64,000 nt of DNA, taken from a virus. The notes under the pieces are model-generated. The model was given only the letters and a program-made list of their open reading frames with translations. It did not search any database and was not told the DNA's origin. The position numbers and the translations under genes were made by a program. The first letter of the stretch is position 1; every line of letters starts with the position of its first letter. Positions 1 through 64,000 of the stretch are shown one piece after another. The stretch spans positions 1 through 64,000 of the IMG/VR virus record IMGVR_UViG_3300037140_000174. One strand, written 5' to 3'.

Positions 1-11
1 TCTCTCAGAGC

Positions 12-752
12 ATGGCTGAGGTTCCATTGAGGGATTTCAATTCGCCCATCATGAGCACCGCTGCCGGCTTCCACAACGACACGCTCGATCTATCGACCGC
101 CCGCATCATCGAGGGCGCGACCTGGAAGCGTCAGCGCATCGTGGTGCTGCTTCCGGCCGCGCGGACGATCGAGTCCACGGTGTTCATGACGTTCTGGCAC
201 CTGATCTTCCCGCCCAACAACGCCTCGCACAAAATCCTTTGTCAGGGCATGGAGGTCGGGGACGCCTACAGCCGGGCGATCGAGTGCGTGCTCGGCCACC
301 CGGACCTGAGCACCTGGGAGTATTTCCTCACCATCGAGCATGACAACACCCCGCCAGCGGACGGCATCGTCAACCTGATCAAGAGCATGGACCAGCACCC
401 CGAGTACGCGGCGATCTCGGGGCTCTATTGGACCAAGGGTGAGGGCGGCGTGCCGCAGATATGGGGCGACCCGAGCGACCCGATCCCGAACGCCCGCCCG
501 CAGCCGCCTAAGCCGCGCTGCGTCCAGGAGTGCTGCGGCATCGGCATGGGCTTCGCGCTCTGGCGCATGTCGATGTTCAAGGACGAGCGGCTGCGCAAGC
601 CGTGGTTCAAGACCGTGGCCTCGCTGCAGGAGGGCGTGGGCACGCAAGACCTCTACTTCTGCGGCGACGCCCGCAAGCACGGCTACCGCTTCGCTGTAGA
701 TACCAACGTCAAGGTTGGTCATTACGACGCCGCCACGGGGAGAATTTGGTGA
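12..752 (+). CDS. GT-A type glycosyltransferase-like protein
   Basis: A 246-residue protein that reads like a family-2 (GT-A fold) glycosyltransferase, which would move a sugar from a nucleotide donor. An opening beta-strand (RIVVLLPAA, about residues 42-50) is followed by FLTIEHDNTPP (about 105-115), where EHD sits where the DxD metal/nucleotide-binding motif is expected, and by a later GMGFALWR segment with a conserved-looking acceptor-side layout. The frame stays open to the left edge, so the true start could lie outside the window; ATG 12 is the first inside. Its stop overlaps the methyltransferase start (TGATG), so the two are probably co-translated. The region is GC-rich (39 of 60 bases at 61-120). 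The acceptor is unknown. Family call moderately sure, function inferred. Confidence 0.6.
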   Translation: MAEVPLRDFNSPIMSTAAGFHNDTLDLSTARIIEGATWKRQRIVVLLPAARTIESTVFMTFWHLIFPPNNASHKILCQGMEVGDAYSRAIECVLGHPDLSTWEYFLTIEHDNTPPADGIVNLIKSMDQHPEYAAISGLYWTKGEGGVPQIWGDPSDPIPNARPQPPKPRCVQECCGIGMGFALWRMSMFKDERLRKPWFKTVASLQEGVGTQDLYFCGDARKHGYRFAVDTNVKVGHYDAATGRIW

Positions 753-1330
753 TGAAGCGTAAGTCGGTTCCGGTTGACACGATGAAGGCCGCGCCCGCGC
801 TGATCAAGATCGACGTCGGCTGCGGCAAGCGAAAGCAGGAGGGCCACGTCGGGCTCGACCGGATCAAGTTCGACGGCGTTGATCACGTCCTCGATGCCGG
901 CCGCGCCCGCTGGCCGTTCAAGGATGGCTCGGTCTCGGAGGCGTATTCCTCGCACTTCCTGGAGCACCTGAACGCCGAGGGCCGTGCTCACTTCGCCAAC
1001 GAGCTCTATCGCGTGCTGGTCCCGGAGGGGAAGTGTAAGCTGATCGTTCCGAACTGGTCGAGCGGCCGAGCCTACGGCGACCCGACTCATCAGTGGCCTC
1101 CGGTGTCTGCGTTCTGGTTCCATTACCTCAGCCGCGAATGGCGATTACAGGAAGCCCCGCACACCGACAGCACGAACGACAAGCGTTGGTTCAACTGCGA
1201 TTTCCACGCGCAGTGGGTCGTCGGCGTCAATCCCTCGCTGGAGGGCCGCAGCTCGGGCTTCATGGAGACCGCGATGGGGCACTACATCGAGGTCGTGTGG
1301 GACATCCACGCCACTCTTACCAAGAGGTAA
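752..1330 (+). CDS. Class I SAM-dependent methyltransferase-like protein
   Basis: A 192-residue protein with a Rossmann methyltransferase core. Motif I is IDVGCGKRKQ near the N-terminus, followed by VGLD (acidic residue after strand 2), a DGSVSEAYSSHFLEHL segment and a LVPEGKCKLIVPN strand typical of type-11 methyltransferases. ATG 752 overlaps the previous stop (TGATG); an upstream in-frame ATG at 530 lies inside the glycosyltransferase gene and is rejected. Pairing with a glycosyltransferase suggests small-molecule or glycan modification rather than DNA methylation, since no (D/N)PP(Y/W) motif is visible. The substrate cannot be told from sequence. Confidence 0.7.
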   Translation: MKRKSVPVDTMKAAPALIKIDVGCGKRKQEGHVGLDRIKFDGVDHVLDAGRARWPFKDGSVSEAYSSHFLEHLNAEGRAHFANELYRVLVPEGKCKLIVPNWSSGRAYGDPTHQWPPVSAFWFHYLSREWRLQEAPHTDSTNDKRWFNCDFHAQWVVGVNPSLEGRSSGFMETAMGHYIEVVWDIHATLTKR

Positions 1331-1354
1331 TCGCGCTTCGCGGTTGGCACTGCC

Positions 1355-3808
1355 ATGAGCATCGCAGCCGCACCGCTACAGCAGGCGACCGGGACGGGCC
1401 TGACCGGTGCGGGCCAGGGGACGGCCACGTTCGGTCTCGCCCCACTGATCGGCAACACCATCATCCTGACGATGGTGACGGATGATGTCTCTGGCGCGTC
1501 TGCGATCTCTAGCGTCGCATTGACCAATGCGAACTGGACAGAGCTTGCCTTTGAGGCGGTAAACACCAACGAGCATATCGAGATTTGGGCCGGCGTCGTC
1601 TTCAACTCTCCTGGCGGGAAAACGGTCACTGCCACCTTTCAGGGATTGAACACAGCGAATTGCTACATAAGCATCTCGGAATGGCCCGGGATTCTGACCA
1701 CCGGCGGTGCTGGTTCCAACACGGGGACGGGCAACACATCGTCCACTGGGACGTTGACCCCAGTCAGCGGCTACAACACCCTGATCATCGCTGTGTCTGG
1801 GCACGATGGTGTTTTGTCATCAGGCCCGACCGGCGGGTTCACGGCGCTCAATACCGCCAATCAAATAGCGCAGAGCGCCTATTTCTGGCAGCCGGCCGGG
1901 GAGACGGCGGTCGCGGCGACGTGGACTTATTTCTCCGCGCCGGCATGGGCGACCGCCTACGCGATGTTCGTCGGTCCGGTGACAAGGAGCACGCCGACCC
2001 TGTGGAACTCGGGGGACACCACGCCGAGTCCACTGACTGACATATTCTCCCTTCTGGGCAGCTTCGCGTGCACCTACAACTCCGCCGGAGGGATGGCCCG
2101 CTCGCAGAGCTCAAGATCGTCCGGGAAATGGTATTTCGAGGGCGTGTTCGGCACCCCCAACAACACCACGACGTTCGGCGGCCTGGGGGTGGCCGACGCG
2201 ACGTTGGTGATGAACGCGTTCACTGTGCCGGGGTCCGCCGACGCTGTCTCGTCCAGTTATCAGACGGTCGGCAACATCTGCGCCAACTCCACGACCACTG
2301 GGGGGCAAGCAGCCGTCACGACGCAGACGATCGGCGTCGCCGTCGATGTCGACAACCATTTGATTTACTATGCCGTCAACAATGCCTGGCAGAATGGCGC
2401 GGACCCGAACACAAATACTGGCGGCACGGACTATGTAACGACCGCCCCGGTCTTCGCCTTCGGGCAGATCGTGCAGTCCGGCAGCTTCGTATTTTTCTAC
2501 CTCTCGGCCAACTTCGGCAACGCCGGGACCGCCTTCACGTACGCGCCGCCGACCGGGTTCCTGCCGTGGGACTTCTCTGGCACCGCGTTCCAGTCCGATT
2601 CCTTCCAGTCCAATTCCTTCCAGGAGTACGGCGGGACCGTCACCGCGAGCTTCTCAGTCACGGCCGACTCCGGCGCGCCCGTCGAGTTCCTGCTCGGCTT
2701 CAGGGGCGACGGCGCGACCCACATGGAGATCATCGCCGGACGGACCGCCGACGCGACCGCGCAGCTCGAGGCGCTCGCGGCCGTGCACATGGATGGGCTC
2801 GCGCCGCTCGAGAGCATCATCGCCGTGCGCACCGACGACATCGCGCAGCTCGAGGCCGTGGGGTCGTTCCGGGCCGACGCGACCGCGCCGCTGGAATCAA
2901 CTGCCGTGATGAAGCCCGCAGACGCGACCGCGCAGTTGGAATCGCTTGTCGCGGTGCTCAGCGATGAGTTGGTTCCGGTTGAGACCCTCCTGAGCGTTCA
3001 CGGTGACGGCCCCGTGCAAGCGGAAATTGTCGCCAGTTATCGCGCAGATAGCGCCGTGCCGCTCGAGTCGGTCGCGGTGATGAGGCCAGCCGACGCCACG
3101 GCTCCCTCGGAGATCATCGTGACTATGAAGCCAGCCGATGCTACGGTTCCACTCGAATCACTCCTGGGCGTCCATGGTGATGTGATAGCACCGACTGAGA
3201 TTATCTCTGGGGTCCGCAGTGACGCGATTGTTAATCTCGAGTGGACGGTCGCTCTACGCATGGACGTCGTGGTGCCAATGGAGGCTGTTTTATCCTTCAG
3301 CGCCGATGCCACACCCCTTCTTGAGATCAGTGTGAATATGAAGCCAGCCGATGCTACGGCATCGGTCGAAGTCTTGGCGGGCAGGAGCGCTGACGCAATC
3401 GTGTCTACCGAGATTTTAGCGGGGCGTGTGGCTGACCAGATTGCACCGACGGAGATCCTCCTGGGCGTCCACGGTGACGATGTGGTTCCGCAGGAGAACC
3501 TCGGGGCGCTCGTGGTTACGGGAGACGGCCGGGTTAATCTGGAGATAAAAGCCCTGTTTCAGGCGGGCACTGTGGCGCTTTCTGAATCGCTTAGCGCCAG
3601 AAGTGCCGATGCCACGGCCCTGATTGAGGATGTGGCGGGCGTGCGTGGCGATAGTGGGGTGCCCATCGAGTTTACAATCAAGGTGCGCGGAGACGGCAGC
3701 GTCCTCATAGAGATAAGGTCATCGGGTGGGGGTGGGAATTCTACGAGATACTGGTATATTTCATCGGCGTACATAATGAGTCTTTTGTGTTTGCTTTTGC
3801 CTTACTAA
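1355..3808 (+). CDS. Tail fibre-like protein with SPRY-like domain and D-x5-E repeats
   Basis: An 817-residue protein with three parts. Residues about 1-205 form a Ser/Thr/Gly-rich beta domain resembling the exported protein at 5265. Residues about 215-410 look like a SPRY/lectin-type beta-sandwich: SSGKWYFEGVFG, GGLGVADATLV, GVAVDVDNHLIYYAVNNA and FFYLSANFGNAG. Residues about 430-785 are some 25 copies of a 14-15 residue repeat with an invariant Asp-x5-Glu spacing. The last 25 residues are unexpectedly hydrophobic (ISSAYIMSLLCLLLPY) and lie where composition drops from GC-rich to AT-rich, which suggests a recombination junction or an altered 3' end. SPRY and repeat regions suggest receptor or glycan binding. 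Structural role inferred; no ribosome site is strong before ATG 1355. Confidence 0.6.
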   Translation: MSIAAAPLQQATGTGLTGAGQGTATFGLAPLIGNTIILTMVTDDVSGASAISSVALTNANWTELAFEAVNTNEHIEIWAGVVFNSPGGKTVTATFQGLNTANCYISISEWPGILTTGGAGSNTGTGNTSSTGTLTPVSGYNTLIIAVSGHDGVLSSGPTGGFTALNTANQIAQSAYFWQPAGETAVAATWTYFSAPAWATAYAMFVGPVTRSTPTLWNSGDTTPSPLTDIFSLLGSFACTYNSAGGMARSQSSRSSGKWYFEGVFGTPNNTTTFGGLGVADATLVMNAFTVPGSADAVSSSYQTVGNICANSTTTGGQAAVTTQTIGVAVDVDNHLIYYAVNNAWQNGADPNTNTGGTDYVTTAPVFAFGQIVQSGSFVFFYLSANFGNAGTAFTYAPPTGFLPWDFSGTAFQSDSFQSNSFQEYGGTVTASFSVTADSGAPVEFLLGFRGDGATHMEIIAGRTADATAQLEALAAVHMDGLAPLESIIAVRTDDIAQLEAVGSFRADATAPLESTAVMKPADATAQLESLVAVLSDELVPVETLLSVHGDGPVQAEIVASYRADSAVPLESVAVMRPADATAPSEIIVTMKPADATVPLESLLGVHGDVIAPTEIISGVRSDAIVNLEWTVALRMDVVVPMEAVLSFSADATPLLEISVNMKPADATASVEVLAGRSADAIVSTEILAGRVADQIAPTEILLGVHGDDVVPQENLGALVVTGDGRVNLEIKALFQAGTVALSESLSARSADATALIEDVAGVRGDSGVPIEFTIKVRGDGSVLIEIRSSGGGGNSTRYWYISSAYIMSLLCLLLPY
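2650..3717 (+). repeat. About 25 tandem 14-15 residue protein repeats (D-x5-E)
   Basis: Degenerate coding repeat inside the tail fibre-like gene. Typical units are RADATAPLESTAVM, KPADATAQLESLVAV, HGDVIAPTEIISGV and RGDSGVPIEFTIKV. Asp at position 3 or 4 is followed exactly six residues later by Glu in nearly every copy, with small or hydrophobic residues between. Each unit looks like two short beta-strands joined by an acidic turn, as in a beta-solenoid. Copies are diverged at DNA level, so the array is old and kept by selection on protein sequence. Confidence 0.85.
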
Positions 3809-3854
3809 GAAAGTTGTGTTACATTATTTTGACGATTTGCTAGGGGTGATAAAA

Positions 3855-4253
3855 ATGATCAGCTCTTTTGCTATTATAACTGCCATTAAGCACTGGAATC
3901 GTTTGGTGGCTGGTTTAATTGTTCTTTTTTGCGCTTTGTTTTTGTCTTATTCCTCGTCTGATGCTCAGCAAGGCATTACCCCCTGCGCTGCTTTCTCCGT
4001 AAGTGTATCTGGTACTTCCGCCAACCAGCAACTCTCAGCTTGTGGTGGGGTGGTCATCCTGATGAATGTTTCGACTCAGGAACTGTTCTACACTTATGGG
4101 GCAACAAGTGCCACCACGGCCACGACTAGTAATTTCTCACTCCCAGGAAACTCCTTCATCACCCTCAACCTTGGGGTCAATCGTCAGTATGTGGCCGCTA
4201 TTACAGCGACCAGCACTACGACGCTTAGAATCACTCAGGGGCAGACGAGATGA
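3855..4253 (+). CDS. Small exported protein 1 (signal peptide)
   Basis: A 132-residue protein of unknown function. The N-terminus has a hydrophobic core (LVAGLIVLFCALFLSYS) after a basic stretch, with a probable cleavage site at SSDA-QQ, so it should leave the cytoplasm. The mature part is Ser/Thr/Ala-rich with two cysteines (ITPCAAF and LSACGG), compatible with a disulfide, and looks like a small beta-sandwich. ATG 3855 is chosen because GGGGTG lies just upstream; an ATG at 3816 would put 13 residues before the signal peptide. It ends in ATGA shared with the next gene. First of five exported proteins in a row. Confidence 0.7.
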   Translation: MISSFAIITAIKHWNRLVAGLIVLFCALFLSYSSSDAQQGITPCAAFSVSVSGTSANQQLSACGGVVILMNVSTQELFYTYGATSATTATTSNFSLPGNSFITLNLGVNRQYVAAITATSTTTLRITQGQTR

Positions 4254-4492
4254 GGTTTGTCTTAGCTACCCTAGCCATGCTGGCACTCAATCTAAGCGCC
4301 CTAGCTCAGGTCAATACCCTTTCTGGGCCACTAGGGGATGGGTATCCAATCCTTTTGGAACCACCTCTGGTTGGCGGCCTTAATACGATAAGTTCTGGCC
4401 CACCTGGAACTGCCTGCCTTGCAGGAGCAATTGATCTATCGTTAACAACTGGCTGCAATCTGCCATTCTATCTTGGAGGAATTTTTCCATGA
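4250..4492 (+). CDS. Small exported protein 2 (signal peptide)
   Basis: An 80-residue protein of unknown function. Its first 19 residues (MRFVLATLAMLALNLSALA) are a clear Sec signal peptide with an ALA-Q cleavage site. The mature 60 residues are Gly/Pro/Leu-rich with two cysteines (GTACLAG and TTGCNLPF) that could pair in the periplasm. Start and stop overlap both neighbours by ATGA, so translation is coupled along the run. No family recognised. Confidence 0.65.
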   Translation: MRFVLATLAMLALNLSALAQVNTLSGPLGDGYPILLEPPLVGGLNTISSGPPGTACLAGAIDLSLTTGCNLPFYLGGIFP

Positions 4493-5268
4493 TTAAACGA
4501 TCCATTATCCTGTCTGCATTCATACTGTGCAGTTCACAGGCAATGGCAGTTTGCCCGACTCCACTTACGGGTAAGGATGCTGCCGGTACCACTCAGAACT
4601 TCGGTGTGACGGTTGACGGGTCCGGTAATTGTTACGGCAATGTCGGTATTGTTGATGGGACGAATGCTGCAAACAAAGCGGCTGTGAAGGCTGCATCCAC
4701 TGCTGCTGCTCAGACTGATCCAGCAGTCGTTGAAAGAAATCCAGACATTGGAACGATTGGTGACACGGCGTGGACGAGCGGCAGCGGGTCTGTCATTGCG
4801 GTGCTCAAGGGCATCTATACCGGGATTCAGTCGCTTATATCCGCCGTAGGATCTGCCATCGCGGCCGGGACCAACATGATCGGCTATGTCGGGCTGCAAG
4901 CCAACACGACGGGCGGCTGTACGGCTGGGCACGTCCTGACCGCCGCGAGCAATAATTCGACAAGCATCACCAATCGCGCGTCGGGAGCGGCGGAACTCTG
5001 TGAACTCTCGTTTCTCAACACCACGACGGGCGTATTCGATATTCGACTTTACGATGTTGCGGCCGCACCGACTTGTTCCTCCGCAACGGGAGTTGTGGCG
5101 AACTATATAGCGGTGTCTAGCGCGACTAGCCCTGGCTTCTCGATCAACCTTGGACCCTTCGGCAAAGCCTTTACGAATGGCATCGGCGTCTGCATCACTG
5201 GAGCGAATGCCGACAACGACAACACAAATGCCGCTACCGGCGGTAACCTGAATTACGCTTACAAGTGA
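4489..5268 (+). CDS. Exported virion-like protein 3 (signal peptide)
   Basis: A 259-residue protein with a signal peptide (IILSAFILCSSQAMA, cleaved before VCPTP). The mature protein is Gly/Ala/Thr/Asn-rich with seven cysteines, several spaced to form pairs. The central stretch NPDIGTIGDTAWTSGSG followed by VIAVLKGIYTGIQSL resembles a segment common in phage tail-associated proteins, from which a structural or adhesin role is inferred. The start has an ideal GGAGG site and overlaps the previous stop by ATGA. A phage tail-like domain behind a signal peptide is unusual, since virion proteins normally assemble in the cytoplasm. Composition is more GC-rich than the flanking genes. Confidence 0.65.
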   Translation: MIKRSIILSAFILCSSQAMAVCPTPLTGKDAAGTTQNFGVTVDGSGNCYGNVGIVDGTNAANKAAVKAASTAAAQTDPAVVERNPDIGTIGDTAWTSGSGSVIAVLKGIYTGIQSLISAVGSAIAAGTNMIGYVGLQANTTGGCTAGHVLTAASNNSTSITNRASGAAELCELSFLNTTTGVFDIRLYDVAAAPTCSSATGVVANYIAVSSATSPGFSINLGPFGKAFTNGIGVCITGANADNDNTNAATGGNLNYAYK

Positions 5269-6020
5269 TCCCCATGCTCTCCCGCATTCTCGCCGTTGCG
5301 CTACTGATCGCCGGCTTCTGGTGCCTTGGGCAGCGGGAGGGCGTTCATGCGCAATTGATCGGGGAAGGGGTGTTTCGGAAGGTTCCGGGCGCGTCTTGTT
5401 CGGCCCCTACGCTCAACGGCACGGCATATACCCCCACCGGCGTTCATAATAATCCTGGTGTGCTTTCTGGGTTAACGACCACCGGGGGGAATCGAATAAT
5501 TTATGTTGTGGCCGCGATCAATGGAGTAAATGGCGGAGCAGACACGATAGCTTTTTCAGACGCAGCCTCCTTGAATGTTCTAACTTTTTCTCAAAGAGCG
5601 ATAACAAGGGCGGGTGGAAATCTTGTAGTGTCGGCTACTGCGGTCGCATCTGGTACTTTGACCGCCGACGCCATAACGGTTTCTGTTACGCCTGGAGTTG
5701 GTGTTGGATATATTGAAGGCTTGGCCATAGGAATTGCCGGCGCAAACACGACAACAAAATTTGATGCCAACGGAAGCATTCCTCAAGCAGTCGTTACGGG
5801 CGCAGTTAGCATCAGCACCAGTCATAATTGCGATTTTATACTTAACGCGATGCGCGGTGGTAGCACTCCGTACACACCAGACGCAGGTTGGACGAGCGCC
5901 ATTCAGGGCGATTTTGTCGGCATGGAGTATTTGCCAGTTACGTCAACGCAATCGGGTCTATCGCCAACTTTTGGCATCAGCTACAACGGAGCAATTAGCG
6001 ATGCGATCGTTTCTCCGTAA
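5265..6020 (+). CDS. Exported beta-rich protein 4 (signal peptide)
   Basis: A protein of up to 251 residues. GTG 5265 overlaps the previous stop (GTGA); ATG 5274 is the alternative start. The N-terminus ILAVALLIAGFWCLGQ is a signal sequence or anchor, with a likely cleavage at HAQ. The rest is a Thr/Ser/Gly-rich beta domain (NRIIYVVAAINGV, NLVVSATAVASGTLTADAIT, YIEGLAIGIAGAN) whose pattern matches the first 200 residues of the tail protein at 1355, so the two may share a fold. Two cysteines are present. Function unknown; surface binding or receptor masking is possible. Confidence 0.6.
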   Translation: MIPMLSRILAVALLIAGFWCLGQREGVHAQLIGEGVFRKVPGASCSAPTLNGTAYTPTGVHNNPGVLSGLTTTGGNRIIYVVAAINGVNGGADTIAFSDAASLNVLTFSQRAITRAGGNLVVSATAVASGTLTADAITVSVTPGVGVGYIEGLAIGIAGANTTTKFDANGSIPQAVVTGAVSISTSHNCDFILNAMRGGSTPYTPDAGWTSAIQGDFVGMEYLPVTSTQSGLSPTFGISYNGAISDAIVSP

Positions 6021-6490
6021 TTGTTTCCTAGCGCTTATTCTCGTGCTGTCTGGCGATGCGTTTGCTGGCTCGCACGGCACGCCCTACGCCAACACCGGCT
6101 CACCGTTGGGCGCGAACATCGGCGGCTACCGGAGGCGGAACGGTTCCGGATTCAAGCCCTAATTTATTGATTGCCGGAACTCAGCAGCTTTCTAACGGGT
6201 GGTGCAGGATATGGCTGATAGATACCGCCAGCAATACGGTAGCGAGTACTTATAATGTGAATACGATACCTTATGCCAGTGCGGTGCGCGTAGTACAGAC
6301 TGCCTATAGCGTACAGGTCACCGCAGATCAAAAGCCAACCCCTAATGGGAATTGGAACAATCACGATACTTTAGTGGCTCAAACGGCTAGCGCGAACGGG
6401 AATATCGCGTATCCGGTAACTGGCGTGCGCCTTGTTGTGTCCGGGTACTCATCTGGGTCTGTGAACCTTGGAATGGCCTCTTGGCCATAA
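6001..6490 (+). pseudogene. Exported protein 5, split by an apparent frameshift
   Basis: ATG 6001, preceded by a CGGAGC site, opens a 53-codon frame with a clear signal peptide (FLALILVLSGDAFA) that stops at 6162. An overlapping frame, open from 6056 to 6490, carries what looks like the mature domain (about NLLIAGTQQLSNGWCRIWLID onward, ending MASWP). Joining them near 6120-6150 (...GANIGG + GTVPDSSPN...) gives one sensible exported protein of about 160 residues in the style of its neighbours. The change needed is +1 (one base too many). It may be a real mutation, a sequence error or programmed frameshifting; no classic slippery heptamer is visible. The ATG at 6056 gives an unlikely Arg/Pro-rich start. 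Confidence 0.55.
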
Positions 6491-6537
6491 TGAGGTATGT
6501 TTGCGGTAAGATTCAAACAAACTGAAAGGTTCTGAAA

Positions 6538-6813
6538 ATGAAAGAGTTTGGTAATGTTGGCCCCGAAGATAGGGGTTCTGAGCTTGAAGGCAAAGGCCCC
6601 GGTGCATCTGGGCATGATCAGCCTCAGGGGAAGAGCATTGGTGCTGGTCATCCTACGGGTAAGGCTGAGCACCATCCTCACATGAAGATGGAAGCGCACA
6701 GCTTCAAGATGCCAGCAGGCAATAATGCTCACACGTTCTGCGGCACCAAGAAGTCAGGTATGCTTCGGGTATCCGGTCATTCTGGTGCCCATCAGGTTGG
6801 GCGCAAGAAGTAA
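6538..6813 (+). CDS. Small Gly/His-rich phage protein A
   Basis: A 91-residue hydrophilic protein rich in Gly, His, Lys and Met, probably largely disordered. Its end, LRVSGHSGAHQVG followed by basic residues, matches the end of the next protein, so the two share a short C-terminal module. AAAGG lies upstream of ATG 6538. Position before the terminase genes fits a minor head protein, but function is unknown. Confidence 0.65.
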   Translation: MKEFGNVGPEDRGSELEGKGPGASGHDQPQGKSIGAGHPTGKAEHHPHMKMEAHSFKMPAGNNAHTFCGTKKSGMLRVSGHSGAHQVGRKK

Positions 6814-7106
6814 TGCCCAAGAAAAGTGGATTTTACGCCAACGAGCCTGCTGTACCGGCAAGTCAGATTGCTGGCGTAAACCCAATACAAGGGCCGGTGG
6901 TGGGGTCCATGGAAAGCCCTGCTGTGGACCAGCACCCCGGCACTATACATGGCCTAGGGACGCCCGCTAGGGCGTTTGGGCACCCATCTGTGAAAGGTGC
7001 TCATGGGTTTGGCCATGTAGCAAAAGAGCGACACGGTCATCTGCGTACTTCTGGCCATGCTGGGGCACACCAACTTGGTATTGTAAAAAAGAAGCCTAAG
7101 CTCTAA
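6813..7106 (+). CDS. Small Gly/His-rich phage protein B
   Basis: A 97-residue basic protein. The start overlaps the previous stop (TAATG), and the next gene starts the same way. The C-terminal LRTSGHAGAHQLG followed by KKK repeats the end of protein A, pointing to a duplicated or shared binding motif. The N-terminal half, with SQIAGVNPIQGPVV and HPGTIHGLG, is unlike protein A. Function not recognised. Confidence 0.65.
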   Translation: MPKKSGFYANEPAVPASQIAGVNPIQGPVVGSMESPAVDQHPGTIHGLGTPARAFGHPSVKGAHGFGHVAKERHGHLRTSGHAGAHQLGIVKKKPKL

Positions 7107-7642
7107 TGTCAGCAGGCCATCATCATTTTGACGGTGAGGATAATGGCCTGCTCAATTCTCAGGTCATTGACCGTATATTGAAGAACCCTGAAATTAGAAG
7201 CAGGGTTTACGGTTTTCATACGTTAAATTACGAATATGATCTTCCATACCTCGGCGGTTACTCAGTTGACGGAAAAACGATATATCTTGATCGCCACCTA
7301 CCCAGTGTTTTGACACTTGAAGAAGATGGGCGTAAAAAGGAATTCAATCCGTACCGTCATATTGAAGACCATGAGGTCTTTGAAAAGGCGATTATGGACG
7401 TTATTGGTTGGGGTTACGAACACGCTCACCATGCGGCAAATGGATTTGAGCGGCGTGGCGTGCTGCGAGCTGGTTTGTTCTGGAATCCCTACAATCGCGC
7501 TCTTGGCCCTTACATTAAGGGTGCGGAACATGAGAAGCTTAAAAAGGTTCCTGCTGATCTGGATATGCGCCCATATTATTTTCCCCCAATTAATGATAGT
7601 TTGATTCGTCATATGAAGAAGGCGATGAAACGTGCAGTATAA
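7106..7642 (+). CDS. Conserved phage protein with a His/Glu-rich putative metal site
   Basis: A 178-residue protein just before the terminase genes. Central features are a DLPYLGGYSVDGKTIYLDR strand pair, then NPYRHIEDHEVFEKA, GYEHAHHAAN and FERRGV. The ordered His and Glu residues (HxxDHE, then YxxAHHxAN, then E) look like a metal-binding helical core, as in some small peptidase-like phage proteins, but no canonical HExxH motif is present. The N-terminus HHHFDGED adds more histidines. Start overlaps the previous stop (TAATG). Function uncertain. Confidence 0.55.
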   Translation: MSAGHHHFDGEDNGLLNSQVIDRILKNPEIRSRVYGFHTLNYEYDLPYLGGYSVDGKTIYLDRHLPSVLTLEEDGRKKEFNPYRHIEDHEVFEKAIMDVIGWGYEHAHHAANGFERRGVLRAGLFWNPYNRALGPYIKGAEHEKLKKVPADLDMRPYYFPPINDSLIRHMKKAMKRAV

Positions 7643-8243
7643 AGGAAATATCGGCAGGGTTATGCTACGGATACGATCCGTAGTTCCTGGGCATCCCCCT
7701 TTTGAAAAGGGGAATAAGTATGCTGCTGCCGAGAAAATGTCGCCTGAGTCTCATAGGCGCAGAATGCGGGGGCTGTTCAAAGCATGGGGTGTTAAAGATA
7801 GGGTTAATAGAGGAGAACGTGTTGTGACCGCGAGTACTATCAAAAAGATCAAGAAGCGTGCGCGTGTCCGTCTGAAAGAAACGGTAGCGAAAGAAGTTCG
7901 CGATATTCAGAATTTGGCTCGCAAGTTTGCACTGGCTGGCATTGAGGAAGCTGCAAAAATTGCAGGTAGCTCTTCGTCAAAGGATTCTGATAAGCTCGCT
8001 GCAATCAACCTTCTTCTTGATCGCGCCTTTGGCAAGGCCACGCAAACCAGTATCAATGCAGTTCTAGACGCAAATGGCAAACCCTCCGAAGTTACTGGTA
8101 AGGAACTCGACGAGCGAATTGCTGAAGCTCTCAAGCGAGTTGAAGAACTTACAGGGCGAGCGCCAAAAGCGCCTAAGAGCGAAAAACGACCTGATAATAT
8201 ACGCGAGCGTGATCGAGATACCGGGGGCTCCTCAGTCCATTGA
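7632..8243 (+). CDS. Putative terminase small subunit
   Basis: A protein of up to 203 residues (GTG 7632), or 193 from ATG 7662 (MLRIRSVVPGHPPFEKGNKY). The PFEKGNKYAA opening, the basic helical middle and the long amphipathic helices (VAKEVRDIQNLARKFALAG, DKLAAINLLLDRAFGK) fit small terminase or DNA-recognition subunits that mark the packaging site. It sits directly before the large terminase and overlaps it. The assignment depends on position and general look, not on a diagnostic motif. Confidence 0.6.
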   Translation: MQYKGNIGRVMLRIRSVVPGHPPFEKGNKYAAAEKMSPESHRRRMRGLFKAWGVKDRVNRGERVVTASTIKKIKKRARVRLKETVAKEVRDIQNLARKFALAGIEEAAKIAGSSSSKDSDKLAAINLLLDRAFGKATQTSINAVLDANGKPSEVTGKELDERIAEALKRVEELTGRAPKAPKSEKRPDNIRERDRDTGGSSVH

Positions 8244-9735
8244 TGAGGATAGTAAGGACCAATTTGTTCCAATAACCACAGCGTTTGGTGCTCACCATCT
8301 CCTTTGGCTTAGTTGTCTTCAAAAAGTAGAGGATGGTGCAATAAAGAGATTGATGGGTCTACTCCCACCAGGAGCAGGTAAATCGGTCTATACCTCTGTT
8401 GTGTTTCCAACCCACTTTCTTGGACGATTTCCAAGTAAGTCAGTAATTCTTACAAGTTATGGGAAGGATCTTCCAAATAAATTTGGAAGACGAGCTCGCT
8501 CAATTGTGTCTAGTCGTCAGTTTAGACGTATTTTTGATGCTACACTATCTCCAGAATCAGGTGCTGTTGATGAATGGGCATTGACTAATGGCTCAGAGTG
8601 GATGGCAGCCGGCATTTTGATGGGTATTACTGGTAATCGCGCTGATGGAGTTATTTGGGACGATTTGATTAAGGGCCGTGAACAAGCGGATTCAGATGTT
8701 ATTAGGCAAAAGACTTGGGATGCCTATATGGAAGATCTGATGACCCGCAAAAAGCCCAAAGCTTGGGAGGTGGGAGTCACGACAAGATGGCATGAAGATG
8801 ACGTTGCTGGTCGAATTCTTCCTGATAATTACGATGGTGAGTCTGGGTGGGTTCACTGCCGAGATGGCAATGATTGGTATGTGGTTTGCTTGCCTGCTGA
8901 GTGTGATCGTGCGGATGACCTTTTGGGACGAAAGATAGGCGAAATTCTTTGGCCTGAATGGTTTACTCCCGCTCACTTTGCACCATTTAAGAAGCAGGCA
9001 CGAACTTGGTCAGCGTTGTTTCAGCAAAGGCCAGCCCCTGATGCTGGTGACTTCTTCCAGGCAGAATGGTTGAAGTCCTATGGATTTGATCAGAAGCAAC
9101 AGCTCCCACCCCGTGAAGCCCTTAACGTGTATGGGGCGAGTGATTACGCGGTTACGGCTAATGGGGGCGACTATACTGTTCATATTGTTGTCGGGGTTGA
9201 TTCTCAGCAGCGTATTTTTGTTCTTGATCTTTGGCGTGCTCAAACAACTTCTGCACAATGGATTGATGCGTTTTGTGACTTGGTTCTTAAATGGCGTCCA
9301 TTGGGGTGGGCGGAAGAAACTGGCCAAATCAAAGCTGCAGTTGGTCCATTCCTCACACAAAGAATGAGGGAACGTCATGCCTATGTGGTTCGGGCTTCTT
9401 TTCCTACCCGTGGTGATAAGCGAACTAGGGCTCAGTCTATACGCGGACGCATGGAGATGGATGGTCTTTACGTGCCCATTCATGCCTCCTGGTATCCAGC
9501 TTTCAGAAAAGAAATCCTGACCTTTGATGCTGGCCGCAATGACGATCAAGTTGATGCGTTGGGTCTGATCGGTCAGGTTTTAGATAAAATGATTCGCGGG
9601 AAGCAGGTAGTTGTTGAACTAGCGAAGCCTAAGGTCTTGTCAACTGATCCAAGATCATGCACAGTGACTCTTGATGATTTATTTAGTGCCAACGAACACA
9701 AAAGAAGCAAATATAGTGTTCCTAGGATACATTGA
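8074..9735 (+). CDS. terL: Terminase large subunit
   Basis: The ATP-driven packaging motor and DNA-cutting nuclease. Up to 553 residues. The ATPase carries Walker A GLLPPGAGKSVYTS (about residue 95) and Walker B GVIWDDLIKG. The C-terminal RNase H-fold nuclease shows acidic residues in GASDYAV, GWAEETG and NDDQVDALG. ATG 8074 would overlap the small terminase gene by 170 bases; homology-like sequence is clear only from about KNDLIIYASVIEIPGAP, so a later TTG start (about codon 16 or 23) is possible. The stop overlaps the portal start (TGATG). Confidence 0.93.
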   Translation: MANPPKLLVRNSTSELLKLSSELKNLQGERQKRLRAKNDLIIYASVIEIPGAPQSIDEDSKDQFVPITTAFGAHHLLWLSCLQKVEDGAIKRLMGLLPPGAGKSVYTSVVFPTHFLGRFPSKSVILTSYGKDLPNKFGRRARSIVSSRQFRRIFDATLSPESGAVDEWALTNGSEWMAAGILMGITGNRADGVIWDDLIKGREQADSDVIRQKTWDAYMEDLMTRKKPKAWEVGVTTRWHEDDVAGRILPDNYDGESGWVHCRDGNDWYVVCLPAECDRADDLLGRKIGEILWPEWFTPAHFAPFKKQARTWSALFQQRPAPDAGDFFQAEWLKSYGFDQKQQLPPREALNVYGASDYAVTANGGDYTVHIVVGVDSQQRIFVLDLWRAQTTSAQWIDAFCDLVLKWRPLGWAEETGQIKAAVGPFLTQRMRERHAYVVRASFPTRGDKRTRAQSIRGRMEMDGLYVPIHASWYPAFRKEILTFDAGRNDDQVDALGLIGQVLDKMIRGKQVVVELAKPKVLSTDPRSCTVTLDDLFSANEHKRSKYSVPRIH

Positions 9736-12407
9736 TGAACGAGCCTGAGGTTGATGAGCTCGCTGGACCTGATGGTGGTAACGAAGGTCGTCGTTTAGCC
9801 AACCATTGGAAAACTCAGCTAGAAGCGATAAAAGATAATAGTCAATTCAAACGCTGGAACAAGCGTGGGAGTGATATTGTCAAAAGGTATCGTGACGAAC
9901 GAACTAGAGACGAAGACGATGGTCAACGTCACTACAATTCGCTTTGGTCAAACGTAGAGATCCTGAAGCCAGCCCTGTATGGCAAGATACCGTTGCCAGT
10001 TGTTGAGCGGCGTTTCAAGGATAAAGACCCTGCCGGGCGCAATGCGTCTCAAATGCTTGAGCGGGCACTTCGCAATGAAATTGAAATCTGCGGCTTTAAC
10101 GATTCACTCAATGCGGCAGTAAGCGACTATCTCCTGCCTGGGCGTGGGGTGGTTTGGGTTCGTTATGAGCCCAAGATTGAGGAAAGCGTTTCACTTCCGC
10201 TTGAGCCTCAAGTTGATATGAAGGATGCTCAAGGCACTATTCAAGGGCTTGATACAACTAGGGACGATGCTGAGCCTGATGAGGGTGATACTGAATTAAC
10301 CCCTGGTGGCCGCACCCGCATGAAGCTGCGGGAGGATACAGACCAGTCTGACCCTGATGAGCAGCCTGAAGAGGATGTAGAACTAAGCGAACAGAAACTG
10401 GTTGATACTGGAGATAGGATCCTAAGGGAATCAACCCCGGTTGATTACATTCCCTGGGAAGACTTCTTCACGTTCCCAGTCCGCGCCCGCTCTTGGACTG
10501 AAGTGACGGCCATTGCAAAGCGCGTTTATATGTCGCGTCAGCAAATGATCCGCCGCTTCGGTAAGGTCATTGGTAAGAAGATTCCGCTTCAAAAGGACGA
10601 TAGAGGGGATAGAACCCAAAACACGACCCTTCAGGCTGCTGAGCAGGATAAGGGTCAGGTTATGGAGATCTGGTCCAAGGACGACGAGACGGTCTATTGG
10701 ATCGCTGAAGGGTATGAGTATCTTTGTGATCGCAGGGATGATCCACTTGGGCTTGAGAACTTCTGGCCGGTTCCGAAGCCGCTTTTTGCCAATCCGACGA
10801 ACAACACCATAATTCCTGTTCCTGATTACATTCAGTATCAGGATCAGGCTGTTCAAATTGACGAGCTTACTCAGCGTGTCGCGATGCTGACCAAAGCTTG
10901 TAAGATGGCCGGCGTGTATAACGCTGCGGCTAAGGATATTCAGCGTCTTTTCAATGAGTCGGTAGAGAACGAGTTGATCCCAGTTGATGATTGGGCAGCC
11001 TTTGCTGAGAAGGGGGGTGTTGAAGGTAACTGGAGCTTGATGCCGGTTGCTGAGATCATTCAGATCGTCAACGAGCTTATGCTGGCTAAGCAGAAGCAAA
11101 TTGAGGAGATGGATAGGCTTACTGGCATTAACGATATCATGCGCGGAACTAGCGATGCTCGTGAGACTTTGGGTGGTGTCCGCTTGAAGTCGAACAGTGC
11201 TGGTACACGTTTGACCAGCAGGCAGAACGAAGTGGCGCGATTTGCGCGTGATACTCTGCGTATCATGGCAGATATTATGTCGCAGCATTTCAGCCATCAA
11301 AGCTTGATTGAGGTTTCAGGGGCTCTTTATGAGGAAGGGCTTGGTCCTGATGATATGCCGTCCTTGTCGGCACCTACAGCACCGCCTCAAATGGGGGCTC
11401 AACCACATCCTCCAATGGCCACTGGGGCTCCAATGCCTCAAGGAGCGCCTCCTCAAGGGATGCCTCAGCCTGGGATGCCCCAGCCGGGGCCAATGGGGGC
11501 TCCCCCTCCCCCGCAAATGGGTGGAAATGTAGTGCCCTTCAGGGGTCCAGTACCCCCAGGAGCCCCGCCTGCTCCCATGGGGGCACCCCCTCAGCCTGGG
11601 ATGGCACCGGGAATGCCCCCTGGTGGGCCTATGATGCCCCCTGGTCCGCCTCAGTCCGTCATACCTCCTGAGGTACAGGCCAAAATCGACGCACTCACAC
11701 GCATTGCAAAGGCAATTTCACTGCTTCGAAATGAGCAGTTGCGTGGATTCCGCGTGGATATTGAAGTTGATTCCACAATTTATGGCGATCAGGCTCAAGA
11801 TAAGCAAGATCGCACTCAGTTTGTGGTAGCGACTACTCAATATCTTCAGCAAGCAGCCATGCTTGGCGCACAAATGCCGGAAATGGTTCCACTTTTGGGT
11901 AAGATGCTTCAGTTTGCTGCTCGTGGTCACCGCATTGGCCGTGATCTTGAGCTTGCAATTGAGGAATTTACCGATCAAGCAACCATTATCGCTAAGCAAA
12001 ATCAGATAAAGGCTCAGACTACTCCGAATCCTGAGCAGCAGAAGATGCAAATGGAGCAGCAAAAGACGAATGCTCAGCTTCAGATTGCGAATATTAATGC
12101 CCAAACTGAAAAGGCGCGTGGTCAGTCGGAAATTCAGTCTAATCAGTTGAAGAATGCTTCGGAGCAGCATCAGGCACAAGCTGAAGTGCAGCGTCAGGCA
12201 GTTGAGAATGCTGGAAATCAGGCGAATGCTCAGGCTGAGATGGCGAAAGCCAATGCAGATCAGGAAATGATGCAAACCCAGCGGCAGATTGAGCTTATTA
12301 AGCTTCAGATTGAGCTTAAGAAGCTTGAAGCAGCTTCATCCAATGCTGAAAAGGCCGATACTATGGCTGATAGGGCTGCAAATCCACCGGAAGCTGCTTC
12401 GGCATGA
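9735..12407 (+). CDS. Portal protein
   Basis: An 890-residue protein forming the DNA-entry ring of the head. The segment LKPALYGKIPLPVVERRFKD, with DPAGRNASQMLERALRNE after it, is typical of podovirus portals, followed by an acidic insert and the stem/wing region. Residues about 540-640 are a low-complexity Pro/Gly/Met/Gln tract. The end (about 750-890) is a Gln/Ala-rich coiled coil, as expected for a barrel extending into the head. ATG 9735 overlaps the terminase stop; a TTG three bases earlier is less likely. The length suits a P22-like rather than a T7-like virus. Confidence 0.88.
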   Translation: MNEPEVDELAGPDGGNEGRRLANHWKTQLEAIKDNSQFKRWNKRGSDIVKRYRDERTRDEDDGQRHYNSLWSNVEILKPALYGKIPLPVVERRFKDKDPAGRNASQMLERALRNEIEICGFNDSLNAAVSDYLLPGRGVVWVRYEPKIEESVSLPLEPQVDMKDAQGTIQGLDTTRDDAEPDEGDTELTPGGRTRMKLREDTDQSDPDEQPEEDVELSEQKLVDTGDRILRESTPVDYIPWEDFFTFPVRARSWTEVTAIAKRVYMSRQQMIRRFGKVIGKKIPLQKDDRGDRTQNTTLQAAEQDKGQVMEIWSKDDETVYWIAEGYEYLCDRRDDPLGLENFWPVPKPLFANPTNNTIIPVPDYIQYQDQAVQIDELTQRVAMLTKACKMAGVYNAAAKDIQRLFNESVENELIPVDDWAAFAEKGGVEGNWSLMPVAEIIQIVNELMLAKQKQIEEMDRLTGINDIMRGTSDARETLGGVRLKSNSAGTRLTSRQNEVARFARDTLRIMADIMSQHFSHQSLIEVSGALYEEGLGPDDMPSLSAPTAPPQMGAQPHPPMATGAPMPQGAPPQGMPQPGMPQPGPMGAPPPPQMGGNVVPFRGPVPPGAPPAPMGAPPQPGMAPGMPPGGPMMPPGPPQSVIPPEVQAKIDALTRIAKAISLLRNEQLRGFRVDIEVDSTIYGDQAQDKQDRTQFVVATTQYLQQAAMLGAQMPEMVPLLGKMLQFAARGHRIGRDLELAIEEFTDQATIIAKQNQIKAQTTPNPEQQKMQMEQQKTNAQLQIANINAQTEKARGQSEIQSNQLKNASEQHQAQAEVQRQAVENAGNQANAQAEMAKANADQEMMQTQRQIELIKLQIELKKLEAASSNAEKADTMADRAANPPEAASA

Positions 12408-12571
12408 GGAAACGCATAAGGCGTGGGCGGAAAGCTAAGAAGCCGTCACCAATAAGGGATAATCGCCCAGGTTCTGTTTGGCTTAAAAAGAGGAAATCAG
12501 ATGCGATTAGTTTACCGACCAGGCCACCCCAGCGCGAACGAGAACGGCTTGGTGGATGTCAGCCAAATTGA
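12404..12571 (+). CDS. Small very basic protein, overlapping
   Basis: A 55-codon frame starting in an ATGA overlap with the portal stop. It opens MRKRIRRGRKAKKPSP and is rich in Arg and Lys, so it could bind nucleic acid. Its last 23 codons overlap the next gene in another frame. Only the overlap and the codons in the otherwise empty gap support it; it may simply carry ribosomes to the next start. Confidence 0.35.
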   Translation: MRKRIRRGRKAKKPSPIRDNRPGSVWLKKRKSDAISLPTRPPQRERERLGGCQPN

Positions 12572-12833
12572 TCACTTTGGGGACGATGCTCGCTTCTACG
12601 TCATAAGTGATACTATGGATCCGCTTCGACACATGGCTAATGGGAAGCATTACACTTCCAAACGGGAATTCAGGGAAGCTACCAAAGCCGCAGGCTGCGT
12701 TGAGTATGGCTCAGAGACAGCACATTTACTTAAGCCAAGGGTGCCTGTAAAACTGGATCGCAATAAACGGCGTGAGGATATTAGGAGAACTATCTATGAT
12801 ATTAGGAATGGTATCCGCAGAGAGAATGAATGA
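12501..12833 (+). CDS. Conserved phage head-region protein
   Basis: A 110-residue protein with AAGAGGAAA upstream of ATG 12501. The core YVISDTMDPLRHMANGKHY followed by TSKREFREATKAAGC belongs to a short family seen beside portal and scaffold genes in many podoviruses. Its role is unknown. The C-terminus is very basic (RNKRREDIRRTIYDIRNGIRR). It is followed directly by a homing endonuclease gene that overlaps its stop. Confidence 0.75.
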   Translation: MRLVYRPGHPSANENGLVDVSQIDHFGDDARFYVISDTMDPLRHMANGKHYTSKREFREATKAAGCVEYGSETAHLLKPRVPVKLDRNKRREDIRRTIYDIRNGIRRENE

Positions 12834-13326
12834 ATTGTACGAAATTGATTTAGTCAAAGGTGAGTTTTATCACAAGAGGTCAGTTGGATGTGCTGTAATG
12901 GGGAGTAGGGCCGGATACTCCCTTGATGGGGGGTATAGGATTTTGAGTATAGATAGAAAAGATTATTTTGAGCATAACTTAATTTGGTTCCTTACACGTG
13001 GGTCCTGGCCTCCTAAGGGTAAAGAAGTAGATCATAAGAATAGGATCAAATCAGATAGTTCTCCAAATAATTTAAGATTGGCTTCAAGGAGTCAAAATTG
13101 TGCAAATAGTGGTGTAAGAAAAGATAATAAATGTGGTCATCGGGGAGTTCATTTTAATAAAGAGAAACAGAAATACGCGGTTCAAATAACCAAAGATAAA
13201 AAGGTGTATTCTTTGGGTTATTTTAAAGAACTTTCAGTAGCAGCGAAAATAGCACAAGAAGCAAGGATCCGGCTCTTTGGTGAGTTTGCAGAAGAGCCAA
13301 TTCAGGCAGGAGGCCCTAATGGCTGA
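12826..13326 (+). CDS. HNH homing endonuclease with AP2 DNA-binding domain
   Basis: A 166-residue selfish endonuclease. The HNH_3-type core reads EVDHKNRIKSDSSPNNLRLA (about residues 65-84), followed by SRSQNCANSG. The C-terminal AP2/ERF-like domain starts at GHRGVHFNKEKQKYAVQI and continues with YSLGYFKELSVAAKIAQEA. Translation starts within the previous gene's end (ATG 12826) and its 3' end overlaps the start of the following gene. Base composition is markedly AT-rich relative to the head genes. It interrupts no gene, so it is a free-standing homing gene. Confidence 0.9.
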   Translation: MNELYEIDLVKGEFYHKRSVGCAVMGSRAGYSLDGGYRILSIDRKDYFEHNLIWFLTRGSWPPKGKEVDHKNRIKSDSSPNNLRLASRSQNCANSGVRKDNKCGHRGVHFNKEKQKYAVQITKDKKVYSLGYFKELSVAAKIAQEARIRLFGEFAEEPIQAGGPNG

Positions 13327-13609
13327 TTTGGTTCCCTCTCAACAAGGCGCTTTGTCTCAACAGATGGCCCAAGCCTTGATGGCTGGTGGCAACGATCCAA
13401 TGCAGCAAGCTCTTAATACACCGTATGGGCAGCAAGGGGCTCAAACTCAGCTTCCAATGCAGGGTGGAAGCATGATGATGCAAAGGCCCCCCGGAATGCA
13501 AATGCCAATGAACCCCAACATGAAAGATCAATCACGGTTCATGTCGCATCAATACCCACCGTCAATGCTTGGTGTTAGTCCTCCATCACTGGGGCCTAAT
13601 TTTAGGTAG
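13319..13609 (+). CDS. Met/Gln/Pro-rich small protein
   Basis: A 96-residue protein with an ideal AGGAGG site before ATG 13319. Composition is extreme (MQGGSMMMQRPPGMQMPMNP), probably disordered, and it resembles the Pro/Gly/Met tract of the portal and the small protein at 27986. Its place between portal and scaffold suggests a head-assembly or internal protein. No family recognised. Confidence 0.65.
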   Translation: MADLVPSQQGALSQQMAQALMAGGNDPMQQALNTPYGQQGAQTQLPMQGGSMMMQRPPGMQMPMNPNMKDQSRFMSHQYPPSMLGVSPPSLGPNFR

Positions 13610-13620
13610 GATTGCTAACG

Positions 13621-13632
13621 AGTTCTAGAACT
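13621..13632. promoter_or_regulatory. 12-bp perfect palindrome before the scaffold gene
   Basis: AGTTCTAGAACT is a perfect inverted repeat in the 82-base gap before the scaffold gene. It could be a protein-binding site or chance; no promoter elements were recognised beside it. Confidence 0.2.
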
Positions 13633-13691
13633 GTTAAGAGTGAAACAAGAGCAAATGGTCCGCACCCGCCGACCGCAAATGGAGAGTGTTT

Positions 13692-14999
13692 ATGTTGACT
13701 GATAAATGGCTTCGTACCACTTACCTCACTGCACCCGAAGGCGTTGTTGGAAATGAAGGGGGTGATGCTGGGGGTGATGCTGGTGGTGCACCGCCCCTCG
13801 ATATTGGTGTAGACCATCCAGTTAGTGATGGGCCTGGGAGTGGGCGATCCACAATTAGGAAGCAGCTTGAGGGGGAATTTGAGAAGGATCGTAAGCGCAG
13901 TGCTGCTCCGGCTAGGAAGGGGCGTGTTGCTCAGGGCGCGGCCCGGCTTGAGGACGAACCTGAAGAGCCGAAGGATCCTGGAACTGAAGCTCCAGTAGAA
14001 CCGGCCGCCCCTGTTGTTGCAGAATCAAAGCTGGCCCCGCCTGAAGGCTTCTCTAAGGAAGCGAAGGCTGAATGGGAAAAAACCCCGGCTCAGGTGCAAC
14101 AGGCTATCCTTAAGCGTGAACAGGATATGTCTAAGGGGGTTGAGGAGCTGAAGAAGCGTTATACTGACATTGACCAAGCTCTAACCCCTCGGATGGATGT
14201 AATCCGGAAGCATGGGCATACCCCTGGTCAGGCGATACATCAGCTTTTCTCTTGGTTTGAGGCGTTATCTCAAGATCCGGTCAGGTTGAAGAGCGGTCAG
14301 GCTCCAGTTGCGTTGGAAGCATTGGCCAAATCTTTTGGTATTGATCTTAGAGCAATTTACACTCCTCAGCAGCAAGCTGAGAAGCCGAAGGAAGTTGCAC
14401 AAGAACCGGGTAAGGATGGGCAACCGGCTGGTGCTGTGCCCCCGCAAGTACAAGCTTATATCGACAGCATGAAGGAGCAGCTTGCTCAGTTTGGGCAGGC
14501 AGTTCAGCAGCGGTTCGGTTCGATTGAGAACACGTTCCAGAGACAGTCGCAGGCACAAACTCAGGAGATGCTCGATTCTTGGTCCAAGGATAAGCCATAT
14601 TTTGAGGACGTTCGTGGCATGATGGCTCATTTGATTACACCGGGGCCAGCTTCTGCTATGTACCCTCAGGGTTCGCCCCCGGCCGTGCCCCCTCTGGCAA
14701 ACGGATCAGCAGATCTTGACACGGCCTACGATATGGCTATTAATGCGATGCCAGCAGTCCGGCAAAAGGTACGCCAGGAAGAGCTGACAAAGATTGAAGC
14801 CGATCGAGTTGCTAAGGAGCAGAAGGAGAAAAAGGCTCAACAGGAAGCCGCTGACAAGGCCCGCAAGGCAAGTGGCAGTTTGAGTCTTACAGCTCCCGGT
14901 GCCCCGGTCACTCCACAGAAGGGACCGAAGCAACGCAAGTCGGTTGGTGATAGCCTTAGGGAAGCTATTGCTGAGCATTCCAAAGGCAGCAGAATATGA
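13692..14999 (+). CDS. Putative scaffolding protein
   Basis: A 435-residue protein immediately before the major capsid gene, the usual scaffold position. It is highly charged and helical: a Gly/Asp-rich start, an acidic/proline linker, PPEGFSKEAKAEWEKTPAQV then long helices with KGVEELKKRYTDIDQAL, and a Lys-rich end (KKAQQEAADKARKASG) that could contact coat protein. ATG 13692 has GGAGAG upstream; GTG 13686 is the alternative. It would direct procapsid assembly and leave before maturation. Confidence 0.75.
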   Translation: MLTDKWLRTTYLTAPEGVVGNEGGDAGGDAGGAPPLDIGVDHPVSDGPGSGRSTIRKQLEGEFEKDRKRSAAPARKGRVAQGAARLEDEPEEPKDPGTEAPVEPAAPVVAESKLAPPEGFSKEAKAEWEKTPAQVQQAILKREQDMSKGVEELKKRYTDIDQALTPRMDVIRKHGHTPGQAIHQLFSWFEALSQDPVRLKSGQAPVALEALAKSFGIDLRAIYTPQQQAEKPKEVAQEPGKDGQPAGAVPPQVQAYIDSMKEQLAQFGQAVQQRFGSIENTFQRQSQAQTQEMLDSWSKDKPYFEDVRGMMAHLITPGPASAMYPQGSPPAVPPLANGSADLDTAYDMAINAMPAVRQKVRQEELTKIEADRVAKEQKEKKAQQEAADKARKASGSLSLTAPGAPVTPQKGPKQRKSVGDSLREAIAEHSKGSRI

Positions 15000-15164
15000 G
15001 GCCCGTATCGATCACGGGAGCCACACAGGGCTGAAGCATCGAGCAACGTGGCATAAGCATCCACCAGCGTCAGTAGCTCTAGGCATACAAGCCAGAGCGA
15101 ACAGCGCAAAAGGGATGGTGCTGCACTCAACGCAATCGCTGGGAAAGTTAAAAGGGGACCTTAA

Positions 15165-16199
15165 ATGGCTTCGTTTCCCAATCTGAGTGAAATTGTCACG
15201 ACTACCCTGCGTAATCGCACGGGTGAGCTCGCTGATAATATGAGTCGTAATAACGCGGCTCTGCTTCGACTTACTCGACGCGGTAACCTGAAGACGTTCT
15301 CAGGTGGCCGCACAATCGTCCAAGAACTTAACTACGCTGATAACCAGACCTTCCAGTGGTACAGTGGTTACCAGACGCTGAACATTTCCCCTTCTCAGGT
15401 GTTCTCGGCTGCTGAATACCCGATCCGTCAGGCGGCTGTTGCCGTTTCGATCAGCGGGTTGGAAGAGCTTCAGAACTCTGGTGAAGAGGCGATCATCGAT
15501 CTGCTTGAAAGCCGCATTATGAACGCTGAAGACACGTTCATGAACGGCCTTTCTCAGGGCATCTATGGTGATGGTACTGTCACCAACTCTGTTGGTGGCC
15601 TCCAGTTGCTTGTTGCCTCAAGCCCGACGACCGGCGTGGTTGGCGGTATTGATCGCAGCCAGTGGCAGTTTTGGAGGAACCAGACCTGGTCGGCTGCGAC
15701 GAACGGCTCTACCGTTCTGAGCTCTGCCAGCATCCTTCAACAGATGGATGCCCTCTGGGTGCAGTTGGTTCGTGGCCGTGACTATCCGGACCTGATCGTG
15801 ATGGATAACGTCATGTATCGGTATTACCTCAGTGCGCTGCAAGCTATTCAGCGTATTGGGCCGGAAGGCACGCCCCCCGATCTGGCTGAGGCTGGGTTCC
15901 AGTCCCTGAAGTACCTGAACGCAGATTGTGTTCTGGATGGTGGCTTCCAGGGGTTCAGCACTGACCCGCTGCCCGCACAAACGTCTACGTCTTCCTCTGC
16001 CGTTGGTGGTGCTCCGTCGACCACTGGGTACTTCCTCAATACGAAGTACCTGCATTGGCGTCCGCACTCCCGCCGTAACATGGTTCCGCTTGACCCGGAT
16101 CGTTTCTCGGTCAACCAGGATGCCATGATCCGGTTGATCGGATGGGCTGGGAATATGACCATTTCGAACGCATTTTTGCAGGGAGTTCTCACCTCGTAA
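15165..16199 (+). CDS. Major capsid protein
   Basis: A 344-residue coat protein with the outline of an HK97-type fold. Residues 9-39 form the N-terminal arm (EIVTTTLRNRTGELADNMSR and after), followed by the GGRTIVQELNYAD strand, the EEAIIDLLESRIMNAEDTFM spine helix, a central PDLIVMDNVMYRYYLSALQA segment, and the LNTKYLHWRPHSRRNMVPLDP loop near the end. AAAAGGGGACC lies before ATG 15165. The 165-base gap before it has no long gene. Residues 9-39 have a striking match in an early-region protein at 44716-44811. Confidence 0.9.
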   Translation: MASFPNLSEIVTTTLRNRTGELADNMSRNNAALLRLTRRGNLKTFSGGRTIVQELNYADNQTFQWYSGYQTLNISPSQVFSAAEYPIRQAAVAVSISGLEELQNSGEEAIIDLLESRIMNAEDTFMNGLSQGIYGDGTVTNSVGGLQLLVASSPTTGVVGGIDRSQWQFWRNQTWSAATNGSTVLSSASILQQMDALWVQLVRGRDYPDLIVMDNVMYRYYLSALQAIQRIGPEGTPPDLAEAGFQSLKYLNADCVLDGGFQGFSTDPLPAQTSTSSSAVGGAPSTTGYFLNTKYLHWRPHSRRNMVPLDPDRFSVNQDAMIRLIGWAGNMTISNAFLQGVLTS

Positions 16200-16227
16200 T
16201 AGGTGAAACAGAAAAGGAGGACTGCAA

Positions 16228-16596
16228 ATGCCTACTCGTGAAGATTTGGTTGGGCTTGGTATTCCGTCTGGGCCTGCTTCCCTGCTCGGTAATAGCCCTC
16301 AAGCTATTAACGGGGCTGGGACTACTCAGGCCACTGCTACGCCCATCTTGACGACACTGTGCAGTATTACTGCGGCTGGTGGTGCCACGGGTGGAATTCT
16401 TCTCGCTGACGCCAAGCTTGGTACTCCTTACTACGTGACTTCGGTAAGTGGTACCGCTGCTAAGATTTGGCCCCCGGTTGGTCATTATCTTAATGGTTCG
16501 CTGAATACTGGTGTTACGTTTTCCGCTGCTACTGCATCTGGCATCTTTATCCAGATGTCTTCGAAGCAGTGGTTCACGATCCCGCTGGCTCCGTAA
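16228..16596 (+). CDS. Head decoration-like protein
   Basis: A 122-residue protein after the capsid gene with a strong AGGAGG site. It opens MPTREDLVGLGIPSGPASLLG and continues into a small beta domain (GILLADAKLGTPYYVTSV, PPVGHYLNGS, FIQMSSKQWFTI). Such short proteins directly downstream of the coat gene in podoviruses usually decorate the head or its fibres; that role is inferred from position and type. Confidence 0.65.
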   Translation: MPTREDLVGLGIPSGPASLLGNSPQAINGAGTTQATATPILTTLCSITAAGGATGGILLADAKLGTPYYVTSVSGTAAKIWPPVGHYLNGSLNTGVTFSAATASGIFIQMSSKQWFTIPLAP

Positions 16597-16610
16597 GCCA
16601 GTGAATGAAC

Positions 16611-16642
16611 ACCCTTCCCCGCAAACCAATGTGGGGAAGGGT
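16611..16642 (+). terminator. Stable hairpin without U-tract
   Basis: A perfect 10-bp stem (ACCCTTCCCC pairing with GGGGAAGGGT) around a 12-base loop in the 147-base gap. No T-run follows, so it may stabilise the capsid mRNA or attenuate transcription rather than act as a classic terminator. Confidence 0.5.
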
Positions 16643-16743
16643 AGGTTGCTGGGCAGGGTGAAACCAATCACCAATCTGCTTGGCCGCAGCGGATACCTCA
16701 AGGTCCGCCCTGGTAAGGGTTTTAACCTTAGAGGAGTGGTCTA

Positions 16744-17340
16744 ATGACCCAGCCTACCAACTATACGACCGACTCAGCAGTAGGTGTAGACTTTAATCAG
16801 GTCTATACCGTTTCTGCGTCGGCTACTCCGGAGACCCCGGCACCGCCGTTCCTGATTGGGACGACCCTGATTGGCTTCTTTGGGGCTGAGTACATCTTCG
16901 TGCAAGCATCGACGTCGATCTCTGCGAACGACTTCATTGCGATCACGGGGGCTAATCAGGCAAACTCGCTGACCAATACCAACGTGGAAGCCACTGGTGG
17001 TGTTCGCATTGGTGTTGCTCCGGGTGCGCCGGTTGTGACTTCGACAGGTATTGCTGCTCAGGCTTACTTCTGGGCTGCCCTGAACGGGTCTCAGCTTGCT
17101 GCAAACGGTGTGGCGGCGTCTACCACGAGCAACGTCCAGCTCTATACCACTGCTGTTGCTGGTGTGGTTTCGTCCGTCACGGGTTCGTCTGGTGTTCCGC
17201 TTGGTGGCGTTATCTTGACGGCATCAGCCACTGCCAATCCTCAGACCTTCGAACTGAGTTGGCCGCGTCTGGTGGCGATCATCAACACCTCGGTTCAGTA
17301 CGTTGGACCGTTCTTTGGTGTCAATGCGCAGAACCCGTAA
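16744..17340 (+). CDS. Putative head or capsid-associated structural protein
   Basis: A 198-residue Ala/Ser/Thr/Gly-rich, beta-rich protein with GAGGAG before ATG 16744. Segments such as FLIGTTLIGFFGAEYIFVQA, NDFIAITGANQ and AQAYFWAALNGSQLAANG fit a small trimer-forming decoration domain. It is the last gene before a strong terminator, completing the head operon. No specific family named. Confidence 0.6.
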   Translation: MTQPTNYTTDSAVGVDFNQVYTVSASATPETPAPPFLIGTTLIGFFGAEYIFVQASTSISANDFIAITGANQANSLTNTNVEATGGVRIGVAPGAPVVTSTGIAAQAYFWAALNGSQLAANGVAASTTSNVQLYTTAVAGVVSSVTGSSGVPLGGVILTASATANPQTFELSWPRLVAIINTSVQYVGPFFGVNAQNP

Positions 17341-17355
17341 GGGCTACTTCGCGAT

Positions 17356-17385
17356 GGGGGCTGGGAAACCAGCCCCCTTTTTCTT
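17356..17385 (+). terminator. Rho-independent terminator after the head genes
   Basis: Perfect 9-bp stem GGGGGCTGG / CCAGCCCCC with a GAAA tetraloop followed by TTTTTCTT. It separates the highly expressed head genes from the sugar cassette, which therefore may need its own promoter or readthrough. Confidence 0.92.
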
Positions 17386-17400
17386 ATGTGAGGGCATACA

Positions 17401-18318
17401 ATGGAAATGAGTCCTGCGCTTCGTGTAACTGAGGACGGAAAATCAGTTCTCGCCCCTAAGATAATCTTTTATTGTACTAAGCCTAGAGACGAAACTGGCC
17501 AAATCAGGGATCAAACCGGGGATGCTGCGCGCCACATCAGGCTTGCCGCAGAACGTAACCTTCCACGTATTAAAAAGGTTGAAGAGCCGAACACAGGAAA
17601 AGCTATCATTGTTGGTGGTGGCCCTTCAATTGCTGATCAATTGGATAAGATTAAAGAATTTGCGGCTGATAAGAATAACGCCATTTTCGCTTTGAACTGG
17701 GCTCATACTTGGTTAATCAAGAATGGAATTCTTCCAACTGCTTGTGTCATGTTTGAGATTGATGTCGATCCCTGTCAAATAATTGATAACACTCACCCCG
17801 ATGTGACTTATTACGTTTGTACTCATTGTCATCCGCTCACCCTTGATGGACTTAAGGATAGAAAAGTTGTCCTGTGGCATTCCCCTCCTAACTCTCCTGG
17901 TGAAAAGATAGCTTTGGACGAGCTGTTTCCTGGTGATTTGAATTTAGGCGGTGGTATTGCAACCTTTCTTCGATCAATGTCCATTGCCCTTGTTCTTGGG
18001 TATAGGCAATTTGAATTGTTTGGGGTGGATAGTTCATTTCCTGATGATTACCCATCCACCCACATTATTGGATATCCAACCATTACTTCACCTAAAGCTG
18101 ATGGCATCTTCATCTATGCTAAAGACGATAAGTCAGGTGAAGTTAGGAGATTCAAGACAGTAGGCTACCTTGCCTATCAGGTTGAAGAATTCATTAAATA
18201 CTTGAAAGTTAATCACATGCTCTTCAGATTGAAGGTTCACGGTGATACCCTACTGGCATTCGTACATAGAAATATGTGGGCTCACCAGTATGAGGAACCA
18301 GAGTGCTCAAATTCCTAG
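17401..18318 (+). CDS. MAF/DUF115-type glycosyltransferase
   Basis: A 305-residue protein with the core of the MAF_flag10/DUF115 family. AIIVGGGPSIADQL (about residue 70) is the nucleotide-binding loop, followed by AIFALNWAHTWLIKNGILP, CVMFEID, a THCHP segment and GYRQFELFGVDSSF. In flagellated bacteria such proteins act with CMP-nonulosonic acids and are credited with transferring them to Ser/Thr of flagellin. The next genes make exactly such a donor. GAGGG lies before ATG 17401, directly after the terminator. The acceptor here (virion or host protein) is unknown. Family call good, reaction inferred. Confidence 0.75.
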   Translation: MEMSPALRVTEDGKSVLAPKIIFYCTKPRDETGQIRDQTGDAARHIRLAAERNLPRIKKVEEPNTGKAIIVGGGPSIADQLDKIKEFAADKNNAIFALNWAHTWLIKNGILPTACVMFEIDVDPCQIIDNTHPDVTYYVCTHCHPLTLDGLKDRKVVLWHSPPNSPGEKIALDELFPGDLNLGGGIATFLRSMSIALVLGYRQFELFGVDSSFPDDYPSTHIIGYPTITSPKADGIFIYAKDDKSGEVRRFKTVGYLAYQVEEFIKYLKVNHMLFRLKVHGDTLLAFVHRNMWAHQYEEPECSNS

Positions 18319-19172
18319 ACTGTTTCAAAGATTCTGATGAATGGGAAGAGTTGCTCAACACTAAAGATCCACATTTTTCTCCTGCTTTTTATCGTGCTTT
18401 TGGTGGGGGTAAACTTGCGGTATTTGATCGCAACACTTATCAGCCATTTCGTCATCAGGAAGGAAATTGGATAGGGAATGCTTATAATTTCGGTGGCATC
18501 CTCGGCACCTGCACGAATGTTCACAAATTTACTGATGAGTTTGATGAGTGGAAGACACAAAAAGGATTGAATGAACGGTGTACCCTTAGTTTATTTGACT
18601 ATCACTGCATCGAAAAGATGCACCGAAATATAACCACTAAGAGTTCTGTAGTCGTTGACCTTGCTGCTCCACTTTATCTACGTCAAACCACAAAACATTC
18701 CATAGCCAAGGCTACTGAGGCTGGGATTTATACTCAAGTAGTGGATTCAACAGTTGAGAATGCTTCCCTTTTTGAAGAGATCTACCTTGAATCTATGGGG
18801 CGTAAAGGGGCGGCTGCTCATTGGAGGTACCCATCTGGGTTTTTCTACTCAGTTTTGAGGGAATTAGGCACTTCTCGTTCAGCTCTTGTATTGTCGGCAC
18901 ATAAAGGTCGTACTGAAAGTGGCTGCTTTGTCATTTTTGATGAGAAGACGTGCTATTACCATTGGGCGGCCCGTAGGGCTGATGTTTCAACGGTGGGGGT
19001 AGATGCCTTTCAAGTGTGGAACGTCATTGGGTGGGCACGACAACACGGTTGTCGGTGGTTATGTCTTGGTGGGGGCCTGACTGAGGGGGATAGCTTGTTT
19101 AGCTTCAAAGCTGGCTTTTCAAAACTGTTCTTCACGACCAGGAGCTATGTCACAGAAATAGGGAGTGCGTGA
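18303..19172 (+). CDS. GNAT-fold acyltransferase of the FemAB/BioF2-like type
   Basis: A 289-residue protein with GTG start 18303 (GAGGA site) overlapping the glycosyltransferase end. The C-terminal half, with SALVLSAHKGRTESGCFVI, CYYHWAARRAD, VWNVIGWARQHGCRWLCLGG and LFSFKAGFSK, has the strand-helix order and terminal GG...FKxGF of double-GNAT proteins (FemAB, BioF2-like). These transfer acyl or aminoacyl groups to amino groups. In this cassette it could acylate the amino sugar made by the LegC-type aminotransferase, replacing LegH. Substrate inferred from context only. Confidence 0.65.
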   Translation: MLKFLDCFKDSDEWEELLNTKDPHFSPAFYRAFGGGKLAVFDRNTYQPFRHQEGNWIGNAYNFGGILGTCTNVHKFTDEFDEWKTQKGLNERCTLSLFDYHCIEKMHRNITTKSSVVVDLAAPLYLRQTTKHSIAKATEAGIYTQVVDSTVENASLFEEIYLESMGRKGAAAHWRYPSGFFYSVLRELGTSRSALVLSAHKGRTESGCFVIFDEKTCYYHWAARRADVSTVGVDAFQVWNVIGWARQHGCRWLCLGGGLTEGDSLFSFKAGFSKLFFTTRSYVTEIGSA

Positions 19173-19988
19173 ATGGTTGAGATTATCGCTGAGGCCGGAT
19201 TAAATCATAAAGGAAACCTTGATTTAGCTCTGGATATGGTAGAAGCAGCCGCTGCTGCTGATGCTGATGTTATTAAGTTTCAGACTTTTGATCCTTCCCA
19301 AATGTATCCTGATACTCATCCTTCATTCAAAATTCTAACCGAGTTACGACTCAGTCAAGCAGATTTTATTAGCATAGCCAAGAATTGTGAGAAATTAGAA
19401 ATTGAGTTTATGTCTACCCCAGGGGATGTAGATAGTTTGAAATTTTTGGTTTGGGAATGCGGGGTAAAGCGGATAAAAATTGGTTCTGATGACTTAACTA
19501 ATGAACCACTTCTTAGTGCGGCTGAGGATAGTGGGTTGCCTATTATTCTTTCTACTGGAATGGCAACCATGGACGAAGTTTGCGATGCAATGGACAAATT
19601 GAGGCCAAGCACACGTAGTCTAACCACTATTCTTCACTGTGTGTCGTCCTATCCTTGTGCCGTTGACGATGTTAATCTCAATGCCATGGATACATTGGGG
19701 AGATATTTTGGCAAAGTCGGGTATTCTGACCATACCAAAGAAGGGCTTGCTTGTATTGTTGCTGCCTCAAAGGGAGCAATAATCATTGAGAAGCACTTTA
19801 TGCTTCGGGATGACCCAGGGTGCATTGATTATTTAGTTTCAATTGATCAATGGAAGCTACAAGAGCTTATCTCCAAAATTCGTCAAGTTGAATTTATGCT
19901 TGGAACCGGTAGCAAGGTTCCGTGTGAAGCTGAGAAGAAAAACATCCCACTTTTCAGAAAAGGTAAGAATGGCAGGAGATGCGCGTGA
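19173..19988 (+). CDS. neuB: Nonulosonic acid synthase (NeuB/LegI type), lacking the SAF domain
   Basis: A 271-residue TIM-barrel synthase condensing a hexosamine derivative with phosphoenolpyruvate to form a nonulosonic acid. Family motifs are IIAEAGLNHKGNLDLALDMV, DVIKFQTFDP (catalytic Lys), FMSTPGDVDS, KIGSDDLTNEPLL, LSTGMATMDEV, LHCVSSYP, VGYSDHT and IIEKHF. Usual family members are about 340-350 residues with a C-terminal antifreeze-like SAF domain; here the protein stops right after the barrel. GGGAG lies before ATG 19173, and the stop overlaps the neuA start (GTGA). Synthase family very likely; which nonulosonic acid is uncertain. Confidence 0.9.
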   Translation: MVEIIAEAGLNHKGNLDLALDMVEAAAAADADVIKFQTFDPSQMYPDTHPSFKILTELRLSQADFISIAKNCEKLEIEFMSTPGDVDSLKFLVWECGVKRIKIGSDDLTNEPLLSAAEDSGLPIILSTGMATMDEVCDAMDKLRPSTRSLTTILHCVSSYPCAVDDVNLNAMDTLGRYFGKVGYSDHTKEGLACIVAASKGAIIIEKHFMLRDDPGCIDYLVSIDQWKLQELISKIRQVEFMLGTGSKVPCEAEKKNIPLFRKGKNGRRCA

Positions 19989-20653
19989 GAACTATGGCAG
20001 TTATCCCAGCTAGGGCTGGAAGTGAGCGATGCCCTGGCAAGAACAAAGCAGCTCTTGATGGGAAGCCATTGATTTGCTGGACGATTGAAGCTGCTCAATT
20101 GTCAACTATGTTTGACGATATTGTTGTTAGCACTGATGACCAAGATATTGCTATTATTGCAATGCAGAAAGGATGCAAGGTAATTGAACGCCCATTTGAA
20201 TTGGCTCAATCTGACAGTGAAATGCTTCCTGTAGTTAGACACGCTTATAATGGTTTTCATTCGGATGTTGTAATGCTGCTTCAGCCAACGTCACCTTTTA
20301 GGACGGCAGAAGATATTTGCAATGCTTTCGGTATTCATGAAAGTAGGCATGGGGATGCTGTGATTTCGGTAATTGAAGCACCAAAGAATGATGTTTTTGA
20401 GATTGGACACGCTGGTAGGCTTCATCCGACCAGGCATACAGTAGTTGTTCCTAATGGGGCTATTTATCTAATTACAGGTGAACATCTTTTGAACAAAGGT
20501 GATTGGTATTCTGGAATTTCGTATGCTTATCAAATGCCAAAGGAACGTTCGCTTGATATCGACACAAAAATGGATTTGGAATACGCTAGGATGTTTGTCA
20601 AAGAGCGTGCCAAAAATGAAGATAGGTCACGGTATGCAAGTGAAGCTGGCTGA
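19985..20653 (+). CDS. neuA: CMP-nonulosonic acid synthetase (NeuA/LegF type)
   Basis: A 222-residue cytidylyltransferase that activates a nonulosonic acid with CTP. It has the signature AVIPARAGSERCPGKNKAAL near the N-terminus, DIVVSTDDQDIA, LLQPTSPFRTAEDI and DIDTKMDLEYA near the end. GTG 19985 is chosen because AGGAG (19974-19978) lies six bases upstream and GTGA overlaps the neuB stop; ATG 19979 touches the ribosome site and ATG 19994 is too far. It produces the donor for the glycosyltransferase at 17401. Confidence 0.9.
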   Translation: MRTMAVIPARAGSERCPGKNKAALDGKPLICWTIEAAQLSTMFDDIVVSTDDQDIAIIAMQKGCKVIERPFELAQSDSEMLPVVRHAYNGFHSDVVMLLQPTSPFRTAEDICNAFGIHESRHGDAVISVIEAPKNDVFEIGHAGRLHPTRHTVVVPNGAIYLITGEHLLNKGDWYSGISYAYQMPKERSLDIDTKMDLEYARMFVKERAKNEDRSRYASEAG

Positions 20654-21770
20654 TGCAATTGAGGAGGTGCTGCCGAAGCATAGGCCCATAGGGCATCATG
20701 ACGCTGCTATTAATGGCAAGGAATGGGTAGCAGTATCTGATTGTTTGAATGATCTGACTTCGGATAAATATGTAACCCTTCTTGAAGATAAGATTTCACA
20801 TTACTGTGATGTATCTTCTGTAATAGCAACTTCATCTGGAACTGCTGCCCTGCATTTGGCTTTGTTGGCAGTTGGGGTTAAGCCGGGTGAAGAAGTTTTA
20901 GTTCCAGCTTCAACTTTTGCAGGTACCGCTTTTGCGGTATCTTATTGTGGGGCAATCCCAAATTTCATTGATGGCACTGTTAGGATAAACGCTTACAAGC
21001 TTCGGCGCTATCTAGAAAGAACAACTGTAAAGAATTGGAATAGAAGGGGCCGCTTGAATTCTAAGACAGGAAGGGTAATATCAGCAATCATCGCTGTTGA
21101 TCTGCTTGGCTTCCCAAATGATATGGAGAAGCTGGCTGCTGTAGCTGATGAGTTCGGGCTTACCCTCATTGAAGATGCGGCCCAGGCTCTTGGTGCCTCT
21201 TTAGGCAACCGGCGCTGCGGTAGCTTCGGTAAAGCAGCGATTTTAAGTTTCAATAACAATAAAATCGTCACTGGGAATGGGGGTGGAGCAGTTCTGACTA
21301 ATGATGAGTGGATTGCCGCTAAGGTTTGGCAATTGGCCACCACCGGCAGGATAAAGCACCCTTGGAAAATTGAGCACGATGCAATTGGGTTTAATTACCG
21401 AATGAAAAATATCAATGCTGCGATTGCTTGTGCTCAGTTTGATCAATTGGATTTCTTTCTACAAAAGAAGCGTGAGCTTCGTGATCGTTATAAGCGAGCA
21501 ATTAGCGAGATTAAAGAGGTAGGGCTATTACTGACAGGTGAAGATTGGCAAGGAAAGCCGAACTATTGGTTAAATGCTATGTTGGTGCCAAACAAAGACC
21601 GGGAAGCTGTTCTAGACGAACTTAATAAGCGAGGTATTGGGGCGCGTTCACTTTATACTCCACTTCACAAGCTGTCGATGTATGAAGATAACCCAAGGGA
21701 CGATCTTCGATCGGCAGAAATTCTAGCTTCCATGGTCGTTTGTCTTCCATCAGGGATAGGATGTGCGTGA
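20634..21770 (+). CDS. PLP-dependent DegT/LegC-type aminotransferase
   Basis: A 378-residue sugar aminotransferase of the DegT/DnrJ/EryC1 family. TSSGTAALHLALLAVGVKPG binds PLP phosphate, LVPASTFAGTAFA follows, LIEDAAQALGA is the Asp-containing cofactor loop, and ILSFNNNKIVTGNGGGAV holds the Schiff-base Lys in the pattern typical of LegC. It would convert a 4-keto sugar nucleotide into a 4-amino sugar on the way to legionaminic-type acids. It overlaps the neuA end; ATG 20634 begins the recognisable N-terminus. No 4,6-dehydratase to make its substrate is in the window. Confidence 0.85.
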   Translation: MQVKLADAIEEVLPKHRPIGHHDAAINGKEWVAVSDCLNDLTSDKYVTLLEDKISHYCDVSSVIATSSGTAALHLALLAVGVKPGEEVLVPASTFAGTAFAVSYCGAIPNFIDGTVRINAYKLRRYLERTTVKNWNRRGRLNSKTGRVISAIIAVDLLGFPNDMEKLAAVADEFGLTLIEDAAQALGASLGNRRCGSFGKAAILSFNNNKIVTGNGGGAVLTNDEWIAAKVWQLATTGRIKHPWKIEHDAIGFNYRMKNINAAIACAQFDQLDFFLQKKRELRDRYKRAISEIKEVGLLLTGEDWQGKPNYWLNAMLVPNKDREAVLDELNKRGIGARSLYTPLHKLSMYEDNPRDDLRSAEILASMVVCLPSGIGCA

Positions 21771-22201
21771 TGAAAACTCTGTTGTTTGCAGCGGTGTTGT
21801 TAGCGACTCCAGCTTTAGCGAGAGATCAAGGGCAGTGGGGTGATACTGATCCTGCTGTGCGTCAATGGTTTCAATCTTTAATGCAGCCAGATAACCCATA
21901 TGTAAGTTGTTGCGGTGAAGCGGATGCTTATTTTGCTGATAGCTACAAGGTCGGTTCTCACGGTGAAACAATCGCTATTGTCACTGATGAAAGGCCAGAT
22001 TCATGGGTTGATAATAGTGGCATAACACATAGTCGCCCACACATCCCGGTTGGGACTCAGGTCATTATTCCGGATGCAAAGATAAAGTGGGATAAAGGTA
22101 ACCCAAGTGGTCACGGGCTTATATTTATTGGTGCATCTTATGTTTCGACGGATGGACAAGTTCAGAACGTATATTGTTACGTTCTGCCGGGGGGCGTGTA
22201 A
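21770..22201 (+). CDS. Exported Cys-containing small protein
   Basis: A 143-residue protein with signal peptide LLFAAVLLATPALA and a cleavage site ALA-R. The mature part begins DQGQWGDTDPAVRQWFQSLM, contains VSCCGEADAYFADSY, and ends with KWDKGNPSGHGLIFIGASYV and CYVLPGGV. This domain type is found in proteins of alphaproteobacteria and their phages; no activity is known to me. It is coupled to the aminotransferase (TGATG) and to the next gene (TAATG), so it is expressed with the sugar cassette. Confidence 0.7.
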   Translation: MKTLLFAAVLLATPALARDQGQWGDTDPAVRQWFQSLMQPDNPYVSCCGEADAYFADSYKVGSHGETIAIVTDERPDSWVDNSGITHSRPHIPVGTQVIIPDAKIKWDKGNPSGHGLIFIGASYVSTDGQVQNVYCYVLPGGV

Positions 22202-22410
22202 TGTTAACCATTATCTTAACTGTTATTATGATTATGCCGGGGGATAAACCGGATGTAAGCCAATCTCATGAAATGGCCTCCCTTGATGAGTGTTCGAGTG
22301 CAGCTCGTGCATGGTTAGAACAGGATGCAAAGGCTGCTGGCGTGGCTGGGTTTGCGTCTGGTTGTTCAATCACAGACACTAGAACTGATCCTCCTGGGGA
22401 GGATAACTAA
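22201..22410 (+). CDS. Small membrane or exported protein
   Basis: A 69-residue protein starting with a hydrophobic stretch (LTIILTVIMIMPG) followed by a hydrophilic helical part with two cysteines (DECSSAARAWLEQ, SGCSITD). TAATG overlaps couple it to both neighbours. It may be periplasmic, since the hydrophobic segment is short. Function unknown. An upstream TTG (22174) exists but ATG 22201 has GGGGG close by. Confidence 0.55.
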   Translation: MLTIILTVIMIMPGDKPDVSQSHEMASLDECSSAARAWLEQDAKAAGVAGFASGCSITDTRTDPPGEDN

Positions 22411-23423
22411 TGCGTGTAGCCCTAGTAACTGGAAGTAGAGCTGATCTTAATGCCCTTCGAATGGTTCATGACGGGCTGCTGAAACATACAAAGTTTCAAC
22501 CAGTTCTAATAAAGTCGGATCACTGGCAATTAGCCATTCCCACTGATATAGCGATAGTTTGTGGTGACCGCTATGAAATGTTGGAGACTGCTTTCAAGCT
22601 GAACCTTAAGCGTATCCCAATTGTCCATCTTGCTGGCGGGGATATAACTGGGGGAAGTCAAGACGATTGCTTCCGTCACGCAATCACAAAGCTTTCCCAT
22701 GTTCACTTCCCCACGAACCATGAATCGGCAAAGCGCATACTTCAAATGGGGGAAGACCCTAGACACGTTCATATGGTGGGTTCTGCCAGCCTTGATTTGG
22801 TTCTTCAGACTGAATTGCTGGACCGGGACACTACCTTTGCTGCCGTAGGGCTCAGGACGCCTCAGCGGGCGCTACTGGTAAGCTTTCACCCTAACACTTT
22901 AGGTGACACTGCCCAGGAATTGAGTGAGCTTAAAGCCGCCCTGCATGAATTGGACATTGCTTTGGTGATGATCGGCCCAAATAGGGATGCAGGTTGGGAA
23001 TTGATTGCAGCAGCCTTTGGTGCTCTCAGTGTTTCTCATAACGTGGTTTATGCTCATCACTTCGAGCCCAAAGTGTATCATTCCTTGATGTACTGGTGTG
23101 ATGCAATGGTGGGTAATTCGTCAGCGGGGGTCTATGAGGCTCCTTCTTTTGGAACGCCAGTAGTCAATATTGGGGATCGTCAGTCTGGACGGTTGAAAGC
23201 TCGATGTGTGACTGATTGTGACCCTGAGCGTAACGATATCCTTTCAGCTATAAGGTGGGCATTGTCAATGAAACGCTTTCCTCCTGAAAACCCGTATGGT
23301 GACGGTCATGCGAGTGAGCGGATTGCCAAAGTGCTCACCAGCATTGACGAACCTAAGCTTCTTCTGCATAAAGTATGGAACGATCTTCAGAAAACAGGTT
23401 CGCGTCAGCCTAAAGTGGCGTAA
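22410..23423 (+). CDS. neuC: Hydrolysing UDP-sugar 2-epimerase (NeuC/LegG type)
   Basis: A 337-residue GT-B-fold epimerase that converts a UDP-N-acetylhexosamine into the free 2-epimer for the synthase. Motifs are VALVTGSRADLNALRMV, IVCGDRYEMLETA, PIVHLAGGDITGGSQDDCFR, HMVGSASLDLV, LVSFHPNT, and the nucleotide-binding end VGNSSAGVYEAPSFGTPVV with IGDRQSGR. It completes a LegC-acyltransferase-LegG-LegI-LegF order, although the two exported-protein genes separate it from the rest. TAATG overlap with the gene before. Confidence 0.88.
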   Translation: MRVALVTGSRADLNALRMVHDGLLKHTKFQPVLIKSDHWQLAIPTDIAIVCGDRYEMLETAFKLNLKRIPIVHLAGGDITGGSQDDCFRHAITKLSHVHFPTNHESAKRILQMGEDPRHVHMVGSASLDLVLQTELLDRDTTFAAVGLRTPQRALLVSFHPNTLGDTAQELSELKAALHELDIALVMIGPNRDAGWELIAAAFGALSVSHNVVYAHHFEPKVYHSLMYWCDAMVGNSSAGVYEAPSFGTPVVNIGDRQSGRLKARCVTDCDPERNDILSAIRWALSMKRFPPENPYGDGHASERIAKVLTSIDEPKLLLHKVWNDLQKTGSRQPKVA

Positions 23424-23438
23424 CAACGGAGAATGGTT

Positions 23439-24203
23439 ATGGACTTCACTGATTTCGCCAACCCGACTAACATTGTTATGCGTGGACACGTTGGCACTGT
23501 TGAGTACGGGGGTGGGGATCGTGGAATGGTGGTCATGTTCTACAATAAGCCTGAACATGATCCGCAGGCATCGCTTGCTACAGGCTCTCCTCAGTATAAA
23601 GACGTAGTTTTCGTCAAGATTCACCCGCCTGGGGAACGCCTAAACATCGTTGACCGCCCTGCCAAGGGTGAAGATTCCAGGCGGTGGCCCAATCAGTGGG
23701 CAGCTTTCTCACAGAACCGTCAGCAGATCCCTGAGGGTACCCCCGTTGATCTTCTTTATCCGGATAGGCCGTCAATTGCGGCTCAGCTCCGAGCAAATGG
23801 CGTTTATGTCATTGAGGATTTGGCGGAGCTTTCTGCCAATGCCATGGATACTGTTGGAATGGGTGCCCAGACCTGGGTGAATGACGCGAAGAAGTATCTG
23901 GCTGCTGCTCAGAAGGGCATGGGCGCTGCCAAAATCAGGGCTGAGCTTGAGGATCGTGATCGTCAGATCAAGGTTCTGGTGGAACAGGTCCAGAACCTTA
24001 CGAAGCAGGTTACGATGCTTCAGGCGGCTCGTGTTCAACAGGCCGACATCATGGGTCAGGCACTTGTGTCGGGGGCTATGACACGTCCTCAGCATATGCC
24101 CGCCATTCAATTTGATGCACAGACGGCTCAAATCAACGCCAACAATAGTGCGTCTAGGGCTCCTGCCCCGCAGAAGCGCCAGCGTGCTAAACTCCGTGCC
24201 TAA
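23439..24203 (+). CDS. Conserved phage structural-region protein
   Basis: A 254-residue protein. The middle, IHPPGERLNIVDRPAKGEDS followed by WPNQWAAFSQNRQQIPEGTP, precedes a helical hairpin-like segment (LSANAMDTVGMGAQTWVNDA) and a coiled coil (LEDRDRQIKVLVEQVQNLTK). Proteins of this make-up lie between head and tail genes in podoviruses. GGAGA precedes ATG 23439; ATG 23433 is too close to it. Its role is unknown, perhaps assembly. Confidence 0.65.
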   Translation: MDFTDFANPTNIVMRGHVGTVEYGGGDRGMVVMFYNKPEHDPQASLATGSPQYKDVVFVKIHPPGERLNIVDRPAKGEDSRRWPNQWAAFSQNRQQIPEGTPVDLLYPDRPSIAAQLRANGVYVIEDLAELSANAMDTVGMGAQTWVNDAKKYLAAAQKGMGAAKIRAELEDRDRQIKVLVEQVQNLTKQVTMLQAARVQQADIMGQALVSGAMTRPQHMPAIQFDAQTAQINANNSASRAPAPQKRQRAKLRA

Positions 24204-24241
24204 TAGAGCTTGAGTGCGTTCCTTATTTCTAAGGGGCCACA

Positions 24242-25237
24242 ATGGCACAGACTATCCTTCAGATGGTGCAGCAGGCTCAGTCAGAACTGGGCCTGCCTCA
24301 GTCTGCTTCGGTCTTTGGTCAGACAGGTTCTACTGATCTTACTGGCACTCAGATGGGCGCTCTTGCAAACAGAGCGCTTGATGAGTTGCGCAGGCTTAAT
24401 CGCTGGACTGTGCTTCAAAAGGAATATGATATTGTTGTCAATGTCGCTGTTAACGTAACCGGCGATATGACCGCACAGTCTCCAGTCATCACCAGCATTG
24501 CACCGAACACAACTGGGCTCACTGCTCAGGATTGGCAAGTTTCAGGCCCTGGTATTTCAGTGGCTTCAAGGATTCAGTCAGTTTATTCTTCATCGCAAGT
24601 TACTTGCACGATGGAGAATACTAACCCAGCGAACTTAACGAATCAGGCTATTCAGTTTGGTCAGGATACGTATCCTCTTCCTCCTGATATTGATTGGTTC
24701 AACAATAGAACCTTTTGGGATAGAACTAATCGTTGGGAGCTGATTGGTCCAGATAGTCCTCAGATCGATCAGTGGCATCGATCCGGTATCGTGGCTACTG
24801 GCCCCAGAAGGCACTATAGGATACTTCAGGGTGTGAGCACGACAACTGGGCTGCTTCAGGATATGGTCAGGTTCTGGCCTGCCCCGTTTGAAATCGCGAA
24901 CCCGCTTCAGCTCGTCTTTGAATACATGAGCACCTATGCGGTGTCGGTTGGTGGGGCTGCTACCTATGCCCAAAACTTTACGACGGACACAGACACCTGC
25001 TTGCTCGATACTAATGCCATTATCATGGGCATCAAGTGGTTATTCTGGGAAGTCAAAGGGTTCGGTAGCTATATCACGATGCAGAACCGTTGGGTTGATT
25101 ATTGTGAGCGGTTGAAAGCTCGTGATGGTTCTGCCCCCAATCTTAAAGTAGTGCAGCGTCTGAGTCCTCTGCTGATCTCGCCCAATTCGGTGCAAGACGG
25201 TTTCTGGCCGGGACCCAGCGGTCCTAATACGAGCTGA
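24242..25237 (+). CDS. Head-to-tail adaptor (P22 gp4-like)
   Basis: A 331-residue protein with AAGGGG before ATG 24242. The N-terminus TILQMVQQAQSELGLPQSAS then ALANRALDELRRLNRWTVLQ is the pattern of the P22 tail accessory factor gp4 family, the first ring below the portal. A beta insert and a helical end (MGIKWLFWEVKGFG) follow. The next gene starts two bases after its stop. Confidence 0.75.
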   Translation: MAQTILQMVQQAQSELGLPQSASVFGQTGSTDLTGTQMGALANRALDELRRLNRWTVLQKEYDIVVNVAVNVTGDMTAQSPVITSIAPNTTGLTAQDWQVSGPGISVASRIQSVYSSSQVTCTMENTNPANLTNQAIQFGQDTYPLPPDIDWFNNRTFWDRTNRWELIGPDSPQIDQWHRSGIVATGPRRHYRILQGVSTTTGLLQDMVRFWPAPFEIANPLQLVFEYMSTYAVSVGGAATYAQNFTTDTDTCLLDTNAIIMGIKWLFWEVKGFGSYITMQNRWVDYCERLKARDGSAPNLKVVQRLSPLLISPNSVQDGFWPGPSGPNTS

Positions 25238-25239
25238 TC

Positions 25240-25536
25240 ATGACAACCTTAGACGATACCATAGCGGCTTTGATTGCTCAGAAGAACCAACCTCAGCCAA
25301 TGGGTGCTGGAAGTGCGGATAGTGGGATGGGGCCGATGATGTCGGTACCCCCTCAGCATTTGCAACAAATGGCTGGTGATGTGATCCCGCTTCCAATTAC
25401 GCCTGGGCCGAATGCAGGGCCTCCGGCAAGTGGCGCTCCGGTAATGGATGTCTATAGGGCGGGTAAGCCCCCAAATGTTCAATTTATGCCGGCAGATGCG
25501 TACAGAAACCACATTATGAATATTCTAAAGAGGTAA
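25240..25536 (+). CDS. Pro/Gly/Met-rich small protein
   Basis: A 98-residue protein between adaptor and hub genes. A short N-terminal helix (LDDTIAALIAQKNQ) is followed by a Pro/Gly/Met-rich linker and a final segment (NVQFMPADAYRNHIMNILKR). Similar in style to the small proteins at 13319 and 27986. Function unknown. Confidence 0.6.
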   Translation: MTTLDDTIAALIAQKNQPQPMGAGSADSGMGPMMSVPPQHLQQMAGDVIPLPITPGPNAGPPASGAPVMDVYRAGKPPNVQFMPADAYRNHIMNILKR

Positions 25537-25630
25537 GGTGCTTTCTCAAGAAGTTGAGATTTGCCGATTTAGGGTTCGCATCGAACGTGTTCGACTAGCG
25601 GTAATGCGCAAACAAGGAAATGGTGCTTAC

Positions 25631-25891
25631 ATGAAGGAAATCCAAGATATTACGTCGGCTCTTCAGGCACTAGCGGCTCTGAAGCAGGCAGCTTCATCCA
25701 CGACTGCTGCTTTTTCAAAGGAAGCTGCGAATGCTCAGGTGAATATCTCAAAGGTTACTGCCCTGACGCAAGAACTTAAGGATGCCAATAAGGCTCTTGA
25801 GAATGTTCTTGGTTCGAGCGGAAGTAATTTTGCTTCTAACACCACTTTGAGTGCTCCTGATGCCAATGGGGTACAGGTCAATAAATCCTAA
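25631..25891 (+). CDS. Small helical phage protein
   Basis: An 86-residue Ala-rich helical protein (IQDITSALQALAALKQAASS, LTQELKDANKALENVLG). The frame is open from a GTG at 25538, which has a better ribosome site but adds 31 atypical basic residues; ATG 25631 is preferred for its natural start, MKEIQDITSA. The stop overlaps the hub start (TAATG). Function unknown. Confidence 0.6.
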   Translation: MKEIQDITSALQALAALKQAASSTTAAFSKEAANAQVNISKVTALTQELKDANKALENVLGSSGSNFASNTTLSAPDANGVQVNKS

Positions 25892-27537
25892 TGAGAAAAA
25901 CGAAAACTATCCAAAAGGTTCCATTTTTGGGGCCTGAGGTTTTGACCAAGGTGATCCCGGCCCCTACTGATGGCTGGGATCAAATCTCTCCCTTGGCTGA
26001 AATGGATCCAAAGCGCGCTCCCATCATGCAGAACTGGGTGCCACGCCCTGGTTATGTGGAGCTTCGTGGAGGATTTCAAGCTTTTGCCAGTGCGGTAACA
26101 AGCAGTGCTGTCGAATCTCTCATGGTTTGGCGCTCACCAAGCCAAGAGAAGATGTTTGCGGCGGCTGATAGTCATATCGCAGATGTTTCTTCGGGTGGTC
26201 CTGGTAGTGTTGTTGTCAGTGGCTTAGGAAGTGCCCGTTTTCAGTATGTCAATTTTACCCCTGCTGGGTCATCGACCGTAATTCAGTGCTGTAACGGGGT
26301 CGATGCCCTACAAATGTATGACGGGTCGTCTTGGACTACCCCTTCAATTACTGGATTTCCTGGTGGGTATTCCTCATCCAGTATTGTGAATATAAATTCG
26401 GATAAGAGACGGCTTTGGTATGTGCTAGCTAATTCTTCTGTTGTGGCCTTTATGCCAACAGATGCAATAACTGGTCCAATTGCAGGCACACTCGATTTTG
26501 GGGCACTTTGGATAAAGGGTGGTTACCTTGTAGCCATGACCCCTTGGACAGTTGATGGGGGAAGTGGCCCCCAGGATTATGCTTCTTTTATATCTTCTCG
26601 TGGTCAGATAACAATTTATGCAGGAACTGATCCTACCAATTCCAATGTTTGGTCATTGGTGGGTACTTTTGATGTATCCCCGCCAATTGGGATGCGATGC
26701 TTCTTGCGTGTGGGCTCAGATGTTATGGTGATCACACATGCTGGTGTGATCCCAATGTCTCAAGCACTTCCATTTGATCCTTCTGCTGATCGTTCAGTTG
26801 CGGTTACTGCCAGAATTCAGAACGCAATGGTAACTGCCGCTTTGAATTATTCTAGCTTGTTCGGTTGGCAGCTAGTATCGTTTCCTCTTCAACAATTGAT
26901 CCTTCTGAATGTGCCCATTGCTGAGAACAATCAGCAGAATCAGTTTGTCATGAATGCTCTTACTGGAGCGTGGGGTGAATTTGTTGGATGGAACTTCAAC
27001 TGTTTCGAGATATACAGTAACAATCTTTATTCAGGTGGAAATTCTGGGATTGTCAATCAATGCTACATCGGAACTACTGATGGTGGGAATTCAATTCCAG
27101 CCGATGTGCAGTGTGCTTTCAATTGGCTAGACGAACCTGGGCGCGTAAAGCGCATGACGATGGTTCAGCCATTGCTTACGGTTGGTGGTGGTGTAACCCC
27201 GACAATGGCTGTTGATACTGACTTCCAGACATCAACTGCTGTTGCTCCCGTGACTACCCTTTCTGGTGGTTCGCTTTGGGATCAAGCGAAGTGGGATTCT
27301 TCTGTTTGGTCAGCTACCTCTATCAATTTCACAAGCTTCTTGAGCGCGGATGCAATTGGTCATTCATTTGCAATCAGGATGCGTGTGAATATTAATGATC
27401 CATCAGGTGCAGAAGTGGCTGTCTTTGACATGGCTATCTTTGACACAGCTATCTTTGATGCTAACTACAGTTCCTTGCTTCCTATCCTACAAATAAATGC
27501 TTTTAACAGTATCGCTGAAATGGGCGGAGCCATATAG
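25891..27537 (+). CDS. Tail hub/needle-base protein (P22 gp10-like)
   Basis: A 548-residue beta-rich protein. It opens with FLGPEVLTKVIPAP, DPKRAPIMQNWVPRPGYVEL and RGGFQAF, typical of proteins that seal the tail of podoviruses, followed by repeating strands compatible with a propeller (LMVWRSPSQEKMFAAAD, LDFGALWIKGGYLVAM, RCFLRVGSDVMVITHAGVIP). The C-terminus has a triple AVFDMAIFDTAIFDA repeat. Its position after the gp4-like adaptor supports a gp10-like role in stabilising packaged DNA. Confidence 0.7.
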   Translation: MRKTKTIQKVPFLGPEVLTKVIPAPTDGWDQISPLAEMDPKRAPIMQNWVPRPGYVELRGGFQAFASAVTSSAVESLMVWRSPSQEKMFAAADSHIADVSSGGPGSVVVSGLGSARFQYVNFTPAGSSTVIQCCNGVDALQMYDGSSWTTPSITGFPGGYSSSSIVNINSDKRRLWYVLANSSVVAFMPTDAITGPIAGTLDFGALWIKGGYLVAMTPWTVDGGSGPQDYASFISSRGQITIYAGTDPTNSNVWSLVGTFDVSPPIGMRCFLRVGSDVMVITHAGVIPMSQALPFDPSADRSVAVTARIQNAMVTAALNYSSLFGWQLVSFPLQQLILLNVPIAENNQQNQFVMNALTGAWGEFVGWNFNCFEIYSNNLYSGGNSGIVNQCYIGTTDGGNSIPADVQCAFNWLDEPGRVKRMTMVQPLLTVGGGVTPTMAVDTDFQTSTAVAPVTTLSGGSLWDQAKWDSSVWSATSINFTSFLSADAIGHSFAIRMRVNINDPSGAEVAVFDMAIFDTAIFDANYSSLLPILQINAFNSIAEMGGAI

Positions 27538-27539
27538 AT

Positions 27540-27992
27540 ATGCCAGCGGGCTTACTTTTCGATAATGATGAGTTTGTTGCTGCTTACTTGTTCAAGATGT
27601 ATGGCCAGAAGCCGTTTAAGGTGGAACGAGCTCTAGGAATAATCAACAAAGATAAACTAGTAGGGGCTGTTATCTTTCATAATTGGAACGGTGCCAACCT
27701 TGAAATGAGCTACTACGGCAAGAACACGATGACAGTTGGGATTGTTCGTATGCTTGCCCGTTTTATGATCTGTACTTTTGATCCATCTAGGCTTACAGTG
27801 GTAACGATTAGGCGGAACAAGCGTTTGATCCGAGCTTATTATAAACTTGGCTTTAAGCTCGAAGGAACGCAACGGTGCTATTACGGGAAACAGGATTGCC
27901 AGCGTAATACAGGCGTGCGGTTCGTCATGTTTCGTGACAGGATCGATGAAATCGCAAAGCTTCCACAAAGCCCGAAGGCAGCCCAATGCTAA
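27540..27992 (+). CDS. GNAT-like acetyltransferase-type protein
   Basis: A 150-residue protein resembling a compact GNAT domain: LVGAVIFHNWNGANLEMSYY strands, a helix in place of the acetyl-CoA loop (IVRMLARFMICTF), VVTIRRNKRLIRAYYKLGFK (typical GNAT motif) and a final FVMFRD strand. Podoviruses often carry such a protein in the tail region, where it may be structural rather than enzymatic. The acetyl-CoA Q/RxxGxG/A loop is not clear. Confidence 0.65.
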   Translation: MPAGLLFDNDEFVAAYLFKMYGQKPFKVERALGIINKDKLVGAVIFHNWNGANLEMSYYGKNTMTVGIVRMLARFMICTFDPSRLTVVTIRRNKRLIRAYYKLGFKLEGTQRCYYGKQDCQRNTGVRFVMFRDRIDEIAKLPQSPKAAQC

Positions 27993-28201
27993 GCACTCCG
28001 CCCCCGGTGGCTGGATACACCACTACTGCAATGAATATGCAGAGCCCGCAGTTGCTGGGTTCGCCTGTTCAGCAAGCTCGTTATCAGCGGATGTACCACC
28101 CTACTTTGAATGGTGGCACATCCATGTCCATGCCCGCCTTGTCACAGAACCCAATGTCGCCTCAGATGATGTCTCAGGCTCTGGCTAAGGGGTCGATGTA
28201 A
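27986..28201 (+). CDS. Met/Pro/Ser-rich small protein
   Basis: A 71-residue low-complexity protein (LSTPPPVAGYTTTAMNMQSP, LSQNPMSPQMMSQALAKG). It overlaps the previous stop and, by TAATG, the next start. Probably disordered; function unknown. Confidence 0.55.
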   Translation: MLSTPPPVAGYTTTAMNMQSPQLLGSPVQQARYQRMYHPTLNGGTSMSMPALSQNPMSPQMMSQALAKGSM

Positions 28202-29016
28202 TGTCTCTTTTTAGCCCTCCAGATCCAAATACTGCTGGCCAAGCTGCTTCCACTGGGGCAGCACTTACGAGTCAGCAAACCGGGCTCAACACTACTGCTG
28301 CGAACCAGAGTCAATCTGGTTCTATGGTCAATCAGAATAACCCGTATGGGTCCCTAACCTATTCTCAGACTGGGGCGGGACCAAACGGCAACCCAATTTA
28401 TTCTTCCAATATTAATCTAACTCCTGAACAGCAAAATCTCTTCAATACGCTGCAAGGGACGCAAACTACTGCTGGTGGTCAGGCTAGTTCGCTCCTTTCT
28501 GGAGCCAATTACGGTTCTACTTCACCATCCGACGCCATCGGAAATATGACATCTGGTCTTGAAGGCCAGCAAATGGCTTCTTATGCCGCTGGCAATCAGC
28601 CAATTCAAGAAACTGCCCGTTCACAGTTGGATACTCAGTTGAAGAACCAAGGGTTGAACCCTGGTGAGCCTGGGTATGACAACGCAATGCGCAGTTTGGA
28701 TACGAGTCAGACTTTGGCCAACGATACGGCTAATGCTGGCTTTGCGAATACTGCCTTTAATCAGGCTAATACCGAGTATGGTTTGCCATTGAGCATGTCT
28801 GAGAGCTTGGCTCAGTTCGGAGCCCCAGGTTCTGTTAATTCCGGGCTTGTGAACGCCCCTGCCTTGAATGTTCAGCCTGCGAGCACGACGGCTGGATATA
28901 ACAGTGCTTCTAGTGCTCTACAAAATCAATACCAAAACCAGATGGGCCAATACAGTGGGATGATGAATGGTATCTTCGGTGTTGGATCAGATGTACTTGG
29001 CGCAATGGCGCTGTAA
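28201..29016 (+). CDS. Putative ejection (internal virion) protein 1
   Basis: A 271-residue Ser/Gln/Asn/Gly-rich protein. Features are SLTYSQTGAGPNGNPIYSSN, then a helical part (NFTSGLEGQ-like segments, ETARSQLDTQLKNQGLNPGE, YDNAMRSLDTSQTLAND), ending with a small hydrophobic helix (FGVGSDVLGAMAL). This composition and its position after the hub fit the first of three proteins ejected with DNA. Role inferred. Confidence 0.65.
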   Translation: MSLFSPPDPNTAGQAASTGAALTSQQTGLNTTAANQSQSGSMVNQNNPYGSLTYSQTGAGPNGNPIYSSNINLTPEQQNLFNTLQGTQTTAGGQASSLLSGANYGSTSPSDAIGNMTSGLEGQQMASYAAGNQPIQETARSQLDTQLKNQGLNPGEPGYDNAMRSLDTSQTLANDTANAGFANTAFNQANTEYGLPLSMSESLAQFGAPGSVNSGLVNAPALNVQPASTTAGYNSASSALQNQYQNQMGQYSGMMNGIFGVGSDVLGAMAL

Positions 29017-29026
29017 GGAATAGAAC

Positions 29027-29398
29027 ATGCTAGGAGCTGCTGATTACGGAAGTACTCCTGAAGGGTACATGACACCTGATCAAATTAAGCAGATGCAGAC
29101 CTATGCCGGCAACTTGACTGCTGGAGGTCAAAGAGATTCTACAATTACGTCCCCTTGGCAGGGCGTTAGGATGCTTGCTGATGCTTTGTCTGGGAGATCA
29201 ATGAGGAACCAATTTGGACAGGCTCAAAAGCAAGGTATGGGAAGTGCTGCAAATGCAGTTTCCTCACAACCAGCTCCTGGATCCTTTAATCAACCAGTTC
29301 CATACATGGGTTCTCCAATGGGGGCTTCTGCATCAAGCGTGAATCCAATGATGAGCGCCCTTATGTCACAGCCGCCGTCGACTTACGGCATGGGTTAA
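29027..29398 (+). CDS. Stand-alone copy of the ejection protein N-domain
   Basis: A 123-residue protein whose first 80 residues match the start of the next gene: TPDQIKQMQTYAGNLTAGGQ with ITSPWQGVRMLADALSG here, versus TPDQLASVRQYADLLTKGGQ with ITSPWQGVRMLADALSG there. The rest is a Pro/Ser/Met-rich tail. It looks like a tandem duplication of the domain, with this copy truncated. It could bind the same partner as the large protein. Confidence 0.7.
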   Translation: MLGAADYGSTPEGYMTPDQIKQMQTYAGNLTAGGQRDSTITSPWQGVRMLADALSGRSMRNQFGQAQKQGMGSAANAVSSQPAPGSFNQPVPYMGSPMGASASSVNPMMSALMSQPPSTYGMG

Positions 29399-29402
29399 GC
29401 CA

Positions 29403-31709
29403 ATGCTCTCTGCTGAGGATTTCCTCAACACCCCGTCCAATTATGCGACGCCGGATCAACTTGCATCCGTGCGTCAATACGCTGATCTTTTGACTAAAGG
29501 CGGTCAGAGGGATCAGCAAATTACGTCTCCTTGGCAGGGTGTTCGCATGTTGGCGGATGCTTTGTCTGGAAATGTTTTAAGAAATCAAGCTGGTCAGCAG
29601 CAGATGCAGGGGTATGGAAGCGCTGCGGATGCAGTTTCTTCACAGGCCCCCGGTGGCAGTCCTCAACCGCAACAGCAATCTGATTCGTCCTCGACTGGAG
29701 CTTCTTCAGGAGCAGCTTCTGTAAGAAATAACAATCCTGGAGCTCAGTGGCCTGGGCCTGTTGCGATGGCTTATGGGGCCACTGGTTCTCAAACCGTAGG
29801 CGGCGGAAATAAGATTGCTACTTTTGACGATCCTGTTAAGGGCGCTGCTGCTCAATTGGCCCTGCTTGATAGCAAGTACACTGGGGTTCCTTTGAGTGCT
29901 GCTGTGTCTAAGTGGTCGGGTGGAAATGATTCTTCAGAATACACCAAACACATAATGAACGATACTGGGTTGACCCCAGATACAGTAATAACCCCACAAT
30001 TGCTTCGTAGCCCTCAGGGCATTGCTTTGGCGAAGTCCATGGCCAATTGGGAAGCTGGTGGTCAATACCCGTTGCCGGACGAAGGCTGGCAAAAAGGGCA
30101 GGCATTGGCTTTCAATGGGACCCCTAGTCAGGGGCCGCTAGCTATGCCGGGCACACCCCAGTCCGCCGCTATGGCTTTGAGAGGGCAACCGTCCACGGAG
30201 CCCCCGGTTTCAAAAGTTGGTGACCCTCAAATGGGTCCTCAATTTGCTCCTTCGCGTCCTCAGGTCACCCCACAGAAATTGAATGAGATTCTTCGTAACC
30301 CTTGGGTTGATCCTGGCCTTAAGCAAGAGTTCTATAAGAACTACATGATGCAGAACCAGCCTACTTCTGCGGCTGGGCCTGGAGGTAATTGGATATTTGA
30401 TCACAACGGTAATAAGGTTTGGGTTGGTGATCTTCAGAAAGGGGAACTTAAGGCGGGTGACGTTTCCACCCCATACATGGGCACTCTTGGCGAACCTAAT
30501 GGTGGAAGTGCTGGTCAGTATAATCCAGCAGGGGGAGTTCCTGGGGTTAGGCCTCCAGCTCCGGCTCCACAGGGCACGCCCCTTAATGATCTAATGAACG
30601 CACCCTCCCCTTGGGTGACCCCTCAAGCCCCTGTCCCTGGTGGTGCTGCTCCAGGCGCTCCTGGCCCACAGGGGGCCATTGCTCCGCAAGGAGCCCCGAC
30701 GGCTGCGGCTGCTGCAATGCCTATGGGGCAGGCTGCTATGGCCGGAGCGCAGGCTTCTGCTGCTCAAGCCACACCACAAGCTTCACCACAGGTGGCTTCG
30801 CAAGGGGCACCGCCTATTCAAACCGCGATGGCTACCCCTGAAGGTGTCAAATCCGATGCCCCACCCATTGGGGCTGGAATGCTGGGGGCGGTTCCGCCCA
30901 TTGGCGCGGCCCCCACCGCCATTCCTCCTGCCCCGCAACTGGCACAGGCTGGTGGCGGGCTCCCGACACTCAATGATTTGGCTGATTTCGCCAATCAGAA
31001 TAAGTACAAGCAGGAGCTGAACACCAACAATGCGAAGCACTATGCGGATAATTCGAATGCGGTGCTGGCGGCTGGTGCTCAGGCTACGCAAAGCTTGCCG
31101 ATGATTGATATGGCCGCTCAAGCGGTCAAGGATCCAAGATTCTATTCTGGTATCTTCTCAGAAGGTGCTCTTGACCTTAAGAAGCTACAAGCTGCGTTTG
31201 GTGATGACCCGAATGCTGCTGCTGCAATGGAAGTGTTCACCAAAGCTATGGCTGGGGATGTGCTAAGCCAGCTCCGGTCAAAGCTCCAAGGACTTGGGCA
31301 GGTCCGGCTTGCTGAAATCCAGTTGATTAATCAAGCCACTGCGAATATGCACAATACCCCTGCTGCAAACTTGGCGGTTCTTAATATTATCCGCCGAAGT
31401 TACCAGCAAACATCTGCCCTTTCGCAGATTGCAGATGCTTATAACGGGCAAGCGAACCCACCGACAAATGCTGGGTTGGAATCGACGATGCAGAAGTACC
31501 TGTTAACGCATCCAACTTTCAGCCCTGATGAGATAAAGAACTTTAGCCACACCCTCTCTCTTGATGGCCCTGCGAAGCCTGAGGCAACGACTTATTCGAA
31601 AGGTACACCACCCCCTGCTGCTCCTCCTGCATCTACGGGCATGGATTTGACACACCCTGACTTGCTCCCGAATATTCAGCAAGAAAAAGCGAGACGTGGG
31701 CTCCAATAA
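29403..31709 (+). CDS. Putative ejection protein 2 with murein-hydrolase-like domain
   Basis: A 768-residue protein. Residues 1-80 are the domain shared with 29027. Residues about 100-240 begin with VRNNNPGAQWPG and continue GGGNKIATFDDPVKGAAAQL and SKWSGGNDSSEYTKHI, a pattern of phage virion-associated peptidoglycan hydrolases. A Pro/Ala/Gly-rich linker (about 390-520) leads to a helical C-terminal half. Such proteins open the cell wall and periplasm during DNA entry. The catalytic residues are not certain. Confidence 0.7.
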   Translation: MLSAEDFLNTPSNYATPDQLASVRQYADLLTKGGQRDQQITSPWQGVRMLADALSGNVLRNQAGQQQMQGYGSAADAVSSQAPGGSPQPQQQSDSSSTGASSGAASVRNNNPGAQWPGPVAMAYGATGSQTVGGGNKIATFDDPVKGAAAQLALLDSKYTGVPLSAAVSKWSGGNDSSEYTKHIMNDTGLTPDTVITPQLLRSPQGIALAKSMANWEAGGQYPLPDEGWQKGQALAFNGTPSQGPLAMPGTPQSAAMALRGQPSTEPPVSKVGDPQMGPQFAPSRPQVTPQKLNEILRNPWVDPGLKQEFYKNYMMQNQPTSAAGPGGNWIFDHNGNKVWVGDLQKGELKAGDVSTPYMGTLGEPNGGSAGQYNPAGGVPGVRPPAPAPQGTPLNDLMNAPSPWVTPQAPVPGGAAPGAPGPQGAIAPQGAPTAAAAAMPMGQAAMAGAQASAAQATPQASPQVASQGAPPIQTAMATPEGVKSDAPPIGAGMLGAVPPIGAAPTAIPPAPQLAQAGGGLPTLNDLADFANQNKYKQELNTNNAKHYADNSNAVLAAGAQATQSLPMIDMAAQAVKDPRFYSGIFSEGALDLKKLQAAFGDDPNAAAAMEVFTKAMAGDVLSQLRSKLQGLGQVRLAEIQLINQATANMHNTPAANLAVLNIIRRSYQQTSALSQIADAYNGQANPPTNAGLESTMQKYLLTHPTFSPDEIKNFSHTLSLDGPAKPEATTYSKGTPPPAAPPASTGMDLTHPDLLPNIQQEKARRGLQ

Positions 31710-33577
31710 TGCCTAACATCGACCTCACTGATCTTTCAAACGAGCAATTGCTTGCGCTAGAAGCACAGGCAAAGGGTGCGCAGTCTACTGCAGCTGATGT
31801 CGCACAAACCATTCCCTCATCCCTTGAGAAAATGACTGTTGGGCTCGGGACGTTCCCTCTTGATACCGCAGCTAATCTTAATAAGATGGGAAGTTGGGCC
31901 GCTTCAAAACTGACCCCGGCTAGCCCTCTTGCGGACGCAACTCAAAACACGCCCCCTGGTGGTCAAGTTAACGTTCCTGGGGTTGAAGGAACGGTGACTA
32001 AGGCTGCTTCTGCACCCACTGCGCCTTCTGGTAAGTCTTTCTATGACTCGGCTCAGGATTATCTCCATGACAACATGGGGGTAGGGCCGCTCTATCAGCC
32101 TCAGGGTCACACGGCCAAGATGGCCGATCAAATGATCCAGGCTCTTCCCATGTTAGGTGGGCCTGAGCTAGCTACTGGGCGCTTTTCTGAGATTATGCCT
32201 AACCTATTGCGAGGGGCTGGGGCTATTGCTGGCGGTGAAGCTGCCAAGACAGCGGCTGATTCGGCTGGCTTCAGCAATACCGATCCCTACAGTCAGGCAT
32301 TAGGAATGGCTGCTGGAACCTTTTTGCCAGCCATGCTTCGTAAAGGCATTACACCATTCCCGGCTTCTGATGCCAATTTAGCGATGGCTAAAACCCTTAA
32401 GGGGGCTAACATTGATGTGCCTGCCGCGTTGAAGACTGGTAGCCCAACCCTCAACAGGTGGCAAACTTCCTGGGAAGGAAAAGATCCTTCAATTGATCCT
32501 CACCAGTTCACTTCTTATGCTTTACAGCAGATGGGTGTTGATCCGACCACTGCCAGTTCTAAGGGAGACATTACCCCAATCATCAATAAGTGGATGGGGC
32601 CTGTTGATCCTTCAACAGGTCAAAAGAGCATCCTTGCTACAAAAATGGATGATCTATCAAAGAGTACACAATCTAATTATTACGCTCCTGACCCAAGTAA
32701 CCCTCCCAATGGGGTACTTTCAGACCCCCATGGCAACCCGCTGTTGGAACCACAACTTGCTTCCGATAGGGATGCCATCTTGAAGAGATACGTTGGGGCT
32801 GGTGGCACTTTGACCGGCTCATCCCCTATTGAGCAGGTGATAAATAGTTCTTTGATGAATACCAAGTCCAATACATTGGCTTCTGGGTTGACGGGAAGCC
32901 GATATCAAGATATGCGGCAAAATATAAGTGACCGGGTTGGTGATTTGTACGCCAAGGGTGAACAGAACTCTGCTCAAGCGGTGTCAGCGTGGGGTGATGC
33001 TTTGGATTCCAACATGGCTCGTTCCTCTCCCCGAGGACAGGAGTGGCCTGAGGTATTCAAGCAGTACGAAGCTGGAAAGATTCTTCAGAATGCGAATAAA
33101 GGGTCCAAGGCAATACCGGGCACCCTTAATCCGTCTGATGTATTTAACTCAGCTTCTGGACATCCAAATAGCGACCTTTATAAGGTATCTGAAGCGGCCA
33201 CAAAGATTTCAAACATGCCCACCCCTAAAGCAGGCATGGTCGATGCGGTTGCCCCATTCCTAGGGGCTGGGCTTGGTTATGCCGGCATGAAGTATGGGGC
33301 TGGGCATGTTCCGGCTGGAGCCGATTTGTCCATCCTTGGAGATCTACTGTCTGTCCCCGGGGCCGTTCTTGGATCCAAGGTGGCTGGCCCCATCTACAAT
33401 GCTACCGGGCTTCCTGGTAATCAGCTTCTGAGGGGTGGTTCTCAAGCTGCCCAACCGGGCATCCAGGGGATGTTGGGAAGGACTGCTAACAATATGTCCT
33501 TCAACGGGCCGGCTTCGGTCAGCAACATGGCTCGTTTGCTTGCGCTTAAACAGGCGCAACAAGGCAACAGTAATTAA
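31709..33577 (+). CDS. Putative ejection protein 3
   Basis: A 622-residue protein starting in a TAATG overlap with ejection protein 2. It opens with LTDLSNEQLLALEAQAKGAQ, has hydrophobic Gly/Ala-rich helices (LLRGAGAIAGGEAAKTAADS, YSQALGMAAGTFLPAMLR, VAPFLGAGLGYAGMKYGAGH) that could insert into a membrane, and a mixed middle. It ends the ejection set. Its last 234 bases overlap an antisense frame. Confidence 0.65.
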   Translation: MPNIDLTDLSNEQLLALEAQAKGAQSTAADVAQTIPSSLEKMTVGLGTFPLDTAANLNKMGSWAASKLTPASPLADATQNTPPGGQVNVPGVEGTVTKAASAPTAPSGKSFYDSAQDYLHDNMGVGPLYQPQGHTAKMADQMIQALPMLGGPELATGRFSEIMPNLLRGAGAIAGGEAAKTAADSAGFSNTDPYSQALGMAAGTFLPAMLRKGITPFPASDANLAMAKTLKGANIDVPAALKTGSPTLNRWQTSWEGKDPSIDPHQFTSYALQQMGVDPTTASSKGDITPIINKWMGPVDPSTGQKSILATKMDDLSKSTQSNYYAPDPSNPPNGVLSDPHGNPLLEPQLASDRDAILKRYVGAGGTLTGSSPIEQVINSSLMNTKSNTLASGLTGSRYQDMRQNISDRVGDLYAKGEQNSAQAVSAWGDALDSNMARSSPRGQEWPEVFKQYEAGKILQNANKGSKAIPGTLNPSDVFNSASGHPNSDLYKVSEAATKISNMPTPKAGMVDAVAPFLGAGLGYAGMKYGAGHVPAGADLSILGDLLSVPGAVLGSKVAGPIYNATGLPGNQLLRGGSQAAQPGIQGMLGRTANNMSFNGPASVSNMARLLALKQAQQGNSN

Positions 33578-33736
33578 GTGGAACCAACTTGGGATTGATG
33601 TTAGAACCCAGGTTACGATGAAGGCGAGTGTGTAACCAAAGGCTATCATCTGCCCATTTGTTTGCCCTGAAGGTCTTATGTTCTTCAGGAAATAAATGGA
33701 CCACAGAACGATAGCTATTTGTAAGATGTACCACAT
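33344..33736 (-). CDS. Antisense small membrane protein
   Basis: A minus-strand frame with an excellent ribosome site (AAAGGAG seven bases before ATG 33736). The first 50 residues hold two likely membrane spans: MWYILQIAIVLWSIYFL and MIAFGYTLAFIVTWVLTSI. About 53 codons lie in the 185-base gap between plus-strand genes; the remaining 77 run antisense to ejection protein 3 and look like read-through sequence. It is the only convincing minus-strand gene in the structural region. No promoter was recognised. It may be a moved lysis-type gene or a regulatory antisense transcript. Confidence 0.5.
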   Translation of the reverse strand: MWYILQIAIVLWSIYFLKNIRPSGQTNGQMIAFGYTLAFIVTWVLTSIPSWFHLITVALLRLFKRKQTSHVADRSRPVEGHIVSSPSQHPLDARLGSLRTTPQKLITRKPGSIVDGASHLGSKNGPGDRQ

Positions 33737-33752
33737 GAATTTCTCCTTTCTA

Positions 33753-33757
33753 GGAGG
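33753..33757 (+). promoter_or_regulatory. Ribosome-binding site GGAGG deciding an ATT start
   Basis: GGAGG lies five bases before ATT 33763. No ATG, GTG or TTG in frame fits both this site and the conserved N-terminus of the tail collar protein. Confidence 0.65.
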
Positions 33758-33762
33758 CTGAT

Positions 33763-34692
33763 ATTCCGCGCAACGGTTCAGGGACTTACACTCTTCCGCA
33801 GTCGCCCTTTGTTCCAGGGACGACGATATCTTCGGCTGCGGTAAATTCTGATTTTTCAGATGTTGCCAACGCCTTGACTGGATCAGTTTCTGTTGATGGT
33901 CAAACCACCATCACTGGTCAGTTGAAATTCCCAAATGGGTCGGCTGCTGCCCCATCTCATACGTTTGCATCAAATCTTACGACGGGGATGTATTATATTG
34001 GAACGAAATATTTGGGTTTCACTACGGGTGGAACCCAAATTGTCGCCTTCAATGGTAATAGTCAAGGTTCTGGTCAAAGTGGAAATGTAATCGAAATTAA
34101 TACTGCGACTGGAACTATTTATCCTAACCCAGTTGGTTTTATTGGGGATTTTGCAGGACCTACGGCTCCCGCTGGTTGGCTTCTTTGCTATGGACAAGTT
34201 GTCAACACAAGTGATTATCCAGAGCTTTTTGTAGCTCTAGGAAGTACCAACACTTATGGAGGAAATGGAACTACTACATTTGGTATCCCTGATTGTCGTG
34301 GCCGTGCTTCTTTTGGTAAAGATAATATGGGAGGTTCGGCTGCCAACCGAATTACTTCGGCTGGTGGTAATTTTGATGGCACGGTTCTTGGGGGCACAGG
34401 CGGTCAGCAGAATTTTACCCTTACGACAACCCAACTGCCGGCCATTAAACCAGCAATAACGATTACTGATCCAGGGCATCTTCATATTACGTCTAATCTT
34501 GTCGTCAACGGAGGTGGAAGCGATAATATCCTTACGAGTGGGGGTATTATTAATATTACTGCACCTAACACAAACACAGCTGTGACCGGAATAACGGCTG
34601 CTTTTACCAGCAATCTTGGTTCTGGGAATGCTACTCCGGTTCTGTCACCTTCAATTATTTTCAATAAGATAATCTTTGCAGGGCGTGTATAA
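33763..34692 (+). CDS. Tail collar-domain fibre protein (ATT start)
   Basis: A 309-residue protein if it starts at ATT 33763. The N-terminus PRNGSGTYTLPQSPFVPGTT is the standard opening of many phage tail proteins, normally right after the initiator Met, and it lies upstream of the first TTG (33874) in the frame. A Phage_Col collar domain follows: FAGPTAPAGWLLCYGQVVNT, DYPELFVALGSTNTYGGNG and TTFGIPDCRGRASFGKD. The C-terminal half is Gly/Asn/Thr-rich. Its stop overlaps the tail spike start (TAATG). ATT is rare as a start and may limit expression. Confidence 0.8.
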   Translation: MPRNGSGTYTLPQSPFVPGTTISSAAVNSDFSDVANALTGSVSVDGQTTITGQLKFPNGSAAAPSHTFASNLTTGMYYIGTKYLGFTTGGTQIVAFNGNSQGSGQSGNVIEINTATGTIYPNPVGFIGDFAGPTAPAGWLLCYGQVVNTSDYPELFVALGSTNTYGGNGTTTFGIPDCRGRASFGKDNMGGSAANRITSAGGNFDGTVLGGTGGQQNFTLTTTQLPAIKPAITITDPGHLHITSNLVVNGGGSDNILTSGGIINITAPNTNTAVTGITAAFTSNLGSGNATPVLSPSIIFNKIIFAGRV

Positions 34693-37577
34693 TGGTTTCG
34701 TTGCTCAGATATTATAATGAATTGCGGGAGTGGTCGGTTATCTCAGGCAATGATTTAGACATAGGACGTACTCCGGTTTCAGATACTAATTACACACAGA
34801 CGCTAGACAATATTCAAATTGCCTACACTACTCTGACAGTTTCACGGGTTATTTCCCTACTCCCTGCCAGTAGCTTTGCCCCAGGGCAGCAGATAATAAT
34901 TCGTGATGATTCTGGCTCTGCTTCATCTACTGTAACGATCAGTGCTAAGCCCAATGGTACTGATAAGATAAATGGTAGTAACACTACTCAGATTATGGTC
35001 AATGCTCCGTTTGGGGCAGTGTGGCTGGAATCAAATGGAGTCAGTAGTTGGACTACGGGGAATCTGGTTCAGGCACCCACTCGTGTCAGCTTAGGTATTG
35101 ACTCTAGGACTCCGGTTTCAAATGTAAACTATACGGTACTGGCTACCGATTATAATATTGCTTACATTACTCTGACAGCTTCACGGGTCGTGTCCCTGCC
35201 TGCTGCTAGTAGCTACTCATCTGGTCGACTTCTGGCTATTCGTGATGATTCTGGGTCAGCATCAGCTACCAAGACCATTAGTGCTAAGCCCAATGGCACC
35301 GATGATATTAATGGCAGCAACACTACTCAGGCCATGATTAACTCCCCTTTTGGGGTGGTTATGCTGGAGTCAGATGGAGTCAGTAATTGGACTGTATATC
35401 TGGTTCAGGCACCCACTCGTGTCAGCCTAGGCATTGATTCGCGTACCCCAGTGGCCGATACTAACTATACGGTACTGGCCACTGATTATAATATTGCCTA
35501 TACGTCCTTGACCGCTGCTCGCACGGTGCTTTTGCCTGCTGCTAGCAGTTATTCACCTGGTCGGCTTTTGGTGGTTCGTGATGATTCTGGGCAATCTACG
35601 TCAACTATTACAGTCAGCATCTCTCCTAATTTGAGTGACCTTATTAATGGAGTCAACAGCAGTACAGTTGTTCTTAATAGCCCTTGGGCGATGGCTTTTA
35701 TCGAGTCAGATGGTGTATCTAAATGGACCATCAATCCAGATCTGGATGCCAAGCTGACGCCACACGGCGACACCAATTTCGTAATGGTGGCGGCCGACAC
35801 CACTACCAATATCACCGCGACTTATACCGCGCCGAGGACTGGGACGCTGCCGGCTGCAAACGCGGTAGTGGCCGGTGCCCCATACCTCGTCGGAGATCAA
35901 GCTGGCGGGGTTACCAAAGCCTCCCCGCTTACACTCGCTCGAGCTGGGTCTGATACTGTCAACGGTGGCGTGTCGATCATCGCCATTGACAATCCGAACA
36001 ATGCCGCGATCGGCTTTTCTGACGGGGTCTCGAAGTGGAGCTTCTTCAGCCTCGTTTCGAGGTTCATTCAGCCGTTCACCGGGGCCATCAATCGGACGCT
36101 GGCCTCGATCTTCTCGGATTGGCCGGTTAGGCCACAGGATTTCAGCACCCTAAGCGGCAACCCGGTCGGCACCGGATCGGATGACACGCAGGCAATCCAA
36201 GCCGCTATAAACACGGGAAAGACCGTTTATCTCCCCAAGACCGCCAGCGGCTATCTGTTGAACAGCACGGCTCTGAATTGCACGACGGCGGGGCAACTCA
36301 TCTACGGCGACGGTATCGAGGGCGGGACGATCATCAATGTCGGGACCGGCTTTATCGGTATAGGCGCTGGTGCCCCAACGGCGGGCACGAACGGGGTATT
36401 CAAATTCAATAGCGGCGAGCCTGGCCCGCATATTCGTGGCCTCACAATCACCGGCGCGCAGCCCAACAACGTCACGACCTCCGCCTCATCGAACACCATC
36501 GGCACAGGAAGCAAGACCTTCACCGTCGGCTCTGGTCTCACGTATTTCGTGGCCGGGTACACAGTCTATATCTACGACACCGCCAACCCGGCCAACACGA
36601 TGACCGGGTCGGTCAGCAGCTATTCCGGCACGACGCTGGTCGTCAGCATCTCGTCGGTAACGGGTTCCGGGACCTTCACCACCTGGACCATCCAGTGCGC
36701 GGCGCTGGCCAACCAGAACCAATACCCTCCTGCCGTTTGGTGTGCATATTCAAGCACCACAGCCTCTCAGGCGCGGTTCATTCTTGAGGATATTCTGATC
36801 TACGGGTTCCCGACCGGGATCGACATGCGCGGCAACAATGGTGGGGCCTATCTCAGGAATGTTTGGCTCGGGTGCCTCGGCAACAATATCCTGATTGACG
36901 GCTGTCTGGATGTTGTTCAGATCAATTCCCTTAGAGTATGGCCGTTTGGTTTGAAGAACAATGCTGAGTTGGCCATTTTTTGTGCCGGTGGCACAAACGG
37001 AATCTATGTCTACCGTTGTGACGGCTTGTATATTGATAACGCGACGTTCATTTGCAACGACCAACTGCAAATTGACACCTCAGTGGCGTCTGCCTACAGT
37101 CTTGGCGGCGGAATGTTCGGTGTGGCAGCGGCGACCGAGTTTGACAGTTTCAACGGTATCATCATGAATGATGCTGCCGGCATTGGCGGATCATCATTTT
37201 CGGTGGCTGGCAGTTTTCTATCTATGGGTGGACCGGCCTTCATCAGCACCAATATAGCGGCCGGACACCTGAATATCTCGACTTCCATTTTCAACTGTCA
37301 GTTTGACCAGACCGCACTTGCTTGCGGTGGCGGCTTGCTTAACGCGACCGGCAATACGTTCGTCTGCGGGAACTTCGCTCGCAGCAATACCGTCATCAAC
37401 GTCACCTCCGGAACCGTTATCCTCATCGGGAACACACCGGATGGCCCGACCGTTTCTGGAAATTTCATAACCACAGCGGCAGGATCGCAATTCCATCGAG
37501 TGATTGGTAACGGCAAAAATACTGGATGGACCAACTCTCTTGGGGCAAATACAAACGCCATCTACGCTAATAACTAA
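34692..37577 (+). CDS. Tail spike with tandem beta modules and pectate-lyase-like beta-helix
   Basis: A 961-residue receptor-binding spike. Residues about 27-450 are three close and one diverged copy of a 104-113 residue module. From about residue 475 a beta-helix begins with RPQDFSTLSGNPVGTGSDDT and QAIQAAINTGKTVYLPKTAS, the opening of pectate-lyase-superfamily spikes that bind or cut surface polysaccharide. Composition jumps from AT-rich (23 of 60 GC at 34921-34980) to GC-rich (37 of 60 at 36241-36300) near 35740, where module 4 starts, so the end was probably acquired by recombination. Enzyme activity not shown. Confidence 0.8.
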   Translation: MVSLLRYYNELREWSVISGNDLDIGRTPVSDTNYTQTLDNIQIAYTTLTVSRVISLLPASSFAPGQQIIIRDDSGSASSTVTISAKPNGTDKINGSNTTQIMVNAPFGAVWLESNGVSSWTTGNLVQAPTRVSLGIDSRTPVSNVNYTVLATDYNIAYITLTASRVVSLPAASSYSSGRLLAIRDDSGSASATKTISAKPNGTDDINGSNTTQAMINSPFGVVMLESDGVSNWTVYLVQAPTRVSLGIDSRTPVADTNYTVLATDYNIAYTSLTAARTVLLPAASSYSPGRLLVVRDDSGQSTSTITVSISPNLSDLINGVNSSTVVLNSPWAMAFIESDGVSKWTINPDLDAKLTPHGDTNFVMVAADTTTNITATYTAPRTGTLPAANAVVAGAPYLVGDQAGGVTKASPLTLARAGSDTVNGGVSIIAIDNPNNAAIGFSDGVSKWSFFSLVSRFIQPFTGAINRTLASIFSDWPVRPQDFSTLSGNPVGTGSDDTQAIQAAINTGKTVYLPKTASGYLLNSTALNCTTAGQLIYGDGIEGGTIINVGTGFIGIGAGAPTAGTNGVFKFNSGEPGPHIRGLTITGAQPNNVTTSASSNTIGTGSKTFTVGSGLTYFVAGYTVYIYDTANPANTMTGSVSSYSGTTLVVSISSVTGSGTFTTWTIQCAALANQNQYPPAVWCAYSSTTASQARFILEDILIYGFPTGIDMRGNNGGAYLRNVWLGCLGNNILIDGCLDVVQINSLRVWPFGLKNNAELAIFCAGGTNGIYVYRCDGLYIDNATFICNDQLQIDTSVASAYSLGGGMFGVAAATEFDSFNGIIMNDAAGIGGSSFSVAGSFLSMGGPAFISTNIAAGHLNISTSIFNCQFDQTALACGGGLLNATGNTFVCGNFARSNTVINVTSGTVILIGNTPDGPTVSGNFITTAAGSQFHRVIGNGKNTGWTNSLGANTNAIYANN
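34770..36060 (+). repeat. Four tandem modules of about 110 residues in the tail spike
   Basis: Units begin at 34770, 35109, 35445 and 35757 (113, 112 and 104 codons apart) with TPVSDTNYT, TPVSNVNYT, TPVADTNYT and TPHGDTNFV. Shared internal marks are IIRDDSGSAS, KPNGTDKING and a closing ESxGVSxW. Units 1-3 are similar even as DNA (a 27-base stretch at 35064 recurs at 35400); unit 4 is diverged and GC-rich. Confidence 0.9.
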
Positions 37578-37624
37578 AGTTGCTATATATTGTAGTCGCA
37601 ACATATCAAAATCAGGAAAAGTAG

Positions 37625-38227
37625 ATGAGTTTCACCAACGGTGTATATACACCCCCATCTGGAGCTGAAAATGCCTTCCCTGGGCAAGTCATTGCTTCAG
37701 CGACGTGGAATGCTATCTTCACCGATATTGCAAACAACGGCCTAACCGTTGTCGGCACATCTGGTGCCAACACCATTAAAGGGAACAATACTAACGCGAC
37801 AGCCACTGTTGCTGATCTGACCGTGCCTCAAGCACAGTCAATGTTGGGGATGAGTATTTTTACGGTAAAGTTAACTGGAGTTAACTTTAATGCTGCAAAT
37901 ACAGATAATCCAATTAGCATAACTTTGCCGAGTGGGTTTACTCGTTACTCTGTGGCTTCATGTGTTTTGTCTGGAGCCAGTGGTTCTTTGAGCACAGCTA
38001 CTTGTGCGATGTATACGAATGCTTCAGCAGGCGGTGTTGTTGTGTTTGGAAGTACTGCAATTACAGTTACTTCGTCTGCTGAGAATACAATCAATAATAC
38101 CCAAATTATCACTCCTTCTGCTTTAATAACTGAGAGTTTTAATGTTGCCACTCTTTATTTTAGGACACTCACAGCAGAAGGTATAGCACAAACCGGAAAT
38201 GTAACTCTTTATATTCGTCCAATATAG
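37625..38227 (+). CDS. Short tail fibre protein
   Basis: A 200-residue protein. The N-terminus MSFTNGVYTPPSGAENAFPG with QVIASATWNAIFTDIANN is a particle-attachment sequence common among phage tail proteins. It is followed by a GNNTNATATVADLTVPQAQS linker and a beta-rich C-terminal domain with scattered Thr/Ser. It is more AT-rich than the spike end before it. A possible second receptor-binding fibre or spike partner. Confidence 0.65.
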   Translation: MSFTNGVYTPPSGAENAFPGQVIASATWNAIFTDIANNGLTVVGTSGANTIKGNNTNATATVADLTVPQAQSMLGMSIFTVKLTGVNFNAANTDNPISITLPSGFTRYSVASCVLSGASGSLSTATCAMYTNASAGGVVVFGSTAITVTSSAENTINNTQIITPSALITESFNVATLYFRTLTAEGIAQTGNVTLYIRPI

Positions 38228-38242
38228 CTTAAGGAAGTGAAC

Positions 38243-39049
38243 ATGGTGTTTAAGCCTGTTTGTATCGACTTGTATCAGCACGACGCTGTTGAAGATTTCA
38301 ACAAAGTTAAAGCTCAAGGCATCCCCTTCTTGATCCACAAAGCAAGTGAGGGAATGACTGAAGTTGATAAGCAATATAAAGCCCGACGAACTGAATGGCT
38401 TAAAGGGGATGCTATCAAAGTTACTGACATTGATGGTCAAATTCTTCTTTTGAAGCCTCGTATTGCAGCTTATCACTTTTTTGATGGGGGAGACCCAGTA
38501 GCGGAAGCCAACCACTTCTTAAATACCGCTGATATTCAACCAGGAGAAGATGCAGTAATTGATTGGGAACAAGTTGGGGCTAGTGGTCACCAACCGAATG
38601 CCGAATCAGCAGATATTTTCTGCAAAGTGCTCGAAGCAAAACTTGGGTTCAGCGTTATTGTATATTCTGGGAATGTTGCTAAAGAACAATTGAAAGGAAT
38701 TGATCAAAGGTTCCGTGGCAGGCGCTTGTGGTTGGCGAGCTATGGGAAAACATTCACCGTGCAGCAGAGCTGGGCTCAATCTGGTCCTTGGCTTTGGCAA
38801 GATGATGGAGATAAATACGGCCCTGGTCCCACCAAAATTCCGGGGGTAAACAACTATTGTGATAACTCAACAATCTCTTCTTCAATGACTGTGAAGAAGC
38901 TCTATTCAGATTGGGGTGGGCCGGCTGTTGTTACTACCCCGATAGTTCTGAACGAAGCCAAACTTGTTCCTGATCCTGAAAGCATGATTATCCAAGGATT
39001 GGAAGGAGAATTGAATGAGTTGGGAGGGTGGATTAAAAGCCGCCTATAG
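38243..39049 (+). CDS. GH25-type lysozyme endolysin
   Basis: A 268-residue muramidase-like enzyme for host lysis. The GH25 fold is recognised from CIDLYQHDAVEDF, GIPFLIHKASEGMTEVD, RIAAYHFFDGGDPVAEANHF, and DAVIDWEQVG with the acidic pair of the active site, then FSVIVYSGN, LWLASYG and PWLWQDDG. AAGGAAG precedes ATG 38243 (GTG 38237 is an alternative). No signal peptide is seen, so a holin is needed; small membrane proteins follow. Confidence 0.88.
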   Translation: MVFKPVCIDLYQHDAVEDFNKVKAQGIPFLIHKASEGMTEVDKQYKARRTEWLKGDAIKVTDIDGQILLLKPRIAAYHFFDGGDPVAEANHFLNTADIQPGEDAVIDWEQVGASGHQPNAESADIFCKVLEAKLGFSVIVYSGNVAKEQLKGIDQRFRGRRLWLASYGKTFTVQQSWAQSGPWLWQDDGDKYGPGPTKIPGVNNYCDNSTISSSMTVKKLYSDWGGPAVVTTPIVLNEAKLVPDPESMIIQGLEGELNELGGWIKSRL

Positions 39050-39107
39050 TGTAGGGCTGTGGGGGTTATTCATCTTCACAGTTATGGTTCTTTTGGCCAA
39101 AGTGTGA
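39015..39107 (+). CDS. 30-residue membrane protein, possible lysis helper
   Basis: A short frame overlapping the end of the endolysin gene, with GGAAGGAG before ATG 39015. The product MSWEGGLKAAYSVG... has one hydrophobic helix (LWGLFIFTVMVLLAKV). Its size, ribosome site and place suit a pinholin-like or accessory lysis peptide; none of this is tested. Confidence 0.5.
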   Translation: MSWEGGLKAAYSVGLWGLFIFTVMVLLAKV

Positions 39108-39125
39108 AACAAAACGGAGTGTGTA

Positions 39126-39308
39126 ATGAAAGGTTATCGAACTTACGTTGTAGGCTTCTTTATGGCAGTGGGGCCGGCTGCGATCACTTACCTGCTTGGC
39201 CTCGATTGGACCAAGTTGATCGGCCCAAATGGAGCACTGCTCGTTGCAGGCATACTTACCATTGCAATGAGATCAATAACCACGACACCCCCTAGACAAG
39301 GATCTTAA
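39126..39308 (+). CDS. Putative holin-like membrane protein
   Basis: A 60-residue protein with GGAG before ATG 39126. Two hydrophobic segments (YVVGFFMAVGPAAITYLLGL and LLVAGILTIAMRSI) flank DWTKLIGPNGA, and it ends with a short hydrophilic tail. This small two-span layout next to an endolysin fits a holin or a conserved phage membrane protein. Confidence 0.65.
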   Translation: MKGYRTYVVGFFMAVGPAAITYLLGLDWTKLIGPNGALLVAGILTIAMRSITTTPPRQGS

Positions 39309-39311
39309 CCC

Positions 39312-39683
39312 ATGCTGAAAAAGATCGTTGCACTTACCTTGGCACTTTCCCTCGGTGGATGTGCTGGATTCCAAACGTTCCTCACGAATTTGAACACGAA
39401 TGCCAACCAATACAGCCAACTGGTTGGTAAAGATCTGATCCTGGTCGCGAACATTCTTGTTCAGGCCGAATGTGCCCCGGCCACTCAGACTGGTGGGCAG
39501 GTTGTGACAAACATTCTTAAGATTGTTGCCCCTAACTCCAAAGCGGCAGCGAGCGTACAGAATGTACTGGCAACGAATGCTCAGGTAGCTGGCATTTTGT
39601 GCCCGTTTGCTTCGGCTATCCAGGCTAGTGTTGGGACGGTGCCCTCTGGTACGCCTACACAAATCATACCAGCAACTTCGTGA
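39312..39683 (+). CDS. Small lipoprotein, possible outer-membrane spanin
   Basis: A 123-residue protein with signal sequence IVALTLALSLGGCAGF; LGGC is a lipobox, so Cys 17 would be lipidated. The mature part is Ala/Asn/Gln-rich and helical, with two more cysteines. A lipoprotein beside endolysin and holin-like genes could be an o-spanin, although it is larger and less proline-rich than typical ones. Confidence 0.65.
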   Translation: MLKKIVALTLALSLGGCAGFQTFLTNLNTNANQYSQLVGKDLILVANILVQAECAPATQTGGQVVTNILKIVAPNSKAAASVQNVLATNAQVAGILCPFASAIQASVGTVPSGTPTQIIPATS

Positions 39684-39690
39684 GGGTCAA

Positions 39691-39864
39691 ATGGCAACAG
39701 CTAATCAAACCACCACTGTCAAAGCAGCAGTCGTTGCTGTTTTGAATAAGCACTTCGTCTCAAAGCTAGCCGCTTCTTGGCTGTCTGGGGTAGCAGATGA
39801 AATCACTCAGGCTGCTATCAGTGCTTACGAAAACAATGCCTCAACCTCACCAGTCGGAAATTGA
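39691..39864 (+). CDS. Small phage protein
   Basis: A 57-residue protein with GAGGG before ATG 39691. ATANQTTTVKAAVVAVLNKH is followed by FVSKLAASWLSGVADEITQA. It is helical with moderately hydrophobic patches. Its end overlaps the start of the HTH protein. Function unknown. Confidence 0.55.
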   Translation: MATANQTTTVKAAVVAVLNKHFVSKLAASWLSGVADEITQAAISAYENNASTSPVGN

Positions 39865-40213
39865 GGAACTCAAAGAACGGATTGCTCAGCTAGAGGCTAC
39901 GCTTTTAGCTGGGCAATCTGATTGGCTTGAATTCGGGCTTAGCACTACAGAGTCACGTTTGTTCGCATCACTCATGAACCTGACTTTACTGCATCGTGGA
40001 TCATTGCAGCTTCTAATGAGGGATACCCATAAGGAAGCAGTAAGTGAAAATGCCGAAACGGTAGCCATGTATCGTATAAGGAAAAAACTTAAGAAATATG
40101 GCATTGAGATAAAATCAAAGACAAGAACTGGCTACTATTTGACCCCACATGACAAAGCGAAAGCGAGAGCCCTTTTCGGAACAAGACATGGAAACATTGC
40201 TAAAGTGGCTTGA
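39836..40213 (+). CDS. Winged-helix (OmpR C-terminal type) DNA-binding protein
   Basis: A 125-residue protein starting with a coiled coil (EIEELKERIAQLEATLLAGQ). The rest resembles the effector domain of OmpR-family response regulators: LSTTESRLFASLMNL, then VAMYRIRKKLKKYGIEIKSK and TRTGYYLTP, the recognition helix and wing. No receiver domain is present. Late transcription control is a guess. It has no good ribosome site and probably depends on coupling with the gene before it. Confidence 0.7.
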   Translation: MPQPHQSEIEELKERIAQLEATLLAGQSDWLEFGLSTTESRLFASLMNLTLLHRGSLQLLMRDTHKEAVSENAETVAMYRIRKKLKKYGIEIKSKTRTGYYLTPHDKAKARALFGTRHGNIAKVA

Positions 40214-40313
40214 TGAGCACGTAACAAAGGATTGGCAGATCGGTCCTGTTCAGTTCGTAGTGTATGTGGCAGCCATTTTGTTCGTCATAACTGAAATAAT
40301 CCGGAGAATCTGA
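40149..40313 (+). CDS. Small membrane protein overlapping the winged-helix gene
   Basis: A 54-codon frame (or 41 from ATG 40188). Basic N-terminus MTKRKREPFSEQDMETLLKW, then one membrane span VQFVVYVAAILFVITEII ending in RRI. It fills the 100-base gap after the winged-helix gene and ends just before the next ribosome site. Function unknown. Confidence 0.5.
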   Translation: MTKRKREPFSEQDMETLLKWLDEHVTKDWQIGPVQFVVYVAAILFVITEIIRRI

Positions 40314-40315
40314 TC

Positions 40316-40564
40316 ATGCGTGCATTCGTAGCTTTGTTGCTCTTGACGTCCACTGCTTTCGCGCAGGAGCGTTCGGCTCCCCTAAGCTTGGCGCAAGCTA
40401 GGCAGCTATTGTCCGCCGTTGGCGTGAGCGTAGGTAAGGTTTTTGCGGTCGACCCTACCCCCGGTGCCCGTTCAGATCGCTACGCCCTTACCCGCTTAGA
40501 CAGCCACCAAAAGCGCCCCAATGTCTTTCAGCTTGAGATTGAAATAACTCCTCTAGCAAAATAG
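40316..40564 (+). CDS. Small exported protein
   Basis: An 82-residue protein with signal peptide FVALLLLTSTAFAQ and GGAG before ATG 40316. The mature part (RSAPLSLAQARQLLSAVGVS, SDRYALTRLDSHQKRPNVFQ) is soluble with no cysteine. Function unknown; it could be periplasmic during lysis. Confidence 0.6.
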   Translation: MRAFVALLLLTSTAFAQERSAPLSLAQARQLLSAVGVSVGKVFAVDPTPGARSDRYALTRLDSHQKRPNVFQLEIEITPLAK

Positions 40565-40571
40565 GATCAAA

Positions 40572-40832
40572 ATGCCCCTGATCTCAATCATAATCGCACT
40601 TGTCGGCGGTCAATCTATTGGGGCAATAGCGGCAGGGCTTTCCATAGCTGATTGGATTGGTATCGCAGGTACGCTAATCTCAGCCGAACCAACTTTGGTC
40701 AAAGCCTTTTCAGAACTTCACCCGGCTTTTGATATTCTAGCAAAACACCTAGGTAACGGGGCTGAAGCAGCGGGGGGAGCTGCCTACCAATCCCTCGGTC
40801 CACACTATCACGGAGGCCCTAAAAGCCCATAA
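40572..40832 (+). CDS. Small membrane-associated protein
   Basis: An 86-residue protein with AGGAT before ATG 40572. Two hydrophobic stretches (ISIIIALVGGQSIGAIAAGL and WIGIAGTLI) are followed by a helical hydrophilic part and a Gly/His/Pro tail. Role unknown; it is part of the run of small membrane proteins after the endolysin. Confidence 0.55.
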   Translation: MPLISIIIALVGGQSIGAIAAGLSIADWIGIAGTLISAEPTLVKAFSELHPAFDILAKHLGNGAEAAGGAAYQSLGPHYHGGPKSP

Positions 40833-40856
40833 CGGCGCAAATGCTAGGGGTTAAAA

Positions 40857-41174
40857 ATGAACGATTTTCTATCTTCTTTATCCCTTGATCCCAGTGCGTT
40901 AGTAGCCGGTGCTTTAGGTGGGGTGGTTGCAATCTTTGCGTTGAGGCAAACGAAACCGTTCGATGCAGTGGGTAGTGTACTCATCGGAGCTATTCTAGGC
41001 AACTATTTATGGGGTCTGACGTTTAAGTGGTTAGCATGGGTGCCTGTAACCCCTTCTCTCGCTCAAGCATTGACGGGGATGGGCGGTATGGGTTTTGCCC
41101 AAGCGATCATAACCCTAATGAAGAATGCACCAGCAATGTTACAGCAGCGAAAGGACACAAACAATGAGCCCTGA
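40857..41174 (+). CDS. Membrane protein, holin candidate
   Basis: A 105-residue protein with three likely spans: LVAGALGGVVAIFAL, VGSVLIGAILGNYLWGLTF and a Gly-rich third (ALTGMGGMGFAQAIITL), then a charged tail (MLQQRKDTNNEP). GGGG precedes ATG 40857. Class I holins have this three-span layout. It overlaps the next gene. Confidence 0.6.
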   Translation: MNDFLSSLSLDPSALVAGALGGVVAIFALRQTKPFDAVGSVLIGAILGNYLWGLTFKWLAWVPVTPSLAQALTGMGGMGFAQAIITLMKNAPAMLQQRKDTNNEP

Positions 41175-41517
41175 TCTTGCTGCTCAATTGAGCGGTTCTC
41201 TCCCTTACGTGTTCTCAATTTTGGGGGTAGTGGTTTTCGTACTTAGTTTGATGGTATCTCAGCAAATAGGACTGGATCCTAATCGGATACCCCCTTGGTG
41301 CCACTTGAAGCGAGCTGGGGTCCTCTTGTTAGGAATAATTTGCTTAGCAGATGCTTTTCAGCTAAGCACAGTGCCAACTTGGCACCGATTTTGGGGAATG
41401 CTATCCGTAGTTATGATATTAACTGGATCAGCATTTTCAAGAAGTACAGATGGTAAGATAAGAAGCAAATTCAGAATACGTTCTGAAACCGAAGTAATAA
41501 AGAAAGCGATTTTCTAA
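41164..41517 (+). CDS. Membrane protein
   Basis: A 117-residue protein overlapping the previous gene. Likely spans are YVFSILGVVVFVLSLMV, AGVLLLGIICLADAF and FWGMLSVVMILTGSAF, with a basic tail (IRSKFRIRSETEVIKK). It is the last gene before the late terminator. Function unknown; could be an antiholin or partner of the protein at 40857. Confidence 0.6.
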   Translation: MSPDLAAQLSGSLPYVFSILGVVVFVLSLMVSQQIGLDPNRIPPWCHLKRAGVLLLGIICLADAFQLSTVPTWHRFWGMLSVVMILTGSAFSRSTDGKIRSKFRIRSETEVIKKAIF

Positions 41518-41539
41518 GCTCGGTCTCCTCCCACCAACT

Positions 41540-41572
41540 GCCCTCGTCATTAATTTGACGGGGGCTTTTTTA
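41540..41572 (+). terminator. Rho-independent terminator of the late genes
   Basis: A 10-bp stem (GCCCTCGTCA with TGACGGGGGC, one U-G pair), a six-base loop and six Ts. It follows the last small membrane gene and isolates the gcrA-like gene, which must have its own transcription or readthrough. Confidence 0.88.
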
Positions 41573-41632
41573 TTCCTGGCGTATTTAGGGGGTGTGCCCT
41601 AGTTTTTTAGGCATGACTAAATGGAGAAAAGC

Positions 41633-42268
41633 ATGAAACTAAAACCTAACCAAAAATGGACTCAAGACGTGGTTGATGAAGTCAGGGCTTGTGCAGCTAG
41701 AACCCTGTCTTCTGGGGAAACTGCAAAATACATTAGCGATAAACTTGGAAAGTATCTTTCACGAAACACTATTATTGGGATTGCTATGCGAGCAAAACCA
41801 GTAATCACTTTTGGTGCTCGTCCGCCTCGTGGTGGTAAGAAACGGCAAAAAGTAATTACGCTAACGGCACCCAAGAAAATTGAACTTAAAAAGGAGACCG
41901 TTAACAACTCTGGTATGAAAGCCATCAACATCAGGCGTAAGCGTGCCAAACTTCTTGAAGAATTACCTGCTGAGATAGTTGTTGCACCGGAGCCTATTGT
42001 TGTTGATGAAGATAAAGCTTGCACAGTATTGGATCTTACATCCAAAAATTGTCATTACCCGATGTGGGGTGAAACCGCAGGACCTTATGTGTTCTGTGGG
42101 TTGCCAACGGCAAAGAAGCCTTACTGTGCTGTTCACAGGCGAATCGCTGGACGTCAATACAATACTTCTAAACGTGACCCATCAGCGTCCTTGACGGCAG
42201 TAATAGTGCCTGAGAAGCCGCCAAAGTCCAAGGACGAATGGTCAACCATGAATACCCGCTTACGCTGA
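41633..42268 (+). CDS. gcrA: GcrA-family cell-cycle regulator
   Basis: A 211-residue protein of the alphaproteobacterial GcrA family, which binds sigma70 RNA polymerase and methylated promoters. The N-terminal helix-turn-helix (WTQDVVDEVRACAARTLSSG, KLGKYLSRNTIIGIAMRAK) matches the GcrA start, and the C-terminal Cys/His module (KNCHYPMWGE, YVFCGLP, KKPYCAVHRRIAGRQY) matches its end. The linker is basic. GGAG six bases before ATG 41633 favours it over ATG 41621. Its 3' end overlaps the convergent sbcC-like gene by 115 bases. It may redirect host transcription. Confidence 0.85.
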   Translation: MKLKPNQKWTQDVVDEVRACAARTLSSGETAKYISDKLGKYLSRNTIIGIAMRAKPVITFGARPPRGGKKRQKVITLTAPKKIELKKETVNNSGMKAINIRRKRAKLLEELPAEIVVAPEPIVVDEDKACTVLDLTSKNCHYPMWGETAGPYVFCGLPTAKKPYCAVHRRIAGRQYNTSKRDPSASLTAVIVPEKPPKSKDEWSTMNTRLR

Positions 42269-43740
42269 TCTGAAGCACGTTCGGCTAGCGTTTCAGCTAG
42301 ATCAAGAACGCCTGTTGGGCTTAAATGTGCGCTGGGTTCATCAAAAAATTCTATGGAGTTGATGAGCCCAGCCTTTTCCATGATTAGATTCGCTAACCCC
42401 AAATCACCGGCTAGGCTCAACCGCTGAATCTCACCCCCGGACCAGGCTTCAAACTTAACTGGTTCTGCGTGCCCTGGGGAACGGATCAGGACTACAAAGC
42501 CTTTGGTGATGCCACCCGACTTGTTTTCCCGCTCAATGTCAAATTCTACAGCCCAATCAGTGAGCCCAAGATTGGCTAGATTGTTGTTTACCTCGATTTC
42601 AAGCTGACGAAGTGATTCCTCAACAATAATAAGCCGAATACGCTTGAACCCAGTGACCCAGAAGCTGACAGCTACGTGCTCTTCCTCAACTTTAGTTATC
42701 TGCTGGGCTATAGATTCAATTTTATCTTTTACAGCCTTTAAGCTGGAACGCTTCTCAGCTATCAGTGTTGAGAAGTGATTCTCACGTTTCATCTCTTTTG
42801 AAATTGAAGACTTCAAGTCACTGATTTGGGATTCACGGTCTTGTTCCCAGCGTGTAAGCCTGCGAAGCTTATCCTCAAAATCGGATTTGTTTTGCTGAAT
42901 TGCTTTTAAGTCGGGATTTGGTACTTTCTGATTGCAGGTCGGGCACAAGCCTTTGCCAGCGTGCTTTGCAATCCTAGCCTCTAAGCTAATTAGAACTTTT
43001 TTGACGTCCTTAATCTCTTTTTCTTGGTTATCCTTTATGATTAAGGATAACTGCCGCTCAAGATCCTTGATTGCAGCATTTTGGTTCTCAGTGAAATTGG
43101 CTTCCTTATCCTTAAGGATTGAGATATCGTCCTTGATCGTTTCAATCTGACCCTTATGCTTGGCTAAGATCAGTTGGAATTGTGACTTCTCAGCAGCTAG
43201 TTCCTTTGCTTTGTCATCTGCAAGCTTGCTCTTATCCAGCCAATAATCAAGTTCCAGGATTTCTGAGAACAGGGTCAGCTTATCAGCAGGTTTGAGATCA
43301 AAAAATGAATCCCCGAACTGTGGCAGGATAACTGAATGGACAAAAGCTTCAGGAGTCAGCCTGAGGTACTTTTGTAGCCCGTCCTGCTCAATAGGGCGGT
43401 CACTGGCTGCGTCTGCTTCGAGCGTCAGCCCATTAGGGCTTTGGCTTCGGCGCACCCTGAGCCTTTTGTGGCCTATTGTGAGGGTGACGGTTACGGAACA
43501 GCTTTTGGCCCCCCAAGAAACTACATCACCAGCCTTAAGGCCTCTTAGTGTCCGGCCGTATAGGCACCAAAAAATAGCATCTAACAGTGATGATTTCCCA
43601 CACCCATTGGTTTCTAGCCGTGGGTTATCTTCATTGCGCCCGGTGAGGCTATATAAGCCACTTCGTTTTGGCACTTTAAAGACATGTTCCCCAACATATG
43701 ATCGAAAATTATCCAATATTACTTCATGGATATCAAACAA
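42154..43740 (-). CDS. sbcC: SbcC/Rad50-type recombination ATPase
   Basis: A 528-residue SMC-like ATPase (T4 gp46 type). Walker A is TNGCGKSSLLDAIFWCLYG (about residue 45), a coiled coil carries the zinc hook GLCPTCNQ (about 267-274), and the ABC signature WSGGEIQRLSLAGDLGLANL precedes Walker B SIEFFDEPSAHLSP. It works with the SbcD nuclease on DNA ends. It begins at TTG 43740 with GGAAG upstream, overlapping the sbcD end. Short for SbcC, as in phages. Confidence 0.9.
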   Translation of the reverse strand: MFDIHEVILDNFRSYVGEHVFKVPKRSGLYSLTGRNEDNPRLETNGCGKSSLLDAIFWCLYGRTLRGLKAGDVVSWGAKSCSVTVTLTIGHKRLRVRRSQSPNGLTLEADAASDRPIEQDGLQKYLRLTPEAFVHSVILPQFGDSFFDLKPADKLTLFSEILELDYWLDKSKLADDKAKELAAEKSQFQLILAKHKGQIETIKDDISILKDKEANFTENQNAAIKDLERQLSLIIKDNQEKEIKDVKKVLISLEARIAKHAGKGLCPTCNQKVPNPDLKAIQQNKSDFEDKLRRLTRWEQDRESQISDLKSSISKEMKRENHFSTLIAEKRSSLKAVKDKIESIAQQITKVEEEHVAVSFWVTGFKRIRLIIVEESLRQLEIEVNNNLANLGLTDWAVEFDIERENKSGGITKGFVVLIRSPGHAEPVKFEAWSGGEIQRLSLAGDLGLANLIMEKAGLINSIEFFDEPSAHLSPTGVLDLAETLAERASDQRKRVFMVDHSSLDFGGFSGTITAVKDADGSRLEVLY

Positions 43741-44719
43741 GCAGTTTACTTCCAGCTTTTTTGATGTTATTCGCTACTTTCTCGGCTTTACAGAAGTCAG
43801 TAAACACTTCCTCACGGGTTCGTGAAGTGCCCGGCTCAAGCTTCGTTCGTTCTTTGCGCTTTGAAGGGGCTACTTTCAGATCAACCCCATATACGTCCAC
43901 ACCCATTTCCGCACAAGCTTCTAAAGCACGCCGTTTGTGAGCAGCCCATTCAACGACTTCTTCTCGTGCTAATTCAATCATGACCTTGACTTGATCCCCT
44001 TCACGCAGGTCTTCGTTATCAAGTATCTCATCTGCGTCATGAATTTGCAGCACCCATTTATGAGGCGCTGGAAAGTACAGGTTCTGTTCCTTGCCATTTT
44101 TAATGATCAATACTCTTGGAGAAAAATCATCTCCGAATCTTACATGGTAGGGAGCCCCCACATAAGTTATGCCGCCCACCCGTTGTGGTCGGTGTATGTC
44201 CCCTGCCCAGGCACCTAGGGGTCGTTTTGTCTCAATAGCTGCTGCGCTCAAGCCCGACAAACGGGCTCCTGTTTCAGCAATGGCCCCGTCTAACGCCTGA
44301 TGAAGAACTACTCCTGGAGCTTTATCAGGAATTATGCTGGCAGTCTTATCCAAAGCTTGTTGGTTCGGTTGATGTGGAATCATAGCCATTCCATGCTCTT
44401 TAAGGAATGTGGGCTCAACTACGAACTCAACCCCTTCGATGCAATTCAAGAACTTAAAATAAGGATTGTCTGGGTCGATAAAGTCATGATTACCCTTGAG
44501 GATGTAGATTGGTGGCTTCAGCCCAATCAGTTCGTCAATTATCCTGTTTACTAGCTTTGACGAATGTTTATCCTTTTTCTCCGTAATGTCACCAAGTATA
44601 AAGGTAGCCGTGGTGTTGTATTTCTGTTGCTGCTTCGCGAGCCACTGGAATAGTTCAAATCGGTGCTCATCCCGAGCACGATCGCTTAAATGCAAATCTG
44701 AAGTTATCAGCCAAGTCAC
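43733..44719 (-). CDS. sbcD: SbcD/Mre11-type nuclease
   Basis: A 328-residue metallophosphoesterase nuclease (T4 gp47 type). Motifs are ITSDLHLSDRARDEHRFE, FILGDITEKKDKHSS, YILKGNHDFIDPDNP and, later, GAWAGDIHRPQ followed by ITYVGAPYHVRFGDD. It forms an end-processing complex with the SbcC-like ATPase. It starts at GTG 44719, with GAGG upstream and GTGA overlap with the stop of the preceding gene. Confidence 0.9.
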   Translation of the reverse strand: MTWLITSDLHLSDRARDEHRFELFQWLAKQQQKYNTTATFILGDITEKKDKHSSKLVNRIIDELIGLKPPIYILKGNHDFIDPDNPYFKFLNCIEGVEFVVEPTFLKEHGMAMIPHQPNQQALDKTASIIPDKAPGVVLHQALDGAIAETGARLSGLSAAAIETKRPLGAWAGDIHRPQRVGGITYVGAPYHVRFGDDFSPRVLIIKNGKEQNLYFPAPHKWVLQIHDADEILDNEDLREGDQVKVMIELAREEVVEWAAHKRRALEACAEMGVDVYGVDLKVAPSKRKERTKLEPGTSRTREEVFTDFCKAEKVANNIKKAGSKLLV

Positions 44720-45183
44720 TTCTTGGTCATCCTCAAAAGCATGGCGTTACTTCTAGCTAGGTTTTGAGACAATTGACCTGTTCTGTTTCTCATGGTTGTG
44801 CTTATGATCTCACCCATCATTCCAGCCCCTTGTTTGACTGGTTTCCAAATTTTTAGGTTCTTACCAGAGGTAAGATAACCCAATCCTGATGGTTTATATA
44901 AACACTTATCCGGCCATTCGGGTTCAAGCTTATTGAGTGAATAACTTTCATATTCAGGAACTGATCGCATCCTGATGAATTGATCGTCAGCAATTAGGGC
45001 CTGCATAGGTTTACCCATATGAAGGCCAACACGCATCCTGATTAGGATTGTCTCTCGAAAACCTTTTAACCTAAGCGGTATTTCACCCCTATTGTTAGAC
45101 TCAAAGTGAGCCCATGTCATGCCCTTTGATCGGCGCATTTCCCTTTCAATTTCTTCAGCGGTTCTCATCTCTTTGGTTTCCAT
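44716..45183 (-). CDS. Unknown early protein carrying a capsid-arm-like C-terminus
   Basis: A 155-residue protein. Residues about 20-118 are a copy of the 45165 protein: MTWAHFESNNRGEIPLR, MRVGLHMGKPMQALIADDQF and KIWKPVKQG against FSWDHFENTHRGEIHTR, MRVGLFLGRPVQAIIFRGHI and ALWKPKR. Residues 125-155 are absent from that copy and align without gaps to residues 9-39 of the major capsid protein (18 of 31 identical, most others conservative). The gene lies between a paralogue and sbcD on the early strand. The fold and role of the main domain are not recognised. Confidence 0.75.
   Translation of the reverse strand: METKEMRTAEEIEREMRRSKGMTWAHFESNNRGEIPLRLKGFRETILIRMRVGLHMGKPMQALIADDQFIRMRSVPEYESYSLNKLEPEWPDKCLYKPSGLGYLTSGKNLKIWKPVKQGAGMMGEIISTTMRNRTGQLSQNLARSNAMLLRMTKK
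44719..44811 (-). other. 31-residue segment matching the major capsid N-arm
   Basis: EIISTTMRNRTGQLSQNLAR plus 11 more residues here versus EIVTTTLRNRTGELADNMSR plus 11 in the capsid protein (nucleotides 15189-15281). Only about half the bases agree by hand count and the arginine codons differ (AGA/AGG here, CGN there), so it is not a recent DNA copy. The match ends exactly at the stop codon. Confidence 0.85.
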
Positions 45184-45539
45184 AGGGCAGTGAAGTGTTT
45201 CGGTGATTTGGGTGATTGTTTCCAGTCGTTAGGATATAAATTGTCATTGGGACAATTTGGGTTCAATTTAGTCAGCACACACTTATCGTCAATATAGTGT
45301 TGTGCTGATTTAGTTCGGATTATGTGCCCCCGAAATATAATGGCCTGTACTGGCCTTCCAAGGAACAACCCAACTCTCATATAGAAGGTATAACCGCGTG
45401 TGTGAATCTCACCCCTATGAGTGTTCTCAAAATGATCCCAGCTAAAATACTGACCAAGAATTGTCTCGATAGCTTCGATAAGATTCTTCTCATGCTCCTC
45501 TTTTGCGGCTTCCCAGTAGGCTAAGGCGGAATCGCGCAT
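45165..45539 (-). CDS. Unknown early protein, paralogue of the 44716 gene
   Basis: A 124-residue protein. After a helical start (YWEAAKEEHEKNLIEAIETI) it has FSWDHFENTHRGEIHTRG, MRVGLFLGRPVQAIIFRGHI and a Pro/Asn-rich end closing with ALWKPKR. The same blocks occur in the next gene, so the pair arose by duplication. It overlaps both the nuclease before it and its paralogue. Function unknown; composition suggests a beta-rich domain. Confidence 0.65.
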   Translation of the reverse strand: MRDSALAYWEAAKEEHEKNLIEAIETILGQYFSWDHFENTHRGEIHTRGYTFYMRVGLFLGRPVQAIIFRGHIIRTKSAQHYIDDKCVLTKLNPNCPNDNLYPNDWKQSPKSPKHFTALWKPKR

Positions 45540-46027
45540 TTTAGAAAATCCTCGAAAAGCACTACCCTCAGGTTCATTTTTGGTACGATGATGATTGAGT
45601 ACTTCGGTAGCTGAAGCGCCTCAATGCCGGCCAAGGTTAAACAGGCTACGGTTGGCTGTCTATTTTGTTTTGCGATAAGCAGTGGTAATTTGCCATATCG
45701 CTTAGCCTGCATCTTAGCTTCGTTCCAGAAGTCAACTAAGTGTCCTCGGTTACTCAACAAACCAACATAGTCTAGGTTCGCGTATGCCTTTACCTCTACC
45801 ATGAATTTAGAGATGAAAATGTGGCCAGCAGGATGGATACAGGATATATCCCCAGCCTGTGCCGCCATACGCTTCCCTTTGGCGTGAGCCACTGTGGAGC
45901 GCCCACCACTAGTTGCGCTTCTCCAAAACACATCCTCCTGTTTGCCATCAGTTATCCACATAGATAATTTTGTGCATATTAATCTTTCAAATGAAGAACC
46001 CTTCCTTTTTCCTCCTCCAGAAATCAT
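45521..46027 (-). CDS. PDDEXK-type nuclease (Holliday resolvase-like)
   Basis: A 168-residue protein. GKRKGSSFERLICTKLSMWI gives the conserved Glu of the first helix, FWRSATSGGRSTV follows, then AAQAGDISCIHPAG and FMVEVKAY hold the Asp and ExK residues of the PD-(D/E)xK core. Phages use such enzymes for branched-DNA cleavage. ATG 46027 overlaps the stop of the homing endonuclease gene (ATGA); a TTG at 46042 is an alternative. Confidence 0.75.
   Translation of the reverse strand: MISGGGKRKGSSFERLICTKLSMWITDGKQEDVFWRSATSGGRSTVAHAKGKRMAAQAGDISCIHPAGHIFISKFMVEVKAYANLDYVGLLSNRGHLVDFWNEAKMQAKRYGKLPLLIAKQNRQPTVACLTLAGIEALQLPKYSIIIVPKMNLRVVLFEDFLKCAIPP
45952..45960 (+). promoter_or_regulatory. Consensus DnaA-box sequence TTATCCACA
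   Basis: A perfect 9-mer DnaA box within the nuclease gene. One box inside a gene is weak evidence of an origin, but the phage also encodes a lone DnaA DNA-binding domain (53882-54187). My scan for further boxes was not exhaustive. Confidence 0.25.
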
Positions 46028-46551
46028 AATACGTGCTTCCAATGATTTCCTTTTAATATGCTTCTTAAGGTTCCTCTAGAAATTTCAAATTTAGCAGCCA
46101 AATTCTCCTGACTTATCCAAATCCCACTATCCCGTATTTTTCTTATTTCGCGTACTTTCTCAGGGTTCAGCTTCGTCTTATGATTCTCAAACCATTTAAC
46201 TCCAGGCGGATTTTTATTCGTCCCATTTCTGACACTATCTTCATGATTGTGAGTCTGGGTCCCCCATTTCAGATTTATTTCTGAATTATTCTCTCTATTG
46301 TCATCCTTATGAAGGACGTATGGGTAACCATATTTATTTGGAACAAAATGTATCCCAACGAGGCGATGAACCATTATTTTTGTGCCTACGTTGTTCTTGT
46401 ATAGTGTTACATACCTATATCTGCACCTCGTTCCAGGACCTCCTGATTGTTTCTTAGGTTTATGGGTACCAACACATCTAACATTTCCAATGTTCGAAAC
46501 TTCATACAGCTTCACATAACCTTGAATTGGTACCCATCTTTCTTTGATCAT
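46024..46551 (-). CDS. HNH homing endonuclease with NUMOD4 motif
   Basis: A 175-residue selfish nuclease. The N-terminus RWVPIQGYVKLYEVSNIGNV is the NUMOD4 motif. The HNH core lies around MVHRLVGIHFVPNKYGYPYV and LHKDDNRENNSEINLKWGT, and a C-terminal helix-turn-helix (WISQENLAAKFEISRGTLRS) would bind DNA. It is AT-rich compared with its neighbours and overlaps the nuclease start by ATGA. Confidence 0.9.
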   Translation of the reverse strand: MIKERWVPIQGYVKLYEVSNIGNVRCVGTHKPKKQSGGPGTRCRYRYVTLYKNNVGTKIMVHRLVGIHFVPNKYGYPYVLHKDDNRENNSEINLKWGTQTHNHEDSVRNGTNKNPPGVKWFENHKTKLNPEKVREIRKIRDSGIWISQENLAAKFEISRGTLRSILKGNHWKHVL

Positions 46552-46557
46552 TTAAGG

Positions 46558-46986
46558 CTATCCCTCCCGCCAAGCAATGACCCCGGACGTAGAACGCGGC
46601 CTAGTTCGTACCGCGTGACTGTCATTGCCAGATATGGCTAGGACTACTCCAGGTTTGATCACTGCAATGACTTTGAAGACATGGTGGGGCATTACCCCAA
46701 TAACCCCAGGAGCTGGCCCAGGGGCTGCATGACCCCAATGTTCCCAATTGCGGGCGAGATTATACTCAACCCCAGGATCGCTGCCAACAAGTCTACGCAT
46801 TTCCCAGCCACACCAAGCGGAAGGCCGACCATCACGGCTTGCCACGGCAACTTGTGAAGAGTGATGTACAAGTAACTTGTAGTGAGCGTGGGCTACAACA
46901 AAACTCTTACCGTGATGGTGGTACTTATGAGCTTGTGCTCCTGAGCTAATGAAAAGCGCGAATAGGATCAAAACTACGGTCCGCAT
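46558..46986 (-). CDS. Exported CHAP-like protein
   Basis: A 142-residue protein with signal peptide VVLILFALFISSGAQA and a His-rich mature start (HKYHHHGKSF). The domain resembles small Cys/His amidases of the NlpC/P60 or CHAP type: PSAWCGWEMRRLVG gives the putative nucleophile Cys, and ISGNDSHAVRTRPRSTSGVI a His-containing strand. Such proteins cut peptidoglycan. GGAG precedes ATG 46986. An exported wall enzyme among replication genes is unusual; superinfection control or host-wall remodelling is possible. Confidence 0.6.
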   Translation of the reverse strand: MRTVVLILFALFISSGAQAHKYHHHGKSFVVAHAHYKLLVHHSSQVAVASRDGRPSAWCGWEMRRLVGSDPGVEYNLARNWEHWGHAAPGPAPGVIGVMPHHVFKVIAVIKPGVVLAISGNDSHAVRTRPRSTSGVIAWREG

Positions 46987-47027
46987 TCGTGTCTCCTTTT
47001 TAATGGTAACGGCCTGCCCCGGCAGCT

Positions 47028-47065
47028 TACGAGATGCCTAGTGATACTCTCTACGAGACGCCTAG
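47028..47065 (-). repeat. Pair of 14-base direct repeats in an intergenic region
   Basis: TACGAGATGCCTAG (47028) and TACGAGACGCCTAG (47052), one mismatch, 24 bases apart, in the 130-base gap between the RecA and CHAP-like genes. The gap also has GC-rich complementary stretches. It could be an operator, promoter or processing site. Confidence 0.5.
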
Positions 47066-47116
47066 ATCGTAAAGTGACCGTGAGCGGGGCCGGTCCAGGG
47101 CGTCTACCGTTTCGGT

Positions 47117-48139
47117 TTAACCATACTTTTTTCTTGTAGGCAAGAACGTGACTTCAATCTCAGACCAAGCCTTCTTAACCGCCTTTGACACCGAAGCTTG
47201 TTCTTTCCTGTAGTCAGTATTACTCAATTTATCAAGTTCTTTGAGGTAGTCCTTTACCTGTGCCTCAGAAAGGTCGATATCAGCTAATCGGCCCACTTTC
47301 TTCAGCCAATCAACTGATGCCCCCATATCGTCAATACCATAACCGAATATAAAATCGAATTCAGCTTCTCGGAATGGGAGCCCCACTTTGTTCTTCTTTA
47401 CCTTACCCTTTATCCCAACCCCGTAAGGACGCTCAACCTTCTTAATTGTGCGTTTGATTTGCCCCATATTGGCAAGCCACAGGATCTGACTTGCGTAGAA
47501 ATCCAATGCACGGCCACCTGAGCGTTTGTGCTTTTCCCCCATCATAGCTCCAATATTATCCCTGACCTGGGATATGATTAGGAGCAGCACTTTTGCCCGT
47601 TTAAGCTTTTCAGTAGTGGTTCTGAAGAACTGGCTTAGAGCCTTAGCCTTGGCTGTGCCATAGGTGCCCTTGCCAATGTCAGTTTCCATTTCAGTTTCAT
47701 CTGAAAGGGAATCAAGGCTATCAAGGATGTATATCCCAGGTTCACCACTTTTGATTTGTTTATCTAGGAACCTGTTTACGTCCCTGGCGAACTCTTCAAC
47801 CGTGACAAACGGATTATCAATATTGCCGAAATCAATCTTCTCTAACGGCAGGCCCATCGCAGCGGCATAGTCATGCTCAAAGGCAGCCTCAGCGTCGCGG
47901 TAAGCTGCAGCTCCACTGGGGTATGCCTGGACAAAATTGATCAATGCTTCAGTACCTAAGGCGGTTTTCGCGGTGCTCCGGTCACCCACAATGTTGGTGA
48001 CTTTCCCGAGAGCATATCCTCCTCCCAAGGCGCAATCAAGAACTGTGCAGCCAGATGGGATAAAGCTGATAGCTTCCTTATCTTCTGCGAAATAGGAGGT
48101 TTTCTCAGCTTTAAGTGTTGCCCTGGTTCTTTTGGCCAT
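47117..48139 (-). CDS. RecA/UvsX-like recombinase
   Basis: A 340-residue strand-exchange ATPase. SGCTVLDCALGGGYALGKVT leads to Walker A VGDRSTAKTA, where Ala replaces the usual Gly before Lys-Thr. Walker B is IYILDSLDSLSDE, then KALSQFFRTTTEKLKRAKVL, LLIISQVRDNIG and the GGRALDFYASQILWL segment. It works with the SSB and coiled-coil proteins encoded upstream. ATG 48139 immediately follows the stop of the previous gene. Confidence 0.9.
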   Translation of the reverse strand: MAKRTRATLKAEKTSYFAEDKEAISFIPSGCTVLDCALGGGYALGKVTNIVGDRSTAKTALGTEALINFVQAYPSGAAAYRDAEAAFEHDYAAAMGLPLEKIDFGNIDNPFVTVEEFARDVNRFLDKQIKSGEPGIYILDSLDSLSDETEMETDIGKGTYGTAKAKALSQFFRTTTEKLKRAKVLLLIISQVRDNIGAMMGEKHKRSGGRALDFYASQILWLANMGQIKRTIKKVERPYGVGIKGKVKKNKVGLPFREAEFDFIFGYGIDDMGASVDWLKKVGRLADIDLSEAQVKDYLKELDKLSNTDYRKEQASVSKAVKKAWSEIEVTFLPTRKKYG

Positions 48140-48140
48140 T

Positions 48141-48383
48141 TTATCCGAACTTTGGTGCTTTATCGTAAGCAACCTTGAATGTTTCAGTACACACTTTGAC
48201 TAACTGTTCTTCTGTCATCAATGAATCTACGGCAAGCACTGAGGCTACATCAAGCATGGCGATTGTGAATAAGCGTTGAAATTGCACACCATCCAAAGTG
48301 TTCCCATTTTGCAATTTCATGAAAAGAGCTTTTAACTCTTCGACCAATTCACAATGCACGTTGTATAGCTCACTTTCTTTCAT
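48141..48383 (-). CDS. Small helical early protein
   Basis: An 80-residue acidic, helical protein (LYNVHCELVEELKALFMKLQ, RLFTIAMLDVASVLAVDSLM). ATG 48383 overlaps the previous gene, and the recombinase follows directly. Function unknown; its place suggests a recombination accessory. Confidence 0.6.
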   Translation of the reverse strand: MKESELYNVHCELVEELKALFMKLQNGNTLDGVQFQRLFTIAMLDVASVLAVDSLMTEEQLVKVCTETFKVAYDKAPKFG

Positions 48384-48567
48384 CGTCACGCCTTTTCAAT
48401 AATTCAACCCAAGAAGTGAACCCAGCCCGTTCAATAAGCGCCGCTTGCTTTTCCCAACGCGCATAAGGAATCTCGTCATTCATGACTTCGTTGAGGGGGC
48501 GTTTGTCAGCCCATTCAGGGGTTCTCCCCGCCCTCCTCAACTGTTCTGTTCTGCGGTTAGTCGTCAT
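48370..48567 (-). CDS. Small basic early protein
   Basis: A 65-residue hydrophilic protein (TTNRRTEQLRRAGRTPEWAD, YARWEKQAALIERAGFTSWV). ATG 48567 lies inside the end of the SSB gene with GAGG nearby. No family recognised. Confidence 0.55.
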   Translation of the reverse strand: MTTNRRTEQLRRAGRTPEWADKRPLNEVMNDEIPYARWEKQAALIERAGFTSWVELLKRRDDERK

Positions 48568-49678
48568 CCTCACTTTTAGATGACACCGCAGCGCGGCGTT
48601 GCTTCAGCTTATCCCTGATGCTTTGCTTCGGTTTCTCCTCAGGCTCATCTTCATCCTCAGGGTCAGCTACTGCCCTACGGCGCTTCGGCTTCTCCTCAGG
48701 CTCATCCTCAGCATCATCTTCAGGCTCAGGCTTTGCAGCCGCACGCCGTCGTGGCTTCTCTTCAGGCTCGTCATCATCAGGATCAGGCCGCCTACGCTTC
48801 GTCTTTTCCTCAGGCTCATCTTCATCTTCAGGATCCGGCTTCAGTGCGGCCCTACGGCGGGGCTTAGGTTCATCCTCGTCATCATCAGCCGCACGGTCAC
48901 GCTTCCCACGTGCAGGTTTTTCGTCATCATCATCCTTGTCAACCCTGACATGCCCATCAAACACTTCAGAAATGTGGGCATAGTCGTGGTATTCAAGGCA
49001 ATCCGGAACTGGATTCTCAGCTACAAATTCCAACCAATCATCCTGAAGCTTCTCGTCGTCATGAATAGGTGACTTGGCCTGAAGCTTCATTTTTGAGGCT
49101 GGGTACTTTGTGGTCATTCCGGTTCCTTCCTTATAGAACCGGATATCACATCCCTCTTCAGGGTCATCCACAAAGATTGCTTCTTTCGTATCCTCGTCAA
49201 GCGATAGATTACAAAAATCCTTATCCAAGGTGAAAGGTGCGTCCCAAAGCTGAGGACCTTCATCTTCATCAAGGCGGTCAATGACCCACATCAAAATGCG
49301 GTGCCTAGGCTGAAGCGCCTTAGCCGTCTTTTCATCTCCGTCAGCTTCAGCTTCCCTACGGGCCTCAGCAATTGGATCTTTGGCACTCTCAAGCTGCTTC
49401 AGGTCAGGGTACAATTGTTTCATCTTTGAAATGCTGAGATAGCTCTGGTTATCAACGCCAATGCCGTAATTGACGTGGATATCAAAGCCGTAATGCTTCG
49501 CACCTTCCCAGGTGGGGGGCAGGATGCGGATCAAGTTCTTACCGTCACGCACCTTATACCGCTTGAATTTTGACTTGATGTAGCTGTCGAAGCTACCCCC
49601 GCGCATGTTGGCACGTTCACGTACATCTTCACGCGAACGCTCAGTATAACGGAACGACCTTTTAGCTTCCTTTGCCAT
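48557..49678 (-). CDS. gp32-like single-stranded DNA-binding protein with repetitive charged tail
   Basis: A 373-residue protein. The N-terminal 230 residues have the outline of T4 gp32-type SSBs: a basic start (RSFRYTERSREDVRERANMR), YKVRDGKNLIRILPPTWEGA, RHRILMWVIDRL and PQLWDAPFTLDKD. From about residue 250 the tail is made of about five repeats of an acidic block (DPEDEDEPEEK) followed by a basic one (KPRRRA). Typical SSB tails are only acidic. ATG 49678 has AGGTG upstream. Confidence 0.75.
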   Translation of the reverse strand: MAKEAKRSFRYTERSREDVRERANMRGGSFDSYIKSKFKRYKVRDGKNLIRILPPTWEGAKHYGFDIHVNYGIGVDNQSYLSISKMKQLYPDLKQLESAKDPIAEARREAEADGDEKTAKALQPRHRILMWVIDRLDEDEGPQLWDAPFTLDKDFCNLSLDEDTKEAIFVDDPEEGCDIRFYKEGTGMTTKYPASKMKLQAKSPIHDDEKLQDDWLEFVAENPVPDCLEYHDYAHISEVFDGHVRVDKDDDDEKPARGKRDRAADDDEDEPKPRRRAALKPDPEDEDEPEEKTKRRRPDPDDDEPEEKPRRRAAAKPEPEDDAEDEPEEKPKRRRAVADPEDEDEPEEKPKQSIRDKLKQRRAAVSSKSEDDD

Positions 49679-49823
49679 CACCGGCACCTTTCGATTTGTT
49701 TACGAGACGATCCACGAAGTTTTCCTTTTCACGATAAAAGGAAGCAAATATGGCATTAAACATGAGCCACACAATGCCTGCCAGCAAGCAGGCAAATCCA
49801 AGCCATTCCGGAATACTCCTCAT
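49662..49823 (-). CDS. Small membrane protein between mediator and SSB
   Basis: A 53-residue frame filling the 130-base gap. ATGA overlap with the upstream gene gives the start. One span, WLGFACLLAGIVWLMFNAIF, is followed by a charged tail (SFYREKENFVDRLVNKSKGA). Its end overlaps the SSB start by 17 bases. A membrane protein inside a replication operon could tether recombination complexes or be unrelated. Confidence 0.5.
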   Translation of the reverse strand: MRSIPEWLGFACLLAGIVWLMFNAIFASFYREKENFVDRLVNKSKGAGDGKGS

Positions 49824-50299
49824 CCCTTATTCTCTCTATTCAATGCTAGCCGCTTACGACGCTGTTGGTAAGTGAAAGTATCAGTCTCATTGGTTCCTTT
49901 CACTGAGCTTTCCTGAAAATACCCCGTTACGTGAAGCTGCACCAAATCCCTCAGCATATACGAACGTTGAGAAAATGCATCCTTCAAAGCTGAGAGCAAT
50001 GCTGCTTCCTGAACTGCCTTAAGGTAAGCTTCCTGCGCCTTTTTGTGCTTTGTATTCGTCTGTATTTGACCCTTTATAAGGGCTTCAGTGATCTTTTCAT
50101 CCTTGAACTGATTGCGTACAACGCCATCAAGTTCTGCATCAACTACCCCAAGGGCCTCCTTGAGTGAATCCCGCTGAGCAGCCGCTTGCACATAAGCTTC
50201 GGATACGCGCCACAGAAGCATTGGCTGTTGCATGAGTTCGTCATCAAGCGATGACTTATCAATCCTCAGAAGGCTCTTAAGTTCGTCTATGTCGGTCAT
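49820..50299 (-). CDS. Coiled-coil protein, possible UvsY-like mediator
   Basis: A 159-residue helical protein (DELKSLLRIDKSSLDDELMQ, VDAELDGVVRNQFKDEKITE, HKKAQEAYLKAVQEAALLSA). Size, helical pattern and its place among SSB and RecA genes suggest a recombination mediator of the UvsY kind that loads recombinase on SSB-coated DNA. No sequence motif proves this. Confidence 0.5.
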   Translation of the reverse strand: MTDIDELKSLLRIDKSSLDDELMQQPMLLWRVSEAYVQAAAQRDSLKEALGVVDAELDGVVRNQFKDEKITEALIKGQIQTNTKHKKAQEAYLKAVQEAALLSALKDAFSQRSYMLRDLVQLHVTGYFQESSVKGTNETDTFTYQQRRKRLALNRENKG

Positions 50300-50314
50300 G
50301 TTTATTAATACGTC

Positions 50315-51265
50315 TTAGCGGTCCAAATCCAACGCCATGGCCACTGAATGAAGCAGCGGTGCGAAGCGATCAGAAGCTGCGTAGGGTGTTAGAAACGGCT
50401 CAAGAACTGCAAGCAGGGGCTTCACTTTTTGTTCGCTGTTGGTATTCAGTAGAACCACCATCAGGTAATTGACGATGTTTATCCTGATGCTTTCAGCATC
50501 CAACCTACCATCCAGGTCCTTGATAATTTTGATGGCTGCCCCCCATGAGCGTCCTTTGTTGCCTATCAACATGCGACACAGGTCAATGACTTCCTTATTT
50601 TGACCACCACTTTTGATTACTTCCCGTGCCTCAGAAGCAGTTTCACAGAACGTGCAAGCTTCAAGGAATACTAGGGCCTGTCGTGGGCTCCCACCACAGC
50701 CCTCAGCTATGGCTTCCAGCACTTCATCAGATTGGTCAATTTTCTCTTGGTCAGCTACTTTGGTTAGTAGTTCGAGAATTTCCTCTTCAGGAACTGGCTT
50801 TAATGCGAACTCAACACATCTGGTTTTTATTGTCTTGGGAATTTTGCCCGGCTCAGTAGAGCACAGAACCCAGTAAACGTGATTTGGTGGTTCTTCAATT
50901 GGCTTTAAGAGGATGGTCCAAGCCGCAGCACTAAGACGGTGGCACTCGTCAACGATAATAACTTTAACAGGTGAGGAACCAATTGCACGGAACCTAGTAT
51001 GTTCCACAATTTTGCGCATGTCATCAGCGCCAGAATTGGCTGCTGCGTCTATCTCTTCAACATTTTGTTGAGTAGCTTCACCCCCACACCAGACGTTAGC
51101 CAAAACACGGGCCAGGGTGGTCTTTCCGGTCCCAGATGGGCCGGTGAATATGAAGGATTTGGCACGTTTATCCTTCACTATGCGCTTGAGTGAAGCGACA
51201 ACGTCGTCCTGCCCAATTACTTCTGTGAAGGTCTTGGGCCTATAAACCGTGTGAAGGGATGTCAT
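50315..51265 (-). CDS. Clamp-loader ATPase (DnaX/gp44-like)
   Basis: A 316-residue AAA+ protein. The start is YRPKTFTEVIGQDDVVASLK, Walker A is FTGPSGTGKTTLARVLA, Walker B is VIIVDECHRLSAAAW, sensor 1 is YWVLCSTEP, and the KTRC segment holds the arginine finger (SRC motif). Sensor 2 lies in GCGGSPRQALVFLE. It would load the phage clamp (54184-55209). No zinc finger is present, as in gp44-type loaders. Confidence 0.9.
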   Translation of the reverse strand: MTSLHTVYRPKTFTEVIGQDDVVASLKRIVKDKRAKSFIFTGPSGTGKTTLARVLANVWCGGEATQQNVEEIDAAANSGADDMRKIVEHTRFRAIGSSPVKVIIVDECHRLSAAAWTILLKPIEEPPNHVYWVLCSTEPGKIPKTIKTRCVEFALKPVPEEEILELLTKVADQEKIDQSDEVLEAIAEGCGGSPRQALVFLEACTFCETASEAREVIKSGGQNKEVIDLCRMLIGNKGRSWGAAIKIIKDLDGRLDAESIRINIVNYLMVVLLNTNSEQKVKPLLAVLEPFLTPYAASDRFAPLLHSVAMALDLDR

Positions 51266-51271
51266 TAAAGC

Positions 51272-53878
51272 CTATACGTCCCGGTGTGACCAAAATTTCC
51301 CTAATGGCTCTAATTCAGCCCAGTTCTTGCCAAGAGAAATTTCGATAGATAATGGGACGTTAATCCATTTATAATCGAACTTTAGCATCTGTTTCATGAT
51401 AATTTCTAATGCAGGCTCAAGAAGCTTTTCATCTTCAGGAATGAAAAAGCTTAAATCGTCATGCACGTTCAAAACTGGGTGCATGTACCAGTTTCCAGAT
51501 TCTGACGCTATTATGGATAGCCTATTCATGGCGTCACACACCAATTCAGCCTCCGCACCTTGAATCGGCATATTCACTGCTTGATTCCTGGTCAGTGGGT
51601 AGTTGTGCCGCCTTCCAGTGAGTGTCGTAACATATCCCTCATCATAGTAGCGTCTCATGGTCTCATCTTGCCAAGAGTGGACGCCGGCAAATATTTTCCA
51701 GAATTCATCCATTAGGTCGTCCACATCACCTTGATCTACGTCATACTCAGTGGCTGCCGTCAGATACCTTTTGACTGATGTGGAAGCAGCACCAAAGAAA
51801 GCGGGGAAAACTAACTTATTTTTTATTAGAGATCTAAAACCCTTCATTATTTTTGCGTCTTTAATGTTTTCTTTGCCCCCTATGAGCCCAGGGGCTTTGT
51901 GGGCTGCTTTTAGAGCCCATTCCATATGGATGTCGTAGTCCTCCCAAAGAGCTTTCACCAAGTATTTGTCGCGTGAGCACATAGCCCCGGTGCAAGCTTC
52001 TAGCTGCCCATAGTCCACAGCCACCATCAAGTGCCCTTTAGGTGGAACAATTGACTTCCGTACCCAAGAATCATTTCTTTTTGGAAAGTTCTGAAGGTTT
52101 GGCGAACTACTACTCAGCCTGCCGGTCTCCGTAAATGTGGTGTTGAATGAAGTGTGGAGCTTACCGTCAGGATAAATAATATCTCCAACCCCAAGCTCAA
52201 GCCCATCAACGTAGGTGGATTTGAGTTTGGATTTGTTCCTAAGTTCGACAATCAGCTTAGCCAAAGGGTGGTCAATTTTATCCAACACATTTTTGTCAAC
52301 GGAATAGCGAGTGTTATTTTCTTCAACAATTGTCACTTCCTTACGCTTAAGATAATCTCTGAAAAGCTTGATTGCATCTTCACCCAGTGGGTTGAATTCT
52401 TTATTATCCAGTACATACTTTTTGACCACCTTAAGATCATGGATCTTGGCCATGATCAGATTCACTTCACCCTCAAGCTTTTTCTGTGAACTCTTTATCT
52501 CGTCTTGATTTACAATCACACCTAGGCTTTGCATGATTGCAACAGTGCATTGCCTAGGGAGTGCTTCTATGTAGGCATCATAAACCTGAAGCTCTCGCAT
52601 TATCTCATTTTGAGTAACCCAGAGCTGAAGCGTAATCTTAGTATCTACCCCATTGTAGATCAGTATTTCACCTAGGTCAGATTTTGACATATCCTTCTTA
52701 TCAAGCTTGAAGAAGCTTTTGTAGGAAGTGCCAAAATACTGCTTACATAGGAAATCTAGTTTTTGATATGGAGAAGCGTGATCTTCTTCACTGTTGCCTT
52801 GTTTGCCTTTACGCTCATCAATGAAATGAGCCTGCATCATGGTGTCTTCCCAGACATCATGCCTGACTACATCTTTAGCGTAGAGCCAGATGAACCACTC
52901 TAATTCAAAGGGAGCATTGTGAGCTATCTTTATAGTGTCATCACGAAGTATTCTCTGAAACTCAGCACCAATTTTCAGCTTCTGCTGATCTGTCCATTTT
53001 GACTTAGGGTGATCCCAAGCGAAGGCTACGTGGGTAGCCTGAAAACTAATTGCCATCGACATGATGGCGGCCCCTTTGCTGTACGGCCTCAGCCCTTTGG
53101 TCTCAATATCTACGGCTTTGACCTCCGCTTTCTTTGCCTGCTGAAGCAGACCCATCAGTAACGCGAAGTGCCCAGGTTCAGAACCGTCAAAGCACTGAAT
53201 CCCAGCTCGCATCTGATCTTCAGTCGGGATGGCAGTAGCAGCACGAAGTTTTGGGGCCAATTCAAAAGCCCGCTTCAAATCCATTTTGAAGCAATGACCC
53301 AACCTTGATCGTAATGGCTTCTTTTTGTCATAAGCCATTTTAATCAAGTCAGTAGGATCATAGGTGGGCATGAAATACCCCACCCACTCACCTATTTTGA
53401 CTTTGAAGATGCGTCCACGCATCCCTACGAGGTCATTTGACCCCAAAACCTGGGATAAGGCACCGTGGCCTAGACCGATTATTAGCTTTGGATTTGCTGT
53501 TTCAATACTCTTTGTGACTAGTGGACGGCAACACTCAGTTTCCTGCCATGATGGCTTCTTAGTGTAGTCACGCACTACGTTGTCAAAGGAGCAGAATTTA
53601 AGTGTCTCTTCAGGTATTTCTGCAATGTGCAGATTGCCAAACGGTTCCCCAGATTTATCGTCAGCTTCAGTAGGCCCGCTCCCTAGGAAGTAGACGAGTG
53701 TATTTTTAGCCAAAATAGGGGCCATTTTAGGCGTGGTTACGTCCGCCTTGTTAAGCGGGCAGGCGGCACAGCCAATGCGTGACAGCGTCTGGGCGCTGGC
53801 CTTACCCCCCGACGTTGGACCCCTACCAGTGGCCTTTGCAATGGGTTTACGGGCCGGTTTGGTGAAGAAAAATGAAAT
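51272..53878 (-). CDS. DNA polymerase I family with N-terminal UDG-like domain (ATT start)
   Basis: An 868-residue replicative polymerase if it starts at ATT 53878; the first ATG (53725) would remove 51 residues. Residues 1-210 resemble a family-4 uracil-DNA glycosylase: CAACPLNKADVTTPK, FLGSGPTEADDKSGEPFG, paired cysteines (37, 40, 96, 116 or 117) and MPTYDPTDL. The usual acidic catalytic position and the HPS-type histidine seem replaced, so it may bind rather than excise uracil. The 3'-5' exonuclease follows (VDIETKG, AHNAPFELEW, YNGVD), then polymerase motifs A (VAVDYGQLEACTGA), B (RSLIKNKLVFPAFFGA) and C (NVHDDLSFF). No 5'-3' exonuclease. Similar fusions are known in SPO1-like phages. Confidence 0.88.
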   Translation of the reverse strand: MSFFFTKPARKPIAKATGRGPTSGGKASAQTLSRIGCAACPLNKADVTTPKMAPILAKNTLVYFLGSGPTEADDKSGEPFGNLHIAEIPEETLKFCSFDNVVRDYTKKPSWQETECCRPLVTKSIETANPKLIIGLGHGALSQVLGSNDLVGMRGRIFKVKIGEWVGYFMPTYDPTDLIKMAYDKKKPLRSRLGHCFKMDLKRAFELAPKLRAATAIPTEDQMRAGIQCFDGSEPGHFALLMGLLQQAKKAEVKAVDIETKGLRPYSKGAAIMSMAISFQATHVAFAWDHPKSKWTDQQKLKIGAEFQRILRDDTIKIAHNAPFELEWFIWLYAKDVVRHDVWEDTMMQAHFIDERKGKQGNSEEDHASPYQKLDFLCKQYFGTSYKSFFKLDKKDMSKSDLGEILIYNGVDTKITLQLWVTQNEIMRELQVYDAYIEALPRQCTVAIMQSLGVIVNQDEIKSSQKKLEGEVNLIMAKIHDLKVVKKYVLDNKEFNPLGEDAIKLFRDYLKRKEVTIVEENNTRYSVDKNVLDKIDHPLAKLIVELRNKSKLKSTYVDGLELGVGDIIYPDGKLHTSFNTTFTETGRLSSSSPNLQNFPKRNDSWVRKSIVPPKGHLMVAVDYGQLEACTGAMCSRDKYLVKALWEDYDIHMEWALKAAHKAPGLIGGKENIKDAKIMKGFRSLIKNKLVFPAFFGAASTSVKRYLTAATEYDVDQGDVDDLMDEFWKIFAGVHSWQDETMRRYYDEGYVTTLTGRRHNYPLTRNQAVNMPIQGAEAELVCDAMNRLSIIASESGNWYMHPVLNVHDDLSFFIPEDEKLLEPALEIIMKQMLKFDYKWINVPLSIEISLGKNWAELEPLGKFWSHRDV

Positions 53879-53881
53879 GTC

Positions 53882-54187
53882 TTAGCCTCCAATTCTGGCT
53901 TTGACTTTTTCTACATCATCCCCAGTTTTGAGTGGCTTGCCGTCAATCAGCATTTGAGATACTTTATTTATCGCGTAGTAGACAGACGAGTGGTCACGCT
54001 TCCCAAACCTCATGCTGATATCCCGCAATGATCGGAAGGTTAGCTTACACATGCAGTACATGGCGATGTGCCGCCAATAAGTGACGCTGAGTGTCTGTAC
54101 GTCTGGAGCCACCAACACATCTATCGGAATTTCAGCGATTTCCGATACTGCATTTAACACGTCATCAATTGTGACGGTTTTGATCAT
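53882..54187 (-). CDS. Lone DnaA domain IV DNA-binding protein
   Basis: A 101-residue protein equal to the C-terminal DNA-binding domain of DnaA. RHIAMYCMCKLTFRSLRDIS is the helix-turn-helix part and MRFGKRDHSSVYYAINKV the DnaA-box signature (usual form GGRDHSTVLHA). The AAA+ part is absent. It may direct the phage helicase to DnaA boxes or block host DnaA. ATG 54187 overlaps the clamp stop (ATGA). The 101-residue form is chosen over an ATG at 54241 that lies in the clamp gene. Confidence 0.85.
   Translation of the reverse strand: MIKTVTIDDVLNAVSEIAEIPIDVLVAPDVQTLSVTYWRHIAMYCMCKLTFRSLRDISMRFGKRDHSSVYYAINKVSQMLIDGKPLKTGDDVEKVKARIGG
53886..53890 (-). promoter_or_regulatory. Ribosome-binding site GGAGG deciding the polymerase ATT start
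   Basis: On the minus strand GGAGG is seven bases before ATT 53878 and overlaps the end of the DnaA-domain gene. No ATG, GTG or TTG precedes ATG 53725 in this frame. Confidence 0.65.
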
Positions 54188-55209
54188 CCCATATTGCTTA
54201 TCAGTTGAAAGAAGTTGCTCCCCGATGTGCATACACAACACTCCTCCGTAATTGCTATCTTTTCAGAAATACTCAGTGAGCGTTGCAGGAGCTGAGCACT
54301 CACACCAGCTTCCACATCAGGGTGCTTGAAAGGTAACACGTCCCTGACAATGCCCATCGAGGCATCAGTGACTACTGTTACCTTTCCACCCTTCACAGTC
54401 AGGATGGTTTTTGCAGATTCAGGGTCAGCTACAATGCGTGCTCGTGAAAGCGCATTGTCTAATAGCTTCGGCACGTCTACCATTTGTGGAGTTGTACTTA
54501 TCTTTTTCTTTATCTGACCGGCAAAATCAAGAGGACGATCATTTTGAATTATCCTACCATAAACGGTTACCTCACCAATTGAGGCAATTGCCCAATCCTT
54601 GCTCAGTGAAAGTGTGGCATCCTCAACTTCTGGGATTTTAAGCACAGTTTCACAAAAAGAAGTTGGAATCATGTAATCAGGGAGTTTTGGGTTTCCCTTT
54701 ATTGTAGTGATATATCGCGTCAATGTATCCCCATCACAGGAATACATAGTTATGGCTTTATCTTTCTGAGTAATTGAAACCCCTTTCAGGGCAGGCATAG
54801 CCTCACTCTTAGCCACAGTCATTAAGCAACGATCAAGGCCATTTAGGAAGTCACTGTCAATTTTGACCGTAATATCCGGTGCTTCTTCAGGCTCAGTAAA
54901 TAGAAATTCATCGTCAGGATGAAACGGAAGCTTGAAAGTACTCTTACCAGCCTTGATGACTAGATCATGCCCTTCAAAATCAATCTCAACTTCCTCAGAA
55001 TAGCTATTCTTGAGTAGCCCAAGCAGTGTCTTGCCATCAACCCCGAATGATTGCTCAGTTTCACACTTGGTTACAATCCCAAGCACGTCATTGTAGGCTG
55101 CTACTTCACTGCCATTGAATGTGAAGCATTTGAAGATTGGGACTAGGTCACCATCAGCTAATGCACGGCCAACTAGCTCCAAAGTATCAACCAGTTCTTT
55201 TCTATTCAT
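54184..55209 (-). CDS. dnaN: DnaN-like beta sliding clamp
   Basis: A 341-residue protein, close to the usual size of a three-domain clamp. Marks are ELVDTLELVGRALADGDLVP at the start, SFGVDGKTLLGLLKNSYSEE, FKLPFHPDDEF, CLMTVAKSEAMPALKGVSI at the start of domain 2, and VTDASMGIVRDVLPFKHP late. AGGGG precedes ATG 55209. With the clamp loader and PolA it makes a phage-specific processive holoenzyme. Confidence 0.85.
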   Translation of the reverse strand: MNRKELVDTLELVGRALADGDLVPIFKCFTFNGSEVAAYNDVLGIVTKCETEQSFGVDGKTLLGLLKNSYSEEVEIDFEGHDLVIKAGKSTFKLPFHPDDEFLFTEPEEAPDITVKIDSDFLNGLDRCLMTVAKSEAMPALKGVSITQKDKAITMYSCDGDTLTRYITTIKGNPKLPDYMIPTSFCETVLKIPEVEDATLSLSKDWAIASIGEVTVYGRIIQNDRPLDFAGQIKKKISTTPQMVDVPKLLDNALSRARIVADPESAKTILTVKGGKVTVVTDASMGIVRDVLPFKHPDVEAGVSAQLLQRSLSISEKIAITEECCVCTSGSNFFQLISNMG

Positions 55210-55850
55210 ACTAACCCCTTTGATCTTAAGCGAAGGCTGATAGCTCGAATTGCTTTTTTCGATGTTTCAAACAAACCGAGATAAAATCTTTCTCCCTTTA
55301 TTGAAACATCTGCTCTAAATTTATTGTGGTGAGCACGCACATTTACACTCTTAGTTCTTCTCCTATTATTGTTTTGAGTATCCCAATCTGCCCAGCAACA
55401 ATTCCATTTAGCGTAAGGCCCGTCATTATCAATTCTCTCAATAGTTAATCCCTCAGGGGCTTCTCCCATATCAGATAAGAAGTTTTCAAAAACAAGCCAT
55501 CTAGTACACACCACAATCCCTCTGCCACCATATCGATTATAGGACTTAGCTTTTTTATTTGTGCAGCGTTGCACCATTGCGTTCCAGACTTGGTTTGTTT
55601 TAGATTTTGAAAAATGAGTGGTGTGCCCATGTTTGAAATTTCGTTCACGCCGGTAACACCCACAGCTCCTTGTGCTCCCGTACCTCAGTTCACCTGACCT
55701 AACCAAACAAACGGTTCCACAATCACACTTACACTTCCACCTAAATTGTCCCTTCTTGTTCCCCTTAGCCCCAATTTCTACTGTATCCCTTGATAATACA
55801 ATCAACTTTCCAAAACGCTCACCAGTCAAATCTATCAGTTTCTTATTCAT
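55206..55850 (-). CDS. Homing endonuclease with zinc-finger start
   Basis: A 214-residue AT-rich selfish gene. It begins KLIDLTGERFGKLIVLSRDT, has Cys clusters (FRWKCKCDCGTVCLV, STRSCGCYRRE), then YNRYGGRGIVVCTRWLVFEN, EGLTIERIDNDGPYAKWNC and CWADWDTQNNNRR, the usual HNH-type layout in phage AP2/HNH proteins. The last segment (FYLGLFETSKKAIRAISLRL) resembles a partial AP2 repeat. It overlaps both the clamp start (ATGA) and the methyltransferase stop. Confidence 0.85.
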   Translation of the reverse strand: MNKKLIDLTGERFGKLIVLSRDTVEIGAKGNKKGQFRWKCKCDCGTVCLVRSGELRYGSTRSCGCYRRERNFKHGHTTHFSKSKTNQVWNAMVQRCTNKKAKSYNRYGGRGIVVCTRWLVFENFLSDMGEAPEGLTIERIDNDGPYAKWNCCWADWDTQNNNRRRTKSVNVRAHHNKFRADVSIKGERFYLGLFETSKKAIRAISLRLRSKGLV

Positions 55851-56739
55851 TTAATGGTTGCCTGAAAACCAATAGGAATTCGTGGGAAGGTACGAGTTTG
55901 GTTCCTTTCCAGGCGTTACTAGCACGAGTCGCCGCAGACGCAAAATTCTTACTCAACACCACTTGTTGCCAGTAAATGAAACCAGCTTCTCGAAAGTTAT
56001 CTATGGTATGGCCAGGAAAATCAATTAACTCACCTGTTTTTTTATTGCGGAATGGCCCTACGACAATACATACGAAAGCACCCGGCTTCATTAACTTAGC
56101 ATGAGCTAGAGCACTCAGGAACATGGCCCCATTGAATTCGTCATAGGACGACATGTTGCTTAAGTCATCAGATTGATCACTGTACTTCTCAAGATCATGG
56201 TAGGGCGGGCATGTTAGGGCGAAATCAAACTTGGGTAGTTCAGGATCCAGGAAACGCCCATCACCAAGAATATAACTAGCACCAGTGAGGCCAAGAGAAT
56301 TGAGAACTGCCACGTTTTCATCTATTTGCTCTTGCCTGATGTCAAAGCCGGTGTATTTGTATCCCATGATACTAGATACGAGTCCTCTTGGGGGACCCCC
56401 CGCAAATGCATCCAAGACGGTGGACCCAGTCGGACCCCCATAACGCAGTAGTATCCATTCGACCAATGGAGCAGGAAAGACTGATACTGTGCCAGTGTAG
56501 ACGGAGTCATGATCCTTCCTCATAGTTTCAGCGCGGGAACCGTCATGCCCGGTTTCCCCGGTCAGCCTGCGCCAATCACGCACGCTGCGGCGGATCAATT
56601 CATCAACCCGCCAAACAGTTGTAGTAGTCTGGAACCACAGCTTTCCAGGCCCAGGTCGGACATAACCCTGCTGAGCACTTAAAAGAAGGGGGCGCTCTGT
56701 GTATAAAGTGCGCCCCCCTGAAGTTCGTTTAATTAGCAT
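55843..56739 (-). CDS. DNA N4/N6 methyltransferase
   Basis: A 298-residue methylase. Motif I is TVLDAFAGGPPRG, the SAM strand continues YKYTGFDIRQEQIDENV, and motif IV is FALTCPPYHDLEKYSDQ, followed by FLSALAHAKLMKPGAFVCIV. The order I then IV suggests the gamma-like group; TCPPY replaces the usual NPPY/DPPY. It could protect phage DNA or alter host methylation. Together with GcrA, a methyl-sensitive factor, it suggests manipulation of host epigenetic control. Target sequence unknown. Confidence 0.8.
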   Translation of the reverse strand: MLIKRTSGGRTLYTERPLLLSAQQGYVRPGPGKLWFQTTTTVWRVDELIRRSVRDWRRLTGETGHDGSRAETMRKDHDSVYTGTVSVFPAPLVEWILLRYGGPTGSTVLDAFAGGPPRGLVSSIMGYKYTGFDIRQEQIDENVAVLNSLGLTGASYILGDGRFLDPELPKFDFALTCPPYHDLEKYSDQSDDLSNMSSYDEFNGAMFLSALAHAKLMKPGAFVCIVVGPFRNKKTGELIDFPGHTIDNFREAGFIYWQQVVLSKNFASAATRASNAWKGTKLVPSHEFLLVFRQPLNE

Positions 56740-56959
56740 TTTCTCTTGTTTCGCCAGCCATCATCATGCTTGAAATCTTCTCCAGCATTCCCTGAAGATT
56801 CTTCAGGACCTGAAAAGGTAGATGAATTGCTGAGTGGTACGTGGCAGTTTCGTCATTCCCATCAAGAGAAGTTCCAAATGAAATTGTCACTGAGTTATCC
56901 CGATATGACGTGACAGACATATGGTTGACAAAGATGGCAGGCACTTCGTTCTGCTTCAT
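56729..56959 (-). CDS. Small early protein
   Basis: A 76-residue protein with GGGAAG before ATG 56959. Beta-strands (PAIFVNHMSVTSYRDNSVTI, ATYHSAIHLPFQV) and a Met-rich helix (LKNLQGMLEKISSMMMAG). It overlaps the methyltransferase start. No function recognised. Confidence 0.55.
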   Translation of the reverse strand: MKQNEVPAIFVNHMSVTSYRDNSVTISFGTSLDGNDETATYHSAIHLPFQVLKNLQGMLEKISSMMMAGETRENAN

Positions 56960-56960
56960 T

Positions 56961-57719
56961 TCACTTCCCTTTCCTGGAAGGCTTCACAACATCGTCCTTA
57001 TGAGTGAGCCTGAAAACGCCACCAGGAAGCTTTTCAAGCTTGTGGCCCTCACTGGTGAGCTTCGTCAGAACATTGTAGAACTTACCTCCAGTAGCCTCCT
57101 TGATGTCCTTTGATGTCGCCCCCTTTTCATAGAGTTCTACCGCCTTAGCGGTTTTTGTCCCAATGATAATGCCGAATTTATCCTTCGCTCCGGTGATATT
57201 AGCGTAACTGGAGGGCTCACGCTTTTTCTTTGGCTGTTTTGCAGCAGGTTTGGCCACCTTGCCACCTCCCGCAGGCTTCTTGCTCTTTGCTTTTTTGGCG
57301 GCTTGAGCTTCAGCTTCTTCATTTTCGGATTCGGCTTCAGCTTCCTCAGAAGCTGAGAGCTCTTCATCAGACTCAGCGGCTTCCTCAGGTTCATCAGCCG
57401 GCTCATCATCAGCTTCTTCAGTGTCATCAGCTTCTTCAACTTCAGCCTCATCTTCAGGCTCATCCTCAGCCTCTTCAGCGACCTCAGCCTCAAGATCAGG
57501 GAACTCCTCAATCTCATTCTTTTTGTTTCTGGCTTCAGTAGCTGCATTAAACCAATCAGCAGCTTCCTGGGATATGGTATCAAACAGGTCATCGTCCTTG
57601 CTGCACGCAATGTCAAAACCACGGATCAATGCCACCAAGTAATCCTGGCGACTGTCAAAATCTTCCTCCTTTTTACGCATCTTCCATGCTTTACGCAGTT
57701 CTTGCTCAATTTCAGACAT
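56961..57719 (-). CDS. Early protein with very acidic linker and winged-helix-like end
   Basis: A 252-residue protein: helical N-terminus (LRKAWKMRKKEEDFDSRQDY), an 80-residue Glu/Asp/Ala tract (AEEAEDEPEDEAEVEEADDT and on), a basic Lys/Pro stretch, and a C-terminal domain (KDKFGIIIGTKTAKAVELYE, TSKDIKEATGGKFYNVLTKL) that looks like a winged helix. It could bind nucleic acid with the acidic part shielding it. ATG 57719 overlaps the sigma-like stop. Confidence 0.6.
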   Translation of the reverse strand: MSEIEQELRKAWKMRKKEEDFDSRQDYLVALIRGFDIACSKDDDLFDTISQEAADWFNAATEARNKKNEIEEFPDLEAEVAEEAEDEPEDEAEVEEADDTEEADDEPADEPEEAAESDEELSASEEAEAESENEEAEAQAAKKAKSKKPAGGGKVAKPAAKQPKKKREPSSYANITGAKDKFGIIIGTKTAKAVELYEKGATSKDIKEATGGKFYNVLTKLTSEGHKLEKLPGGVFRLTHKDDVVKPSRKGK

Positions 57720-58294
57720 CACGCTTGCTCCTGAAGAAGGGACTTGAGCGTCCCAGTGAAGTCATAGTTACGGAGTTCATTTAGGCGGGCTGTGTCAAAG
57801 CCAAGGATACGCCTTAACCGCATATTGAGGTTTTGGCGCTTTCTTTTGACTTTGGGCTTACCCCTTAGAGCTTCTGGGTTATTCTCAATAATGTCAAGAG
57901 CCATTTGTAGCTCTTCCGGAGCCTCAGCCAACAAGGCTGAGACGTAACCATTGTTCGTCACTTCCCCTATACGTCCGGTAGCCAGTTCTGGTGCATCCAC
58001 CGATGTTTCTTCGTGGACTACACGCTTACGTTTAACGTAGCGTGCGTTATCGTGCATATTGTTGGTCATGGCCATTTTGAAGAGGCCCATGAAAATCTGG
58101 GGTTCTGTAATTGAGGGGTAGGATTCAACTATCTTCAGGTAAATCAAATAGGCGTCTTGGAGCAGGTCTTCGAAGTCATTTATCGGATCACAGCGCCATT
58201 TATTTCTGCTTATGAAATTACAGGACCATGCTCGTATTGGGCCTTCCCACTTTGGCGTCCAGTTAAGCTTCGAGCGTAAACGCTTCTGCTGCAT
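57719..58294 (-). CDS. Sigma-70 region 2-like factor
   Basis: A 191-residue protein. The segment FISRNKWRCDPINDFEDLLQ, with DAYLIYLKIVESYPSI and LFKMAMTNNMHDNARYVKRK after it, has the pattern of sigma-70 region 2 (core binding and promoter melting). A region 4-like helix-turn-helix is less clear; the end (NLNMRLRRILGFDTARLNEL) is basic and helical. GGAGG precedes ATG 58294. It could redirect host polymerase to late promoters. Confidence 0.6.
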   Translation of the reverse strand: MQQKRLRSKLNWTPKWEGPIRAWSCNFISRNKWRCDPINDFEDLLQDAYLIYLKIVESYPSITEPQIFMGLFKMAMTNNMHDNARYVKRKRVVHEETSVDAPELATGRIGEVTNNGYVSALLAEAPEELQMALDIIENNPEALRGKPKVKRKRQNLNMRLRRILGFDTARLNELRNYDFTGTLKSLLQEQA

Positions 58295-58377
58295 CGGCCA
58301 AGCCTCCAATTAGTGAAGGTGCCGACGCTAGCGAATTAACAAATTGGCCGTCAACTTAAATCTACACGAGATCCCAC

Positions 58378-59352
58378 TCATTTGTATTTATCAACGAGCT
58401 TTAGAACTTGTTGTTCAGACAATTCTCCAGGATCTTTTATCCCTTCTGGCAATGCGCCGATAATTACGTTTTTTGAGTGTAGCCAATCAGCCGCATAGAA
58501 AGCAGGTTCAACTGCATCTTGATCAAAGAGAACCACAACCTTTTTGAATCTACGCCTAAGCGCACTTAGAATGCAAATCTGGTCAATACTCATTGTGACA
58601 CCAAAGACACAAGTGGCCCTAGCCCCATATTGCTTCCCGTAATAGTCCAGTTTCAGGGCATCAAAGGGGCCTTCTACTATAAAGAGTGTATCGTCCCCTT
58701 TTTGAAGCTTTTCCTCAAAGCAAACAGTGTGCTTCACTGCTTCAGACGAACTGAGGTATCTGGGTGCATTGACTGGGTTGCTGATTGCGCGTCCTGTCCA
58801 CCCTACCAAGTCACTGTTAGAATCATAGAATGGGATAACCACCCTATCCTTCCAACGTCCGCTTAAAGCACACTGCAATTCATATTCTTCAACCAAGCAT
58901 GAAATGCTGGTGAATCCCCTCCTCTTGAGATAGTTCCAGAACTTCTTGGTTGGCCCATCCTTTTTTACAGTTCTGAACTCTTCAGGCAACTCAAGGGGGT
59001 GGGCTGAGGGAGCCCATTTGTCGGGCTTAGGGGGCTCACTGGTGGCGGTTAAACTGGCCAAGGCCTCGTCAAGGTTGGACGGATCGGGGCGACTGTACTG
59101 CCCCGCTACCAGTTTAGCCTGCCCAAACGAGCATCCAAGCAGGCCCTGGATAAGTTTTTGGGGGCTTTTACCCCTATGAGCACCATTCCTGAGGCAACCC
59201 CAATTCTCAGTGGTAAGGCTGATCCCAAGATGTTCAGATGGATCGTCGTCACCACAGAACGGGCAGTGAATCGACACTTCACCACGCTTGGTGTTGCCAC
59301 TTTTTGTAACATACCCAATGTGGTTATCATCTAGAAATTCTATCCAGTTCAT
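58378..59352 (-). CDS. DNA primase (zinc ribbon plus TOPRIM)
   Basis: A 324-residue primase. The CHC2-like zinc site is VSIHCPFCGDDDPSEHLGIS with WGCLRNGAHRG. TOPRIM follows: DDTLFIVEGPFDALKLD holds the catalytic Glu and VVVLFDQDAVEP the DxD pair. WTGRAISNP lies before TOPRIM in the place of the RNA polymerase fold. It works with the DnaB-like helicase. ATGA overlap with the HTH gene. Confidence 0.9.
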   Translation of the reverse strand: MNWIEFLDDNHIGYVTKSGNTKRGEVSIHCPFCGDDDPSEHLGISLTTENWGCLRNGAHRGKSPQKLIQGLLGCSFGQAKLVAGQYSRPDPSNLDEALASLTATSEPPKPDKWAPSAHPLELPEEFRTVKKDGPTKKFWNYLKRRGFTSISCLVEEYELQCALSGRWKDRVVIPFYDSNSDLVGWTGRAISNPVNAPRYLSSSEAVKHTVCFEEKLQKGDDTLFIVEGPFDALKLDYYGKQYGARATCVFGVTMSIDQICILSALRRRFKKVVVLFDQDAVEPAFYAADWLHSKNVIIGALPEGIKDPGELSEQQVLKLVDKYK

Positions 59353-59573
59353 TTGGATTTTTTGGGCGTATTTACATAGAAACTAATTGGATCCAGGCAG
59401 GCCCAATGACAAAGGGCTAAAAAGAAACGCACTGTAATTGGCCTCCCTGCTTCTGCTCTCCCCCAGGTTCGCCTATCAACGTGAAACTCTTTACTAATTT
59501 CACGGATACTATAGGCCAGGGCTTCACGTTTTTCCTTCACCATTTTGCTGAACCGTTTCCAATCCACTTTCAT
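59349..59573 (-). CDS. HTH regulator (Xre-like)
   Basis: A 74-residue protein with AGGAG before ATG 59573. WKRFSKMVKEKREALAYSIR then EISKEFHVDRRTWGRAEAGR form an Xre-type helix-turn-helix, followed by a dimerisation-like stretch (FFLALCHWACLDPISFY). It is probably an early-gene regulator. It overlaps the dCTP deaminase gene by 50 bases. Confidence 0.75.
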   Translation of the reverse strand: MKVDWKRFSKMVKEKREALAYSIREISKEFHVDRRTWGRAEAGRPITVRFFLALCHWACLDPISFYVNTPKKSK

Positions 59574-60027
59574 GACTTATCTCCTCTATGGCTCTGACAG
59601 CTCCTGCTCTCTGATTGTTATATTTTCCCCGATAAGGTTGTTCAGTTGGCTCATCCAATAATTGAAATACAATTTGCGCTATTGGCATCCCACTAATGAG
59701 CCTTAAGTGATCCCGACTATTGTTTGTGATCTCAAGTGTGAGGTATCCACACCATCCTGGCTCTATAATCGTATTTTGTACGAACAACCCCTTTCTAGCC
59801 CACGATGATTTATCAGCCACTTGAGCCAACAAATCATTGTGCATACTGAAACGCTCAATTGAAGAACCTAAGAAAAACTCGCCAGGGAACAGCAGCATGC
59901 TTTCAGCTACCCGGATATCATACCCAGTAGACGACAACCCATAGGTCATGCCATGAGCTACTGTTCGCTCAACAAACGGCGTGATTAGAGTTCTACGTCT
60001 GCGGATAGACTGCGCACTCAAGATCAC
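59524..60027 (-). CDS. dcd: dCTP deaminase-like protein
   Basis: A 167-residue protein of the dCTP deaminase/dUTPase superfamily, supplying dUTP for dTMP synthesis. Motifs are GLSSTGYDIRVAESMLLFPG, AQVADKSSWARKGLFVQNT, IIEPGWCGYLTLEITNNS, ISGMPIAQIVFQLLDEP and YRGKYNNQ. GTG 60027 overlaps the previous stop (GTGA). The last residues run into the HTH gene and look like extra sequence. An enzyme making dUTP fits a polymerase with a UDG-like domain. Confidence 0.85.
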   Translation of the reverse strand: MILSAQSIRRRRTLITPFVERTVAHGMTYGLSSTGYDIRVAESMLLFPGEFFLGSSIERFSMHNDLLAQVADKSSWARKGLFVQNTIIEPGWCGYLTLEITNNSRDHLRLISGMPIAQIVFQLLDEPTEQPYRGKYNNQRAGAVRAIEEISHESGLETVQQNGEGKT

Positions 60028-60218
60028 AAGGGTAACTCCAATTGAGCTTTACGAAATTCAAAGCAGCCACAATATTTACAGCCTACATTTGCCATATTAT
60101 CGTAGCTATCAAAATGTCGGTAATACGGATGTCCACATACACATTCAGCTTCCTGATCGAAGCTTTTATTCCACACTAGTTCTGTTCTGTGCCTTTCAAG
60201 ATAGGGTTGTTCATTCAT
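60024..60218 (-). CDS. Small zinc-ribbon-like protein
   Basis: A 64-residue protein with two Cys pairs, AECVCGHPYYRHFDSY and GCKYCGCFEF, plus two histidines, forming a likely zinc site. ATGA overlap with the SNF2 gene and GTGA overlap with dcd. Function unknown; such proteins often contact DNA or RNA. Confidence 0.65.
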   Translation of the reverse strand: MNEQPYLERHRTELVWNKSFDQEAECVCGHPYYRHFDSYDNMANVGCKYCGCFEFRKAQLELPL

Positions 60219-61762
60219 AGTCTAACCTTCCCTGCAAGAAGTTGCTTAAGCATGTCAGCACCGGCTTTATTCGATTTGTAGAGCGGGTAGTCAGCAGTCC
60301 TGCGCATAAGCAGATCATAAATAAGTACGCGCTGGCTTTGACCCGGACGCCATACCCTACGCTCGCTTTGTTGTCGGTCAATTGGCGAATCGGGTTGCTC
60401 AAAATATATCAAGTAGTTGGCGGTTTGTAGATTTAGAGAACTCGAACCAGACTTATCATTAAGAACCAAAACAGTACAATCAGGGTTATCCTTGAACAAC
60501 CGTAATTGCCCAATTGGGTCTTTTTGCTTCCCCCAGATTCTAGCGTGGTTGATCTTCAGCTTCTTGAGACGGTCACTTATTATCGTATTCGTAAAGACAA
60601 AATGGTGGAAAATAATCGCTTTACGCCCGAACGGTAAGGATATAAGTATATCCTCCAACGCTTCCAACTTAGGGTTATCCTCGAGCCGAATCTGAATTTT
60701 GTCATCATCTGTGCCTTTCAAGGTCATGAAGCCAGATGAAAGCTGTCTCAGCTTAAGGTATTCTGACTCCACTTCACGATATTGTCCGTCTTTGATTGCC
60801 TCACGAAGCTTCTTGGTTGAAGCCTCGGCATACACATTGGAAGCGTCTGGGCAGTTGACGTTCTTGATTATGTATTCCTTAGGAGGCATGTCGTAGAATT
60901 CATCAATGCCGTAATAAATAGAACAGTTCTTTATCGTCCGTTCCAGCTTTGGCATCAGCTTCTTTTTAAATGTGTGTTTGTATCCTCCGAAGTATCCCTG
61001 CTTACTGTCAAAAAATAAATCGCGGTAAAAGCCCATTGTCGGGCCTAGCGTCTCACCGAAATCAATTAAGTAATACTGCGGCCATAGGTCCTGCAAATCC
61101 TTGCCAAAGGGCGTCCCCGTAAGCCCCATGACCCAATCACACTGGGCTGAGATAGCCCTGCACATGCGGTAATAGAGTGAAGTCACTCCTTTACATTTAT
61201 GGATCTCATCCATCACCAACATGTCGAAATCAGCAAAGTACTTCCTCACTTGCTTCGGGGTTAGCGTCCATTTTGTTTTGCCCTTTTTTGAAGTAGCTGT
61301 CTCACTGACCATCGCAAGAGCAGACTGATAGCAAATAACGAATAAATCGCCAGGAGCAGACATTGCAGACAAATTATCGTTGCCACTACCCAGTAAAGGG
61401 ACGCATAGAAGATCTGGAGCATGTTTCTTTACCTCTTCAACCCAGGTTTCTACGCTAGTGATGTAGGGCACAAATACGATGGCTTTAGGCTTATCACCAC
61501 GCTGCTTCCTATACTTCAGCAGCATCAAGGTTAGCAGCGTCTTGCCACCCCCCATGTCAATGTGAAAGATGAAGCGTTTAAGTTCAAGCAAAATTAGGAA
61601 GCAGGCTAGCTGATGGTCCCACGGCTTGATCTGCCCAAAGTCAGGCTTGGGCTTAAGTTCAGACAATGCTGCCAATAGCTCTTTGCGGGAGCAATCCTTT
61701 AACCAATCAAACGAGTCAAGCTTCCTAGCTAGGAACTCATCTATGATTCGTTTGTTAAGCAT
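60215..61762 (-). CDS. SNF2-type DEAD/DEAH helicase
   Basis: A 515-residue ATPase. Motif I is FHIDMGGGKTLLTLMLL, motif II LVMDEIHKCKG, motif III VMGLTGTPFG, motif V VLNDKSGSSSLNLQTANYLI and motif VI DRQQSERRVWRPGQSQRV. The layout matches SNF2/RapA-like translocases used by phages in replication fork remodelling or recombination. ATG 61762 overlaps the previous stop. Confidence 0.88.
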   Translation of the reverse strand: MLNKRIIDEFLARKLDSFDWLKDCSRKELLAALSELKPKPDFGQIKPWDHQLACFLILLELKRFIFHIDMGGGKTLLTLMLLKYRKQRGDKPKAIVFVPYITSVETWVEEVKKHAPDLLCVPLLGSGNDNLSAMSAPGDLFVICYQSALAMVSETATSKKGKTKWTLTPKQVRKYFADFDMLVMDEIHKCKGVTSLYYRMCRAISAQCDWVMGLTGTPFGKDLQDLWPQYYLIDFGETLGPTMGFYRDLFFDSKQGYFGGYKHTFKKKLMPKLERTIKNCSIYYGIDEFYDMPPKEYIIKNVNCPDASNVYAEASTKKLREAIKDGQYREVESEYLKLRQLSSGFMTLKGTDDDKIQIRLEDNPKLEALEDILISLPFGRKAIIFHHFVFTNTIISDRLKKLKINHARIWGKQKDPIGQLRLFKDNPDCTVLVLNDKSGSSSLNLQTANYLIYFEQPDSPIDRQQSERRVWRPGQSQRVLIYDLLMRRTADYPLYKSNKAGADMLKQLLAGKVRL

Positions 61763-61982
61763 TGTTTTCTAGTTCCTCACGCGTCTTTGCCCCCTTCTCA
61801 TATTTCTCTTTAAGCCGAAGGAAGTAAGCCTGAGCCATATAGACAATTATATCTGGTTCATGTTTTGCAAAAATCCCGCACGTTATCTCCTCAGTAGATT
61901 TTATCGCCCCTTCTGGGGAGTCAAACAGCCCCTCAATTATCTCCTTCATCTCCCGCTGGGAGGTTCTCCCAATAAACGCCAT
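61755..61982 (-). CDS. Small early protein
   Basis: A 75-residue helical protein (REMKEIIEGLFDSPEGAIKS, HEPDIIVYMAQAYFLRLKEK). It lies between the helicase gene, which it overlaps by 50 bases, and the SNF2 gene, sharing overlaps with both. No family recognised. Confidence 0.55.
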   Translation of the reverse strand: MAFIGRTSQREMKEIIEGLFDSPEGAIKSTEEITCGIFAKHEPDIIVYMAQAYFLRLKEKYEKGAKTREELENNA

Positions 61983-64000
61983 TCATCAGTGTTGAGTCCA
62001 CCATGTAAGCACCGATCCCATATTGCTGTGAGATACAGATAGTGATTTTATCCTCATCATTACGGCCACCAGCCACATGCAAACGGGCCAAGCCCAACTT
62101 GTGCTCTGCCTTCGTTTGCGTGTACGTGATCACGGTATCAGCATGGGCTATCTTACTGTACGCCTCAGCTACGTTGTCTGAACCCACTAGCTTTGATTTG
62201 GCTGCGCTGCGGTGGCTTTGGCTTACCACGGCTCCAGCTATGTTGCGGCTTACCAGTAGCCCCCTAATGCGTTTATAGGTGTCATCAATGGCTAGCCTGA
62301 AGTTAGCCGCATCAAGCTTCATCAAATCAGGATAATCAATGATTAGCAGGTCTGGGATAAACCGCTCAGTTTGCTCCAGGTTATCCAAGTATGCTTCGAG
62401 CTGGTTTACAGTGAGGCTGCCAGTGGGGAACTGTTTTATGTAGATGTTATCCAACCATCTAGTTCCAGCCTTATCTATCTTTTTGGCTAGCTTCGCTTTG
62501 ATGTTTGGGTCATCAAAAGATAAAGTTGGTGTGACCCTTACATCTGCAAAGCCACTAATGCGATCAAGTTTATCCTTTTCGAAGTGAATTGTTTGAAAGC
62601 TTTCCTTACGCTTTGAGATGGCAAAGAACGCTTGTAAATACCTTTGAGCGCAACGCGCCTCTGACATCTCAAGCGTGATATGACAAACCCTGACCCTGTG
62701 GATCAGAGCCATTTTGGCTAGGTGGATGAGCGCCCAGGTATTGTGGACAACAAGGTTACCCGCGATGAAATTGTGAGTTCTTTCAACTGAAAGGTCATAT
62801 GTTCTGACTCTACCGGCTTTTTCTATTGAAACTACTTTATCATAGAAAATGCTACCAACTCGGTCATTGCAGGTATAATTGGTTCGCGCGCCTGACAAAC
62901 CATGTTTTCTTATTAGTGTGTTTAACTTCCTCTGTTTGCCAAAAAACAATCCAATATCATCGTCAAACTTAACAATTTGACGCTTTCCTTTTATAGAAAC
63001 AGTCCAACTGCAATATGGCTTTCCAGCCACAATTTGCCATCGTTCCCTTACCTTTGAGACGAGGCCGAATCTGGTTAGAAGATGATCTACCTGACGTGCA
63101 AGCACTTTGCTTGTTGTTCCATATTCAAAACAAGCCCCGGTTTTTTTATCAAAGATGGAGCCGTCACAAGTGAATAGGGCTGATAGGAACTCAGCAATTA
63201 ACTTCTTTTTTAGCCTAAAGATAAAGTCTGGGATTACTTTAGCGTTTGATTTTTTTCCAATTAATTCATTCGTCTTTAGCAAATTGACGATGTTATTCTC
63301 TTTCCCGTGACTTGTGACCCAATATTCTCCAAACACTTTTTTACTTGGAGTAAGGGTGCAGCCCACAGTTTCTGCACAACGGATAAAATCTGCAACTACT
63401 TCATGATCATGTTTCGTGAATGTTGGGGTTGAGGCTTTTGTGAGCCCCCCATCCGCAATTAAATACCCAAGTAGTCTTAATTGCTCGCGAGGAAATTCCT
63501 CATTTCCAAAAAATGGTAGCTCAATTGGAGCTGCAATTGCCTCACCTACCCTAACCTCAGAAGTGAGCTTCCAACCTGATTTAGTTAGAAGTGGATGATT
63601 ATCAGTTAGAGTTACTGTGCGCCCAGTTCTGGTTGTAACCTTGACTACGTTCTTAATCCCATTGAAGGCAAGTCTTGCAGGCTTTGCCTCAAAACGCATC
63701 GTATCTTCATTAAGAGAAGCAACGCTAACTCCTACCATATCAATATTCTGAATTGGCACATAACTGCCATCAGCTAGGAGGACTTGCTCCCCTTCTGCAA
63801 TACATTTCCCGGCTTTGGTGTTGGCGATGTAGAGCCACATCTCTTTACGAGTTGGGCCAAATCCTCGTTTGTCCAACTCAGGTATGCCTGTAGGTAGAGC
63901 AACTGTTGAATTGTCAAGGAATCCAAGCGCTCGCTTTTTATCACTGAGTCGAGTGCCTGGGTCAAATATTCCCAGCGTTTGCTTATTCGCCTTAGATAAA
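61933..64000 (-). CDS. DnaB-type replicative helicase interrupted by an intein (5' partial)
   Basis: The RecA-like motor domain of a DnaB-family helicase, cut by the right window edge. Before the intein the frame reads TGIPELDKRGFGPTRKEMWL and YIANTKAGK; after it, TWALIHLAKMALIH. Excised, Walker A is NTKAGKTWALI. Later marks are ITLEMSEARCAQRY, Walker B DLLIIDYPDLMK, and GAVVSQSHRSAAKSKLVGSD. The N-terminus and possible primase contact are outside. Only extein splicing gives an active ATPase. The frame has no Met before the motor region inside the window except the TTG at 63876, an unlikely start. Confidence 0.9.
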   Translation of the reverse strand, partial: LSKANKQTLGIFDPGTRLSDKKRALGFLDNSTVALPTGIPELDKRGFGPTRKEMWLYIANTKAGKCIAEGEQVLLADGSYVPIQNIDMVGVSVASLNEDTMRFEAKPARLAFNGIKNVVKVTTRTGRTVTLTDNHPLLTKSGWKLTSEVRVGEAIAAPIELPFFGNEEFPREQLRLLGYLIADGGLTKASTPTFTKHDHEVVADFIRCAETVGCTLTPSKKVFGEYWVTSHGKENNIVNLLKTNELIGKKSNAKVIPDFIFRLKKKLIAEFLSALFTCDGSIFDKKTGACFEYGTTSKVLARQVDHLLTRFGLVSKVRERWQIVAGKPYCSWTVSIKGKRQIVKFDDDIGLFFGKQRKLNTLIRKHGLSGARTNYTCNDRVGSIFYDKVVSIEKAGRVRTYDLSVERTHNFIAGNLVVHNTWALIHLAKMALIHRVRVCHITLEMSEARCAQRYLQAFFAISKRKESFQTIHFEKDKLDRISGFADVRVTPTLSFDDPNIKAKLAKKIDKAGTRWLDNIYIKQFPTGSLTVNQLEAYLDNLEQTERFIPDLLIIDYPDLMKLDAANFRLAIDDTYKRIRGLLVSRNIAGAVVSQSHRSAAKSKLVGSDNVAEAYSKIAHADTVITYTQTKAEHKLGLARLHVAGGRNDEDKITICISQQYGIGAYMVDSTLMNGVYWENLPAGDEGDN
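62740..63804 (-). mobile_element. 355-residue intein with LAGLIDADG endonuclease
   Basis: Begins with Cys (CIAEGEQVLLADGSYVPI, block A) and ends VVHN before a Thr (block G). Block B is TVTLTDNHPLLTKSGW, with the conserved His. The homing domain has two LAGLIDADG-type helices, LRLLGYLIADGGL and FLSALFTCDGS. Block F is VRTYDLSVERTHNFIAGN. It sits between Lys and Thr of the helicase P-loop, a common intein insertion site because the sequence is conserved. Confidence 0.95.

What the first reader, a model, noticed from the sequence alone, without database searches (positions are those of the whole stretch)
44716..44811. Major capsid N-arm mimic at the end of an early-region protein
Residues 125-155 of the 155-residue protein align without gaps to residues 9-39 of the major capsid protein (18 of 31 identical, nearly all others conservative), ending exactly at the stop. 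The neighbouring paralogue lacks this tail. DNA identity is only about half by hand count and arginine codons differ, so the similarity exists at protein level. It may be an assembly regulator, a scaffold-binding or capsid-targeting tag, a defence against other capsids, or an old fragment from another phage's coat gene.
Basis: seen in the sequence. Interest (0 to 1): 0.87.

Follow-up and report, generated by a model that had tools for sequence, protein, structure and literature searches.

The report
Capsid-arm copy on non-capsid phage proteins
An unknown phage protein made from the DNA-replication gene region ends in a copy of the "arm" that the phage's own shell protein uses during head assembly, and related phages carry the same arm on this and other proteins, which suggests a reusable address label that delivers proteins into the virus head.

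Summary
[quoted passage not shown] the best of 2,000 shuffles scored 53 against 109. The tail ends at the stop; the paralogue next door lacks it.

It is not a one-off. The same core with the same arm-like tail occurs in three more phages of IMG/VR (four records). Synonymous sites are saturated while the peptide is kept, so the tail is under protein-level selection. The arm's first half heads a His/Gly/Lys-rich late protein in seven other phages, and a full copy ends a small secreted-like protein in another. A replication primase carries a weaker version. MCP-invariant T12 and D24 are changed in all six copies compared.

Best reading: a portable docking helix that binds what the MCP arm binds. 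In 80alpha and SPP1 that partner is the scaffolding protein, and a conserved scaffold C-terminal helix is also present here. The likely result is delivery of the tagged protein into the procapsid. Docking and packaging are inferred, not shown. Rivals are an assembly regulator and a decoy. The core's fold and function remain unknown.

The parts
44716..45183 (-). Tailed 155-aa protein (core about residues 1-116, then capsid-arm tail); unknown family
   Evidence: no Pfam or PHROG match at E<=0.001; no fold match
44719..44817 (-). Capsid-arm tail, residues 123-155 (MGEIISTTMRNRTGQLSQNLARSNAMLLRMTKK), ending at the stop
   Evidence: 37.9 bits with a profile of MCP arms; best reversed-sequence decoy 11.4 bits; predicted helix 122-153 at moderate to low confidence
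45165..45539 (-). Untailed paralogue of the core, 124 aa, ends ...LWKPKR*
15165..16199 (+). Major capsid protein, 344 aa
   Evidence: phrog_9953, E=1.5e-106; relatives in phages Mx8, BUCT555 and ppBjS10J-1
15183..15281 (+). MCP N-terminal arm, residues 7-39, the sequence that is copied
   Evidence: helix 7-38 in a low-confidence model
13686..14999 (+). Putative scaffolding protein (gene position between portal and MCP); the proposed docking partner
   Evidence: position and homology to the matching genes of relatives; no PHROG match
14940..14996 (+). Conserved C-terminal helix motif of the putative scaffold (SVGDSLREAIAEHSKGSRI*)
   Evidence: SVRESLKAA-type motif at the C-terminus of 14 scaffold genes
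43733..44719 (-). SbcD-like gene; its GTG start overlaps the stop of the tailed gene
   Evidence: (phrog_100, 7.1e-23)
6538..6813 (+). Truncated homologue of the N-tagged His/Gly/Lys-rich late protein of relatives; its N-terminal tag is missing here
58378..59352 (-). Toprim primase, without the C-terminal extension seen in relatives G008 and G011

Best explanation
The tail is a portable copy of the MCP N-arm, an amphipathic helix, selected to bind whatever the MCP arm binds during head assembly. The likely partner is the C-terminal helix of the scaffolding protein. Binding would bring the tailed protein into the growing procapsid, so that it is enclosed and possibly later injected with the DNA. 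In relatives the same arm, whole or half, serves other proteins. Shown: homology, conservation of the tail across four phages, selection at protein level, and recurrence on unrelated proteins. Inferred: helix, scaffold binding, packaging. Unknown: what the core does once inside.
For: Blastp 5e-11 and profile score 37.9 bits. Same core and same tail, each ending within one residue of the stop, in G051, G053/G054 and G058. pS about 0.7-0.9 with pN about 0.3-0.4 between tails. Arm tags at either end of other proteins: an N-terminal half on a late His/Gly/Lys-rich protein about 8-9 kb upstream of MCP in G004, G009, G010, G011, G048, G057, G058 and a C-terminal full copy in G037. The second half, weaker, ends primases of G011 and G008. 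The copy stops where the arm ends, before the MCP body. Scaffold carries a conserved C-terminal helix. In 80alpha the scaffold's C-terminal helix binds the CP N-arm helix (PMC5644958); in SPP1 the scaffold binds MCP helix alpha1* (PMC6813328). Precedent for short peptides that send proteins into heads: T4 IPIII and P1 DarB (PMC9024508).
Against: No virion proteome, binding data or complex model. The MCP arm itself may have other contacts (E-loop, neighbouring subunits), so the partner is uncertain. MCP-invariant T12 and D24 are lost in all six copies, so the copy is not a full functional equivalent. The tail does not track its own MCP: G000 and G058 have identical arms but tails sharing only 13/33. 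Known capsid-targeting sequences are N-terminal; this one is C-terminal. Other paralogues of the core have unrelated tails.
Confidence: 0.5

Rival explanations
1. Assembly regulator: the tail competes with MCP for the scaffold (or for MCP) and delays or tunes procapsid assembly while replication proteins dominate; it is not packaged.
For: Gene lies among recombination and replication genes and is translationally coupled to SbcD, so it is probably made before MCP. Loss of T12 and D24 could make a binder that cannot build shell. SaPI CpmB shows that competition for this interface changes assembly (PMC5644958).
Against: The same arm also marks a late structural-region protein, which a timing inhibitor does not predict. 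MCP is normally made in large excess over a small early protein.
Confidence: 0.18
2. Decoy: the tail imitates capsid to occupy a host sensor that recognises MCP, or to poison the assembly of a competing phage or satellite.
For: MCP is sensed by defence systems such as staphylococcal Thoeris (PMC12578639). The tail is as close to foreign arms as to its own (18/33 to G000 and to G030).
Against: The published Thoeris escape sites noted there (V273A, W84K) are not in the N-arm. A copy on a late basic protein and on a small Tat-like protein is hard to explain as a decoy. No defence system was tied to these phages here.
Confidence: 0.1
3. The arm motif binds another shared partner (portal, terminase, DNA, host chaperone), and MCP, the tailed protein and the others meet it for reasons other than packaging.
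For: The partner was not identified here; the arm is rich in Arg/Asn; replication proteins (core family, primase) are among the carriers.
Against: Structural precedent points to the scaffold.
Confidence: 0.15
4. Fossil: a piece of a coat gene picked up by recombination and kept without function.
For: The piece ends at a domain border, and group I introns sit in MCP near that border in a relative, so exon-like mobilisation is conceivable.
Against: Four phages with saturated synonymous sites keep the peptide; shared loss of T12 and D24 in copies on three kinds of protein; IMG/VR scan for the B-half plus stop returned only tailed genes.
Confidence: 0.04

Closest known systems
T4 capsid targeting sequence (IPIII) and P1 DarB N-terminal packaging signal (PMC9024508)
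   Same: Short terminal peptide on non-shell phage proteins, shared or portable, thought to direct them into the head
   Different: Those are N-terminal; the T4/P1 signals are not described in the text read here as copies of the MCP arm. The tail studied here is C-terminal and is a copy of the MCP arm. Sufficiency for packaging is shown there, not here
MCP N-arm of HK97-fold capsid proteins (80alpha CP helix alpha1, SPP1 gp13 alpha1*; PMC5644958, PMC6813328)
   Same: The tail is homologous in sequence to this clade's N-arm; predicted helix
   Different: Attached to a non-capsid core, no MCP body, T12 and D24 replaced
SaPI capsid-redirection proteins (CpmB, an internal scaffold that competes with the phage scaffold; Ccm, a capsid-protein homologue)
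   Same: Proteins that imitate a partner in the MCP-scaffold interface
   Different: CpmB imitates the scaffold and Ccm is a homologue of the whole capsid protein; the tail is the arm alone on an unrelated core, encoded by the phage itself
Encapsulin cargo-loading peptides (own knowledge, not tested)
   Same: Terminal peptide that loads cargo into an HK97-fold shell
   Different: Cargo peptides are not copies of the shell's own arm

Membership tests
MCP N-arm (phrog_9953 N-terminus) | Sequence homology to the N-arm | tested here: met
   blastp 5e-11; 37.9 bits against a 23-arm profile
MCP N-arm (phrog_9953 N-terminus) | Arm attached to an MCP body | tested here: not met
   Stop after residue 155; the core is unrelated
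MCP N-arm (phrog_9953 N-terminus) | Invariant MCP residues T12 and D24 present | tested here: not met
   Replaced in all six copies compared
Capsid targeting sequence (T4/P1 type) | Located at the N-terminus | tested here: not met
   C-terminal in the tailed core proteins; N-terminal only in the late basic protein
Capsid targeting sequence (T4/P1 type) | Sufficient to bring a foreign protein into the head | not testable with these tools
   Needs a fusion experiment
Capsid targeting sequence (T4/P1 type) | Carried by more than one head-destined protein of the same phage | tested here: inconclusive
   G058 carries the arm on MCP, the core protein and the late basic protein; whether these enter the head is unknown
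Capsid targeting sequence (T4 type) | Removed by a prohead protease | not tested
   No prohead protease was looked for systematically
SaPI-type capsid redirection protein | Encoded by a satellite and redirects helper capsid size | tested here: not met
   Encoded by a phage with its own MCP, portal and putative scaffold

The most novel reading that the evidence does not exclude
This phage clade uses its own MCP N-arm as a modular sorting signal: whole or half arms were appended, at either terminus, to several unrelated early and late proteins so that the scaffold loads them into the head, giving a coat-derived cargo system for proteins to be delivered with the genome.
Probability: 0.4. Interest if true: 0.82.

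Novelty: new variant of a known kind. Interest (0 to 1): 0.66.

Why it matters
Head-packaged phage proteins that act at the start of infection are hard to recognise from sequence. A tag that is a readable copy of the coat's own arm would let such cargo be predicted from a genome alone, would mark unknown proteins as head-associated, and would give a portable loading peptide derived from a scaffold-coat interface. It also offers a test of which arm residues serve the scaffold (kept in copies) and which serve the shell (T12, D24, lost in copies).

Tried and rejected
Chance similarity: rejected. DNA-level recent copy or homing site: rejected, DNA identity 46/93 and third positions 7/31. Tail tracks the phage's own MCP: not seen. 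Other paralogue tails imitate other proteins of the same genome: no match. L028 48-aa B-half hit: out of frame inside the scaffold gene, dropped. G008 primase tail: below reversed decoys with the arm profile in the genome-wide search (9 bits), kept only as support for G011; primase tails of L188-L191 differ (GIARSNAWWKRSSHKP and similar), so the primase case may be convergent. G027 internal hit (204 aa): mid-protein, weak, not used. Fold of the core: good model (pLDDT 83) but no PDB or viral match at E<=0.001. MCP model: poor (pLDDT 41), used only for the helix prediction. Host prophages with the core: genome-contig scan found none. Core tree: most deep branches weak; single or repeated origin of the tail undecided. 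Scaffold C-terminal helix copied elsewhere: no. Mx8, BUCT555, ppBjS10J-1 and MW202489: no non-MCP arm copies.

Full report
WHAT IS THERE. The window is bases 1-64000 of a 93,069-base virus record. On the minus strand, in a block with UvsX/RecA-like, RusA-like, SbcD-like and SbcC-like genes, lie two paralogous small proteins: 45165-45539 (124 aa) and 44716-45183 (155 aa). They align over the core, and only the second has a tail. The MCP is at 15165-16199 on the plus strand.

SIGNIFICANCE. Tail residues 123-155 and MCP residues 7-39 align without a gap: 18/33 identical, 30/33 positive, 46 bits, E=5e-11. Smith-Waterman score is 109, against at most 53 in 2,000 shuffles. DNA identity is 46/93 with third positions matching at 7/31.

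RELATIVES. A profile of the core found relatives only in about ten IMG/VR contigs, none in the annotated phage records and none in genome contigs (one pattern scan). Most carry one to three tandem copies next to SbcD. All copies share the core, but tails differ. In three further phages one copy ends in the capsid arm: G051 (MSEIVNATIRNMTGQLAANMKRNNNLLMRLIKK*), G054 and its near-identical G053 (WGDIIRTTLRNRTGELSKTILKNNALLMKLSKRP*), G058 (LNELVKTTLRNCTGELAKNIQRNNALLKKLSARP*). Other tails match nothing else in their genomes.

SELECTION. Between tails, and between tails and arms, synonymous differences are near saturation (pS mostly 0.67-0.94) while pN is 0.24-0.41. A useless fragment would not keep the peptide. 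Tails do not follow their own MCP: the G000 and G058 arms are identical in protein, but their tails share 13/33.

OTHER CARRIERS. A profile of 23 MCP arms was run against all open frames of the fetched contigs, with reversed sequences as decoys (best decoy 11.4 bits, E=0.45). Besides MCP, above all decoys: the four tailed cores (38-45 bits); a small Tat-like protein of G037/L046 with the arm at its C-terminus (35 bits); a His/Gly/Lys-rich protein encoded about 8-9 kb upstream of MCP with the arm's first half at its N-terminus (G058 29.6 bits; also G057, G011, G009, and G004, G010, G048; sequences); and the primase of G011 with the second half at its C-terminus (20.8 bits). A short ORF of G045 and one of G008 near the same place also score. 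The G058 member matches DUF6496. In the window the homologue of this late protein is truncated and has no tag. An exact IMG/VR scan for the second half followed by Pro-stop returned only the three tailed genes already known.

WHAT DISTINGUISHES COPIES FROM ARMS. Over 23 arms, T12 is present in 22 and D24 in all 23; both are changed in all six copies compared (T12: S,N,R,K,R,Q; D24: Q,A,K,K,E,N), while E9, I10, T14, L15, R16, N17, G20, L22, R28, N30, L32, L33, R35 and L36 are mostly kept. I infer that T12 and D24 serve the shell and the rest serves a partner that the copies also meet. The four core tails may share ancestry, so these are not six independent events.

MECHANISM. In 80alpha the C-terminal helix of the scaffold packs on the N-arm helix of the capsid protein (PMC5644958). 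In SPP1 the scaffold binds the N-terminal helix of MCP (PMC6813328). The putative scaffold of this clade ends in a conserved amphipathic segment of the type SVRESLKAAMAELRDQ*. AlphaFold2 makes the tail one long helix, 122-153 (moderate to low confidence) and the MCP arm a helix, 7-38 (low confidence). So the simplest account is that the tail docks on the scaffold as MCP does and carries its protein into the procapsid, as the T4 and P1 targeting peptides carry theirs (PMC9024508). Steps shown: homology, conservation, recurrence. Steps inferred: helix, docking, packaging. Not known: core function; its fold has no match.

LIMITS. Most contigs are metagenomic fragments; hosts are unknown. The primase case is weak: relatives have different tails ending in similar residues. 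The number of origins of the core tail is undecided. No paper found here describes copies of the MCP arm on other phage proteins, but the library is limited and only six searches were made.

Noticed in passing
L116 (G058) 10731-13348, minus: MCP gene of relative G058 is split by three group I introns (RF00028; 51, 44 and 33 bits, the last two below gathering); the first lies just after MCP codon about 41, at the end of the arm.
   Followed up: partly
G045 15069-15164; G040 41541-41639; L047; L048; L052: MCP reading frames of other relatives break after codon about 27-28 (..ELADNMS or ..LQDNVS), probably another intron site inside the arm.
   Followed up: no
L094, L097, L102, L101, L095, L002: Untailed paralogues of the core often end in a short Trp motif (SAWQTLFGKSAI, NVWQKLMGV, SSWTGKNTP, ADWTER); some resemble sliding-clamp-binding peptides. 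Not tested.
   Followed up: no
L160 4125-5273; L134 15588-16736; L188-L197: Toprim primases of this clade have fast-varying C-terminal extensions of about 50 aa, absent from the window's primase.
   Followed up: partly
window 61933-63876, minus: DnaB-like ORF begins with intein-like sequence (CIAEGEQVLLADGSYVPIQ...VHN), seen in the translation only.
   Followed up: no
window 17401-23423, plus: Late region carries a sugar-nucleotide gene cluster (NeuB-, NeuA-, DegT- and NeuC-like by eye), unusual between head and tail genes.
   Followed up: no
L028 1714-2952, plus: Putative scaffold carries its C-terminal helix motif twice (SVGDSIRAAFKEVSE near the N-terminus, SVRDSIRAAFQELSE at the end).
   Followed up: no
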